DNA of 64,000 nt from Branchiostoma floridae (lineage: Eukaryota > Chordata > Leptocardii > Amphioxiformes > Branchiostomatidae), in contig NC_049989.1 of NCBI RefSeq assembly GCF_000003815.2, forward strand, positions 5,260,671 through 5,324,670, written 5' to 3'. The notes under the pieces were generated by a model. The model was not told the origin of the DNA. It saw nothing but the letters and a program-made list of their open reading frames with translations, and searched no databases. Each line of letters opens with the position of its first letter. Position 1 is the stretch's first letter. Shown in pieces: positions 1-64,000 of the stretch. Made by a program: the position numbers and the translations under genes.

Positions 1-45
1 CTCGGGCGGGGCATTACCCTTTATTATATTCAAACAGATACATAC

Positions 46-116
46 ACTGCAGGTATAGTGCCATCCCAGACCTGGAACAGGACACAAGTCTCATCAACTC
101 TGGCCATGGACACAAT
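46..116 (-). CDS. POT1: POT1 coding exon 6 (OB fold 2 begins)
   Basis: Acceptor after a pyrimidine-rich tract ending GCCCAG; donor GTATGT. Encodes IVSMARVDETCVLFQVWDGT, the start of OB2 in POT1. An alternative upstream acceptor at 187 would put a stop in frame and was not used. Confidence 0.85.
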
Positions 117-2964
117 CTGGGCAGGAGACAAAACCATTCGCTTCACATTCACAAGTCCACTTTTATCTTTATAAATGACCTGGTCTCTGAAGTTACAGTA
201 AATTGATCTATTTTTACGGTACGAGGAGAAAGGAGGTTTTCGTGGTGTTTTAAGTTCACAATTGTCTGTAGTACAGGCTGCACAGCTAGTTTATATTCCC
301 AGAATAAAAAAAAACATGCTAACAAAACATTTCTAGATTTACAGGGACGACTGCAGTGTGCAAGATGTCGATCTTATGGAATGAATCTACTCTACTGTAT
401 AATACATTTCAAGATTTGCAGTACCACCCACTGCTTGCTGGTTGGTTGGTGCTCATGAGTCATGAGGTACGATGAAGCACAGACTGGTGAACAGGTGATG
501 AAACTGTACCTGGCAGGACAGATCGTAGTACTGTCCCTCCTCGACATCAGCCAGGGTTGGACAGTCAGAAGTCATCACATTTAACTCTGGGGTCAGGGTC
601 ACCCACTGGCGCAGCTCCAACACCTGAATATAGAAACAGACATACACTAGCAAGTTTTCAACTTGTCGTATCGGGCAAGTACATAAAAAAAGTATCATTG
701 CCCCAACGTTAACCAACTTTTCACCTGCCCAAAACATTAACAACATTTTCTCTATGCCATGAATGTGAAAAGTAACAATATCTCACTCATGGAAAAATCT
801 TACTTGCCCTATCGAGCAAGCGGGGTATGAGCTTGCCTGAATAGCACTTTCACTTGCCCAAGACAATCAGACTAGTGGACTTGTCAAACCCTGACTAGCT
901 ACATTTGTTTTGTATTGCATCAATTCTCTATCCACATACATAGGGATAGTGAAAATTAATGTGCTTGGTTATCACATCTTATGCTAAAGTCTACTAGTAG
1001 GTGATTGGCCTCCTTTCCTGTTAAGGTTTAGCACGGTTAGAAAGCGAAAGTAGTGAGCCAGCGGTCACTACGGAGGATGGTACTCAGACCAGTAGTATAA
1101 AGACTCTATAAACCTTCTCTTCATCCTCAGGTTCAAAGGTGAAGTTTTGCGAGTCGCTGCGAGGTTGGGTCGGAGCACCCTGTCTGCCATCAAACACGAG
1201 ACAGGAGAACCCAGGGCCCTTGTTACCCTGGGGAGCGCCTCGGTAGTTATCAACCTGTGAAAGGGAATATAGGACCTTATTAAAATGCAATTTATGAAGC
1301 AACAGGTTGATATACATTTTGTAGATACATTCATATAGTGGACAGTCTTCAAGTCAACTGCTGTGCTGGCACTAATACCTTTACTCCATGAAAACAAAAC
1401 GCTTTAATGTAGATGACTTGTGGTACAGTTTAACTTGATAGGGAGGGGACAGAAAGGTAATCCATGTATTATCATAATTGAAATTACAAATCGTACAATA
1501 ATGGCATTCAGAAGATCAACATCGTACAGACAATTTGTAACTTCCTTACTTTCTGTACTAGAATCTTACAAATGGTATCAAGGACGTCCTTGGTATAATT
1601 ATTCAACTGCAGTTAACCCTCCCCTTGCAAAGGTTAACCTTTTTGCAGCACATCTGCAACAGTGAGTGGGTTGGGCAGCAGGGAAAAAGGTTAACAACTA
1701 CTGTAAATGCAGAAACTTTCACAGTGGTTTAATGTTTGCGGTTTTTGTGGTGGCCGCTTCACCGCGAACTTAAAACCACCGCGGACATTTTCCATGGCAG
1801 TAAGAGACTACAGTGCATGGTGATACCGCGAACTTAAAACCACTGCGAAAAGTCCTTTTTCCCGCTTCCGCGAAATTAAATCCCCGCAAACTTATATACA
1901 TTTACAGTACCCTTCACCTTAAGCCTGTGTATCCTGACGATGTCCCCGATGGAGTAAATCTGCGGCAGCAAAGATTCTTCCTTGGCAAAAAACAAGCACT
2001 TGAGTCCCTCGTTAAGGTCGTCAAGAGATGGGTCAACAAGTCTTACCACCATACAGTAATCTGAAATGAGGTCTATAACGTTAGACACAGGTATTTCACA
2101 ATATTTTTCTTGAAACTAATGTAGAATATAATGTTAGCTCATTTAACATGCCTTGTGAAATATGGCAGATGCTTTCTAGTAGAATTCATTACAGGGTTGC
2201 TCCAGCTTAAAGAATATTTCTGTCCTGCTATTGCTTGGGAGCCCATATTGTTGATTTTCATGATAAAATATGTCATTTTAAGCTGACGAAAGTGCATTTT
2301 GAACAGTTTCAACTTTACGTCATTTTTGGGATGGATAAGGCAATATTATTTTCCGTCCCAACAAGCAAATTTCCATCCCAGGATAGAAGGACGGGTCCTG
2401 GAGACAGCCCTTTCATTATAGACAGCAAAATAGAGCTAACTACAATAACTTAATAAACATTACTTAGTAGTACGTATTTGGTGTGATACAGTCAGATTAG
2501 CAGTGTGCCTGCAAAGTTCGTGTATCAACTTTGCCCAAAAGAACATTATGTTGGTTGACCAAGTTTTCAACATTCCATGATAAAGCCAGATCAAACATAA
2601 TACGTAATTCTATTTAGTTTGGTCTGACTTTAATACCTGTTCCTCTTGAAGGAAATGGTGGTTTGAAGAACTTGACAGCTGCATACAAGTTCACTGTTGT
2701 CCTCACTTTCACATCACACAGCTTCGTGTAACTGTACTTGCGGCCCTGACAGATGCAAAAATGTAAGACAAGACTCAAGTTATATCAACTTCTTCTTGAA
2801 TATAAGGCAAGAACAGGCAATTTTGGACAAGGTTATATTTTCAGCCATACATGTATATCAAATTGAACATGCAAAACACAACTTACAGTTCTTGTTTTAG
2901 GAGGGGGCCGATTGTTGCCATGTCCACCAGTGGAGGGCCCAGCACCATCATTTATCCTGCTCAT
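46..2964 (-). CDS. POT1: POT1-like telomere single-strand DNA-binding protein, 5' part (6 coding exons, 3' end outside window)
   Basis: POT1 binds the G-rich telomeric 3' overhang through two OB folds and, in vertebrates, works in shelterin with TPP1 (ACD). Coding exons are 2887-2964, 2637-2745, 1918-2060, 1114-1254, 510-623 and 46-116. They join in matching phases (0, 1, 0, 0, 0) into about 218 residues without a stop. Seen: [26 protein letters not shown] and then YSIGDIVRIHRLK, the core of the first OB fold; then GFSCLVFDG, the F-x-F-E-P-E-D-E segment, YYDLSCQ and VLFQVWDGT, in the same order as in vertebrate POT1. The start ATG (2962-2964) has an in-frame TAG eight codons upstream. The first 26 residues are Gly/Pro/Asn-rich and not conserved. 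Exons for the rest of OB2 and the TPP1-binding C terminus lie beyond the left edge. Assignment is strong; exact splice points are inferred, and the exon-4 donor (GTTTAT) is weak. Confidence 0.93.
510..623 (-). CDS. POT1: POT1 coding exon 5
   Basis: Acceptor TATATTCAG and donor GTACAG. Encodes VLELRQWVTLTPEL and then EEGQYYDLSCQ, matching the POT1 segment leading into OB2. Confidence 0.9.
1114..1254 (-). CDS. POT1: POT1 coding exon 4 (end of OB1 / inter-OB linker)
   Basis: Acceptor TTTCACAG. Encodes VDNYRGAPQGNKGPGFSCLV, then FDGRQGAP and NFTFEPEDEEK. The donor GTTTAT is weak but is the site that keeps phase and homology with exon 5. Confidence 0.88.
1918..2060 (-). CDS. POT1: POT1 coding exon 3 (OB fold 1)
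   Basis: Acceptor TTTCAG and donor GTGAAG after HRLK. Contains [10 protein letters not shown] and YSIGDIVRIHRLK, conserved DNA-binding OB1 motifs of POT1. Confidence 0.94.
2637..2745 (-). CDS. POT1: POT1 coding exon 2 (start of OB fold 1)
   Basis: Acceptor CTGTCAG and donor GTATTA. Encodes YTKLCDVKVRTTVNLYAAVK followed by [11 protein letters not shown], matching the N-terminal strand region of metazoan POT1. Ends in phase 1. Confidence 0.92.
2887..2964 (-). CDS. POT1: POT1 coding exon 1 (start codon, low-complexity N terminus)
   Basis: Twenty-six codons from ATG to a consensus GTAAGT donor. The peptide is rich in Gly, Pro and Asn and is probably disordered before OB1. Confidence 0.85.
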
Positions 2965-2973
2965 GGCAGTAGT

Positions 2974-3011
2974 ATCACTTTCTCTGACCTACATGTGACA
3001 GAGAAAGTGAT
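2974..3011. repeat. 13-bp-arm inverted repeat just upstream of the POT1 start codon
   Basis: Perfect 13-bp arms, ATCACTTTCTCTG and CAGAGAAAGTGAT, are separated by 12 bp. The repeat begins 10 bp upstream of the ATG, so it would form a hairpin in the 5' UTR or act as a dyad site. It may instead be part of the neighbouring retroelement fossil. Confidence 0.8.
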
Positions 3012-3015
3012 TAAA

Positions 3016-3119
3016 ACTGGAACTCCCTGCCAGACAAAGTGGTGAATAGTAGCATGGTGAACCAATTCAAAAACCAACTAGACAAACACTGGAGCCATCT
3101 GATGTATGAGCATGTCTAG
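3016..3119 (+). pseudogene. LINE reverse-transcriptase C-terminal fossil
   Basis: The plus-strand frame reads WNSLPDKVV...VNQFKNQLDKHW and stops. WNxLP-x(n)-VNxFKxxLDxxW is the typical C-terminal tail of LINE polymerases (Jockey/CR1-like). It lies in the POT1 5' flank, is only about 34 codons long and is a dead relic. Possible 3' UTR of the element follows to about 3215. Confidence 0.75.
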
Positions 3120-3214
3120 CCGATGACCTGAAGTGACAAGATCAGTCCACTACAGGAGTCCACTCCTCCCTCGACTGAAGATGGTATGCAGGTGTATGCA
3201 GATGTGACATAATT

Positions 3215-4060
3215 TGTATCATAAACACATATGATGCAGGTTTGTTAATCACAGCACTTTGAAATACAAAATAGAGTATTTCTGAAGGTGCTCATGACAC
3301 GACGCATTGTACAATGTAACGTTAACGTTAAAAACATAACGTTAACGTTACTGTCCAACATTCTCTTTCTCTGTTAACTTATCAATGACTGATATCATGG
3401 TGGTTCTGGACAGAGTATGTGAGATAACCTCCTTCATCCTGGGTTTAATTGGCAATAGTTTTGAGATAATGAATGATTGTAGGACTGGGCAACGAGCAGA
3501 AAGGCACTAGGCTGACTAGCCCTCATGGCCTCAGACAGATCCAGCTAGAGCAAATTTATTCAGCTACGCCCCCCTCCCCCATTAATTTGACAATCTTTCC
3601 TCCGGTTCTGGACTCATATTCATGATCAAGGCGATACATTTCTAACTAACTCCGTACAGCCCTCTTTAGTGTGTTGTTGGGCATATAATATTATGTTTAC
3701 CTTTGTTCTGGCGAGTTGTTTTGCTCTTTATGCGTTTGAATTCCCGCCAACATACAACCCGGAAGCCGCCATATTGGGAAAAGAATTGGAAACACGTGAA
3801 GTCCCGAATATGCAAATTGCTAGTACAATGCAGAAAATGTGCCAGGTGAAAATGAACTTTGTCCATATGAAAGTTCATCACATTATGTCTGTGTGCTTGT
3901 ACAAAATTTAGCAGTATACATTAGTCAAATGGATATGACATACGTAGATAATGTTATTAGTCTGCCTTGCATGTAACGTTATAGATTTTGAGCTAACAGG
4001 TTGCATGTTAAACTTAACTTTAGTAACAGGTTGCATGTTAAAATGTTGAAATATTGAAAA
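3215..4060. other. POT1 upstream flank, no gene recognised
   Basis: No conserved reading frame seen. An 80-codon open frame at 3669-3911 has no recognisable motif and no splice support. Two copies of a short TAACGTTAACGTTA-like motif occur near 3317-3350. Confidence 0.5.
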
Positions 4061-4166
4061 GTTTAAATGTTGCATGATAACTTAAAATGTTGTGTGTGAC
4101 TGGATTCGGTGAGGCTAATAAAGTACCGGCTTTTTGCAAGATATCCTCATACTGTTGCTTTCATGA

Positions 4167-4187
4167 CAAGGAGGTTGAACCTCCTTG
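4167..4187. mobile_element. 21-bp palindromic micro-insertion (CAAGGAGGTT type)
   Basis: Perfect 10-bp arms CAAGGAGGTT and AACCTCCTTG around one base. Flanks TCATGA and TTATGA are only an imperfect duplication. Same family as the palindromes at 45189 and 56373. Confidence 0.6.
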
Positions 4188-4565
4188 GTTATGATCTATG
4201 ATAATTGACATGTTCTTCTTTTTCTTCCTTTATTCCTTGATGTAACCTTAGTAAGACAAAACATGAACAGTAGAGACCATATTTTTTCCCTTATAATGTT
4301 CAGTGTAGTGGGACAGTGCTAGTATATGCAATCTCGCTTGTAGTTAAGTTACGTCGAAAGGTAACGAGAGAAACAGAAGTGACCGGTACCGTTCCTGTTA
4401 GTTTGTACGCCCACTAAATGCCAAGTACCAGATTGGGTTTGGCTTAGTAGAGCAAGGACGCCATGAGAACGTCCTCGGCTAGAGAGAACTAAAACTTCTT
4501 TCATTTAGGATATAGGAGAATTCTTTTTACACAACCAGCAGGTACTTACATTGCTTACGTTTCGA

Positions 4566-4610
4566 CAAGGAGCTTTTATATCAGATATCTGATATAAAAG
4601 CTCCTAATTG
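4566..4610. mobile_element. 45-bp palindromic micro-insertion (CAAGGAGCTTTTAT type)
   Basis: It contains a perfect 38-nt palindrome (4568-4605) with arms beginning AGGAGCTTTTAT. The flanks carry an exact 7-bp duplication GTTTCGA (4559-4565 and 4611-4617). The insertion splits the CGAAAC end of the stem-loop repeat, so it is younger than that repeat. Confidence 0.8.
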
Positions 4611-5718
4611 GTTTCGATGTCTCTCAGACCTTCGTCAGAGCTTTTAACTGGAGTTCTGCTTCTCATCGCTACTACTAGTATATGTATCCGATGTAGTTAT
4701 TATGTATTCGTAGAGTTCTCGGCGGTTGAGCATTTTAATTAATAAGATTGTATTATCGTAACTATTAATAATTAATAATGATTAGAAGATAAATTGCTAC
4801 CCATTGATGTGTGTTATTGACGTCAGCTGTTTGTAAGGAATACGCAACCCATCCATTTAATTTATTTTGTAATTTTCTGTTTGCATGTCACCACGCATAT
4901 GTACATGTTTCAATTTATGTAATGCAGGGCTCCACTGGAAAGCAGTGAGTTGGATTACCCTGGATAAATATGACAGAAATAAATCCTAGGCTGTCGTGCA
5001 TCGTGTCCCTATGGTCGCACATGATGTTTCCACCACCACGAACAACGTTACTCAGAACGTATCGAATCATTTTATTCGGTGTCCTTAGTCATCTAATTCT
5101 GAACTTAAGACTCGGTAGTCTCCAAGATGGCTTAGGTTTGTCACGAGAAAGAACAGAATGCACATGCACTAGTTAAAATGTTGCATATTAACTTAAAATG
5201 TTGTGTGTGACTGGATTCAGTGATAGAATACTTTTGGCAAGATATCCTCATACTGTTGCTATGATTCTTGAAACGAACTTTTACTAGCTACTAGCTAGTA
5301 TGTGTGATATTGGCCCCATGCTGCACAATCATATAAACTACGTTTGACAAACCCGAGTCACAATCTGTTGTCTTTGATTGCAATGTTGTCAATGTGTTTT
5401 AATGAATATGATATGTAGAAACAAAATCAAAAAGAAATCAGCAGGAACCAAGTTTATATTTGGAAATATAAGTAAGCTTTATGATTTCATGAGGAAGGGT
5501 GTTACTCCTCTAGACATCGCATACTGTCTATAGCATCTGTCCCTGACAGCTTGAATATTTTTCGGTTATGATAAAGTCGTAGCCGAAGCTGACATACAAA
5601 AGGATATGTATTTACTCATGCGTCTCTTGATATATAGGGACAGACTCAGGTAGTCATGAACTTCGATCAGAGCATTTTGAGAAAGGTCGAAAGTGTAATG
5701 TACAACATCGCAAAGTCC

Positions 5719-6025
5719 CTAGGAGTCCTGTATCGCCCGCGACATTGTCTCTCCGTCCTCTTTCATCGGTGATTCTCCGGTCGGATGCAGCCGACTTGTC
5801 TCCTGGTAATATCTCCTCGTGTAGAAATAAAACAGGATGATGGGAAAGATGGGCAGGCAGAGAAGCAGGTGAAACATGACCAGCAGTGTCACCCAGCCAG
5901 CGCCTTTGCCCCGCACGCTGAACCACGCGTATCCCGGCCGCCTGTACCAGGTACCCGTACAGCACACCTCACAACACTCGCAACACGAAGTCTCAGTGCC
6001 AGCTTCTAGCGACGATAGGGGATCT
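5719..6025 (-). CDS. CARD-kinesin A exon 15 (Cys cluster, membrane segment, stop)
   Basis: Acceptor CTTATTACAG; ends at a stop at 5719-5721. Encodes CCECCEVCCTGTWY, GKGAGWV, a span of about 24 hydrophobic residues ending FYFY, then a polar tail. Homologous to 28885-29433 of paralogue B. Confidence 0.82.
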
Positions 6026-9000
6026 CTGTAATAAGAACACAAATATTCTGTGAATAAATGAAGTCAATAGAAAATTGTCGTTCACTTATACCATCAAAAC
6101 AAGCAAGTTTTAATCTGATTCACGAATGAGCACAACTAACCTGTGTGGCGGAGTACTAGTTCTGGACCCATGGTTGGGCTTGACTGTTTGTGTATCACCA
6201 TCTGTCGCTGTCGCCTCGGTCTCGTCCTGAGCCTTTGTAACAAAGATAATGATTCTAAGTTGCAGACGTTGGGATACATAATTCGTCTATCTATCCGACG
6301 CAAAGCCAACGATATGTTACAGTTACATGGAACAGTTACATGGCAAGTATAAATTCAAAGACATAGTGTGTGAAAGATAGCAGAAATTGAGTCCCTATAC
6401 TTTCCCTTAAAGGACAGCATCAGAAAATCCTGAAATCATTATTTTCCAGTAGTTTACTCATTAAAAAGTTGATATACGTCAATTTTTACATTGATCCGCC
6501 TAATATGACCCTGTAGACACGTTTGAACTTCGCGCTCTCCTCCTCTCTCCCGCCGCGCTGGGCCATGACGTAATGGCCCCGTGCTGATCGTCTGACGTCA
6601 CGGATCCGAAACTTCTGGCCAGCCATTTTGCTCGGTGAACCTCGGTCCTCTCAGCGGTAAATAATCACTCCACCATTCTGGAGTTTAGTCCGCTGTTGTT
6701 GACAATTACCTTCGTGGACCTGTAAGTCGCGTTGTGAGCTGTCTACGAAGCCATAGTCCCCGGGAGACTGAACATGAATGAGTTTGTCTGCACGTAAACC
6801 GCGCGGCGACGGAACGAAATCAAAACAATGGTGGAGGGGGAGGTTCACGCACCGTGCCATTCTGGACTGTTACAGGAGCGAGTTCGAGTCAGTTCTTACC
6901 TTCTCCTTTCCGGACAGCACATCGATAATTACACGTAAGCTTCCACGAATTAGGGTTGAATTTACAGTTGTCCAACTAACATTGACTTAAAAAAAACCCG
7001 AGTTTTCGTGACATTTTTCCTCTGACAACATACCCTTGATCGCTACATATCGAACGATCCCGTTTTCGTGCCCAAACAGATAGCACCAAAACTTGAAAGA
7101 CTCGAGCGATTTACGCCGCGCCTTTCACTTTATTTTCTGTTTCTGAGGAAATTATCTGGACTGGCTGGTTTTTCTTGTAGCTTTGGCGGAGATTGTTGGG
7201 TGTTCAATCAAAACAAATCACGGACTNNNNNNNNNNNNNNNNNNNNNNNNNNNNNNNNNNNNNNNNNNNNNNNNNNNNNNNNNNNNNNNNNNNNNNNNNN
7301 NNNNNNNNNNNNNNNNNNNNNNNNNNGACCATACACTGTGTTGTTAATAACTTAAAGAATGATGATCGCAGGCTACATAAGTGGCTAATCGCTGTGAAGC
7401 TTCATATCAAGCCGTCATGGACAATTGACAAAATTCGTCAAAATTTCCATGTGGCGCGTGGATCTGCTCTGACCATTTTTCACCCGACTGTTGTTATGAC
7501 GGTGTTTGGGCGCGAAAATGGGATCGTTCGATATGTAGCGATCAAGGGTATGTTGTCAGAGGAAAAATGTCACGAAAACTCGGTTTTTTTTAAGTCAATG
7601 TTAGTTGGACAACTGTAAATTCAACCCTAATTCGTGGAAGCTTACGTGTAATTATCGATGTGCTGTCCGGAAAGGAGAAGGTAAGAACTGACTCGAACTC
7701 GCTCCTGTAACAGTCCAGAATGGCACGGTGCGTGAACCTCCCCCACCACCATTGTTTTGATTTCGTTCCGTCGCCGCGCGGTTTACGTGCAGACAAACTC
7801 ATTCATGTTCAGTCTCCCGGAGACTATGGCTTCGTAGACAGCTCACAACGCGACTTACAGGTCCACGAAGGTAATTGTCAACAACAGCGGACTAAACTCC
7901 AGAATGGTGGAGTGATTATTTACCGCTGAGAGGACCGAGGTTCACCGAGTTTGGCTGGCCAGAAGTTTCGGATCCGTGACGTCAGACGATCAGCACGGGG
8001 CCATTACGTCATGGCCCAGCGCGGCGGGAGAGAGGAGGAGAGCGCGAAGTTCAAACGTGTCTACAGGGTCATATTAGGCGGATCAATGTAAAAATTGACG
8101 TACATCAACTTTTTAATGAGTAAACTACTGGAAAATAATGATTTCAGGATTTTCTGATGCTGTCCTTTAAGTCTTGGGGTCTTCCATCTATCGCGTAGCT
8201 TTACTTGAAATGAAAACTCACCCTTCTCTCCTCGGCAGCCTTCGCCTGTTCCTTGAAAGCTTGTGCGAGGAAGTTAATCTCGATCTTCAAGTCTGCGTAG
8301 TTCGTCTGTAGCTTCTTGAATTCTTCATGATACTGTTTTAACAAAATAAATGAATAACTAAAACTGACATTCGTTGAATATGATACAAGAATTTTGCATT
8401 TTCGCTGAGGTGACGAAACTGTCACCAGGCATGAGATCAAGCGTTGACCTCTTATATGTAATGATATACTCACACTTTTATCAGTGATATCATCTCTGTT
8501 CCTCATGTCTTGTCGGATGTTCTCTAAGTGAGACTCCATCTCGTACCTCAACTCTCGGTTTAAAGTTCTCAGGTCCTCCTAAATGTTTCAAAGAGAGTAG
8601 AATAGTAACTTACTGTAAACATTGTTATCAATTGCCGAATCAAATCTTAATAGCGAAAGAATGCCTTTCATTGGTTTCATTTGACTTAAAAATGATAAGT
8701 GATCATAGAGCTACTGTACAATAGAACTTTTAGTTAAACGTCAGTCAATGCTTTGGCGAATCTGCATGGCAAGTCAATGCTTTCATTCTGTGGATATCTA
8801 TTTTTGTTCGCAGCATGCCATCGTTTGTAAGTGATCCCTTGGAAATCAGCTACCTAGCTAACTGAGGGGACCTTCCTAAAAAATTCAAAATAAAGTAAAT
8901 AAGTTTGTAAGCGGCGGCAAGGCCACTACAACTTGCTGCTTTTACAGAAGACAATGCAGGCTTCGTACCATTGCCAAGTTCATTTGTTGCACATGGTCGC

Positions 9001-12000
9001 TGAGCTGACCGGATGTGTCGTCACGTGTGTGCTCTTCCGCTGTCCGCTCCTTAATGTCCGTCAGCAGCTGTCTAGTCTGCAGTTGTTCATCCAAAACCTG
9101 CTGTTGCTTGCTGTGAACTTCCTCTAGCAACCTGTGTGATAGAATTGAAGCTTAATGCAAGTCATAACTTAAAACAGTTAATAAAACATAAAACAATGCG
9201 AACCTTAAGTAAAATAGCCAGTCAATGCGCTCATGGGCAAGGATGTCTCCGGGATCTGTCCTTCCATCTCCGTCCGTCCGTCCACCAGACGGAAATTTGC
9301 TTGTTGGGACAGAAAATAATTTACCCAATCTGTCCCCAAAATGACATGAAACTGTTGAAAATGGACATTACTAACAGTGGCTTAAAATGACATATTAAAC
9401 CAGGAAAATCAACAAAATGAGCTCCCGAACGATGAGTGGGACGGAAAGAATTTAAGCTGGAGAGAGTACCACACAATGTCAATATAAAATTAGATACTTC
9501 ATACCGACTAAATGTAACATGGTCCACTCTTTGGTAGCCTATGAGCTCGAGATTAGGGCCTCAAGCTTCATGAACACAACTGATATAGTCCGTGGCATAA
9601 CAAAACTACTCAGAACGTTACATACTTGTCTGTGGTCACCACGCTCTCTTTTGCTTGCTGTGCCTCCTGTTCGCTCTTCTCCTGTACGGTCTGCTGGAAG
9701 CCCTTCAGCTGTGCCGAGATCTCGTCCTTGATCTCTCGGCGCTCCTCCTCGAGCAGCCCGTCCAGCTTGGCGCGGAAGTCCTGCGCCGTGTTGGTCACGC
9801 TGAAGTTCACCAGCTCACGGACCCTGTCCACGTCAAACGACTCCTTCTGTTGGACAAATGGTATATCTTAGTTCAAGCACAAGAAAAGAGACGTCGATTT
9901 TCCCCTCATCCAAATACGGCATGAAATCTTATGTATATTGACATAGATTTTTTGCATTCGTGGCAATCAAAAATGTTGTCAAGGATGTAGGAAAGATACG
10001 TAGCTTTAACAGGCTAACATACTCTCCGCTTGTGTGGGAACCATGAAACAAATACTTAGTAGTCGATGGAACCCATGCTAGTGTAGCCTTTTTCTAGTAG
10101 GCATAAGAAAAGAGCCCATCAAAACATTTATTACGATTTGTTATCCTAAAACTTTATATATATGCATAAGTTATTTACCGACTCCGATGTAAGAGATGCC
10201 GTGTCTACTTCAGCCTCCGTCCCCACATCTGAGGTCTTCCGTGCCGACCTCAGTTTTTTGCCGTCTGCACTTTTCTTACGGCTCTTCTTCATTGTCTTTA
10301 TCTGTCTCTTCAAGTCTCCAATATCCTTCAAGTACCTGAAAAATAAAGAAACCACAAGCTGTTAGCTTTGTTTACTAATCAAGGCCGAGCAAAAGGAAAA
10401 GCCAACGAAAATTTAAGGAAGGAATTGGAAAAAGAAAAAAAGGAGGGAGAGTAGACGAAAGAAGCTCGAGGAACTGACGCATGCGCAGTGACGTACTTAA
10501 TAAGGAGAGACTCCAAAGGGCTGTAGTTGATCTTCGGCTTGACTTTGACCTTTTTCGCATCCGAAGCGAAGTCGAGAGACCTTCTTGTGTCCCGCAGCGA
10601 CTTCTTAGATGGATCCACATTGACGATGAAAGCGGTTTTCGAATTTCCCGTCAGAACCCTCTTCAGCAGCATAGTCAAACTGCTGCGTCTGAATTTAAAG
10701 TCCTGGCGGTTTTTAACGGACAGGTCTCGGATGACTTCCTTGAGGTGCAGAAGGGACATGTTGATGTTGGCGCCCTCGCGGAGCCCCTCGGCGTCCTTGT
10801 TGACTTCCCCTGCGGTCTCGCTGCCAGCCAGATCCACCAGGTACAACTCTCCCGTACGGCCTGATTCTGTCCCCTCTTTGTGGAGGATGCTCACCACAAC
10901 CTAGAGCGGAAAAAGGAATCTTTGTAAACAAAATTCGCTTGTAAACAACACTTGCTTGTAAACAACACTTTTTTTGCTTTGTTGTGGACGTACAGGATAT
11001 TTTTCGTTGTATACTTACATGTAGTTGTTATTATTATTATCATGATTATTAAACAACTCTTGCTTGTAAACAACACTAGCTTTATTTTTCATCATTTCTT
11101 TGCTTTATTGTGGATGACGTATAGCATACTTTTCATTGTATACTTACAAAAGTTATGTTTTTATTACCTGGAAGACCATATGAGACCGCGAACTGCGTTC
11201 GTTGACCTCCGTAGCTCTGCTTCTCCTTGACGCTGACGCCTCAAAGAACACCCTGATGGCGTCCATGGCGTTGGTGATGTTGTGTTTCTCCAGATTGTTA
11301 GCGAAGAACAAACTGTTGGACGGGTCTTCTCTGATGTCCAGTGACGGGCGTTCCTTCCTTGGCACCGTCAGATCAAACACCTATTTACAGAATGCACAAT
11401 AGAAATTGCAAAAGTGTATGAGTTTCGTTTGTTGATATAAAAACTCTCCACCAACACAAAAAAACTCCAAACTTTTGTTTGCCTTTAGTTCAACCTTCTT
11501 TCGGTTAAAAAAATCAGTCATTCAGGACACGTGACCTGCCAATAAAAAAGAGGAGGTAGAATCATTTTCTATGCCATCCTCCTGATTGATCAATATATAT
11601 CAATGTATATTTAACATATGCATGATAAGGGAAACATGATTATTTTTAGTTACCTTTTCATTGTAAATTTCGAGGACACTGACGAAGAAGGCGATGTTCC
11701 AATCCTTTTTCTTCTGAGACTTCAGGAACAGCTGTTTCAATGCTCTGTAGATGATGCCTTCTGTTTTCTCGTTCAGGTCTCTATCCGATGGTCCTGCCAT
11801 GGTGTAAGTCTTCCCGGAGCCAGTTTTTCCTACAATAGGCAATGAACCATGGAAATGTTCAGTTGGATAATGGCATACAACGATCGTTCTGTTGCCTTCT
11901 TCAGGGCATAGTGACAGCAAACTTTACAACATAATCACTATTCTTCCTGCGCTGTGATTGGCTTGTCCATGTGAGCTATCTATATAAGGCAAAAGCTGAC

Positions 12001-15000
12001 TGATTACTGCGTAGTTAGACAGACTCATCCCCATAGACTGGTCGCCGGCGCTAGGTGCTCTGAGGGCCGGGCAGAACGTGCAAGGCAGGCCGCCAGAACT
12101 GGGTTTTGCCGACGGAACCACCACAGGGCGCACGGGTGGGATCGTCGAGCGCCGTGGAGCCAAACGGCAGGAGCGAACAGTGGAGTGGGAGACCGAGGAA
12201 ACATTTTCCGGCATGGGAGCAAGTGTCGTGGTATCTGTTACCGTTGAAGGGAAAGGTTGGGCGTTAATTTTTGTGGTCGGAAAAGGGTAAACCAGGTGTG
12301 GTGATTGTCTGTCGGTATGCAAGAGGCACGTGCACGGCTTTATCTATGCAGGGCCCTTCTTCCTTCACGGATGGTCGTGGTGCTGCCTGGTGTGGCGTGA
12401 ATGCAGGGACGAATTTAGTCGGAATCTCTCTTAATTTTATTGTTGTTTCTTAGATATTGCAAGTCCTAACTACGCCAGTGAGAGCCCCGGCACCAGCAGC
12501 TTAGGGAAATCCAGCCGGGCAGGTCTGGGACACCAGGCGGCAGCAGGGCCGGGAAGCCAAGCGTCACGCGCAAGCCATGGGGGATTGACTCGGACCCGGG
12601 ACGTAGATGGCTAATCCGTCGGGGCAGACAACGAAGAAATACTGAGAGAAAAACAATGGGGAAGTACGGTACTTGTATGTGAGAAATTCTGAGAGAAAAA
12701 CAATGGGGAAAGTACGGTACTTGTATGTTACTGAGGTGACGAAGGTTGGCCCATTCACTGTTATTTTCCTGTGTACTTTTCGCTTATTTGGGTCAGAAGG
12801 TGGAAGCCAGGTGCGAGAGTTGTCTGTTGGTATGTGAGTTTGCACGTGCATGGCGTTTTCCGGCTGTGGGGCCCTTCTTCCTTCAGACCGAGCGTCGTGT
12901 GGCGGGCGTTGTGAATCAGAGTGCGACTGAAAACATATATTTTGTGAGTGACATGTTTAACTGGAATGCATTGGTATTCTCTCTGATGGTACAGGTCCGT
13001 TCGAAGCACCTGGGAACGCCGATGGAGCTTAGAACGACGGAGGGCCCGAACGCCATGCTAGGACACCGCCGCGGCCCAGAGAACAGCCGACGCGACAGGA
13101 AACAAGGGGATATGAGCGCCAGAGAACGCTGACGCTGGGTCGGAGATTTAGCACAGGCCGTCGGGGTTTGCCGTGCCGAACAACCACTGGCACGGAGCTC
13201 GAGGGAATGGACAGTAGTGGAGGCAGGGTGAAGGCTGCAACAGCGGTCGGAAGGGAAGGCGATATCAATGTGTGATTTCATGGTGTTATTACCTCCATGA
13301 AAAAATGGAGGTATAGTTTTGAGTGTGTCTGTGTGTGTGTCTGTGTGTGTGTGTGTCTGTCTGTGTGTCCGCATATTGTGGTCAGCATAACTTGAGAATC
13401 TCTTGATGGACTACGATGATATTTGGTATGTGGGTAGGGGTTGGGAAGACGAAGGTCAAGGTCAATTTTGGGCCCCCTGGTGTGTGACCTTGGTACTGCA
13501 GCGCAACTTCCGGTTTTGCTATCTCGGTGTTCTGAACATGCTATGGTCAAGATTTTTAAGTATTAGATATATCTTGTGCTCAGGAAAAAATGACATAAGT
13601 TTGGGCCCCCTAGCGTCTAGTTTTGGGATAGCAGGGGCATTTTTGTCAAAAACTTCTGACGAGGATAACTCCAGAAGGGAATAACGGATTTTCATCATTT
13701 TTGGTATGTAGGTACCTTAGACAATGTTTTACAAGATAAAATACTAATTATGCGAAATAGGAGTACATTTGCATAATTAATGAGAATATTCTATCATAGC
13801 AGTTTTTTCAATGTATCTCTTGTCCCGTACGTGATATGGTCGTGACATTTGGGTGGTAGATAGCTTTTAGCGTCATGACAAAGTGGGGCAAGTTTCAGTC
13901 CCCTAACATTCAATTGTGGAACTGCAGGGGCGTTTTTGTCAAGACACTCCAAAGAGGATAACTGCAGAAAGGAACGACGGATTGCCTGCATTTTAGGCAT
14001 GCAGGTAGCTTAGGCAAAGAAGTTCATAATGATATACATGTTATGCAAATGATGACTGAATTTGCATAATTAATGAGGAAATTGTACAGTTCCATTGTTT
14101 TCAATAACTGGACCTCAATACATGTAACACATGTTAATTATGATAGGTGGAATATAAGCAGATACCAAATATGGTAATGAGGAACTTATTTGCATAATTT
14201 ATGTAAAAATTGCAAAACCTCTTTATGATTAATAATGGGAATTTTATAATTGTAACATGTGAACGTTAGTCAATGATTAACAACACCATGCATACATTAT
14301 GTTAATGTCTTAGTCAATTGCATGAAATTTACGAAAGCTTTAAATTTTCATGGAGGTATGAGGTCGCCGAACTCTAGTTTTCGTTTTGTGTTTGACATTA
14401 ACTCTTACTGAAATTTCATTAAATTTGTTTTGCATCGTTTACATTGTGTAGCAACTGTAAGGTATGTTGATTCACGTGCGTGATTTTCCAGTGTCATAGT
14501 TATGGTAATTAGCGGTTTAGTTCCAGGCGTGGTACAAGCATTGTTCGCTACCAGCTGCAGGTAAGTATTGGCGTGTTCGTTCACGATGTGATTTGCTATT
14601 TTGGCTGGGCACATGATCCTGATGCAATTTGTATTTTTTCACAGGTGGTGTTAGTTTTTACTTGGGTTACATTATGGACTAGGTGGAGCCCGGCATTGTA
14701 TTGTGAAATATGGGACAGGCCCATTGTCTTGTACATGTGCATGTGGTGGTTGCAATATGGGCTGGACCCATGGTCTGGTGTAATCTGTGTAATAGAAAAT
14801 GGGACAGGCCCATCGTCTTGCTTAATTTGTGTAATAAATATGGGACAGGCCCATGGTCTTGTGTAATCTGTGTGATAAAATATGGGACAGGCCCATCGTC
14901 TTGTGTAATCTGTGTAATAAAATATGGGACAGGCCCATGGTCTTGTGTAATCTGTGTAATAAAATATGGGACAGGCCCATGGTCTTGTGTAATCTGTGTG

Positions 15001-18000
15001 ATGAAATATGGGACAGGCCCATCGTCTTGTGTAATCTGTGTAATAAATATGGGACAGGCCCATGGTCTTGTGTAATCTGTGTAATAAAATATGGGACAGG
15101 CCCATGGTCTTGTGTAATCTGTGTGATAAGATATGGGACAGGCCCATCGTCTTGTGTAATTTGTGTAATAAATATGGACAGGCAATTTATGGACTGTGTA
15201 ATAAATGTGGAAACTATGGAAGATGGGTGTAGGAGGAAGGATGCTTGACAATATACACGAGTTTCTGAACAGACTGAACAGATTCTGTGTTAATGATCAC
15301 ACTACAGAATGGAAGGAAACGTATGTTGGCATACCACAGGGTGCTATACTGTCACCTACGTTGCAACGCTTACACATGTGATATGCTGAACATGGAGAGT
15401 ACGCTGATGACAATATGCTGTGGAAAAGGGGTAAGGACATAGATGCACTAGTGAGTACAGTTCAGGAAGACATTAACAGTACACTACAGTGGTGCAATAA
15501 ATGGAATGCAAAGGTACAAGCTGCAAAAACTGAATACATGGTATTCCAGCCTCCTAACGAGCAGAGAAAGAAACTAGTACTACATATGGGAAACAGCACA
15601 TTGACAGAAGCAGAGGAAGAAAAAAAAAAGAAGATTAATGGGAATACACATGGACAGATATTTACATATGAGAGCACCAAACAAAGAAAGCATATAAGAC
15701 TCTGAAAGCAGTAGCAAGTGTGATGGACCCAAGAACTGGCCTTGATCAAAATACAGCTACACATGTGTACAAGACACTTGTACGCCCACATGCAGAGTTT
15801 GGAGCAGCTTTGATGGTTAATGCAACGGACACGGCAGTGAAGAAGTTGGAAGGGGTGCAGAGACAGGCGCTGTTGAAAATCACTGGGTGCCTATCACACA
15901 CTTCTACTGAGGCACTGGAGGTGCTAACAAACGTTATGCCCCTAGATATATACTTGAGAAGTATTCAAGCCATGGAGTATGCCAGACTCGTAATGAAGAA
16001 CAACAATACCAGGATAGGTCATATGATTAACAAGTGGCAAGCTACAGAACATGGAAGAACACCAACGACATTGACACTTTTACACAGCTGCTATAGACAT
16101 AACATGAGTAAAAGGGCAGCGGATCCAGTTGAGGAAGAGTTTCAGTACAAAAGTGAAAATATCTCCTTCAAACCTGTACGAACTCGAAAAGTCTTCAACA
16201 TAAGTGAGGTACTGAGCAAAAAGGAAGGAGCTGTCGAAATACAAAATATGCTTGGGAAGGTTACACACGAGGATGTCATCTGTTTCCAGGCTGAAGCGGT
16301 TAGAGACACAACAACAACAACGACAGGCCCATGTGACCCTGTGTAATATGTGTTACCAGGTAATATGAACCCATGATCCTAAGCATTGTGTAGCATGTGA
16401 GAGCCCGTTAGGAAAATAAGATTGGGATAACTTACAGGTAAAGAAAATATATGATAAGATTGGGGATATATGAGGATGAGATTGGGAAAAGGATTAATGG
16501 GGATATATGAGGATGAGATTGGGAAAAGGATTAATGGGGATATGTGAGAATGAGATTGGGAAAAGGATTAAGGAGAGATAAAAGATATATTGCATAGTTT
16601 AGTAATAGAAGGTTGCTGAGAGGCGCGACTTTAGATCGAGTAAGAATAGGTAACTATTCTTCCTGCGCTGTGATTGGCTTGTCCATGTGAGCTATCTATA
16701 TAAGGCAAAAGCTGACTGATTACTGCGTAGTTAGACAGACTCATCCGCATAGCCTGGTAGCTCGGCGAAAGGTAAACTATGAGTAGAGAAAGAGATGGGA
16801 GGGAGACACGAGAGGAGTGATGTTTGGAATTGGTACAATTCTGAAATGCTTGCAAATGTATTTGCGTTAAGTTTGTAAGATAACGAACGGATTTTATTAA
16901 GGCTGGTTTTAATGTATAGAAATGTGAATGGCGGCGCAAGTTAGTACTGCTGCTATGCCGTGCATCTGTAATAAGAGTTGTCAAATTTGTCTAGACGAGG
17001 GTCGAACAATTTCAATCCTCCCTCCCCTCCCACCCAACATCCGTTTTAACAGAGGAAAATGGATTCGAATCATTTCGCCGCGCGACTCCAGGCACTACCC
17101 CATAGCTTCATATGGATGAGCCAGTCACTGCGCAGGAAGAATAGGTGACTTTTATCTTTGGCTTAGGCCATGTTGATTTGATTATATTGATGACATCCTC
17201 CGGGAACTCCAAAACTGATGCGAGCGAGCGAATAAAAAAAAAGTTTGGCCAAAAAAAAAAGTTGCCTTCAGTATGAAATCAAAGTGGCCAGGAAGGTTGA
17301 ACATAGGACTAAACACACATAGTATGGTATACCAACAGTTAGGTGTAGGGACCAGTACATCATACGGGTGCAAAACATTTTTTTCTTCTTGGACCAATCC
17401 GACCTGAAAAACAGACCTGAAAAAACAGAGGAACAGGTTTCGCCAATTACAAAATGGACACACTATGTCGGCAGCCATTTGGGGTCTAACCGGGGGGCCA
17501 AGAAGACAACAAAAGCGAAGTCAAGTAGAGTTTATTGTCAATTGCACCAAGTTTCTACAGTCAAAGGTACAGAGACAGTTAGCCTTTATTACATGGAGAT
17601 GGGATTTTAAAATGAAGTGGGAGTCCAATAATCCACCAAACAGATTCCTTTGTAGCAAAATTGACCAATTACCATTGTTTTGAGTATTGCCAGTTCTCAA
17701 GTTTCCACAGACAATCAGGTCCAGGTTCATGTCCGGACCTGGAAATGATCCTCTGGACCTGAATTTTCTGTATTGGTACCTCCCCCAACCAAAAATAGAT
17801 TTTTTTCTTTCTGTCCTTTCACATCTTATTCTTTGACTTTAGATTCATTTTGGCATTCTATGGCATTAGTTATCTGTTTTCTGATACTTTTTTTTCAATC
17901 TATGGAATATTTGTGCTCATTTTACAGCTGCTTTGCACAATTTATTGTGTGGTCGAAAACTTTTTTTTTTTTTTGGAAATGGCCGAAAATTGGTGCGAGC

Positions 18001-19958
18001 GCGGATGTCATCCATATAATCAAATCAACGTGGCCTTATATGTTTATGGCAGTATCTCCATAGACCCTTTCATGACAACAATATGCTCTGGCTGAAGTTA
18101 ACGTGGCTGATGTTAAGTGACTCTTTTAAATAATTTGATGGTAGAGTTATGTGTGCTCACCGTAACAAAGTATACATCCGTTGTACCCCTCCAGAACTGC
18201 GTCCACAATGGGGCTGGCCATGGTGTTGAAAATCTCTGCCTGCGTGGTCTCCTCGGGGAACACCTTGTTGAAGATAAACTGTTGAACGCCATTGTTCATG
18301 GTAGGTACGGAGATCTGCAAAGAGTATAATTTAGCTTTTTTCATAGCCATATCTTATGACCACTTTTGATTCCTGATATTACATAGAGCATGGAATTCAC
18401 TTAAATTGGTAATCTAAGATGCTATATGGGTCTTTAGCTATGCTGGTTACAGGAAAAGAGAGAAAGCACACAAAGAATAGATGAAGAGTAGGTGAAGGTT
18501 AGACATCTACTTAATGAGATACACAAGATAAAGCAACTGGATAGTTAAGTGTTAAATGACTTTTGGAATACAGATCTTGCGCAGTCACTAACGAAGAGTA
18601 GTCTGTGGTAGCTACCTGAAACGTCTGACCATCAGTTGCTTGATCATAAGTAACAGTTATATAGCGTATAGAATAAGATCAAAATGTATTGTCTGAGATG
18701 TTAACCTGCATGAGACGTGTGTCCACAGTCAGGCACCCCTCCTCCTGCTCTTTCTCCTCTCCCCGCAAGGGGCGCACCCGGATGACCACCTGGATTCTGT
18801 CGTCCTTCTGTAGCATTCCTGTCAGAAGCATGGAGAAAATCGATCGGTCATTGGAAACCAATTTTCATCCTCAATTTACTTTATACCAATGGCTAATATG
18901 TATGTTGCACTATGTGTTAAAGAATAAAAACGCTATTTTTTCATGAATAAAGTTCTAGCGACTGAACCATATTTCTCGGGAATTTTTCATCCGAAAGCAA
19001 TGGTATAAGGTAGAGAAGATACACATTTACAATGTGAAGACGTAATGTAACAATATCTACTAGTGTATGTTATCAGAGATCGTGCTAAGATAACTATCAT
19101 CACATGCGCTGCTCTCCTCCCCACCTGTTCCCCCCACCACGACCCTGTCCAGCTCGGTGACCAGGTCCGAGTAGTCGGCCGCCTCACACAGCAGCAGGGA
19201 GTCCCGGAAGACCTTGAAGGCGCGCGCACCTCTCCTGGGGAGGATTTCCAGCAGAACGGACGCGCGCTGCTTAGTGTCGTTCTCGGGGTCCATGATCTCA
19301 TCCACGTCCCTGTATGGTTATATGGGGAAAATGCTTACTTTTCAGTCACATGATTTAGTGACCGCCATCTTTATTTATTGAAAATGACAACAAGTCATTA
19401 CACTGGGCCAGCCTAGGCAGTCTATTCAAGCTGATGACGGCTGACCCACAAAGATACAACAAACAAATCTAAATTACACATATGTACATAATAGGCCACA
19501 TAGGCTACGTAGGCTATGAGGAGCAGATGGAAGGTGCTGTAAATCGGTTTGTTGATGTTAAAAATGAATGCAGAGCGTCTGAGAGTTTTTGGACCGCCAT
19601 CTTGGTAGGTTAAAGACACGTGCACGTACAGACTGTACTTTCAGTTAGTTTCGTTTACTTCGAATTCATAATTTAACGTTATTCCTTTTGTTTCTTCCGC
19701 TCAAAATGCTCAAGAAATCTAGCCATCTAGCATATGCCTAACGGAAAATGATAAATAACGAATGAGTAAACAACCTAGAGTAAAGAAAACAAGAGTTCTG
19801 TGCCCTCATATTCATATAAAACCGAAAATCCTGCTTCAGAACCTTAGACAGCCGCTAGGGACCAATGACCTAACACTTTGCCAACACCAGCCCACCATAT
19901 CATCATGATCCATCCACAGCTTCTCGAGTATGCTGTTCATAAACAAACAAACACACAT

Positions 19959-20009
<51 letters not shown>

Positions 20010-22082
20010 AAAAAACAGACAGACAAATAACCTCTAAAACACAACCCTCTAAACGACAATGACAACATCTAGGCGCACCTGTCGCTGATGACCCTTTCCT
20101 GTAGAAGATGGTCCAACACGTGACCAGTCTGTAACCTCAGCACGATGTGGTCACGTGTCAGCCGTAGTCTGTCCCGCTGTTCGTTATCCATCTCACCAAC
20201 ATCCGGGGTATCTGCGCCGTCACTACGTGCCGACTGCGGAACGTCATCTTCATACAAACTTGATCTGTGAAATGATGTTTCGTTCAAAGGAAATAAGGAA
20301 ATAACGTTGTATTGACGTTAATTCTCTTTGAAGTAATACGCACACAGTGTACGTACAGCAATAAGGATGCATAAAATAGTTAATCCTTTTGTATATCAAT
20401 ATGTGTACATACACAGTGAATACATATTGTGTATATGTGCATTTTCTTTCGCAGTTCTTTTAATTCAAGATGTTTTCACGATGTTTTAAATTCGCGGTTG
20501 AAAACAGTCATTTGTGATTTCATTCAGTTTATAGTGTCCCAAAACTCTGCTCCTCACTTATCTACATAAAAGATATACCTTTAGATGTCCAGGTTCCTGT
20601 AATAACCATATCTTAGTCCTATTTCTTTTCTCAATCACGAAATAACTCTCTCTTGTGGTTCAGCTTTTGCTGATTTTCTTGAGATATATACAAGTTGTTC
20701 TCTGTATTCCTTTCTTTGGGCTTAGGTGGTCTGTGTGTTCTGTAGTTTTGGCTTTGCATGCTTAAGTAGTCCGCATATTCGGTAGTTTACACTGTAGCTT
20801 ATTTACTCTCCACCTATTTCAGCTGCCGTGAAAACTAGGGTGTCTGCATGCTACCACCAGCTAACTCCAGCAGAATCGATGGAAATCTTATTTGCTAGTA
20901 CATTGTGATGAATTATCTATCCAGAACATGAAAGGAGACGAAAATCGCGAAGTTTTCTAGTTTACTTTCTCCCTTTCCAACAGCTTTTAGCGGTGCTTTT
21001 GATCCGATTTCATCCACTCCAATGTTCTTCACAAAACCGTTAAGAGCAAACATAAGGCCTTGATACAAACCAATACTTTACAATAGCGGCCTTCTTGCCC
21101 CAGTAGACACAGCGGTTGTGCAACTGTTTGAACCGTTATCGGTTCAACTGTGTAGTGGGGTCTTAGCGGTTGAGATGGGTTACGATTACAAACACTTTCC
21201 ACAAGTCACAGCAACATTCCTTTCTTCCCTGTCGTTTCAGTTAACAAACAAATGCCTCTAGAAATCATTGATTTTGTTGTTGTCGTTGCTGTTGCTAGTA
21301 AAGTAAGTATATTCGACAACGTTTTGTTTGAATCAAGATGTTGCTCGGGCCATATATAACTGTCTGCGTCAACAAAAAAGTGTCAGAAGTGATCACCGAA
21401 GCCAAACAATAACAAATGGCAACATGCAAAATGTTTTCTCTGACCTATTTTACAGGACAGTACATGTAACATCACCATAGTGGGAGCAATAAGTCGACCG
21501 ATCAAGAAACGTGATTAATGGCCCGTTATTTTACAAGCCCTCATATGAAAAATAAAGTCACGAATGGCTGTTGGGCTGGCACAATAACAAGAGGGAAAAT
21601 CAGTTATGAAGAAGTGTGTCACGCGTATTGTATGACGCTCGGGGTATCAAATGTGGTTCACAGTCCCAAATCTGAAGGTATATTTTGGTACTAAAGCTGT
21701 CGACGTCACCATATCTGTTCATTTCATAACCTTAGAAAACCCAGGAGTTATATAGAATACATACAAATATTGTTATGTCTATATGAAACAGCGTGAATCT
21801 TTTATCATTCATTTTTATGGCACAAAATGAATGAAAAGTTGTTGTTTTTGTTCATTGCATTCGTTCATATCCAGCCAGGTCACATGTGTCAAAGCAGAAC
21901 GCACAACGTTTTACAATGAACGATATTACCTGTACTATTGTACCAAATATTATGATTATCTATTTTACAAATAGCAGAAATACTTGACACCTGTATCGTA
22001 GAATATCTCACCTGGATTCCGTCCTCGCGCCAGCTTTACTGCTGGCTGGAAGTTCCTCACAAGATGCCCGATTGTCCGACAT
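5719..22082 (-). CDS. CARD-kinesin A: CARD + kinesin motor + coiled coil + Cys cluster + membrane segment (15 coding exons, 885 aa)
   Basis: Spliced exons (5' to 3'): 22012-22082, 20079-20264, 19125-19309, 18706-18818, 18161-18314, 11654-11829, 11168-11380, 10497-10900, 10179-10335, 9626-9846, 8969-9131, 8474-8578, 8222-8332, 6141-6232, 5719-6025. They total 2658 nt with phases matching at each junction. Domains: CARD about residues 52-140 (helix motifs VLDHLLQERVIS, LLEILPRRGARAFKVFRDSL); kinesin motor about 153-490 with P-loop GKTGSGKT 237-244, switch I NERSSRSH 355-362, switch II DLAGSE 389-394; charged heptad-like helices about 500-753; Cys cluster CCECCEVCC 798-806; GKGAGWV 823-829; one hydrophobic span about 828-852; 33-residue tail. 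Expected role: ATP-driven microtubule motility with CARD-CARD recruitment. The membrane anchor and immune function are inference. Exons 14-15 could be a separate gene, but paralogue B shows the same arrangement. Confidence 0.85.
6141..6232 (-). CDS. CARD-kinesin A exon 14 (Thr-rich linker)
   Basis: Acceptor TTACAAAG, donor GTTAGT. Encodes AQDETEATATDGDTQTVKPN... a low-complexity linker. Phase fits exon 13 (0) and exon 15 (2). No start codon fits upstream in this frame, which argues for splicing from exon 13. Confidence 0.7.
6411..8166. mobile_element. Foldback element with ~650-bp near-identical inverted arms, TTAA-flanked
   Basis: Arms at about 6411-7066 and 7510-8166 are near-identical reverse complements, so the same peptide frame appears on both strands (6651-6860 minus and 7720-7929 plus). 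Ends are AGGACAGCATCAG and its complement, each abutting TTAA, the target site of piggyBac-type elements. The centre contains a 100-N gap. The arms are GC-rich with TGACGTCA (CRE-like) near 6595 and 7978, and look like captured host DNA. It lies in the last long intron of CARD-kinesin A. No transposase was seen. Confidence 0.85.
7227..7326. other. Assembly gap (100 N)
   Basis: Run of N inside the foldback centre, where a hairpin would stall sequencing or assembly. Confidence 1.
8222..8332 (-). CDS. CARD-kinesin A exon 13 (stalk end)
   Basis: Acceptor TAAAACAG, donor GTGAGT. Encodes YHEEFKKLQTNYADLKIEIN and FKEQAKAAEERR; phase 0. No counterpart was found in paralogue B. Confidence 0.8.
8474..8578 (-). 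CDS. CARD-kinesin A exon 12 (stalk)
   Basis: Acceptor ACATTTAG, donor GTGAGT. Encodes EDLRTLNRELRYEMESHLEN and RNRDDITDKS; phase 0 on both sides. Confidence 0.82.
8969..9131 (-). CDS. CARD-kinesin A exon 11 (stalk)
   Basis: Acceptor ATCACACAG, donor GTACGA. Encodes LLEEVHSKQQQVLDEQLQTR... ending QQMNLAM; Gln/Glu-rich coiled-coil-like helix. Confidence 0.82.
9626..9846 (-). CDS. CARD-kinesin A exon 10 (stalk)
   Basis: Acceptor TCCAACAG, donor GTATGT. Encodes VRELVNFSVTNTAQDFRAKL and LLEEERREIKDEISAQLKGF, charged and strongly helical. Confidence 0.85.
10179..10335 (-). CDS. CARD-kinesin A exon 9 (basic linker)
   Basis: Acceptor TTTTTCAG, donor GTAAAT. Encodes YLKDIGDLKRQIKTMKKSRK followed by an acidic Ser/Thr-rich stretch; likely the post-motor hinge and start of the helical stalk. 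Confidence 0.85.
10497..10900 (-). CDS. CARD-kinesin A exon 8 (switch II and microtubule-binding helices)
   Basis: Acceptor CGCTCTAG, donor GTACGT. Encodes GELYLVDLAGSETAGEV, NINMSLLHLKEVI, FRRSSLTMLLKRVLTGNSKT and FASDAKKVKVKPKINY, closing the motor fold. Confidence 0.96.
11168..11380 (-). CDS. CARD-kinesin A exon 7 (switch I)
   Basis: Acceptor GTAAATAG, donor GTAATA. Encodes VFDLTVPRKERP and RATEVNERSSRSHMVFQ, with the nucleotide-sensing NxxSSRSH intact. Confidence 0.95.
11654..11829 (-). CDS. CARD-kinesin A exon 6 (P-loop)
   Basis: Acceptor CTATTGTAG, donor GTAACT. Encodes KTGSGKTYTMAGPSDRDLNE and VLEIYNEK. The usual P-loop Gln is Lys (GKTGSGKT). The preceding intron (11830-18160) is 6.3 kb and full of mobile elements. 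Confidence 0.95.
11938..12032. repeat. ~95-bp direct repeat, left copy (TATA-like)
   Basis: The segment beginning ACTATTCTTCCTGCGCTGTG and containing CTATATAAGGC is repeated almost exactly at 16653-16747. It is the end of a mobile element; see the right copy. Confidence 0.8.
12033..13285. repeat. GC-rich repeat-derived block with internal duplications, no gene recognised
   Basis: Open frames on both strands are low-complexity and unrecognisable. A ~47-bp unit (GAGAGAAAAACAATGGGGAA ... TACTTGTATGT) is tandemly duplicated at 12640-12730. A diverged ~130-bp unit with the shared motif GGGCCCTTCTTCCTTC occurs at about 12290-12420 and 12795-12920. Probably the body of an unclassified element. Confidence 0.5.
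13291..14375 (+). mobile_element. Hairpin-headed interspersed repeat, copy 1
   Basis: Starts with a hairpin ACCTCC...GGAGGT (13291-13312), then a GTGTGTCTG tract, then long AT-rich sequence with recurring TTTGCATAATTAATGAG-like motifs, ending near TTTTCATGGAGGTATGAGG. Other copies are listed at 27095, 35580, 43790, 47180 and 49002. Confidence 0.65.
13321..13370 (+). repeat. GT/GTCT microsatellite
   Basis: TGTGTCTGTGTGTGTGT-type tract belonging to the hairpin-headed repeat. Confidence 0.9.
14708..15177. repeat. 42-bp minisatellite, about 12 units
   Basis: Unit TATGGGACAGGCCCATSGTC... repeats with period 42 (starts at 14839, 14881, 14923, 14965, 15007, with 41-bp variants). Because 42 is a multiple of 3, several frames on both strands stay open for over 100 codons; these are artefacts, not genes. 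A degenerate unit recurs at about 16320-16350. Confidence 0.95.
15250..16345 (+). pseudogene. LINE reverse-transcriptase remnant (GxPQG and YADD regions)
   Basis: Reads GIPQGAILSPTL at about 15338-15363 (RT motif), then after two small frame breaks EYADDNMLWKRG (catalytic YxDD region, about 15400-15430), then the thumb and post-RT region ending with GVQRQALLKITGCLSHTSTE. At least two frameshifts and an internal stop make it non-functional. No endonuclease domain was seen. It lies in intron 5 of CARD-kinesin A. Confidence 0.85.
16462..16575 (+). repeat. 37-bp tandem repeat, ~3 units
   Basis: Units starting GGGGATATATGAGGATGAGA at 16462, 16499 and 16536 with period 37. Confidence 0.9.
16653..17146. 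mobile_element. ~500-bp MITE-like element; left end matches the repeat at 11938
   Basis: Left end CTATTCTTCCTGCGCTGTGA is matched in inverted orientation by TCACTGCGCAGGAAGAATAG near 17120-17146, so the unit has terminal inverted repeats. The first ~95 bp are nearly identical to 11938-12032. No coding capacity. Confidence 0.65.
17147..18160. other. Intron 5 remainder of CARD-kinesin A, nothing recognised
   Basis: AT-rich, with homopolymer runs near 17230-17262 and 17963. Short open frames here have no recognisable motifs. Confidence 0.5.
18161..18314 (-). CDS. CARD-kinesin A exon 5 (motor core up to P-loop)
   Basis: Acceptor TCTTTGCAG, donor GTGAGC. Encodes FNKVFPEETTQAEIFNTMAS and VLEGYNGCILCYG; the P-loop codon is split at the junction. 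Confidence 0.95.
18706..18818 (-). CDS. CARD-kinesin A exon 4 (motor strand 1)
   Basis: Acceptor TCTGACAG, donor GTTAAC. Encodes DDRIQVVIRVRPLRGEEKEQ, the first beta strand of kinesin motors (IxVxxRVRPL). Confidence 0.93.
19125..19309 (-). CDS. CARD-kinesin A exon 3 (CARD, C-terminal half)
   Basis: Acceptor CATACAG, donor GTGGGG. Encodes DVDEIMDPENDTKQRASVLL then EILPRRGARAFKVFRDSLLL, matching CARD helices 3-5 of caspase and adaptor CARDs. Confidence 0.9.
19961..20005. repeat. AC microsatellite
   Basis: About 22 AC units followed by an A run, in intron 2 of CARD-kinesin A. Confidence 0.98.
20079..20264 (-). CDS. CARD-kinesin A exon 2 (CARD, N-terminal half)
   Basis: Acceptor TTTCACAG, donor GTGCGC. 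Encodes an acidic lead and CARD helices 1-2 with LTRDHIVLRLQTGHVLDHLL. Confidence 0.88.
20265..22011. other. Intron 1 of CARD-kinesin A
   Basis: No coding signal or clear repeat structure recognised over about 1.75 kb. Confidence 0.55.
22012..22082 (-). CDS. CARD-kinesin A exon 1 (start codon)
   Basis: ATG at 22080-22082; encodes MSDNRASCEELPASSK... and ends at a consensus GTGAGA donor in phase 2. Paralogue B has a matching first exon (MDN..., ending in ES plus a split codon). Confidence 0.75.
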
Positions 22083-24720
22083 GTTGTCAATAATAAGCCA
22101 AAATCTGCCTTCTCTCTTATAAAACTCGTAGTATTATGTAGCATCCATTCCAAAAACAGGCCTCGCGACTCGCTCTGGTTTAACTGGTGTTGTCCCGTTG
22201 CTACCGTTACAGCAAAACCGGGAACCTGCGCCAGGACTCACAATACGAACCTTGTCACGGCGCCCCGTGTATTTTTAGCGGCCACGTCACCTCTACTCAG
22301 GTAGCCCAGCCGTTGTTCAGCACGCTCGGGCTAATGGAGACTGGGTGTTAAGGTGAAATCTGACTCCCGAGAGGACTACTGGCGAAACACGTGGCTCTTG
22401 TACGGAGTGTGTTGAGAGAAAACAGGTTGTAGACATGCTATCATTGCTTCGGCGTGTCCAGGAGATTCTTGTTCTCTGTCGTCAGCGTTTTCTTATAAGG
22501 CAGGTCATTGTGTAGAGATGCAAAAAGATAATGCAGATATTAAGTCACATCCCACGGGTAGAAAACGCAAAACTACACTGTCTGACCTCATTCAATGACA
22601 TGCATATTACTTCTTGAAATCTTAACACACACATAAGTAGACAAGATAGCACTCAAAATGAAAACCAGTCCGTTCTTTGTCCTGCTAAAAAGATTCTTCC
22701 TGGTCATTCTGGACGCCATTGTTCCTTGTTATTCACGTATCTATAGTCACTTGGAGAAAACAAAGGCAACTTGACAACGGGGATGAATATAGATATACAT
22801 CAGAGATGACACCGCGCATTGAGGTGCACGCAATGCTCATCCATTCTTAATACCTGTCTGAAACACCTGTTGCCGATCTGCGATTGTTGGGACTGTCCAA
22901 GCCATAACGGACTTACCTGAAATTGATTGTGTTGATAAAATGAAGCAGAGACATGGGCAAAGCAACACTGTGCTCAAGTACAATAACTTACATTTTAGCG
23001 GCGCAGAGAAAGCTAAGCAAAAGTAAACAATGTACATAACAAACAACATTTAATAAGGTTTGTAAAATTTAGACGGAATTTATGTCAGTCGAATTACAGA
23101 ACATTTCTTTTTGTTTTACCACATTGTAGATAGAAACAGATAAATGACTGAATCATCCTATACTAAATGCTTATTTTATGCCCTTTATCAAATTATTACT
23201 CGTAGAACCGTTGATTATGATACAGGGAGATGATGGTGGTGATGGTGATGGTACAGGTTGGCGAGTAGTAGCTTTTTCAATACCACGAATAATCTCCGCC
23301 CATCAAACGTAGGCTGAAGACTGTCATTCTCTGCACATTTGTTTAAGAAGAAACAGCAACAACGACAAAACAACAACAACACACATAACTATTTATTGCT
23401 GTCATGAGGCACCAGATTTATAAACTAAGAAAAAAAGCTATGAAACAACGAAAGCAATAACCAGCAAAGTATGCTTGGGATCCCCAAAGGAACAATTTCA
23501 TCTTAAATCCTGTTACATGGCTGATGCTGATGCACCTAAAACCTGAAGACGATTACTTTGATCAATGTGTAGAAATTGAACAGGTATGTACATCATAGCC
23601 TGACACACAGATTTTTTAAACTAGTTATTAACTGATACCCACGCTCAAATATCAAATAAAGCAACAACAAAAGCAAATGTACATGAATGAACGCAAACGA
23701 GTTCATATAAAATGGTAAATCCAAACAGTACATGAAGTACAACCAATGGGAATAAACTCAGACGAGACTTAAGATTTCGAGAAACAAATCAATACCAACA
23801 ATGCACCACAAAATACAGGGTTATGAAGTCATGACATCAATCAACACCAACACCACGGCAAAACTACGCCACCTAGAAGTTAGGGTCCATTCCAAGTCAG
23901 CATGAGGGTTTTTAGGTGATATTTGTAATAAGTCTGAATCATTTTAAATAAATCTAAACTACAATAATCAATTTTTAAAAAATTGACTAAAAGATATTTA
24001 TGCCTTTTTTTAAAAACATTATAGAAACATTTTGAAAGTAACTGTACAAAATGAAACTTCTGTGTGATTCTTTCACACTTACAAATATTTACAAACATTT
24101 GTAAGCTTTGCCAAATGGTAAATTACTTTGTGCACGATGTGTAAATTGCTATCTTTCCAACCCATTGACCCATTTACAAAATGTTACAAAAAATGGTAGA
24201 ACATGGTAAATAATGGTAGAATGCTGTTATTATTATTTAAAAACCATTAGGAATATCGAATTCCACATAATGAAGATTTCCAAAGTTTTACAGAATCAGG
24301 GATATAATCATAAAGTTGAAACAGCGTTAAAGATATTTCTTAAGTATCAAATGCCCTAAATATATAATTACAAAGCTTTAGAATCAGTTCTAAACAATGG
24401 CAACAAACGTCCGCACGGTGACTTGGAATGGACTTTACTGTACAGATCATTGATTTGACCAGTATTGTACATCGTTTAACTGTAAGTACAGGACGCAATG
24501 TGAGAAGGATTTTGCTCGGTACCGTACCGGTAAAGAGAGGTTCTTGTAGTCTCACAGTTCTAAATACCCAACGTTGACCATAAATATATACTAACATGCA
24601 GTTTAATCGAAGTGTAAAACATTTGTCTTATTATAGGTTCATTATGCTATGCCTAATTATGTTATGTAACGTTATGCACATTTGTATCCAGGGACATATG
24701 AAAATAGGTCGCGTGACCTA
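22083..24720. other. 5' flank of CARD-kinesin A and intergenic DNA
   Basis: A locally GC-richer stretch at about 22140-22330 directly upstream of the start codon is the likely promoter/5' UTR. A block at about 22740-22900 shares CACCTGTTGCCG...TGC and neighbouring words with blocks upstream of and inside paralogue B (see findings). No other gene recognised. Confidence 0.45.
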
Positions 24721-26416
24721 AGTGTGATTCTATTATAGTAAACCTAGAGTTCATCGAGCACATACCTTCGCCAAATAAACATGGTTCGTGGAGTGGCTTC
24801 GTTCATCTATTGTTCTCTATTGTGTTTTGATTTGATTTTTGATTTGATTTATTTGCACATAAAAAGGACATACAGTTAGTTAAGTTAGATATTACATAAA
24901 AACCGTGCGGGAGAGAAGGGAGGAGCCATTTTAGGCTTATACAAGCCCTCCTCTTAACAAATACTGAACAATTCGAATGATTTAGCTGAAATGGGAAACA
25001 AATGATAACAAATCATAAATGAGTAATGGTGCATGGTAGGTGATAAACAACAAGGCAATATAGCAAGTTACATAAATGAAGCTATCTAATAGGATAATAC
25101 AAATCAATAGTACAATCACAAATCATAGATGCGTAGCATAATGTTTTGAATAGAAAAAACAAGGAAATGTGGCAATTATGTTAAATATGTTAAATATTAT
25201 TGAATGCGTTAATTATATACAGTTTATATATTTTACAATCGGATACAAATTTTATGTTCACATATACATGTCATATATATGAGAAAGTATAATTTACCAA
25301 GGAATTATGGTATGTTCACATTAACTATGCAAACCCTTATTTGCATAGTTGGGACCTGTGAAAGTTTCACCTCCCATGGAGTACAAATGTTACATGTTAT
25401 TAAGTCCCATTATGGAAAAAAATCAAAATTGAAATATAGATTGAAGTTCAGGTAAGAAATTCCAGAGCAACCACCTTGGGCCGTTGGGGGCAAAGACTTT
25501 TGACCTTCATCTTCCCAAAACCTATCCACATACTCAACAATAACAATCAACATAAGGTTCTGAAATTTCACTGACCACAAATATCCAAAAACACAAACAG
25601 ACACACCCGTCTTGGCATAGCCCACACATAATTTGCACTATAATTATAATTGATACTTTAGCTATACCCGATAACAAAGTAGAAATACCAAATGCAATAT
25701 CCTAAGATATCAGTATACTAAGGGGAGACACCTAAAGATTTTATATCATATGACTGCGAAGTTCTAAGTCCATAATCAATGTCATGGAGAAAGCACATAC
25801 TACATGATCACAAAATGCCAGTACCAGCAAAACTATTCTAAACAATTTCTTATGTACTTTACAATATAATCTTCAACAATAATATAATTTCAAACCATCT
25901 ACAGCATCTCGATTTATGTTTTCCAAATCACACACAAGCTCAATCTCTGTTCTCTCTACAGCTACTCAAGAGTTCGTAGACCTCAGGCCTGCATGACATA
26001 TATTGGGTGTCTGTAGACCTATTGTGTATCTTTTTTTCCTTTTTGTCCGTGGTTGCGTGGTTGGAAAAGTGAGATTTTTTACCGTGTTGGTTGTGCACCA
26101 TGCAAAAGTCTGAAATTCCATTTTCGGAATGTGTAAGTTTGGACATGGATGAACATTACTTATTTTGGATTTCTTAAGCATGTAACCAACCACAGTACCT
26201 TGAAGAGACGACTTTTCCTATCTTTTTTTTGTCTCAGATGGCCCTTGTAGTTATTCTGTCACATATGATATATTCAGTACTGATATCTTCCTATTTCAAT
26301 GTACTGACCTAATGCAGCTGCTAAATCTCCTTAGTGTGGCAATGATATTCATTAAAGATTTATTTCTGGAGTGCTATAACACTTGACACTGGAAGGTTAT
26401 TTGCATAATGTGACCA
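24721..26416. other. Intergenic repeat-derived AT-rich DNA
   Basis: Includes TTGATTTGATTTATTTGCACAT (split around 24830-24860) and a poly-purine word shared in style with 28495-28560, suggesting LINE/SINE 3' ends. Fragments like ACCTTCGCCAAAT (about 24766) come from the hairpin-headed repeat family. No gene recognised. Confidence 0.4.
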
Positions 26417-26679
26417 NNNNNNNNNNNNNNNNNNNNNNNNNNNNNNNNNNNNNNNNNNNNNNNNNNNNNNNNNNNNNNNNNNNNNNNNNNNNNNNNNNNN
26501 NNNNNNNNNNNNNNNNNNNNNNNNNNNNNNNNNNNNNNNNNNNNNNNNNNNNNNNNNNNNNNNNNNNNNNNNNNNNNNNNNNNNNNNNNNNNNNNNNNNN
26601 NNNNNNNNNNNNNNNNNNNNNNNNNNNNNNNNNNNNNNNNNNNNNNNNNNNNNNNNNNNNNNNNNNNNNNNNNNNNNNN
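26417..26679. other. Assembly gap (263 N)
   Basis: Run of N between the two CARD-kinesin genes. Confidence 1.
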
Positions 26680-27094
26680 ATACGGAAATGGCATCCCCAA
26701 AGAAACAACAAGAAACACAGGAAGATAATATACGCTTTCTCTTACACTCAAGCTCTATACATTTCTCCTCCACTTTAGAAAGTTGTATCTTCTTCTGATT
26801 GCCAAACAGGGTAAAGGAACTTGTACCAGTACTTTAAACTCAGTACTACACAGCTCTCAAAACACCACAAAGACTAAGAAGCAAACTCAAATTCTACCTA
26901 ACAGCAATAGATACTAGTACAAACTGAACTGAACTAGTACATCATCTGGCTGGAAACACTGTTGATACAAAGTAACCTGATACATTGAAGGTGGCAGAAG
27001 CCAGTAAAAAAAACAGATGACGGTTCTACACTAAGCTTAACCCAAACCCAAGCGTCACCTGTTTTTACAACCAAGCAGATATTGGGGGGATGCC

Positions 27095-27865
27095 CCAACC
27101 ACACAAAAACAGGGTCAACCTACAGTATCAAGTTCAAGCACTAGGAGGCCCAAAATCAAACCTGACCACCAGGACATCAGCAACAACCCACGTAACAAAT
27201 AGCAACACGATGGCACCTTGTGTTCCGGAGATACAGCGCACGCGCCGTGCCCGCACAAAAGGTAACCTGGAATGTCAAGTTCAAGCACCAAGGGTGCCAA
27301 AATCAAAATTGAGAATTATTCAGCCACCGCAAACACATGTGCCAAATATCATCGCGCCCGCACCAACCGTTCAGAAGATATAACTCCGGAAAACCCCCTC
27401 CCGGACAAAAAATTCGACCTGCCGCGTCAAGTTCAAACGCGACAAGACCCAAAGTCAATCCTAGGCAACATGCAACAGCTCCCCACCTATGCACCAAAAA
27501 TCGTCGCAATGGCGTGTATCGTTCCGGACACAGCGCCAAAAGTGCCCCCAAAACACAAAAAATGCCACCTGCAATGTCAAGTTCAAGCGCCAGGAGGCCC
27601 AAAATCAAACCTGAGTGTCAAGCCACCATCCCCAACCCACGTATCAAAAATCGTTGTGCTCGCACCATCCGTTCTTGAGATACAGCGCCCTAAATCCCCA
27701 GCTTCCAACAACAAAATCGACCACTGCAGTTCAAAACAAGTCGCCAGGGGACCAAAACTTACACGACTTGCTCCCTGCCCAAAGACGTATCCACTACACA
27801 AAAATCATGAACCTGGCACTTGACATCAGGTCTCGACTCAAAACATAACCTTGCCACGAAGGTAA
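27095..27865 (-). mobile_element. Hairpin-headed interspersed repeat, copy 2, with internal ~150-bp repeats
   Basis: The minus-strand head is ACCTTCGTGGCAAGGT (27848-27863) followed by TATGTTTTGAG. The body contains repeated words such as TCAAGTTCAAGCRCYAGGRG at about 27128, 27278 and 27580, so open frames on several strands are repeat artefacts. Confidence 0.6.
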
Positions 27866-28479
27866 AAACAACGGAAGCAATAACCAGCAAAACACACTGA
27901 GCTATTTTGTCTACATTGAGTCTCCTAAATGTATGTATCCTTTACATGGCTGATAAAACCTAAGACCATCATTTGTATCAATTTGCAGGGAAAGACAAAA
28001 GAGCACAGATATGTACAAAGTGTTTTGGTATCCTATAGAGTAACAACGAACATGGACGCACACATGTTCGAAATACGCGGTAAAAATATAGTTGTATAGA
28101 AAGTAAAACTTACGGAAACAATCTCAGATGAGTCCTGAAGGTTGGATAGTCAGATCAATGATAGATCAAACAACTGATATGACGCTATCCATCAACAATA
28201 AAACCATTTTTTCTTCTTTTTAATCATATTATCTTAATTCATTCCGTTATTTGATTATCCTTATTGCACTGTTATCATTTTCTAAGTATTATGCTGATTT
28301 ATTATTTATTGTTAAGTCAAACCATTAATTACTTGTTTATCCTTATTGCATCATTCATTTTCTCATATTACATTACTTTATCATTCATTGTTAATTCATA
28401 CCATTAATTACTTGTTTATCCTTATTGTATCATTATTATTCTATGTATTACTTTACTTTACTATTATATATCATAATCA

Positions 28480-28650
28480 ATTTTGTTTAGTTTAAAGGAG
28501 GAGGGCTAAGTATAAGCTTCACAAGCTTTTTCCCTCCTCCTGCACCTGTTTTATCCATTGTTTTCGTTTTGTGTTTTAATGTAATACTTGTGTGCGAATA
28601 AATAAATAAAAAAATAAATAAAAAAAATAAAATAAAATAAAGAAAACTGT
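28480..28650 (+). mobile_element. Retroelement 3' tail with A-rich end
   Basis: GGAGGAGGGCTAAGTATAAG ... then AATAAATAAATAAA and an A-rich tract at about 28597-28645; typical of a LINE/SINE 3' terminus on the plus strand. Confidence 0.5.
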
Positions 28651-28884
28651 ACAGAATAGAAAGCCCAACAAAAAAGCCTAAAAACACGTGAAAACAGTCG
28701 GAGCCGATGCTCTACTTCAAGAGTAAAAACATGTTTCAGTGTTAGGAATTGCGAGATTTCTCAGGGTAGCCAAAATTTCTTGCGTCCTTAGCCATCGGAA
28801 ATTGAGACTGTCGTCTTTGGTTGGGTAACATGCTTCCTTATCTCACGCAAGAATAGACATTGAACTTGAACCAAATCAGTGCAT

Positions 28885-29433
28885 TTATACTGGGCTCCCC
28901 AGTCCAGATGTTCGGTCCCCCAGTCCCGATGTTGGGTCCCGAGGTGCCGGTGCTGGGTTGGGTCCCGCGGTGCTGGTGTTCGGTCCCCCAGTCCCGGTGT
29001 TGAGTCCCGCGGTGCTGGTATTCGGTCCCCAAGTCCCGGTATTGGGAGCAGCGGTGCCGGTGTTGGTACCCGCTGTGCCGGTGTTCGGTCCCCCAGTCCC
29101 GGTATTGGGAGCAGCGGTGCCGGTGTTAATTGCCGCGGTGCCGGTGTTGGTACCCGCCGTGCCGGTGTTGGGTGCTGGTGAATTGCGTGGACAGCAGATG
29201 GCGCGTTCACAACAGCGTACACAGAAGTTGACGTTGTGTTGCTGGCCTTCTGGACCAACCTTCCCCTGTCTGCACTCCAAGCACAGGACGATGAGCAGAA
29301 AAGTAACCGCGTGCAGAATAAGTAGGAGTACCACCCAACCCGCGCCCTTGCCACTCAGGCTGTACCACTTGTGCCCAGACTTCCAGTACCACAGACCGCT
29401 GCAGCAGACCACGCAACATTCGCAACACGGGAC
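28885..29433 (-). CDS. CARD-kinesin B exon 13 (Cys cluster, membrane segment, NTGT repeats, stop)
   Basis: Acceptor TTGCCGACAG. Encodes VPCCECCVVCCSGLWYW, SLSGKGAGWV, a hydrophobic span (VVLLLILHAVTFLLIVLCL), CVRCCERAICC, then about 14 tandem NTGTxxx heptads degrading into NTSTAG and DPTSGLGDR units before the stop. The first half is clearly homologous to 5719-6025. Confidence 0.82.
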   Translation of the reverse strand, partial: VPCCECCVVCCSGLWYWKSGHKWYSLSGKGAGWVVLLLILHAVTFLLIVLCLECRQGKVGPEGQQHNVNFCVRCCERAICCPRNSPAPNTGTAGTNTGTAAINTGTAAPNTGTGGPNTGTAGTNTGTAAPNTGTWGPNTSTAGLNTGTGGPNTSTAGPNPAPAPRDPTSGLGDRTSGLGSPV

Positions 29434-32406
29434 CTGTCGGCAAATGTTGTAGAAAAATACCCATCAGATTACGGTAGCAATCTGGAGACAGTACTAGTAT
29501 GTTATTAGCAACACATCAGAACGTTAAATGGAGGTCCCGTGTTTGAGGAGAGCCACACCTCGAGCACGTTAAAGAACCCGCCGCATTTATCGAAACAAGA
29601 AATCTTTTTAAAAAAGCTGTGCCTTGCCGCGTGGTAGGAATATCGTCAGGAAAAGGTAGGTCGGCACTTCAAGCCCGGCAAGGCAAAATGCTGTGCCTTG
29701 GCGTGCAGTAAGGATAATTTGCTTGTCTGCTAAATACGTATTATTAAAATTTTGACACTAGAAACCACGAAAATGAGAAAATCTTACGATTATATTTGAA
29801 AGGCAACACTCTGAAAATACAAATGGCATTCTGTGCCCATCATCAACCCAAAATACGATCTTTTTCACGTGTTTACGGTATAGGCCGCATGTAGCCAGTC
29901 ACAAGTATGCAAATGAGCTAACTATATTTAGTACCATGCAAACACCGCATGTGACCATGTTGGAACACGTTTTCAGCTGTGTTTGCCGACGAATTCCTGC
30001 CGTTAGGGAGAATTTGCGGCCTCAAAACTGATATCACAAGTGAAGCGAAGTTATAGTTGTTGTTTTACTTTCATTATTTTGAAAGAACTTTGTAGCGTCA
30101 TAGCGAGATCAACCGATATGTTTGGATGACATAGCGGCGCGGAAATATATGCTTCGACGGCGTGAATTTTGAGCAAAAATACCGCAGAATTATGGTTAGA
30201 AAACCCAAGGAGCTTTTATCCTTGGAAAACCCCACATTTTATTATTTCAGGGGTCCCTGGTCCAATTTAAAAGAAATAATAAGTGTACCGTCCAAAATAA
30301 GAACGTAGCGGGTGGATTCTGCGGCTGAAAAAAATAAACGTAACTGTTACCTAAACATGCACTCTTGAAAATGCAGACCAAAAAGTCCCAAAGGTGGGTT
30401 TTCATGGTTCTGGTCGCATGACGAAAATATTCTTATATCAAATGGATGTTATAAAAAGGTAAAAGGACAATTGAAAAAAAAAAACTTTCACTAGGCGGGT
30501 TCGAACCGGGGTCGGCAGTGTGGCGACTAATCACGCTAACCACTACGCCATGCTAACATTCACAGTACCAACTTGTATTAACAGGTATCCAAATCTAAGG
30601 CATAACTTGAATACGTCCGTTCATTCCAAGATTCAAAGATTCTAATGTCTAATCCTCCGAAAAATGTCTAAACAACTGTTACTTATGTGAAAAGTTTGTA
30701 ATGAGACGAGAGCCTGGCAAAATAATGTCGGGAAAGGCCATGTTACAAGCTCTGATTGGCTGGCTGGAATCTCGGTGTGTCAATAGCCTGTTTAGGCTAT
30801 AGGCACACTCAGTGTGTCAATAGCCACAGCGATATAACAAAATGATCCTAAATATTATCTATTGCGACTTCTCGTGTGACGTTTTGAGCTGGCGCTCTCC
30901 TAAACTCACGTTAGCGTTTTGCTGCGGTCTCGGAAGGCCTCTCCAACGTTTTGATGACGTCATGGCTACTTATATATTCACATACAATTTATTAGCCTGA
31001 TTTGGAAATTGTTTCATCTTTATGAATAGCTAATGCAATTCTTGTTGCGAGATAATGCACTTGATTTTATGTCACTCCAAATGAATTTGGAATTTTACCA
31101 TACAAACGCTTCATTTATTCAATGTAACCAAATATTAAATGCTTTTAGAACCGACCGCAAACAGAAACAAATACGTAAAATGGACGGTTTAAAATTCAAC
31201 AGGGATGTACCATTGTCTGCCTGAGCCGTCAAACTTGTCCATGAGAAAGGCGATTTGGAAGGGCCTTTGAAAGGGTCTTTGGAAGAGCAAGGTTAACAGG
31301 TCCGTCCGTCCGTCCAAGGAAGAAAGCTGGCGTAAAGCCTTGCCTGGCGGCAAGGCAAAAAGTAGGGGTCATTCCCGTTGCAAGTGGATCAGTTGAATCC
31401 GTCCGAATAATATGTAGTATGTAATAACTTTATTGCAGGATCATACCCAAAGGCTAATTGAAAAGCAAGACAGTGGTATGGTATACAATGGTATACAGTG
31501 GAATTGAAATACATGTATATGGATACGTTAAAATAACGTAAAGCGAAATCATATCTCTTTTACATCTATATGTCTATTTAAACTATCTGGGGGGTTCGAC
31601 TTCTTTTCCAAATATGCAGTTTGTACTCTTCAGTACAAATCCAGTGTGTTTCGCCGGCGGTTTACCGGTATGCAATGCAAACAAACAAACGAAACACAAC
31701 GACAATATCAAATACCAAAAGATCGACCAAGAAGTCGACTGCAATGTTTGTCCACCATGGTTGATTTCTGTAGAAACCGACAAAACCCAGTTACGTCCTG
31801 CGGGTCTTCCATAAGGGATACCCTATGGACCAACTACAACGTAATGCAATTGGACTTCTGTCCTTCCTGCAAACGTTGTCTGATTGAAGAACACGTGAGA
31901 CATTCGCGGGGGCTGAGGAGTGACGTAAGGATGATAAAAAAAACTACCGGGTTGTAGAAAATGTACTTACACATACGCCATTCCTGTTATCCAAGCTTTT
32001 CTTGATGCTGTCCAACTTGTCCTCCAGATTGCTTATTAATTCAAGATTGAAACGTATCATCTCCTCCTAGAAAACATCAATGCAATCAGTTTACATATTG
32101 TCAGCTGACTTGACCTTTAGTACTCACGATAAAGGATGTAACTAAGTCAATATACGTTTACACAATACGTCGTGTAATAACTTTTGGGAATGTATTTGGA
32201 ATTGCTAAGAGTAGCTGGACAAACATGTTGAAGCGTAATATGTGAAAACCTCTAGTGGTCTACCTAGTTTAAGGGGAGAACATTAAAGGGTTATTAAAGC
32301 CACTACTGCCTCGTGAATCGCATCACTATTAGTAAGTTTTCCATTGAGTAGAATTATTATTCTTTCCTTTGATGTCATATCCCCCGGCCATTTAGCACAG
32401 TGCACA

Positions 32407-32489
<83 letters not shown>

Positions 32490-35400
32490 AACTGAAATTT
32501 ACACAGACAACTTCCAAAACGAATGTGCAAGTTTATACCTTTGCCATCTTGAACTGTTGCGTTTGATCACTGTGTTCACCCGGGCCGTCGTCACGAAAGT
32601 TCTCCAACATCTGCTGCTGCTCACACAAAGTACCGGTAACTTCTTCTATAAACCTATGCGTACACGGATGATATTAGACCTTGGTCAAGTAGAGGTAATG
32701 ATAGCCTGAACAGTAACGATTCGATGCAGTGCTAGTTAGTCAAGTCAAGTCGATGTATGACGAAAACACTAGAGCGGCACTAAAAAGTCAATAGGCTCAT
32801 TCAAATCATGCCCTAACTTGAAAATCGTATTTGTGATTATGTCAACCTTGTGCAATTTTACATGGGTAATAGATAGGAAGACCGTCCTTTAGGGCAAGGA
32901 GCTTTTATCTTGTTTAGGGCCAATATGTTGTACTATTTCCGCAAATTGGCATAATGTACATTCACTGATAATCCGTCCTGTTCAAGAGGCCATATTTCGC
33001 AAGTACGAAAAGTCCTATCATGGATAATCTGCTGCGAAATGGCATTTAATGCTGGCATGGCTGAAAAGCGTAAGAAGTTACGTGTTTTGGGTGAAAATCG
33101 ATTTTGGGCCCGAGTCTCACTTCCTTGTTTTACTACGCGCTGGAATTTATTCGCCCCGTTGACCCAGATTCACCGTCCATGCGTTCTGCGAGCCGTGTTT
33201 CTATGCATCGCGCGTTGGGTTATTGTAAAAATCCCAGTGTTACGATTTTCTTTATTTTTGGCTGGATTATACCTAGTGGTATTCTCTTTCCGACAATATC
33301 AGTCATTTCCGCGACTTAACTATAGGTGATGGGTTTAATTCCACGTCAAAATTCCAATTTTTTTTGCATATTTTTTTTGTGAAAAAACTTTTCTCTCCCC
33401 AAAATGACGAAAAGTAGAGAGGGCGAAGAAACTGAAACCCGGTTGCTCTTAAAGCTGGAGGGATACCCTTCATTCCCATACACGGCTTTTCTGCTTCAGA
33501 TGTATTTCCTGGAAGAGACGGCCTCTCGACTTGAGGGTGCGCAGCCTCGAATTGAGACCCCAAATAAACTGGGGTGTGCACCGTTAAAGCCCCGGTCACA
33601 AAGCGCGTACGATTTCTTGCGATGGCCTATTCCGCATATCGTACGATGAGCGCAGTAAATCGCAGCAAAATCGTAAGCAAAATCAGCCATCGCAACGCAT
33701 CGGTTGATGTTCAAAATCTTTCCAGCGTCGCACGATTTTTCACTTGTGTCTCTTCTGTATAGCCGTCTGACCGCTTTTGTGCTTCTTTAACCAACAAAAT
33801 GTGAACATAGCTGTTGAATACCTTCCTATAATATCTTTAACTGTAAAAATGAATTAATTTCGCCACGACTGCAGAAGACGAACTTCATTTTGTAGTAGAA
33901 TGTAGTTTGTACAACAAAGAGAGAGCTGAACTCTGCAGACTAATAGAATCCATGTTCCCCCTCTTCATACAACTAAGTAATTTAGACAAATTTATATTCC
34001 TTATGAATCTAGACAAATCTTTACTTATAAAGCATATCTGTTTTTACATTTTCAATATCACAAAGAAACGAGAAGAAGCCGAATGTTCGCAGTAGAATAC
34101 GATTCTTGAGTAGTGTAGATTCCGAGTTATATCATTATATCATGTTTTTTTATCATTTATTGTGACCTGTACTGAACCCAGTGGGTATGAATGTGCAATA
34201 AAGGTCTTCATTCATTCATTCATTCATGATATGCTATCAACAAAAAGATGCCATCATACAAAAATAGACTCATAGAGCCTGCCTTTATGTTCGAGTTGTC
34301 CCCATGGTTATTACGATTATGGTAAACTGGCCCAAGACCGACGAGAGCTGAGATTTGATCTAATTATAAACTCACGTGCATGAAGCGATCAAACAATTGT
34401 CTGCATCACCTGTGCGGGGCGCGCTGTTCTCTGGTTGCGACTGTGGCAGTTGCGACTGATATATTTTCCCTTTTCGTCAAAATCGACAATATCAGGGAAA
34501 ACTGAAACCATCACAACATGCTAAAAATTCATAAGTCTATAACCTCATCAGTAGACAAAAATTGCCGTAATGAAGTCTGCTATGGGGGTGAATAAAATCT
34601 TACGACGATAGCGAAATTTTGAACATGTTCAAAATCCATTTCAGCTCTATTTTTCGTCATAGGATGCTCCCCGATTTACTGTGATTTACTGCGATTGACG
34701 CAGGTACGCTCTTATGACCTCATCGTACGATGCTCTACGCGCTTTGTGACCACGGCTTTATATATTTAAACCATTGCTTCCGATTCTCCCCCGACTTACG
34801 ACGCACTGCGCTCATACTGCGCATCGCAAGGAATCGCAAGGAATCGTACGCGCTTTGTGACCAGGGCTTTAAAGCAGTAATCCTCGTCTTATTCTCTTCG
34901 GCAATCTTTCAAGGACTGAAGGACATATTTACTGTCTTTCTAATGGTGAAATCACACATTTACTACTCTATGGTTCTTCTCTTTGTAATTATTCCACAAA
35001 TTGTATGATTATGTGCTCAACCCAAAATTACATTGTACAAACAGACCGTTTTTCACCATCATAAACCATTCGCTTCAAATTTATGCTTTTTCTGTGTCCT
35101 ACCTAAATCACTGAGGGAGGGGAATTAGGACTTGCGCTTCTACCACTCAATACCTATTTGATTGTCGTTACTTTTGTTTCTATTCATCTTTCTATCTTTC
35201 ACGTCAATTATGTACTATTTTCATTTTGTTTTAATATCGGTGCCAATATAAGTTGCTCCAACTTGAGTGGGCCGCTATATCTGTACTTTGATTATGTATG
35301 TTTGTTCAATAAAAATAGATTAAAAAGTATATTTTCGCGATTAAGTGTAATGACATCAGATGTTCTTAATTAACTAATAAAGTGATTGTGTGCAATTCAT

Positions 35401-38400
35401 ATCATTGGACACATCGGAATGATGAAAAATTATCATCAACTAAATATGCAACATTTGTGAGCAAATACAAAATATTTCACTCCACCCCCACCATGCCAAA
35501 GTCAACTGTTCCAAAATAAACCCCGTGCAAAAATTAAACATTCCCAAATAAATCATGCCCAAAAGTGATCTATTGCAAAGTCATCCCAGCCAGAAGAGGA
35601 GCTTTCCCAATTTTACCCCAAATGCAAGCCTTCCAGTGGTTTTCAATGGTACTCCAGCATAACGTCCGGTTTTGACATCTCTTTGTCTGAACATGCTATG
35701 GCTATAATTTTGGAGTGATAGACACACAAAAAGGCACACAACCAGACACACAGACCCGAAAACATAACCTTGAAGAAGGTAAAATGTATCAAACCTTGGT
35801 GCTGCCTCGAAGTTGTCTAGCCTTGATGATATCTCGTCACTGATTTCTTGGCACTCCTTCTGTAGTAAGCCAGTCAGCCTTGTAGGGAATTCCTGTTCCG
35901 TCGTGACGCGTAGGTTCACCAACTCTTGAACTGTGTTAACTTGGTCGATCGCGAGTAACTGCTTCTGTTGAGCAAGGGACGTTAGTGCCTTTTGTGCAGG
36001 AATTGATATAATGATGGCTTCCCTTACATCCCATTTTTGATGGCGTCTTTTTCAAAGTAAAGAGTACAAATGGCACCATAATGCATTCTCCTAATGCAGT
36101 TTTGAACCCGCGTCATAGAACTCCGATCAGTTCGACTCAACTTGCATGCCCTCTTATACTTATTTCCACTTGTGGGTGTCGCCACTAACCAGCTGTCAGC
36201 CAATCCTTTTGTTACCCAAAGCGAAAGCTTTCTAAACAAGGCAAGCTCAGCTAATTCATGACCAATGCCATAGTCTATGAACACACCACAAAGTTCCGCC
36301 ACTCAAAATCGGTTCGAATTCGATAGTACTTTCTGCGTCCAAAATTTTGACAAGGCACCATGTTTGATATCCGTATGATCTATGGGTGATCGTGGAATAA
36401 TCGAATACTACCCGAAAACAATTATAAACCGTAATTCTCTCGCAAAAACAACTGTCAACAATTTTGTCAACCTGCAAGCCCGCCATATTGGACATTTGAA
36501 ATCTAGGCGCTGGGTGCTGATTGGCTTGTGCTCAATTAAGACAAGCTAATCAACTTTTATATGCAACATGGGTGAATAGTGAATCGGGCAGGCCAATCAA
36601 GCAGAGGTGACCTCAAAGGATTATCTACGACGCGGATTCATCTCTGCTTCGGAGAATGCCATATTCCAACAACATCATACTATAAGTCGAATGACATGCA
36701 TGTACGCGTTTGTGACAAATACACCCCCCTTCCCTGTTATTATATTTCAGCCATACCATAGGTATGGTGAAATATATTGTATTCGTAATGTTTCTTTCTT
36801 TCTTTCTTTCTTTCTCCTGTCAAATCTTCAGAACACGGTATCTCCCTTGTTCCTCAACCGAATGACTTGAAATTTGGCACAAGGGTAGAGTGGGCCAATA
36901 CCCTCGGAAATTTTTTTCATTTTTTCGATATCTTCTCTTAAATGATTTTATTAAGGTTTTTTGGTCATCTTAAGACCAAAACTGTATATTTGGGCCCCCT
37001 GTACCCTGGTATTATAACCGAATGAGCTGAAATTTGGTACAGATGTGCCTTGATAAGTCCCCCATATAGATTCAATATCAGTTTTGGTGTACAGTATAAC
37101 GAAATACTTATTTTTGCGATTTTTTGGTCATTTTTTACCAAAAAAGGACACTTTTGGCTCCTGTACCTTGGTTTTAGAACCGGATGACCTGAAATTTGGT
37201 ATAGGAGTGCCCTAGATATATGCGCACATGGATTCAATAACACTTGAGGCATACTGTACAATAAAATGCTCAATTTTGCGATTATTTGGCCATTTTATGA
37301 CAAAAAATTACACTTTTGGCTCTTGTGCTCTGGTTTTAAAACCAAATGACCTAAATTTTGGTAAAAGGGTGCACTAGATATTTATTCAAATGACACATGT
37401 ATAATTTTTGTCATAGACTACGTCAAAATGATATATTTGGGGATTTTTTTGTCATTTTCCAATAGCCAGAGGGGTCAATGACCTTAAAAGGTCGTTGACC
37501 CCCAGCTGCAGATTGCACCTACTGGCATATATGTCTATTTAATCTAATTAGATAGGTAACCAATCACTTAGCCTGAATCTATATCCTAAAGAGGGGGGTG
37601 GCAGCCAATCAGCGAGCCCGGTGTTATCTGGAAGAGTCCATTCTTACACTGAGGGGTTCATTTTTTTAAAAAAAAATCATCGGACTGGTGAAGTCTTTCA
37701 GTGGATGCATTTTTGGACAGGTCTATTTTGAAATTTTACAGAATGTGAGCTGGAAGAGTCTATTCTCGCACGGAGGGGGGATTTTTCAAAATTCATATTT
37801 TGGACTTTGGTGACTTCTAGTTTGTCAAAGTCTTTCAGTAGGGTTATTTTTGGACTGGTCTAATTTGCAATTTTACATGGGTGTTCTGGAAGAGTCCATT
37901 CTTGCATAGAGGGGGCTTTTTTTAAAATCCATTTTTTGGACTTCAGTGATTATGTCAAAGTCCTATTTTAGCGGATGTATTTTTGGACTGCTCTACTTTA
38001 CATGGAAGAGTCCATTTTTTGCACACGGAAGGGGGATTTTTTCAAATTCAGTTTTGAACGGGTGATGATTCAAAATTCAATTTTAGTGGAAGTGTTTTTA
38101 GACTGGTCTATCATACCTTTTTATGCACTGGGACCTTTTTTGCTAAATTCAATTTTGGATTTGGTGTCTTATTCAAAAGGCCAAGGTTTCAGTGGGAGTA
38201 TTTCTGGACTGGTCTATTGTGCAAATTCACATAGGGTGCACTGGAGTCCATTCTTGAACGGGGGAATTTTGTAAGACTCATTTTTGGGTTAAACCGTCAT
38301 TAGTAAAAGTGATTTTTCAAATGGGTGATTTTGAAATAGCCTATTGTTGCATGGGGAGGGAGATGGCTGAAATATGCTGTATTTGCTCTCAAGCAAATGT

Positions 38401-41400
38401 CGGCCTTTCTAGTTGAATATCGCACCATCAGGCAAATACCAAATCGTACCGCTGGCTTTGTTGCACTATAAACGAATCGTCTTGTCGTCCAGTCATGAGG
38501 TCACAGTGAACATGTCGCATTGAACATTTTCCACGACTCCATATATTCACCAAATGATTTTAACCTTTACAACTGATTTGTTAAGTATGTTTCTCATTGA
38601 TTAAGCAAATTAAGTCCCCATTTGCATTGATTATATTATCTACACCCAAATAACATACACATCTATCTTAAGAAAGAGAGCGGTAATAGCAATTTATGAT
38701 AATTTATGCAGATACGGTCCTCATTTGCATAATCTATGTTCAATGATGGTCACATTTACAAAAAAAATACAAAGCCCACTGCAGTACCGTAGGAAAACGT
38801 CAGGTAAACCATTTTTTTTCGAACTTGACCCTGCTTTGTACAACCGCTTACACACCTACCAAATATCACTAACATCCATCCACAACTTCTCGAGTTTTAT
38901 ACTGTTGACCTACATACAGACCCACCACGCCATGGCTCAACCGATTACCTTGTTGGCGAAGTCAATTACATGCAAATGCAAGATATTTTAATGCTTACGT
39001 TTATCGTATCGCTGAATGTTGGAGATCCAGGTAAATAAGATACGACAGAAAGCAGTTACTCAAGCAACTGGATATGATTTTGGAAACGGTCAGACGTTTC
39101 AGATAGCATCCACTATCTTTCGCCAGTAACACTGAAGAGATCTTGTTGGAGAGGAGGTTTTATACCCTATGAAGTGTATTACTTGATATGCAAAGGAGCT
39201 GAAGACGATCTTTAGATAGTCCAATAGGAAATAAAGGTAACTGCAAGTGCCAACCTTCCAGTTTGAATTTGCCGCCTTTTAGATTAGCATTACAAATTTG
39301 GCTAGTTCCCCGCCACTAGTACCCCCAAGGGGGAGCAAGCCAGGGCCAGTCCAGGGGCGGCTGGAATCAGGCAGAAAGAAACCCAGTGCAGAAGAAAGAC
39401 GGAGGGCAGAAAGGGCATGGAGGTTACCATCAGGAAATTTGGACTCGGAGACAAAACGTACTCTAAGATATCAGAGGACAGTCAGCCAGTAGCCGGGGCC
39501 AGACTAAGGTTTTACAACAAGAGATCACCTTGAGGAGTACAGTACAGAATTGCAATACCGCCCTCAACAGGAAAGGGGACCAACGTATGGAACTTTCTGG
39601 CACTTGGAATGTAGCGCCCCACCCCCAGAATGTGACATGTGACAGAATGTTAGCTCCTGAAACTCAAACAGGAGCTAATTACCTCATTTGCATCAAATTC
39701 GTCTTACATTAAATTTTGTTTCCCCTTGGACTATCTAAAATTGTCTTCAGCTCCTTTATACATCAATTCACAGGGTGTAAAACCTGCTCTTCAACAAGAT
39801 CTCTCAGTGTCACTGACAAAAACTAGTGGATGCTATCTGACCGTTTCTAAAATAATATCCAGTTGCTTCAGTAACTACTTTGGCAGTTGCTTTTATTGCA
39901 TTTCAAAATCAGATTACGTTTGCACCAACCACGTGGCAGTTTCGGGATCGGTCGTCATGATCACTGTGATGTCATGACCAGACAATCAACATATAATCAA
40001 ATCACTTGGTGGTAGGTATTTAGAGCTATTAGTCTTTGCATAGTCACTATGTCCAATTACAAAAAAAAAATATGTATTTGGTGCAAAAGTGCATTTCAAT
40101 GGAGTAAGCACTTTAACTTAGCTTATTTGGTTGACATTGACTCGAACCTAATATAACATTGTGTGACAACCTCGTTAAGAATTTAGTTAAGGGGGTGCAA
40201 TGTATTTACAAGCTCTATTGCAATCAGCCTCAATTGGTGGAGGTGAGAATGTGGCAGAATGTGGCAATCAATTTCTTATGACGCTCAGATCTACCTGCAA
40301 TATTTATATATATACACAAATTATTACCGGCTCCGTTCCCTCGCTCATTTCGGCATTGCCCAGTTGTCTCTTCAGTCCTACGATTTGAGCTAAGTACCTG
40401 CAAATGAAACAAGAAAGCTTCTGAAAATAGCTGGCCGGTGCGTATTTTGGAAAAAGCCTGGATGTTAAACAAAATCACACGAAAAAAGAGTTTTAAACAT
40501 CGAATTACTGAACTGGTCTTTCTTCTATTAAAAAACCAATACATGAGATTTGTCTAACAAAGAAATAAAATTAGCAAGCGGGGTTCGAACCTACAATCTA
40601 CGGAAGATAGGTACCGTGCTTTAGTCCGCTCGGCCATGCTGGCTTGATTACGCCATAGCACGTATAGAAGGGCTATTTGCTTGAAGTGACCGATCCATGC
40701 ATCCATCCATGGATCCATGCACCCACGTCTCCTATCTCACAGCCGGTGCTGACGCACCGGCAAAAATAAGTTCCCTTAGATTGGCTTATAAGCTCATAAC
40801 TAGCGTCAAAAAGGAACGAATAATACCCTTAATCCTTTAGCCAAACAGAATTTTGAATATTACGCATGTAAAGTATATGAATAATAAGTGAAGAAATGAA
40901 GAACAATGTCAATGAACTCTTCAACCCGCAAAATTTATGTCCAGAGAAATTATTTCATGAACATCTGTGAAAAGTTTTAATGGTCTGGTTGAAAGATTTT
41001 TCGGTGAAAAGAATTAGTAATTAAGCAAACAAGCAAGAAAAGAATACATGTATCCAGAACTGACGACTGACTTACTGGTAGAGGAGATCCTCCAACGGGA
41101 TGTAGTTGATCTTCGGCTTGACCTTGATCTTCTTGGCATCCGAAGCGAAATTGAGTGACCTTCGAGTATCCTTGAGTGACTTGTTGGACGGATTTACATT
41201 GATGATAAAAGCCGTCTTTGAATTTCCGGTCAGAACCCTCTTCAGCATCATTACCAACTTGCTGTGCCTAAATCTAAAGTCCTCCCGTTTTTGCTTGGAC
41301 AGGCCTTGGATAACCTCTGCAAGATGAAAGAGGGACAGAGTGATGTTGATTCCCTCGCGACGGCCCTTAGAGCTCGTGTTGACTTCCCCTGAAGCCTCAG

Positions 41401-44400
41401 TACCCGCCAGATCCACCAGGTACAGCTCTCCCGTACGGCTTGGCATTCTACCCTTTTTGTGGAAAATATTCACCACAACCTAAAGACGAAAAAGGTTTTG
41501 TCACAATTCTTGCTTTGTACCTGTGATACCAAAATACGGCAAGGCAATCTCTGTGCGTCGATCTGAGGAAAGAGTAGCCCACCATGCTAACCCTTTCTTG
41601 GCTACGGGTATTCTTTTATCAGGTCTGATGGTATGTTTGCAGGTGGTCTGCAATGTGCTTTTACATGTTATCATTATAATGGGTTCGAGCATTGAAGATA
41701 ATTGCATCACAATTGCAAGACAGCCCAATTAATCCCAAACCAGCACAATTTATTTGCAATAACTATTAATCTAAAGTATTATTTTCAGAAACTATGAGAA
41801 ATAAAGACACAATTTCAAACTTGGTTATCTTTGTCAAAAAAGCATGCCACTCCTCAGAGGAGGCCGAAACAAGTGAAGTTTTATAAAAATCTTGTTAGCT
41901 ATATCAAAAAGATCTCCCAGAAAAAGAAGAAATACTTATAAACAAAACAAGAAAACAACACAAAAAAGACCAAAGTATTGCTTGACCGACATTGTTGGTC
42001 TTTGCGTCAGCGATTGAAAAAATCATGATCGTTATAACTCAGGAAAGAGCCTTGGGCACAGGAAACTCGAATCAAGTACAGCGTCGAGAGACTACAAAAA
42101 AAAGCTTATCAAACAATGCCAACGGAATTATAAGGCAAATTTATTAAGTAAATTGGAAACACAATTTGAAAGAAAAAATTTCTAAGGAGTTTTTGTTTTT
42201 ATTTAATCTGTTAGATGAGGGCACAAGATCGGTGGCACGGCAGCGGGTTCGAACCCGCAACCTCTCGGTGCAAATCCGGACATGCTACCGCTGTGCCACG
42301 CGGTCACCACACGAAGAAGTTAGATGAGGAAGTAAACGGTAAAACATAAGAATGATATACATACTAATATTTTAATTTGATAATGGGCAGAACACTTCCA
42401 AGAATTAGCAATCTAGTGAAAAGGATAAATTTCACATCGCTTTTCAAAAAAGGGTCACTGAACGTCTCGAACATTTAGATTCCTTGGATTAATCTTTCAT
42501 AGCACAGGAAATTCTGAATGGATTGAAATCACTGAAATCTGGTAAAGCTTGGGGTTTAGAATCTGGCAAAATTGTTATACAAACCACTGGTAAATCCGTT
42601 CAATTGCATGTTCCATCCNNNNNNNNNNNNNNNNNNNNNNNNNNNNNNNNNNNNNNNNNNNNNNNNNNNNNNNNNNNNNNNNNNNNNNNNNNNNNNNNNN
42701 NNNNNNNNNNNNNNNNNNAGAGCTCCTGACGTTAGCCGATGTTGCTCTGCTTCTCCTCGTCTTGGATGCACCATCGAACAATGTAAATGCATCGATGACG
42801 TTCGTGACGCTGTGTTTCTTCAGTTTGTTGGCAGAAAACATGAAGATGTTCAGGGGTGGGCGAAACGCCTCCGGTACCGTCAGATCAAATACCTAAATTT
42901 GGAAAGTATGCCCTGATTTGCATAATCAATTTACAATGATGGCAACATCCACCAAGTGAGATATGTAACAAAAATGAGATTCCCATCATTTATCACTAAT
43001 GTATTGGCAAAGTTTGGATATGCAAATGATATGAATTATATCCGTTGATGATCTTCTTTACCCAAATTACATATTTTGTTCCAAGTATCAAAGTCTCATA
43101 CCTGCTAAGGCGCCTAAAATACCATTACTCACTAATTTTGCAATTGGTGCCCTGATTTACATTATTCATGAATTATGATGATCACCTTCACCTAACTCCC
43201 CAATGCGCCACAAGTAGGAGCATGCATGCTATTATACGATGAAATACCCACTAGTCTCGCGTATATAAAATGTCTAAGGTTGTCAGCATTATTGAGGTTC
43301 GACTATGTGCCTCAGAGCTGTGTGGTGGGAGGAAGTTGGGAAACTCAGAAAGAAGAAGGGATGTGGCCAACTTTAGTCAGGTGGTGATTTGATTTTCCAC
43401 CAATATGTCATAACATCAGCTGTTCACACGGTACAAAAACGAGATGCACACTTTCCTCTGACAGCCCTACACCAACTGTAAGATGAATACTTGGCGCCAA
43501 CCCCGTCTGCTAAAAAACAAGTACCATTGGCTACGAAAGAGACGACTAACAACTGTCCCTTATCGTAATAAAATCAGAACATCTGTGTCGCCCATAAAAC
43601 TTCTGACACCCAACCCAGATGAGAAGACCTAATGGCATTTTAATCACCATGTCACTCAAATCAGCAGTACAGTATGTGAGACATCCATGCCTGTTAAGCA
43701 TTATCGTTAAATGTACCTCAACTTCTTACAATTATACTTACGCTTCACATCTCCTATGATATCCTAAGCAGACATAAATAAAACTAATTATCATATTAAA
43801 AAACCTCGGGGTTCCCCAAGCAGCTGTCACCTCACCATCTGCTTGGAGCGAAGCCCATTAACAAACACATAAAGCATGATGCCTGTACCAATATATCTCA
43901 AATATAGGGGTGATTTCTGATATTATTACATCGATTATAACGACAGATACGGCTCCCAAAATCTCATCGATTCGAGCTTTCATCACACCCCACCAACACA
44001 ACAAGTATGGAACCAATCCATCCAGCCGTTCTTGAGTAATCATCTACACAGACAGAGACACATAACAGAAAATATAACCTCCATTCCATGACATTTCATG
44101 GAGGTAATAACACTCCCTTCTGGAGTTTAGGACCCCTTTAAAAACCTACCCAAAGCTACTCAACAGATCATCTAACCAAAACCACATTAAGTTGCATGAG
44201 TAACTATCATTATTTAGATGATAACTTATGGAAATAAAGACCTTATTTATATAATCAGTGAGAACCTTTGTAGCGCGTCGGTTCTTAAGGTTACTATCAT
44301 TTGGCGAAATTATGAGGCTGTGGAACTCTGGTTTGATATACAAGGTTTAGCAGGGTCTTCAGCGTTGCAAACATTGAAACATTACTTCGATACCTTTACT

Positions 44401-47400
44401 TAACGTCCCTAATTTGAATAAAACGTAGTGTCAACGTATATGCTTGCTTAATTGACTATTGCGTTTGAGCAAAGTTGTAGCTCTGCACTTTCATAAGCAC
44501 CCTTTTAAAACGTCTAGATATATGCTGTTTACAAAAAAATGCCACAAACCAGAAAATAAAATCTCCTTGGCAACAAACTAATTGATTAACTCTTCTGACG
44601 CATTGGCAAAATGCCACGCTTCCTTTGATACCTCGTACTCGTATATCACACGAAAAACATAATATAATACTTCAGTTACCTGTTCATTGTAAATCTCAAG
44701 CATGCTGACGAAAAAGGTGACCTGCAAATCTTGTTTCATCTGAGACTTCAGAAACAGCTCTTTCAGTGCTCTGTAGATGATGCCTTCTGTTCTGTCGTTC
44801 ATGTCTCTATCCGGTGGCCCTGTCATTGTGTAAGTCTTCCCAGAGCCAGTTTGTCCTACACAAAGCAATAGATCATCTCATGGATCCCACTGTGTTTTTT
44901 GGTGATACAGGGATACTATGCATGGATGGTGAAGGGCACAACTGTACAACGCTATTACTGCAAATGAGTATGCGGTGCATTTATCCGAGAGCCCACAAGG
45001 TAGCCACAGGGTCACTACCAAACCTATCTCGGACACTATAATTGAAATTATCAATAAAAATCACGTAAAGACCACATCTAGTTGGAAGGTGCAAAGCTAA
45101 GAAAAGAAGATATAAAGAGTTGATTTTTGATGGTGAATAAATATTCTAGAAGGGGGATGCATGATTATATTTCGTAGCTTTGTCGAAACAAGGAGGTTTT
45201 TTTAACCTCCTTGGTCGAAACAATCGGTACATCTCCAAGTTCATCGGGAAAATACACCAGCGTTCATGTAGAACTGAAAGGAAAACACAATGCAGGCATC
45301 TCTCAAACTGATGACCTTCAAATCAAGTCAGGACATGTGTACATGTTTTTGTTGCCAACCTACTGCTTACATCTTATCCAGTGACCACCGTTAAGAAAAG
45401 CATATGCAAACTTTCTTGTTATGCAACGACTATTGGCTTACCATAACACAATATACAGCCGTTGTACCCCTCCAGAACTGCGTCCACAATGGGGCTGGCC
45501 ATGGTGTTGAAAATCTCTGCCTGTGTAGTCTCCTCGGGGAACACGGTATCGAAGGTAAACTGTTTCATAACATTCTTTTCATTAGGAATCGCCACCTGCA
45601 AAACATGATGATTTGTCACGTGTGTAATTCACATTGGAGCTTAAAAGACATATAAGATATACATTATATTACATAACAAATTGACATTGAGTTGGTACCT
45701 GGCAGCAACTGCGCACACATGCACAGTTGGTAAATGATTCAAATGCATATGCTGATAAACCCCAAGAACCCTCCAAATACATGTTTTATCCCTTGTTCCC
45801 ACAAGCGATCTTGATTTTGCGGCTTGGATATAGCAGATCGATGTTGGGAGGTAAAATCGTTCAGCTAGGAAAAAGTCTTCTTCTTCTTCTTTGTTACTCT
45901 CTAGCTACCCCACCGGGGTATCGCTGGGGGTGGGGGTGTATTAGGGCAAGCGGGCAGACCGGTGTCACAACGATCTCGCCCCGCAGCGATCTCCCCCCCC
46001 CCCCCGTACCTATATGGCACCTTATTACCTTAAGATGTTATACCTCGAAAGTCGATACTATATGGTTCGGTGCAAACAAGCCTTCCATTGAAATGAAAAA
46101 GAAACTTTTTTTAAGCTGAGGTGGCATGAAAAAAAAACAGTGCTATCGCGAATATATAAATCAACACCATCTACTATACGGAATTAGTCAACTAAATATT
46201 TTCAATTTGTCACAGTATCTTATTTCTTGTGCTGAAAACATTTCCAAAGCACTAACAACAACACAAATAAATAATGGTTTCTCATTGTGGACACTATCTA
46301 CGTGCAAGTTGGGATACATGTACCTGTTGCAAAATACTACAAAAAACACTGGTAAAGTACCAGTCATTAGAAACACACAGGTAAAAACACAAGTTCCTAA
46401 ATACTAAAAGAAAGTCATATTGGAGGTGAAGATACCCCTAGGCCAGGTGCATATAACAGAATGTGCGTTATTCTAATGAATACCTTATTTGCATAATTAA
46501 TAAAGACATTCCATACTTCTTTTGTAGTCAATTCATGGCAGGGACGTCATATTGGAGATATATAGGTTGCTTGTTGAGTACAGGTGAATACAATGAAATA
46601 CATCTTATGTCGAGACTTACGTATATGCAACTAGAGTTCCACGACCTCTTACCTTCGCCAAATGGTTTGAATCATTTGCGTGAAGTATTTGTAGATTTTC
46701 CATTTGATTATGCAAATAAGGTCCTAATTTGAATTGATGTCTCTCGGTTGATAGTCCTCTTTATCCAAAAGGCACAAGTCCAAAGGCCATTTTAGTGTTT
46801 CTTCATTAAGTTTTGTAAATATTTAACTAATTTGCATGATTTACGTCTAATAATCTTCACCTTCACGAAGATTCATAATGTTGTAAGTATGACATTCCCA
46901 TCATTTACCACTATGGAATTATAATATTTTCTCATTAATTATGCAAATGAGGTCGTCATTTGCATTCTTCATACCTATTGACATTTCTCTCTTTCTCAGT
47001 TACATATTAGTCTGTGTAACGCAAACTCCGCTATCCGGAGCTTGTAGCCTCCTCCCCGCAGATAGGCGCGGCAATATACGACGGGCCTGAGAAGCGCGAT
47101 TAAATCAGGCTAGTTACATATGTGACAAAGTTTAAAAGCCCTGTTATGGAATGCAGTGGATTTATAAACTTTCCTCATTACCTTCGCCAAGAAGGTTATG
47201 TTATGGTTAGAAATTTTTTGCGTGTCCCGGTATCTAGGTCAATCTCATAAGTTGGTAGATGGAATGTCGCGATATTTGGTATTTGAGTAGCGGTTGCGTA
47301 CACCAAGGTTTTGTACGAAAATGGTACTTCTGGCACTTTCTGTCGTGAGTGCAGCGGGGTGCGTGTGGGTATTTTAGGACAATATAACTTTTGACGCTGT

Positions 47401-50400
47401 GGATCGTTTTGCATTATATTTGGTAGTTATTTAGGGGTTAGGAAAACGAGGGTCAAGTTCGATAATAGGCATCCTGGCGACAAGTTGCGGTATTGCAGTG
47501 GACCCAGATGGAAGTTGGCGTTAAAGTTATCCTCAAGTTTTGGCCCCCTGGCGGCTTGTTTTGAACTTCAGTGGGCGATTTTGTCGTTATCTTTGGAAGA
47601 GAATAAGTCAGGAAGGGGTTGGTGGATTTGCATTATTTTTGGTATGTACATACCTTAGGTGATGATTAAAATCCTGAAATGTATTGTATGCAAATTGGTG
47701 CTTCATTTGCATGATAATTAGAAGAATGTGTAAATCCTGAAGGCGACCTCTTTTCTGGACAGTCATTGCTCAGTGTCTAACCACATCTGTGCTCCAGACT
47801 TGTGTATTGCATGATTTATTTGTGTAATATATAAAATATAGTAAATAGTATAGTAAATCAGAAGGTGTTGTGTAACAAAGTTGATATGACCTGTACATAC
47901 ACAAAACTAAAAAAAAAAAAAAACTAAAAACTGAAAGTAAGACAAAAGTTCTAAGACCCCATACCTCAATGAAATATATCCTATATATCCTATATTTTTA
48001 ATTCCTTGATTAATCTTGCGTCATTAGTTATGTAAATAAAGATTCATCCTGGTCAATTCAAAGGTGAACTTCATAGATTTTTCCTGATAAGTGACAGCAT
48101 TGTCATGGCAACCTTTCAAGACAACCCTGGGTTCTACTACTCATTCTGTGGTTGTCAAGTAGCTTTATTTGATGTTACAATACTTGCCGTCATGTTTATC
48201 ACTGAGAGTGGAAGTAAAGTTAAATGTTGACATTTAGATAAACAAGCAATCTTGTGGAAACAAGGTACCATTCACTCTTGTAGTTGTACATTGTGTACGA
48301 CCTGTTGAATGTAGCACTTTTCAGGGACGCACTAGAAGCTGTAGGAGGCGTCATTATGACTGTAGGAAGCTGAAACTAAGAACTTTATTGCACGACGACC
48401 GTATATTGTACAATGTATGCCAATAAAACGTATCGTCCTAATTTATAATCCATCCAGAGGCTCTTAAGTTTTCTGTCCGGAACCACAAACGAAAATCACA
48501 AAAGTATGCGACCCTACAGGGCCACAGCAAACAGCTATGGGGCAAGAATTTACACCTCTTAACCTGTCAACAGGTGTTTACCACCAACACATCACGCCCA
48601 CAGAGCAATCAGCGCCAAGGATGTTTAAACTTTCTCCTACTGCAGTACCAAGGTCAATCACCAGGCGCTCAAAATCGATCTTCACCGTCCAAATCACACC
48701 ACCTACCCACCTGCTGCATAGCATCCTAATCCATCCAGTGGATCTTAAGGTCAAGTTCGATAATGAGCTTCCTGGCAACTTTCTACGGCTCTGCAGGGGA
48801 ATTCTGGTTTTGATATCTCGTGTTTTGTTAGATAGATAGCTCTTGTGAGAGGGTAAGTGTTGTAAGTTTGTGGGCCACCTTACTTCTTTTTTGGAACTAT
48901 AGTATAGGGGCAATTTGTTTTAGATTTTTAAAGAAAAGTGGTTGACGGATCGTCATGATTTTTAGTACGTAGTTAGCTAAAGTAATGATTTGCATACAAT
49001 TACCTCCACGAAATGTCATGGAGGTTATATTTTACCCTGTGTTTGTCTGTGTGTCTGTGTATGTGTGTAAACAAGATAACTCAAGAAAGGCTTGATGGAT
49101 TGGTTTCATACTTGGTGTTTTGGCAGTGTGTGATGAGAGGATTGTTTAGGGCCCCCTAGCGGCTTCCCTTGGTACTGCAGCGCAACTTCAGGGTTTGCTA
49201 TCTCGTGTTCTGAACAAGCTATGGTCCCGATCATTGGGTGTTAGATAGCTCTTGTGCTCAAAAATTAATGACATAAGTTTGGCCCCCTAGCGTCTAGTTT
49301 TGGGATAGCAGGGGCATTTTTGTCAAAAAAACTTCTGAAGACGATAACTCAAGAAGGGAACAACAGATTTTCATGATTTTTGGTATGTAGATAACTTAGA
49401 CAATGTTGTACATGACATACTAATTATGCAAAATAGAAGTAAAGTTGCATAATTATTGAGAATATTCTATCATAGCAGTTTTTTCTATGTATCTCTTGTC
49501 CTGGACGTGATATGGTCCCGACATTTAGCTGGTAGATAGCTTGCAGTGTCATAACAAAGTGGGGCAGGTTTCAGCCCCCTAACATTTCATTTCGGAACTG
49601 CAGGGGCTTTTTTGTCAAGACATTCCAAAGATGATAACTGAAGAAAGGATCGACGTATTGACATCTTTTTAGGCATGCAGGTAGCTTGGGCAAAGGTGTT
49701 CATAATAATATACATGCTAGTTTTTAATTCAATATAAGTCACTCGAAAAGGTTAACATCATTTGGCAATGGTTCTGGAGTAAATAAAGTGCAGTTTATAT
49801 TTCTAGATCAATCTTAGCCGTCGCATATTGATTCAGTCTTTGCTCGGGAAAATTGCTCTTGACTTTCAGTAATATCTATCACGTATTGGCATCCATACTG
49901 GGATTTTCAACTTCTGCAATATCTGGATACAGGATTATAAATGGCTATTCACTATGTTAAGATATATTCTCCACATTAGTATTTACCAATACGTCGAAGA
50001 CGATTAGACATCGAGGTAATCTCTCTCTCTGTCAGTCAGTCTCTCTCTGTCATCCAGGTGATAAGATACGCCAAAAAGCAGTTAATCAAGTAAAGTAAAC
50101 AGAGCGGACTGGAATCTTCTAACTGCCTCATGCGTCGCACGACTTGGGAGCTACTAAGTCCAAGTAAGTAAGTCAAGTAAAGCAACTGGATATAATTTTG
50201 GAAACGGTCAGACGTTTCAGATAGCATCCACTATCTTTCGTCAGTGACACTGTATTTACCAATATATGATGATAGTATAATCTCTTGGGGGAATATCTAT
50301 GATTTCATGTTTAATAGAAAACCAGTCGCTAGATTTCTCTCGTCATGTAATCCACAGAAATGGCATCAATCTGAAGTGCAAAGTGTACCGTGTGAGATAG

Positions 50401-53400
50401 GTAACAGTGTAATTTCAAAAAAGCTGACCTGACTGAGGGCTGTGTCCACAGTCAGGCATCTCTGTTCTTGCTCTATCTCCTCCTCTCGCAAGGGGCGCAC
50501 CCGAATGACCACCTGGATTCTGTCGTTGCTTTGCATAATGCCTATCAGAGATGAAAAAAACACACATTTAGTTTGAAGGTATCATACACGATGGAATGAT
50601 TGCATCTCCTCGGTTACAGATGCAACAAGTATTGCAATCAAATGTATGGCCATGGCGACGGTGTCTGGGTGGACCAAACTGATCTTGGGAAACCCAGCCA
50701 ACTGAAATAAGCCTGACAATGAAAATGTATTGCCATGGCAATGGAGTTTTGTTAACATCATGTATTAATAAATTTCTATGTATAATTATGTGATTCTTCG
50801 TTTGCTTTTCTAGTTGTGCTATTTTAAGTTCGTGTGAATGTTTGGAGTATGTGACAGGCATCCCCAAGCTGATAATTGCAATACACTGCAGAGTTCACAA
50901 GACAGACATTACGGTTTCTTTCTGACAGAACACGGTCAGGCCTGCTAGCTGCAGTGCTGTCTTCTTTCATTTAGTTAAATCAGATAAGCAGTAAAGCCGT
51001 TTTCTTGCCTTCTTGCACTCCTTACTATTTTTTAATTACAAGGTATGCATATAGACTGCATAGTGTGTTCATTCAGCTAAAGGATTTACAGCAATGCCTC
51101 TTTGCTACTTCTTTTTTTTTACAGACGAGTTGCAAATATCTGTTTGTAAACCACATCGTCAGAATTCAGATTTGTAATGTTACACCAATAATCTCCAACT
51201 AGCAGTATCGCTTCAATGAATTTCAATGAATGCACAGAACAAGGAAGTTTAAAAGTTTTTTAACCTACTTGCACGGAAATAGTACCGATAGTTGTACGAA
51301 ACTTCACAACTTTTGGGGGGTTACAGGAAGCAAAACCTTATGTAAAACAACAAGTTCAGTTACAAAAGTGCTTGGCCGGAAAAGACAGATATCGTGAGAG
51401 CTTACTCCCCAGCTGACAAAAAAGGCAAAAATCTTAGAGCGTGACCTCTGACCTCATCCTTCTCAGGGAGAGGGAAGTGACTGCAACAACTACCGGGGCA
51501 TAATACTGCTCAGCGTGGTCGGCAAGATCTACGCTAAAGTCATCCTAGCCCGCCTACAACAACTTGCTAAGCGTGTCTATCCTGAGTCGCAGTGTGTCTA
51601 TCCTGAGTCGCGCCAACAGATCGACTATAGGCATGAGCTTTTCTCTCCGTCAAGAGAAGTGCAGAGAACAGAACATGCCCCTGTACATTCACTTTCATCG
51701 ATCTCACTAAGGCATCTGGCACGGTTAGCAGAGAGGGCCTCTTCAAGATCCCACCCAAGATAGGCTGTCCATCCAAGCTGCAGAGCCTCATTTAATCCTT
51801 CCACACCAACATTAAGGGGATGGTACTGTACAGTGGCAGCATATCCGAGCCATTGCGAGTACATAGCGTACTTACAGCGCAGTGCAACGCATCATGAACG
51901 AACATATAACGAATGCCGCCATAGGTCACGAGTTAGTACCGTTCGTTTTGCGACCGGTCAGCGCATAATACTTATTAGTAACGTATGGCAAACTCACTGA
52001 TTGCGTACAGATACGAGGGATGATCATTCAGTTCTCGGCCCAACCCAGAAATAATAAGCACAACTCAAATGTTGAGGCACAACNNNNNNNNNNNNNNNNN
52101 NNNNNNNNNNNNNNNNNNNNNNNNNNNNNNNNNNNNNNNNNNNNNNNNNNNNNNNNNNNNNNNNNNNNNNNNNNNNNNNNNNNGTCCGGAAGTAAATATC
52201 CGTTTTTTATCCAGTTGTAGAGATTGAATTGTATTTGAACATTGTCAAAATGTTTGATAATGATTATTTTCCTATTTCAAGCAAAAAAACATTGGGTGTC
52301 TGACTTCCAGCAGCGCAAGTTGACCCGCCACATCAAGTCAGGTCAATTGTCCACGTTTTTTTCCTTCTCATATACCTAACATTACTGGGTGTCGCCTGAA
52401 TAATAATGATCACAATAATTAGAATTTTGGTACATATTTATATAAGACTTTATACTTGACATCTATGCTTCCAAATCTGAGCTGTGCTTATTACTTCTCG
52501 GTAAAACCGAGTACTTAATGATAACTTCACGTACATGTATAAAGTCTTATATAAATGTGTACCAAAATTCAAATTATTGTGATCATTACGTTGCAGGCAA
52601 CACCCAGTAACGTTAGGTGAGGGATAACAAAAAAAGTGTGGACAATTGATCTGCAACCTGAGGTGTGTGGGTCAAACTGTCTGATCACACTTCACCCTTC
52701 TTTTTCTCGCCACTTACCTTCTAATTTAGAAAAAAACGAATACTTGGAAAGTAATGACTCCAATGATTTGTGATTTGGAGGATTTTGATAAAAGGCTTCA
52801 TACTATAAAGTTGTGCCTCAAAATTTGAGTTGTGCTTATTATTTCTGGGTTACGCCGAGAACTTATTGATCACCCCTCGTAGCGTGATCGACACACACAC
52901 AACAGATTTGGTATAATATGAAGGCGCAGCTGAGTCCAGACAGATCTCAAGATGGCAGATCCAGGCCAGAACCGACAACACCTTATGATTGCTGTCATCC
53001 AGGGAATATAGGGAATCATTGATACACACTCCACAATACACACTCCTAGATGGCTTACTGTACTAGTATGTCACAGTATGTGGACTTGTCATGAAATATA
53101 TGGCAATTGGTACAATATAACCAGTACATTTTTGTTTTCTTCAATTGTCAACAGACCATGAAAATGTCTGATTGCTGTAACTTTTGTACAACTTATAAAT
53201 TGTGTGATAAAAACTAGCGGACCACTGATGCAAATATTCACATCAGAAATTGTGCCAAAACTTCACCAAACTGCAGTATTTTTTCTAAAAATACTATTGT
53301 TCGATTGATAATATTATACATCTTGTTCATCAGAAAATCCCACATGCACCAAAAAGCACCCATGGGAAAATAAAGAAAATTATATTTGTCGACAATTCAT

Positions 53401-56400
53401 TTATTTTCTATTTATTTGGATTCTCCACATACAATGGCAATGGAGGGTATGGCGGAACAGGTGTCAAAGGACACCTTTTCAAAGCCGCCATACCGAATTA
53501 GACAATTATTACTAATACAATATCAAATATCTTTTTCTTTATTTTCCCATGAAGATCCATCAACCCATTCCCGTGTTAGTCCCCTCTAAAGGGACGATGC
53601 AACCAAAAATTCCTGACATGTCTGTGGAAAAATTCCTGACATGCCTGCGGAATTTTGGGAATTCTTGTCAAACGGACGCTCTCTATACTATTAGGCTAGC
53701 CTCTGAGGCGTCGCCAAAAAAACAATCATTTGTCGGAGAAAGTAATCACCATTTCCATCTGCTTAGTGAAAAAAATGAGGACAAGATTCTCTCCCCACCT
53801 GAACCTCCCACCATCACCCTGTCAAGCTTGATAATCAGGTCATGGTAGTCCTCAGCCTTACACATCAGCAGGGAGTCGTAGAAGGCCTCGAATGCGCGCG
53901 CATCCTTTCCGCAAAGAATACGCACCAGCGTGTACGCCCTCTCCCTGGCGTTGTTCTCGGGATCCATGATTTCGGCCTCGTCGCTAGTTTCAAATTGTTG
54001 TTATTCGTCAATGCTAGTACATAGGTTTTATTTGCTATTCCAAGAAGATCCCATTTATATACAGGGTCTCCGGGATCCACAATATCACATTTAAGACATA
54101 TAATGATATTTTTCATGGAGGTAATAATTGATCAATCATTAATAATCGTTATTTGCGAATTAATATAATTGTAATACCCAAAGGCTAATTGGAAGGGTAT
54201 ACACAGATGTCTAGTCTATAAATAGATCTATTTGATATCTACGTACATCACGGGGGTTTAACTGCTTCTTTGGAGGTAGTGGCTAATGAATAGTTCCACG
54301 TAGTTATAAATATAGGTGGGCTTTTCAGTAGATATGTAGGGAGGTCTTCTAGATGATAAAAGTCTCGGGAGATTTTGATACTTTTAAAATTCATTTTAGT
54401 TCTCAAAACTTGATTTTAGCCAGGAGAGTCCGAGATTGGCTCCGAGAGAGCTCGATGAAGTGAGTGAATGAGATGTCCCGTGCATTTGCATATCATTAGC
54501 ATACAGAATACTTTTTGCATAACTCTTGCATGACATAATCCCACCTTTTGTATACCATTAACTTAAATCGATATCCTTATTAGCACATAATATGTATTCT
54601 TTGACCTACATCTTCTCGCACCTCTTTCTGCTGCTTATAATACGTCTGCCTGTGACCCACCTTTCACTAACGACATTCTCGCGTCGGAGATTGCCCAGGA
54701 CATGGTGAACCTGCAACCTCTGTACAATAGAGTCGCGCGTTAGCTGCAACCGCTGGTGATGGTCGTCATTTATCTCACCCATTTCACGACTGGCCGACTG
54801 TACATCATCAATTCTGTGAAACCTGGATGCCGGGTGAAATGTTTTTCATTAGCGTATGTTTAACTCCATTCCACTCCAGAAGGGAGTCTTGTTTTCCAAT
54901 AGATATAATGTGTCAATGAATACATAATCAGCCGAATTTTGTGGAATTCACCTTGGGATGAATTACGTTATGTGTGTTTTATAAAACAATAACGACACTC
55001 ACTAAACCCATGCAGACCCTACCCATGCATTCCCTATACGCATAGACACTTTGTTTATCGTACATATTTTCGGAGTAAATGAGCTAAGCACACCGAGAAG
55101 GCAAATTGCTCATAAGATAGCAAAGAATACAAGAAGAAGACTAGATTTCTTAGCGAACCTGAAATTAGTTTTGTAACCTTACCTAAAAGTTTTGCATTGT
55201 ATTTAGCCATAGGATTGATTCAATTAGAGGGTACTTGGGGAGTTTAGTAGAAGACTGAATGCTTTTGAGGCATGTGGAGCAACTAGGTACTTTATTGTAT
55301 AATGTGAAGTAGTATGCAGATATCACCTCCTAAAGTTAATATCTATCAAAAAATAACACTCCCGTGTGGAGTGGAATGCCCCTTTAATATGTGAAAGAAA
55401 CGTTCGATAGACAACAGGAGTCTTTACAGGACACAGTTAATAACTGTTGATAACAGTTCATAACTGTTATGTCACTATATTCATATTTCATTAACTATAC
55501 CACCAACCGTATCCCCAAAGTTGCTATACATTGGGCCCCTAAGGGAAAGAGAAAACGGGGACGTCCTAAAATTACACGTAAACGTACTGTGGCTAAAGAC
55601 CTAGCGGCCATTGGGATTCCCTAGGTTGCTGCTCAGCCCCTAGCACAGAACAGACCCCAGTGGAGGAAACTTATCACAGCCTTATGTCCCACATGGGATG
55701 AAGAGGATAAGTAAGGAAGTATACCACCAGGAGAGAAATCCAATCCATTGTCTTTACTGACATTTTTGATAATCATTCCACAGACATACATTTCTCTTTT
55801 ATATTTAAGACATTAGGCTGCCTCTAGAAACTGCAAATATGAATTACTTAATATGTCTTGAAAAAAAGTTTGATTGATTCGTACATGGGGCTGTGGAATA
55901 AACTAGATGAATTTGAACTTGAACTATCAGACTCACATGTTGCTCAAATTTCGGAGACATGGTTTAGCGTTCCATTTCCTACAGAGATGACTGAGATATT
56001 GCCAACACACCAGTTCTTCCGCGACAGGGTCCGTGGTAGTCACGTAGTGCGTGAAAAAAAATGTGACAAAAGGGTATTAAGGGGCTGAGTTTGAGTTCAT
56101 ATTTCTAATGATCTGCTGCTAAATGGCGTTTAATACTAATATGGATGGAAAGCGTAAGAAGTGATGTGTTTCAGGTGAAAATTGATTTTGGGTCAGAACT
56201 CACTCCCGTGTATACCTAGGCTACAAGTTGGAATTGCTTCGCCCTTTGACCTAAATGCACCGTCCATGCCTTCTGTGAGCCGTGTTGCTAAGCCTGCGCG
56301 TCGGGCTAATGAACAATTAGGAAATTATATTTGCAAGTCCATGCCCGTAAGCTAATTGCAAGTACATGGTACCAAGGAGGTTAAAAATCTGATTTTTTAA

Positions 56401-59400
56401 ACCTCCTTGATGGTACAAACAAACCCCGGGCTAGGGGTATTCTCTTCCCGATAATATCAGTCATTTTCGTGACTAAAACTATAAGTGATATAGGTTTAAT
56501 TCCACGAAATCTTGGCATATTTTTACCTCAAAAAAAGTTTCTGTTAAAAAATTACGAAAAGTTGATAGGGAGGGTGAAGAAACTGAAACCCGGTTGTTCT
56601 TAAAGCTGGGGGGGGGGGGGGTGTACCCATACACGGCGTTTCTGCTTTATTGTATTTCCTGGAAGAGACGGCCTCCCGAATTGAGGGTGCGCAGACTCGA
56701 TCTGAGACCCCAAATGAAGTGGGGGTGTTCACTGTTGAGAGAAATAATAATTTACCAAAGGCACCTTGTGATTTTGGACTGATCCAGGCCTGGGAAACCG
56801 TTAACACCTAACAGTGCAACAGAGCCTGCCAATTGTTCAGGAGGAATTCTTTGTTGTTTCTGCTACAGCCAATTAAGAATGATTAGCCTTTGAACATACC
56901 TCAATTGTAACCATTATGATTGATCACTTGTGTGGCAGACAGTGCAAGGTCGTTACTGTGAAATGTTTCCAACAGAAACGCAAATACCCCTTGAGATGTT
57001 TGCGTACATCGAGGAGGGGGTGCACAACATAATGATGTTGTAGTGGGGTGATTTAAAAGGACCCGGGTTGGGATTGAAGCTTTTATTCAAGACATTGAAA
57101 TACATTGAACGCTGTGGTCGAAGTCTCCTAAACCTTTGCAACTTGCAAATGGTACAATGGTTGGAACCTAATCAAACTACGACGGAAATAATGTTTTGGA
57201 GCGATGTCACCGTTGTGCGCCCATGGTACGGACTTGTTACTCACTAACGACGGGTCATTAGGCAATGACAAATATTTCAATTTCTCAACGGTGTCCTGAA
57301 ATGAAAACAAATATTGTAATGACAATGACAATGACTTTTGTTGCATATTCATGACCCAATAAGGCTAAACTTAAGTTTAAGACAAAGTGAATAACAACAG
57401 GTAAACAATGATAGGTCTATATTCTACATGCTTCGTCCCTCCTCTTAAAACATGTGTAAACGAACTTACACAGTTCTTCCAATAATACCTGGCGTATTTT
57501 GCCAGCCAGTAGGTACCCAATATGTTGAATAATGAGGCTGTTTAACGTGGTCGAAGCGTGGACTCCCATCCAAGAACTGACCGGACCGTCGCGTTACTTA
57601 ACGTCCGAGGTCGAGGGATCGGGTGTGCCAACGCGCCACGCGGCCGTAATTACGGATCTAAGAGTAAAATAAACTGTTACAACAAGCTAAGCCACGTTTG
57701 GCCTTGGTTTGGGATAGTGTTCTTGCCTCAAAAGCGCCACCTACATCGGCTACATATAGGCCATAGCGGCAAGAAGCAGAACTCCAGTTAGAAGCTCTGA
57801 GGAAGATGTCTGACAGACATCGAAATGTCAGCAAGTAAGTCCTATTTGGTTGTGTACAAGAATTCTCATATATCCTGTTACAACAAGAGTTTGGAGATCC
57901 CATAATTACCTCATAAAATATCTAGAGCTTCCTTATCTTTAACCCTGGTACTACGTTGTATCCATCTCAAAATGCCGTAGTCCTTTCAGTTTACTTGTTT
58001 CCGTTGTTGTTCGTCGCTGTTATTACTTATCCTAGAGAAAACTACTGAACAAAAACGACCAACTTGGCAACGTATACATTCAATTTCAGTGCCTCTTTCA
58101 ACACCTGTTGCCGGGCTGCAATCGGTGTCACCGTGAAAACCATCTAACAAACATGAATCGACCGCACAATAAGGTGAATAGTATTGACGCATACAGTGTT
58201 GACTGTTTGGTTCAGTGATGTGAATTTGCTGTTTCATGATCTCATAGGTGTAAAGAGGTACAGCGAAGAAAGTTCAGTATCAAGGGTAGATGTGTTCCAG
58301 AAGACAGAGAAAAATATTTTCTTCCGAATGGTCGTCAAAAGAAGCCTCAACCAGAAAAGCCATCTTTCCATGGTTAAAATCATAACACGTCTACGGGGAA
58401 ACCCATAGATTAGTAAAACAATTGACCGACTTATCTTGTAAATTCGACTTATTTTTAGAACAAAAGACCAATGCTGCAAAGATCAGCACGTAAAAGAACC
58501 AAATACACTAACTGAACTGAACTGAACACTAAAACGTGAGGAGTGGCGCAGCACTGATCGAGATATTGGAAACGTTTTGCGTTTGTCCAAGATAATTCGA
58601 TAAAGCTCTTTGCTTCGACATACGTCTTGAAACATACTGAAGAGTTCATGCAATAACGAAAACGAGAATTGGCATACAAAAAAAAAGAACGCCACGTACC
58701 TTGGCATCAGCACTCACAGTAGGTTTCTTTACCTTTTTAATAAATTGTTCCACCATATTGGCGCATAGCATCCCTCGGTGCTATTTGGGTACTTTACGGC
58801 TAATATCGCATACTCAAGTATTTTCAAAGATAATTGTTGATCTGTATGTTTTTCAATGTGCTGTGAAAGAAAGGAACTGTGTTGCAAATCTTGAAATAAT
58901 CTAACGGATTAATAGTGTTCTATTAGTAAAAAAAAGACAATAAGCTTGGAAAAAAAACCTATTTTGTATGAAAGCTTTGGACTCTGAGTCAGGATGTGCC
59001 CATTATTTAGTGCAAGATATACGGTAAAGGGGTAAAATTTCCGGCTGTCATTTCATACCCTTGTGATTCCATACTTGTACAATGGATGAAGTGTTGAGTT
59101 TACTTGATTAAATTTTGGTTCTCGTTCAAGTAGCTCATACAAGAAATCCTGTGTCTGACCAAAGAGTTCTATATCAAACATTTTTTTATTTATTTATTTA
59201 TTTATTTATTTGCCAATGATACAACTCATTACACGGATCTGCCTAGGCAGCTTTGGGCTGGTAGCGGCAGATCCACAGAGGTTTGTTGTTTGGAGTTTCC
59301 GTCTCCTAGGGAGGAAACATTGTTTCAACTACAGTTGTAATTAATATGAGCATGCAGTAAACTAATTGTCATCAACCCAAGACCCCTAGTTCTTCTCTTG

Positions 59401-59533
59401 GCAAAAAGAGCTATTTGTCCATATTGCATATTATGACCCTCCTCGACCAGGAGATTACGTCTTACCTGGACTCCACCGACGGGCCTGCACCACTGGGACC
59501 TGGAAGCTGCTCAGTAGTTGAAACGTTATCCAT
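28885..59533 (-). CDS. CARD-kinesin B: tandem paralogue of CARD-kinesin A (13 coding exons found; one runs into a gap)
   Basis: Exons: 59466-59533, 54661-54813, 53799-53983, 50429-50541, 45442-45595, 44680-44855, 42719-42892 (continues into N gap), 41076-41479, 40328-40397, 35795-35964, 32539-32653, 31971-32066, 28885-29433. Five of the core exons (3-6 and 8) have exactly the same lengths as in copy A (185, 113, 154, 176, 404 nt). Expected protein is about 815 residues. Domains: CARD about 40-133; kinesin motor with P-loop GQTGSGKT 225-232, switch II DLAGTE (usual Ser is Thr); shortened stalk; VPCCECCVVCC cluster; GKGAGWV; one hydrophobic span; second Cys cluster CVRCCERAICC; NTGT-repeat tail of about 100 residues. 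Switch I is mostly hidden in the gap. The microtubule-binding NINxSL motif reads NITLSL, so motility may be altered. Function is inferred as for copy A. Confidence 0.82.
28905..29185 (-). repeat. 21-bp coding minisatellite (NTGTxxx heptads)
   Basis: Units resembling AACACCGGCACNGCNGSNNCC repeat in frame at the 3' end of CARD-kinesin B. The other frames stay open as a by-product. Absent from copy A. Confidence 0.88.
30207..30225. mobile_element. 19-bp hairpin micro-insertion with exact 7-bp target duplication
   Basis: Insert AAGGAGCTTTTATCCTTGG is flanked by AAAACCC on both sides (30200-30206 and 30226-30232). Confidence 0.85.
30490..30557 (-). pseudogene. tRNA-like sequence (degenerate)
   Basis: The minus strand has an A-box-like TGGCGTAGTGGTTAGCG and a B box GGTTCGAACCC at proper spacing, but the acceptor and T stems do not pair well. 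Probably a tRNA relic or SINE head. Confidence 0.45.
31335..31354. repeat. GCCTTGCC/GGCAAGGC hairpin
   Basis: Perfect 8-bp arms around TGGC in the last intron of CARD-kinesin B. The same arms, more widely spaced, occur at about 29630-29692. Confidence 0.6.
31971..32066 (-). CDS. CARD-kinesin B exon 12 (stalk end)
   Basis: Acceptor TTTTCTAG, consensus donor GTAAGT. Encodes EEMIRFNLELISNLEDKLDS then KKSLDNRNGVC; phase 0, joining directly to the Cys-cluster exon. Confidence 0.78.
32409..32487. repeat. AT microsatellite
   Basis: About 39 AT units between CARD-kinesin B exons 11 and 12. Confidence 0.98.
32539..32653 (-). CDS. CARD-kinesin B exon 11 (stalk)
   Basis: Acceptor ACGCATAG, donor GTATAA. 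Encodes FIEEVTGTLCEQQQQMLEN-like helix ending TQQFKMAK, equivalent to copy A exon 11. Confidence 0.78.
32896..32912. mobile_element. 17-bp hairpin micro-insertion with exact 8-bp target duplication
   Basis: Insert AAGGAGCTTTTATCTTG is flanked by TTTAGGGC on both sides (32888-32895 and 32913-32920). Confidence 0.87.
33010..33580. mobile_element. Unclassified interspersed repeat, copy 1
   Basis: Colinear diverged copy at about 56100-56730 (shared AAATGGCRTTTAATRCT, AAGCGTAAGAAGT, GGTATTCTCTT, GGAAGAGACGGCCTC). No recognisable protein. Confidence 0.7.
33591..34867. mobile_element. hAT-like element with inverted termini CCCGGTCACAAAGCGCGTA
   Basis: Left end CCCGGTCACAAAGCGCGTAC; the right end is its near complement (CGTACGCGCTTTGTGACCAGGG). 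Flanks GTTAAAGC and TTTAAAGC form a 7-of-8 target duplication. A second right end at about 34731-34757 suggests two nested or rearranged copies. A LINE 3' fossil sits inside. Confidence 0.7.
33863..34230 (+). pseudogene. LINE 3' end: C-terminal ORF fragment plus (TTCA)n tail
   Basis: The frame reads TAEDELHFVVECSLYNKERA ... ending AECSQ and stop at 34095, similar to the C-terminal cysteine region (EDExHFLxxCxLYxxxR) of LINE polymerases. It ends in a TTCATTCA microsatellite (34206-34228), a common LINE terminus. Confidence 0.8.
34880..35580. other. Intron 10 of CARD-kinesin B, nothing recognised
   Basis: AT-rich, no gene or clear repeat seen. Confidence 0.5.
35580..35780 (-). mobile_element. 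Hairpin-headed interspersed repeat, copy 3 (abuts CARD-kinesin B exon 10)
   Basis: Head ACCTTCTTCAAGGT (35767-35780 on minus), then TATGTTTTCGGGTCTGTGTG, the family signature. Confidence 0.7.
35795..35964 (-). CDS. CARD-kinesin B exon 10 (stalk; 3' end abuts a transposable element)
   Basis: Encodes VQELVNLRVTTEQEFPTRLT and CQEISDEISSRLDNFEAAP, aligned with copy A exon 10 but about 17 codons shorter. A hairpin-headed repeat (head at 35767-35780) occupies the place of the missing part. The chosen donor GTTTGA is non-consensus but keeps phase; a donor at the repeat head would break it. Confidence 0.72.
36760..38400 (+). mobile_element. Repeat element with hairpin head and two internal tandem arrays
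   Basis: Starts CATACCATAGGTATG, then a (CTTT)n tract at 36791-36815. About four ~150-bp diverged units with ACCGAATGACCTGAAATTTGG (36840-37440). About six ~120-bp units with CTGGAAGAGTCCATTCTTGC (37620-38290). No coding capacity; the terminal layout suggests one mobile unit. Confidence 0.65.
39052..39877. mobile_element. ~825-bp element with long terminal inverted repeats
   Basis: Left arm AAGCAACTGGATATGATTTT ... GGAAACGGTCAGACG ... CACTATCTTTCG; the right arm is its diverged complement (about 39800-39877). The centre has an open frame 39298-39492 (Lys/Arg/Glu-rich) without recognisable homology. A partial copy lies at about 50180-50250. Confidence 0.75.
40328..40397 (-). CDS. CARD-kinesin B exon 9 (shortened linker)
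   Basis: Encodes YLAQIVGLKRQLGNAEMSEG then TEP; 70 nt against 157 nt in copy A, having lost the basic Lys/Arg-rich part. Acceptor TTGCAG, donor GTAATA. Confidence 0.78.
40573..40643 (-). pseudogene. tRNA-like sequence (Ser/Leu-type A box, degenerate)
   Basis: The minus strand has TGGCCGAGCGGACTAAAGC (A-box of class II tRNAs) and GGTTCGAACCC (B-box). Acceptor pairing is poor; likely a relic or SINE head. Confidence 0.45.
41076..41479 (-). CDS. CARD-kinesin B exon 8 (switch II)
   Basis: 404 nt as in copy A. Encodes TGELYLVDLAGTEASGEV, NITLSLFHLAEVI, FRHSKLVMMLKRVLTGNSKT and FASDAKKIKVKPKINY; donor GTAAGT. Confidence 0.95.
42229..42307 (-). pseudogene. tRNA-like sequence (degenerate)
   Basis: The minus strand has TGGCACAGCGGTAGCATG (A-box) and GCGGGTTCGAACCCGC (B-box). 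The sequence before and after also pairs as GGTGGCACGGCAGCGG/CGCTGTGCCACG, so it may be an inverted repeat rather than a functional tRNA. Confidence 0.45.
42619..42718. other. Assembly gap (100 N) inside CARD-kinesin B exon 7
   Basis: Removes the last codons of switch I and the splice donor. Confidence 1.
42719..42892 (-). CDS. CARD-kinesin B exon 7, visible part (switch I enters gap)
   Basis: Acceptor AAATTTAG. Encodes VFDLTVPEAFRPPLNIFMFS and RRSRATSANVRSS before the N gap at 42718. Shorter than copy A by about five residues after PPLNI. The rest of switch I (RSH) and the donor are hidden. Confidence 0.85.
43790..44110 (-). mobile_element. Hairpin-headed interspersed repeat, copy 4
   Basis: The minus-strand head begins ACCTCCATGAAATGTCATGG (44077-44105), followed by TATATTTTCTGTTATGTGTC and TCTGTCTGTG. 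Confidence 0.65.
44680..44855 (-). CDS. CARD-kinesin B exon 6 (P-loop)
   Basis: 176 nt as in copy A. Encodes QTGSGKTYTMTGPPDRDMND and FFVSMLEIYNEQ; the canonical P-loop Gln is present. Donor GTAACT. Confidence 0.95.
45189..45213. mobile_element. 25-bp palindromic micro-insertion with exact 7-bp target duplication
   Basis: Arms CAAGGAGGTT and AACCTCCTTG around five T; flanked by GTCGAAA (45182-45188 and 45214-45220). Confidence 0.85.
45442..45595 (-). CDS. CARD-kinesin B exon 5
   Basis: 154 nt as in copy A. Encodes FDTVFPEETTQAEIFNTMAS and VLEGYNGCILCYG; the second half is nearly identical to copy A at nucleotide level. Donor GTAAGC. Confidence 0.95.
45660..47175. other. Intron 4 of CARD-kinesin B, repeat-derived AT-rich DNA
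   Basis: Recurring TTTGCATAATTAATAAAG-like words (about 46489-46506, 46930-46960) indicate pieces of the hairpin-headed family. A C10 run lies near 45996. No gene recognised. Confidence 0.45.
47180..47770 (+). mobile_element. Hairpin-headed interspersed repeat, copy 5
   Basis: Head ACCTTCGCCAAGAAGGT (47180-47196), TATGTTATGG, then the family body with TTTGGTATGTACATACCTTAG and TTCATTTGCATGATAATTAG. Confidence 0.65.
49002..49735 (+). mobile_element. Hairpin-headed interspersed repeat, copy 6
   Basis: Head begins ACCTCCACGAAATGTCATGG (49002-49025), TATATTTTACCC and a TGTGTGTCTGTG tract. The body is closely colinear with copy 1 (13291-14375) over about 600 bp. Confidence 0.75.
50429..50541 (-). 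CDS. CARD-kinesin B exon 4 (motor strand 1)
   Basis: 113 nt as in copy A. Encodes GIMQSNDRIQVVIRVRPLRE; donor GTCAGC. Confidence 0.92.
51450..51870 (+). pseudogene. LINE reverse-transcriptase fossil (NYRGI region)
   Basis: The frame reads DCNNYRGIILLSVVGKIYAK then ILARLQQLAKRVYPESQC, the palm-proximal RT motif of LINE elements (CNNYRGIxLLxxxGKxxxxxxxxRL). It continues as broken frames through TSD/FDLTKA-like and LQSLI-like words to about 51860. Frameshifted and truncated. Confidence 0.85.
52012..52881. mobile_element. ~870-bp TA-flanked foldback (mariner-like termini)
   Basis: Ends TACGAGGGATGATCATTCAG and, in complement, TACGAGGGGTGATCAATAAG, with the shared ACCCAGAAATAATAAGCACA sequence in both arms. 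A second internal inverted repeat is centred near 52495. Termini starting TACGAGGG and TA insertion are typical of Tc1/mariner relatives. A 100-N gap (52084-52183) lies in the left arm. Confidence 0.8.
52084..52183. other. Assembly gap (100 N)
   Basis: Run of N in the left arm of the TA-flanked foldback. Confidence 1.
53799..53983 (-). CDS. CARD-kinesin B exon 3 (CARD, C-terminal half)
   Basis: 185 nt as in copy A. Encodes DEAEIMDPENNARERAYTLV and GKDARAFEAFYDSLLM, conserved CARD helices; donor GTGGGG. Confidence 0.88.
54661..54813 (-). CDS. CARD-kinesin B exon 2 (CARD, N-terminal half)
   Basis: Acceptor GTTTCACAG, donor GTGGGT. Encodes LQLTRDSIVQRLQVHHVLGN then LRRENVVSE, aligned to copy A helices 1-2. 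Confidence 0.85.
56100..56730. mobile_element. Unclassified interspersed repeat, copy 2
   Basis: Diverged colinear copy of 33010-33580, interrupted by about 100 bp at 56315-56416 that includes a palindromic micro-insertion. Confidence 0.7.
56373..56409. mobile_element. 37-bp palindromic micro-insertion with exact 7-bp target duplication
   Basis: Arms CAAGGAGGTT and AACCTCCTTG around an AT-rich centre that is itself nearly palindromic (AAAAATCTGATTTTTT); flanked by ATGGTAC (56366-56372 and 56410-56416). Confidence 0.87.
57555..57648 (-). pseudogene. 5S rRNA-like sequence (pseudogene or 5S-derived SINE head)
   Basis: The minus strand shows TACGGCCG, CGCGTTGGCACACCCGATC, CTCGG-x-CGTTAAG (box A region) and CAGTTCTTGGATGGGAGTCC (box C / 3' region) in 5S rRNA order and spacing. 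Many substitutions; the 5' and 3' ends are lost. It could be the promoter head of a SINE3-type element. Confidence 0.75.
57790..57840 (+). repeat. Stem-loop repeat with hammerhead-like CTGAGGA...GAAA core
   Basis: Contains CTGAGGAA, a perfect 7-bp stem GATGTCT/AGACATC with loop GAC, then GAAATG. Same family as the minus-strand motif near 4560-4640. The extra A after CTGAGGA departs from a canonical hammerhead ribozyme. Confidence 0.5.
59184..59211. repeat. TTTA microsatellite
   Basis: Seven TTTA units in intron 1 of CARD-kinesin B, close to exon 1. Confidence 0.95.
59466..59533 (-). CDS. CARD-kinesin B exon 1 (start codon)
   Basis: ATG at 59531-59533; encodes MDNVSTTEQLPGPSGAGPSV then ES and a split Arg; donor GTAAG. 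Same phase and terminal ES-R as copy A exon 1. Confidence 0.75.
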
Positions 59534-60630
59534 TCTGAGTTGCGAATTGGGATTTTTCCCAGCTGTAAAGAAATCCTGATACTATGTGGCATCCATCCGG
59601 CCCAAATGTTACATCACTACCTGGGACAAAACAAGACCAACTTGACAACTGAAACGAATTTCTCGATATAAATCATGACTGACACCATGTTTTTAAGTCG
59701 TCGCGACGCACATTTAACTTCAGTACCTTTTCAAAACCGTGACCAGTTGCCAGGATGCAATGGTCAGTTTGCACACCGTGGAAACCATCCTTGGAACAAG
59801 GAGAATAAGGTGAAGGGCATTCACATAATGTTGACTCTTTAACCCTTTGGTTCATAGCGAAGTGTTTTTACGACCTTAAAGATTCTGAAGCAATTTGAAG
59901 CAAGCACATTCATTGAGGATAGAGGACACATAGAACCAGCTCCCTAATATGCTCCGAAATTGTGCACTTGGGACAAATTTCACCATTCCACCTAAGACAA
60001 ATTTTCCCCATTGTTCAGGTGTAAATGAGTGTCTAGCATGGGTTAGGGACGTCCCTCATCAGTCATGTAGGAAGCGCAATGGAGGTCCCTTGATTGTACA
60101 GTATATTTGAGAGAGCCACACCTTGACCACGCAAAAGAACCCAATACTTAGGGGTAGTAGGGGTCCTTCCCGATGTGAGTGGATCCATTCAGTCAGTACA
60201 AACCTGGCGCGTTATGTACCCCATGTGGCAGTTTACTGAGTATACAAAACAAACTACTAGTAGTTTCACGACCCCAGACCTTCGCGAAATGTTTTTAACC
60301 TTTACAACAGGTGTTGTCATTAATTATGCAAATTATGCAGGTTTAGACAATTCCCTAATTATGAAAATTCGATTTCTTTTTGCATGATTAACTTTGCACA
60401 ATACCAAAAATCATGACAATCCATCAACCCCTTCTTGAGTAATTCACTGTCAAAGTTAGTCTAACACTAAACCGGCCCTTGCAGTTCCAAAACAAACTGC
60501 TAGGGGGGCCAAACTTATACCGCCTGCTGTGTTACCCAAGCCACATTTTACGCTTTTATTGTGCATTCTACAAACGGCTTTAAAGAAATTCATGAACACT
60601 GGTACATAAAGTTTGAAAACTGGAGCATTT
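59534..60630. promoter_or_regulatory. Intergenic region: CARD-kinesin B 5' flank and QPRT 3' flank
   Basis: The first few hundred bases left of the QPRT end must hold the CARD-kinesin B promoter/5' UTR. A block at 59640-59790 (GATGGTTTCCACGGTG..., minus strand) is shared with 58000-58170. A retroelement-like GAGAGAGCCACACC...AAAGAACCC word lies at 60113-60140. Promoter position is inferred only. Confidence 0.35.
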
Positions 60631-60632
60631 TG

Positions 60633-60638
60633 TTTATT
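60633..60638 (-). terminator. Candidate QPRT poly(A) signal AATAAA
   Basis: AATAAA on the minus strand, about 320 nt downstream of the QPRT stop codon. A second AATAAA lies at 60555-60560. Use is not proven. Confidence 0.4.
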
Positions 60639-60954
60639 GACCTTTCTCAGATTCTGTACAATCATAGGCCACAGAAAAAAAGGTAACAGGCAAAGTCTTA
60701 AAAGTTCCTACCTTGACCTGTTTCAGCTTAAGTATAGTTTTAAAGCACAATATTATTCTTACATACTATACATGGCAATATAGCAACAATCATTAATCAA
60801 TGATATAACAGATCCATTATATTTCATTCAATCCAAGAAATTCTTATCAATGTCTGACATATTCAAGTATTAGGTTCTACAGAGTTTGCATTCACAAAAT
60901 CATACAGAGCAAGGTCTCATTACAAAAATAATCTAAAAAAATTCACATGATAGA

Positions 60955-63808
<2,854 letters not shown>

Positions 63809-64000
63809 CTGAAAAACACATTTAGATACAGAGACTTTAATAGACAGCTGTGTAATACTAGTAGCACACATGTCCATCAAAATGATATACTTATGTCTAG
63901 TACATTGTAAATGCTGCCATTAACATACAGAAACTTTAAAGCCATTAAATGGCATTAGGATATTGATGTTCCTGCCAAGACGTATTTTTGCAGTATTGAC
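63809..64000. other. QPRT intron continuing past the window edge
   Basis: No further QPRT exon recognised to the window end. Confidence 0.6.

Follow-up and report, generated by a model that had tools for sequence, protein, structure and literature searches.

A stretch of 64,000 nucleotides of the Branchiostoma floridae genome, hereafter the window, raises the question of whether a CARD and a kinesin motor are encoded there in one gene and, if so, what such a protein might do. An initial annotation had proposed a phase-consistent minus-strand model of 15 exons and 886 codons. Rebuilding this model from the sequence recovered it exactly: the gene, which we call copy A, lies on the minus strand from 22082 to 5719, and its 15 coding exons comprise 2658 nt, or 886 codons including the stop. 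All 14 introns are of the GT-AG type and their phases agree. The encoded protein of 885 residues is 100% identical, over its whole length, to the Branchiostoma floridae database entry P0001, "kinesin-like protein KIF3A". The splice model, Pfam searches and AlphaFold2 prediction agree with the earlier view that a single gene carries a CARD, a motor, a stalk, a cysteine cluster and a hydrophobic segment, and they place the CARD first, ahead of a short linker of low confidence, the motor and a long helix, with the Cys cluster, the hydrophobic helix and a short tail at the end. The AlphaFold2 model was built from a 32-row alignment in which few rows cover the CARD or the tail; its mean pLDDT is 72 and its pTM 0.54, with confidence below 50 at residues 1-43, 145-152, 527-558, 660-667, 709-715, 763-824 and 861-885.

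Exon 1 of copy A (22012..22082; all exons given here are on the minus strand) encodes the N-terminus, residues 1-24, at low model confidence. The first half of the CARD begins at about position 20191 (residue 49) in exon 2 (20079..20264), and the second half, in exon 3 (19125..19309), runs to residue ~143. A profile search, the check on which the earlier claim of a CARD at residues ~52-140 depended, matched PF00619 to residues 55-126 (E 3.5e-11) at 43.4 bits, above the curated cut-off of 23.9; a second CARD model, PF16739, stayed below its cut-off (19.7 vs 28.2). AlphaFold2 places six helices within residues 51-141, the first in two pieces (51-59/61-67, 71-79, 85-91, 98-112, 114-126 and 133-141), with block mean pLDDT of 85-95 for residues 51-140. 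When the CARD alone was used to search PDB sequences, the best match was a de novo designed protein (8.3e-7), followed by RAIDD (6.3e-6), ICEBERG (0.0018), CARD11 (0.002) and Apaf-1 (~0.01). The CARD families of RAIDD, CARD11 and Apaf-1 are known for partner recruitment. The Pfam scan of copy A gave no match to caspase, NB-ARC, death domain or MAGUK parts. The sixth CARD helix ends at residue 141 and the first motor strand starts at 157 in the model, with a gap of ~13 residues between CARD and strand.

The linker and first motor strand are encoded by exon 4 (18706..18818), and the motor continues through exons 5 (18161..18314), 6 (11654..11829) and 7 (11168..11380) to its end in exon 8 (10497..10900). 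Pfam matched the Kinesin profile PF00225 to residues 161-484 above cut-off (E 2.5e-93), covering profile positions 1-327 of 327. This full-length match, together with the presence of all three expected motifs, bears out, in large part, the intact motor described previously: the P-loop GKTGSGKT is found at residues 237-244 (exon 6), the switch I motif NERSSRSH at 355-362 (exon 7) and the switch II motif DLAGSE at 389-394 (exon 8). In an alignment with 25 non-lancelet kinesins, 40 motor columns show no variation among those 25, and copy A has the shared residue in 38 of them. The exceptions are Ser448, replaced by Val, and Gly450, replaced by Thr, in what we take to be the L12/alpha5 stretch; the Lys and Thr of the P-loop and both switches are unaltered. 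A glutamine within the P-loop, present in 24 of the 25 non-lancelet rows and replaced by Ala in one, is Lys or Arg in all seven lancelet rows. Judged from the alignment, the motor of copy A likely cycles nucleotide, and the departures at Ser448, Gly450 and the P-loop Gln could weaken its motility. The best PDB sequence matches of the motor were KIF4, chain 7tqx_K, KIF3B, OSM-3 and KIF15. A Foldseek search with the whole copy A model returned 1108 matches, and the best 50, those listed, are kinesin structures by title, bar two sperm axoneme chains, one of which is KIF9 by PDB sequence search; no solved CARD structure is among these 50.

Behind the motor, exon 9 (10179..10335) encodes a neck helix and a basic linker, and the predicted helical stalk is encoded by exons 10 (9626..9846), 11 (8969..9131), 12 (8474..8578) and 13 (8222..8332). 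The stalk had been proposed to be helical, and AlphaFold2 likewise predicts helices at residues 559-660 and 667-762, with moderate confidence. The end of the helix and a low-confidence linker lie in exon 14 (6141..6232). Exon 15 (5719..6025) then encodes the cysteine cluster CCECCEVCC (residues 798-806; 5959..5985), the motif GKGAGWV, a hydrophobic helix, the C-terminal tail and the stop, so that both motifs named in the initial annotation are present. Its single hydrophobic span was also recovered: hydropathy analysis gives one strong candidate, with a best 19-residue mean of 2.67 at residues 831-849 against 1.08 for the next best, and AlphaFold2 predicts a C-terminal helix at 826-861. On the strength of this hydropathy and the predicted helix, the candidate membrane helix (residues 828-850; 5827..5895) may be a membrane anchor, and ~35 residues follow the hydrophobic span. 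A database search with residues 680-885 recovered, among 393 candidate proteins, three, namely the query and its two orthologues, and none outside the CARD-kinesin family; the reach of this search was short, as it missed even the more distant lancelet relatives P0006 and P0007 described below.

Several features of the copy A introns were recorded alongside the gene model. Intron 13 contains a large palindrome (6406-8171) with arms of 368, 220 and 89 nt that are 97-100% complementary, and an N run lies near its centre. The 6.3-kb intron 5 carries a 42-bp minisatellite of ~10 copies (14754-15183) and, on the plus strand, an open frame encoding 224 aa (15672-16346). By eye we take this frame to resemble the end of a non-LTR reverse transcriptase; it had no Pfam match at E 0.1.

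Upstream of copy A on the same strand, from 59533 to 28885, the window holds a diverged tandem CARD-kinesin gene, copy B, which was absent from the earlier description. It was delineated by exon comparison with copy A, tblastn, Pfam and a search of the species' own genome, and its model is incomplete: exon 7 is cut by an assembly gap and the ends of the stalk exons are unset, so the full frame is unproven. Exon 1 lies at 59466..59533, and the two halves of the CARD are encoded by exons 2 (54661..54813) and 3 (53799..53983). Exon 4 (50429..50541) holds the motor start, which is followed by exon 5 (45442..45595), exon 6 with the P-loop (44680..44855), exon 7 (42719..42892), exon 8 with a switch II of DLAGTE (41076..41479) and exon 9, the neck (40328..40397). 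The gap interrupts switch I and extends from 42718 downwards, at least to 42690. Phases of exons 1-9 match those of copy A, bar the exon 7 end inside the gap. Translation of exons 1-6 gives both a CARD (8.4e-9) and a Kinesin match (2.8e-38) above Pfam cut-offs, and the P-loop, GQTGSGKT, keeps the usual Gln. A stalk match was found by tblastn at 35806..35940. The last open frame (28885..29463) encodes CCECCVVCC, GKGAGWV and a hydrophobic segment, past which, at 28909-29173, it continues as Thr/Gly/Ala-rich repeats derived from a 21/63-bp minisatellite; these repeats could be glycosylated if they lie on the far side of a membrane.

The divergence of the two copies was measured by the NG86 method. 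Throughout, dN is lower than dS: the two values, in that order, are 0.33/1.00 for the CARD, 0.14/0.47 for motor exons 4-6, 0.19/0.80 for exon 8, 0.31/1.15 for the tail and, less marked, 0.54/0.91 for the N-terminus; these values carry no confidence interval, and with dS of ~1 close to saturation the ratios are rough. Exon 5 of the two copies (18161-18314 vs 45442-45595) shares an identical run of 65 nt, and identity is 85% in exon 6 vs 71% in CARD exon 3. The likeness of exons 5-6 looks like the outcome of either gene conversion confined to the P-loop region or strong constraint.

Related proteins were sought in public databases and in the 513 Mb assembly of the species' own genome. The whole-protein database search scored the 8000 candidates sharing most words with the query, of which 2308 passed, and it is blind, as are our other protein searches, to proteins of other lengths. 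Among the best 120 of these 2308 matches, six proteins carry PF00619 with a kinesin motor, all from Branchiostoma. Two of them are full-length orthologues of copy A: P0002 from B. lanceolatum (93% identical) and P0003 from a floridae x belcheri assembly (92%). P0004-P0007 are more distant lancelet proteins, of which P0004-P0006 have a CARD and P0007 does not; both the CARD and the Kinesin domain are thus above Pfam cut-offs in five of the six relatives (P0002-P0006). The Cys/membrane tail is found in P0006 and P0007 and not in the P0004 and P0005 models. A search with the CARD region alone recovered five proteins among 214 candidates, P0001-P0004 and P0006, and missed P0005. Two oddities were seen among the distant proteins. 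P0005, from B. belcheri, has an extra N-terminus of ~210 residues (1-210) with no Pfam match above cut-off, which is either an extra domain or a merged model, and the stalk of P0007 starts with many ADATTGVL-type repeats.

Comparison of copy A with P0002 and P0003, respectively, revealed that conservation is unevenly distributed. Identities are 331/337 and 329/337 in the motor, 250/270 and 243/270 in the neck and stalk, 86/95 and 87/95 in the CARD and 38/47 and 39/46 in the N-terminus, and the linker at 763-797 is the least kept (23/33 and 21/33). The Cys cluster (798-806) is identical in both (9/9 each), as is the pre-membrane stretch at 807-827 (21/21 each), and the membrane span (828-850) matches at 22/23 and 23/23, for totals of 52/53 and 53/53 over this tail. 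Since tail identity is near-complete in the orthologues, the tail seems to be as constrained as the motor. The charge pattern of the CARD is less stable: in copy A helix 3 is acidic and helices 4 and 5 are basic, copy B keeps this at helices 3 and 4 and not at helix 5 and has a basic helix 2, and the pattern is mostly lost in P0005 and lost in P0006. A classical charge-complementary CARD surface was therefore rejected as a family trait, being only partly kept between paralogues, and no claim of assembly made here rests on it.

To place the motor among kinesins, a tree was built from 34 motors chosen from the 120 listed matches, seven from lancelets and 27 others, with names as in the sources. 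All seven lancelet motors fall into one clade with support of 1.0 and a long branch; they are 32-40% identical to the 27 non-lancelet motors and stand outside any stable kinesin family. The clade joins KIF18B, a kinesin-8, with a local support of 0.92, on a long branch and with sparse sampling. The database names of these proteins were rejected as family assignments because the motor lies outside the KIF3 and KIF4A groups: it is outside the KIF3A/KIF3B group, contrary to the B. floridae name KIF3A, outside the KIF4A clade, contrary to the B. lanceolatum name KIF4A, and outside the KIF3 group, contrary to a second B. lanceolatum name, kinesin-II 85 kDa subunit-like.

Searches of the own genome, in which only the best candidates were scored, gave 48 exon-level matches to the whole protein, and CARD, motor and tail occur together only at the two copies in the window; a search with the tail likewise found two places, both inside the window. 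Further kinesins were also matched by the whole protein. The same search found seven other CARD-like places, with 32-43% identity to the copy A CARD (C15, C233, C6, C11:16.02 Mb, C7 and C236), which are candidate relatives of the captured CARD. None of the seven lies within 100 kb of a kinesin match, the nearest being ~128 kb away on C7, so among the best candidates this genome offers no further instance of a CARD neighbouring a kinesin.

What might such a protein do? The reading we lean towards, with moderate confidence, is that these genes encode a lancelet family of C-terminally membrane-anchored kinesins whose N-terminal CARD docks CARD partners. The C-terminal helix would fix the protein in the membrane of an organelle or vesicle, with fatty acids on the cysteines just ahead of it adding to the hold; the motor and CARD would face the cytosol and the last ~35 residues the other side. 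The long stalk would dimerise the protein, and the motor would pull the anchored membrane, its cargo, along microtubules. The CARD would dock or co-assemble with another CARD protein, be it an adaptor, a caspase or a sensor, so that the organelle would serve as a moving platform on which a CARD complex sits, or the clustering of CARDs would gate the number of engaged motors. For the CARD itself we favour a role in recruiting partners to the front of the moving membrane; it may instead dimerise or restrain the motor, or act as a switch. The sequence itself shows the gene structure, the domains, their conservation and their joint duplication; of this proposal we infer the joint transcript, membrane insertion, acylation, dimerisation, motility, the CARD partner and the direction of control. 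In a stronger version, which we think rather unlikely, the membrane-anchored kinesin would be activated or clustered by oligomerisation of the death fold at its head, and complex-bearing organelles would move when a CARD sensor fires. If the protein is functional, it becomes testable whether moving a death-fold complex, or its membrane, is itself a signalling step, and the CARD-kinesin would offer a component, made by nature, through which CARD assembly could be coupled to transport.

The alternative that fares best, although we consider it doubtful, is that the protein transports cargo like any ordinary kinesin and is unconnected with death or immune signalling, its CARD being no more than an added module for dimerisation or autoinhibition. 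The CARD adjoins the first motor strand, where a folded domain could act mechanically, the motor and tail are better conserved than the CARD, and the charged CARD faces differ between paralogues, all of which would fit such a role. However, the CARD is still identical to that of the orthologues at nine-tenths or so of its positions (86/95 and 87/95), and by sequence it matches the CARDs of RAIDD, CARD11 and Apaf-1. It is improbable, in our estimate, that the protein is instead a static membrane-bound CARD scaffold whose kinesin head serves as a nucleotide-gated microtubule anchor and not as a moving motor. Such a loss of movement could be read from the lancelet-specific changes at the P-loop Gln, alpha4 and L12/alpha5, and a CARD combined with a C-terminal membrane helix recalls the layout of MAVS; but the retention of 38 of 40 invariant columns by copy A, the usual P-loop Gln of copy B and the 98% identity of the motor to its orthologues speak for a head kept as a motor.

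All of these readings presuppose one fused gene. An artefact in which two adjacent genes, one for a CARD protein and one for a kinesin, were wrongly merged, by the same error in several lancelet annotations, has some points in its favour. A study by Banyai and Patthy reports that shared fused gene models of lancelets can be shared errors, a convergence of error documented for these animals (PMC4967905). An ATG stands just before the motor in exon 4 of both copies, another in-frame ATG lies at the end of copy A intron 3, intron 3 of copy B (3257 nt) has five AATAAA/ATTAAA words, and the P0007 model is without a CARD. Against this, the exon 3 donor and exon 4 acceptor are used in the same phase in copies A and B, and sequence likeness changes at these borders: the copies match at 24/30 positions before the exon 3 donor and 8/30 beyond it, and at 12/30 upstream of the exon 4 acceptor and 22/30 after it. 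This comparison was ungapped, in 30-base windows over nine exons, and not every border is clean; values of 8-14/30 occur where exons 1, 2 and 5 start and where exons 7 (at the gap) and 9 end, and the match beyond the exon 4 donor is 16/30. Moreover, the exon 4 ATG, from which a separate motor gene could start, is absent from P0002, P0004, P0005 and P0006 and present in P0003, copy A has an intron 3 of 306 nt without AATAAA or ATTAAA, the CARD accompanies the motor in each of the tandem copies as well as in six of the listed lancelet proteins, and none of the seven other CARD-like places found in the genome lies within 100 kb of a kinesin match. On the comparison of the two copies, the CARD and the motor are duplicated as one unit. 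Since full-length orthologues and the tandem copy B repeat the CARD, motor and tail, a one-off error of gene prediction is unlikely to account for the fusion, and we regard a merge shared by all these models as very improbable; that CARD and motor are fused in one gene is a strong inference, short of proof.

The initial annotation had also held that no protein of this architecture is described. That part stands for the open-access papers searched, in whose listed titles and abstract openings there is no description of a CARD-kinesin protein (bioRxiv preprints and most subscription papers fall outside this scope); the main texts of PMC6071037 and PMC4967905 do not contain the word "kinesin", nor PMC2575513 the word "motor". 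It needs qualifying for sequence databases, where CARD-kinesins are already deposited as generically named kinesins and come with both Pfam domains precomputed. Since the domain set is already there, the novelty lies in the architecture and biology and not in the sequence.

Compared with known systems, the lancelet protein resembles the kinesin superfamily in having a full motor, P-loop and both switches included, ahead of a neck and a predicted helical stalk, but it has a CARD in front and a Cys/hydrophobic tail behind. With CARD proteins such as RAIDD, Apaf-1 and CARD9/11 it shares a PF00619 match, six predicted helices and sequence similarity, but here the CARD is attached to a motor. MAVS has an N-terminal CARD and a C-terminal membrane helix and no motor; the lancelet protein has the CARD and, as a candidate, the membrane helix in common with it and adds the motor, and we claim no membership. 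Kinesins with a C-terminal lipid attachment are represented by KinesinCaaX of Trypanosoma brucei and CENP-E, which carry a farnesyl group in place of a hydrophobic helix, and the passages on them mention no CARD (PMC3206815). Lancelets join CARDs to other unusual partners as well: a pangenome study describes CARD+AIG1+HINT fusions, in which the partner is AIG1 (a GIMAP GTPase) and not a motor, and separately reports that dispensable genes of B. belcheri are enriched for the GO term kinesin complex (PMC12373286), an enrichment possibly linked to copy-number variation of CARD-kinesins. Finally, NLRP3 and pyrin inflammasomes have been proposed to assemble close to the microtubule-organising centre together with components of the aggresome pathway; HDAC6 connects cargo with dynein in this pathway, whose importance is, according to the paper's title, context-dependent (PMC10850954). 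In those inflammasomes the motor and the death-fold complex are separate molecules, whereas in the lancelet protein the CARD and the motor are apparently one chain with its own putative membrane anchor.
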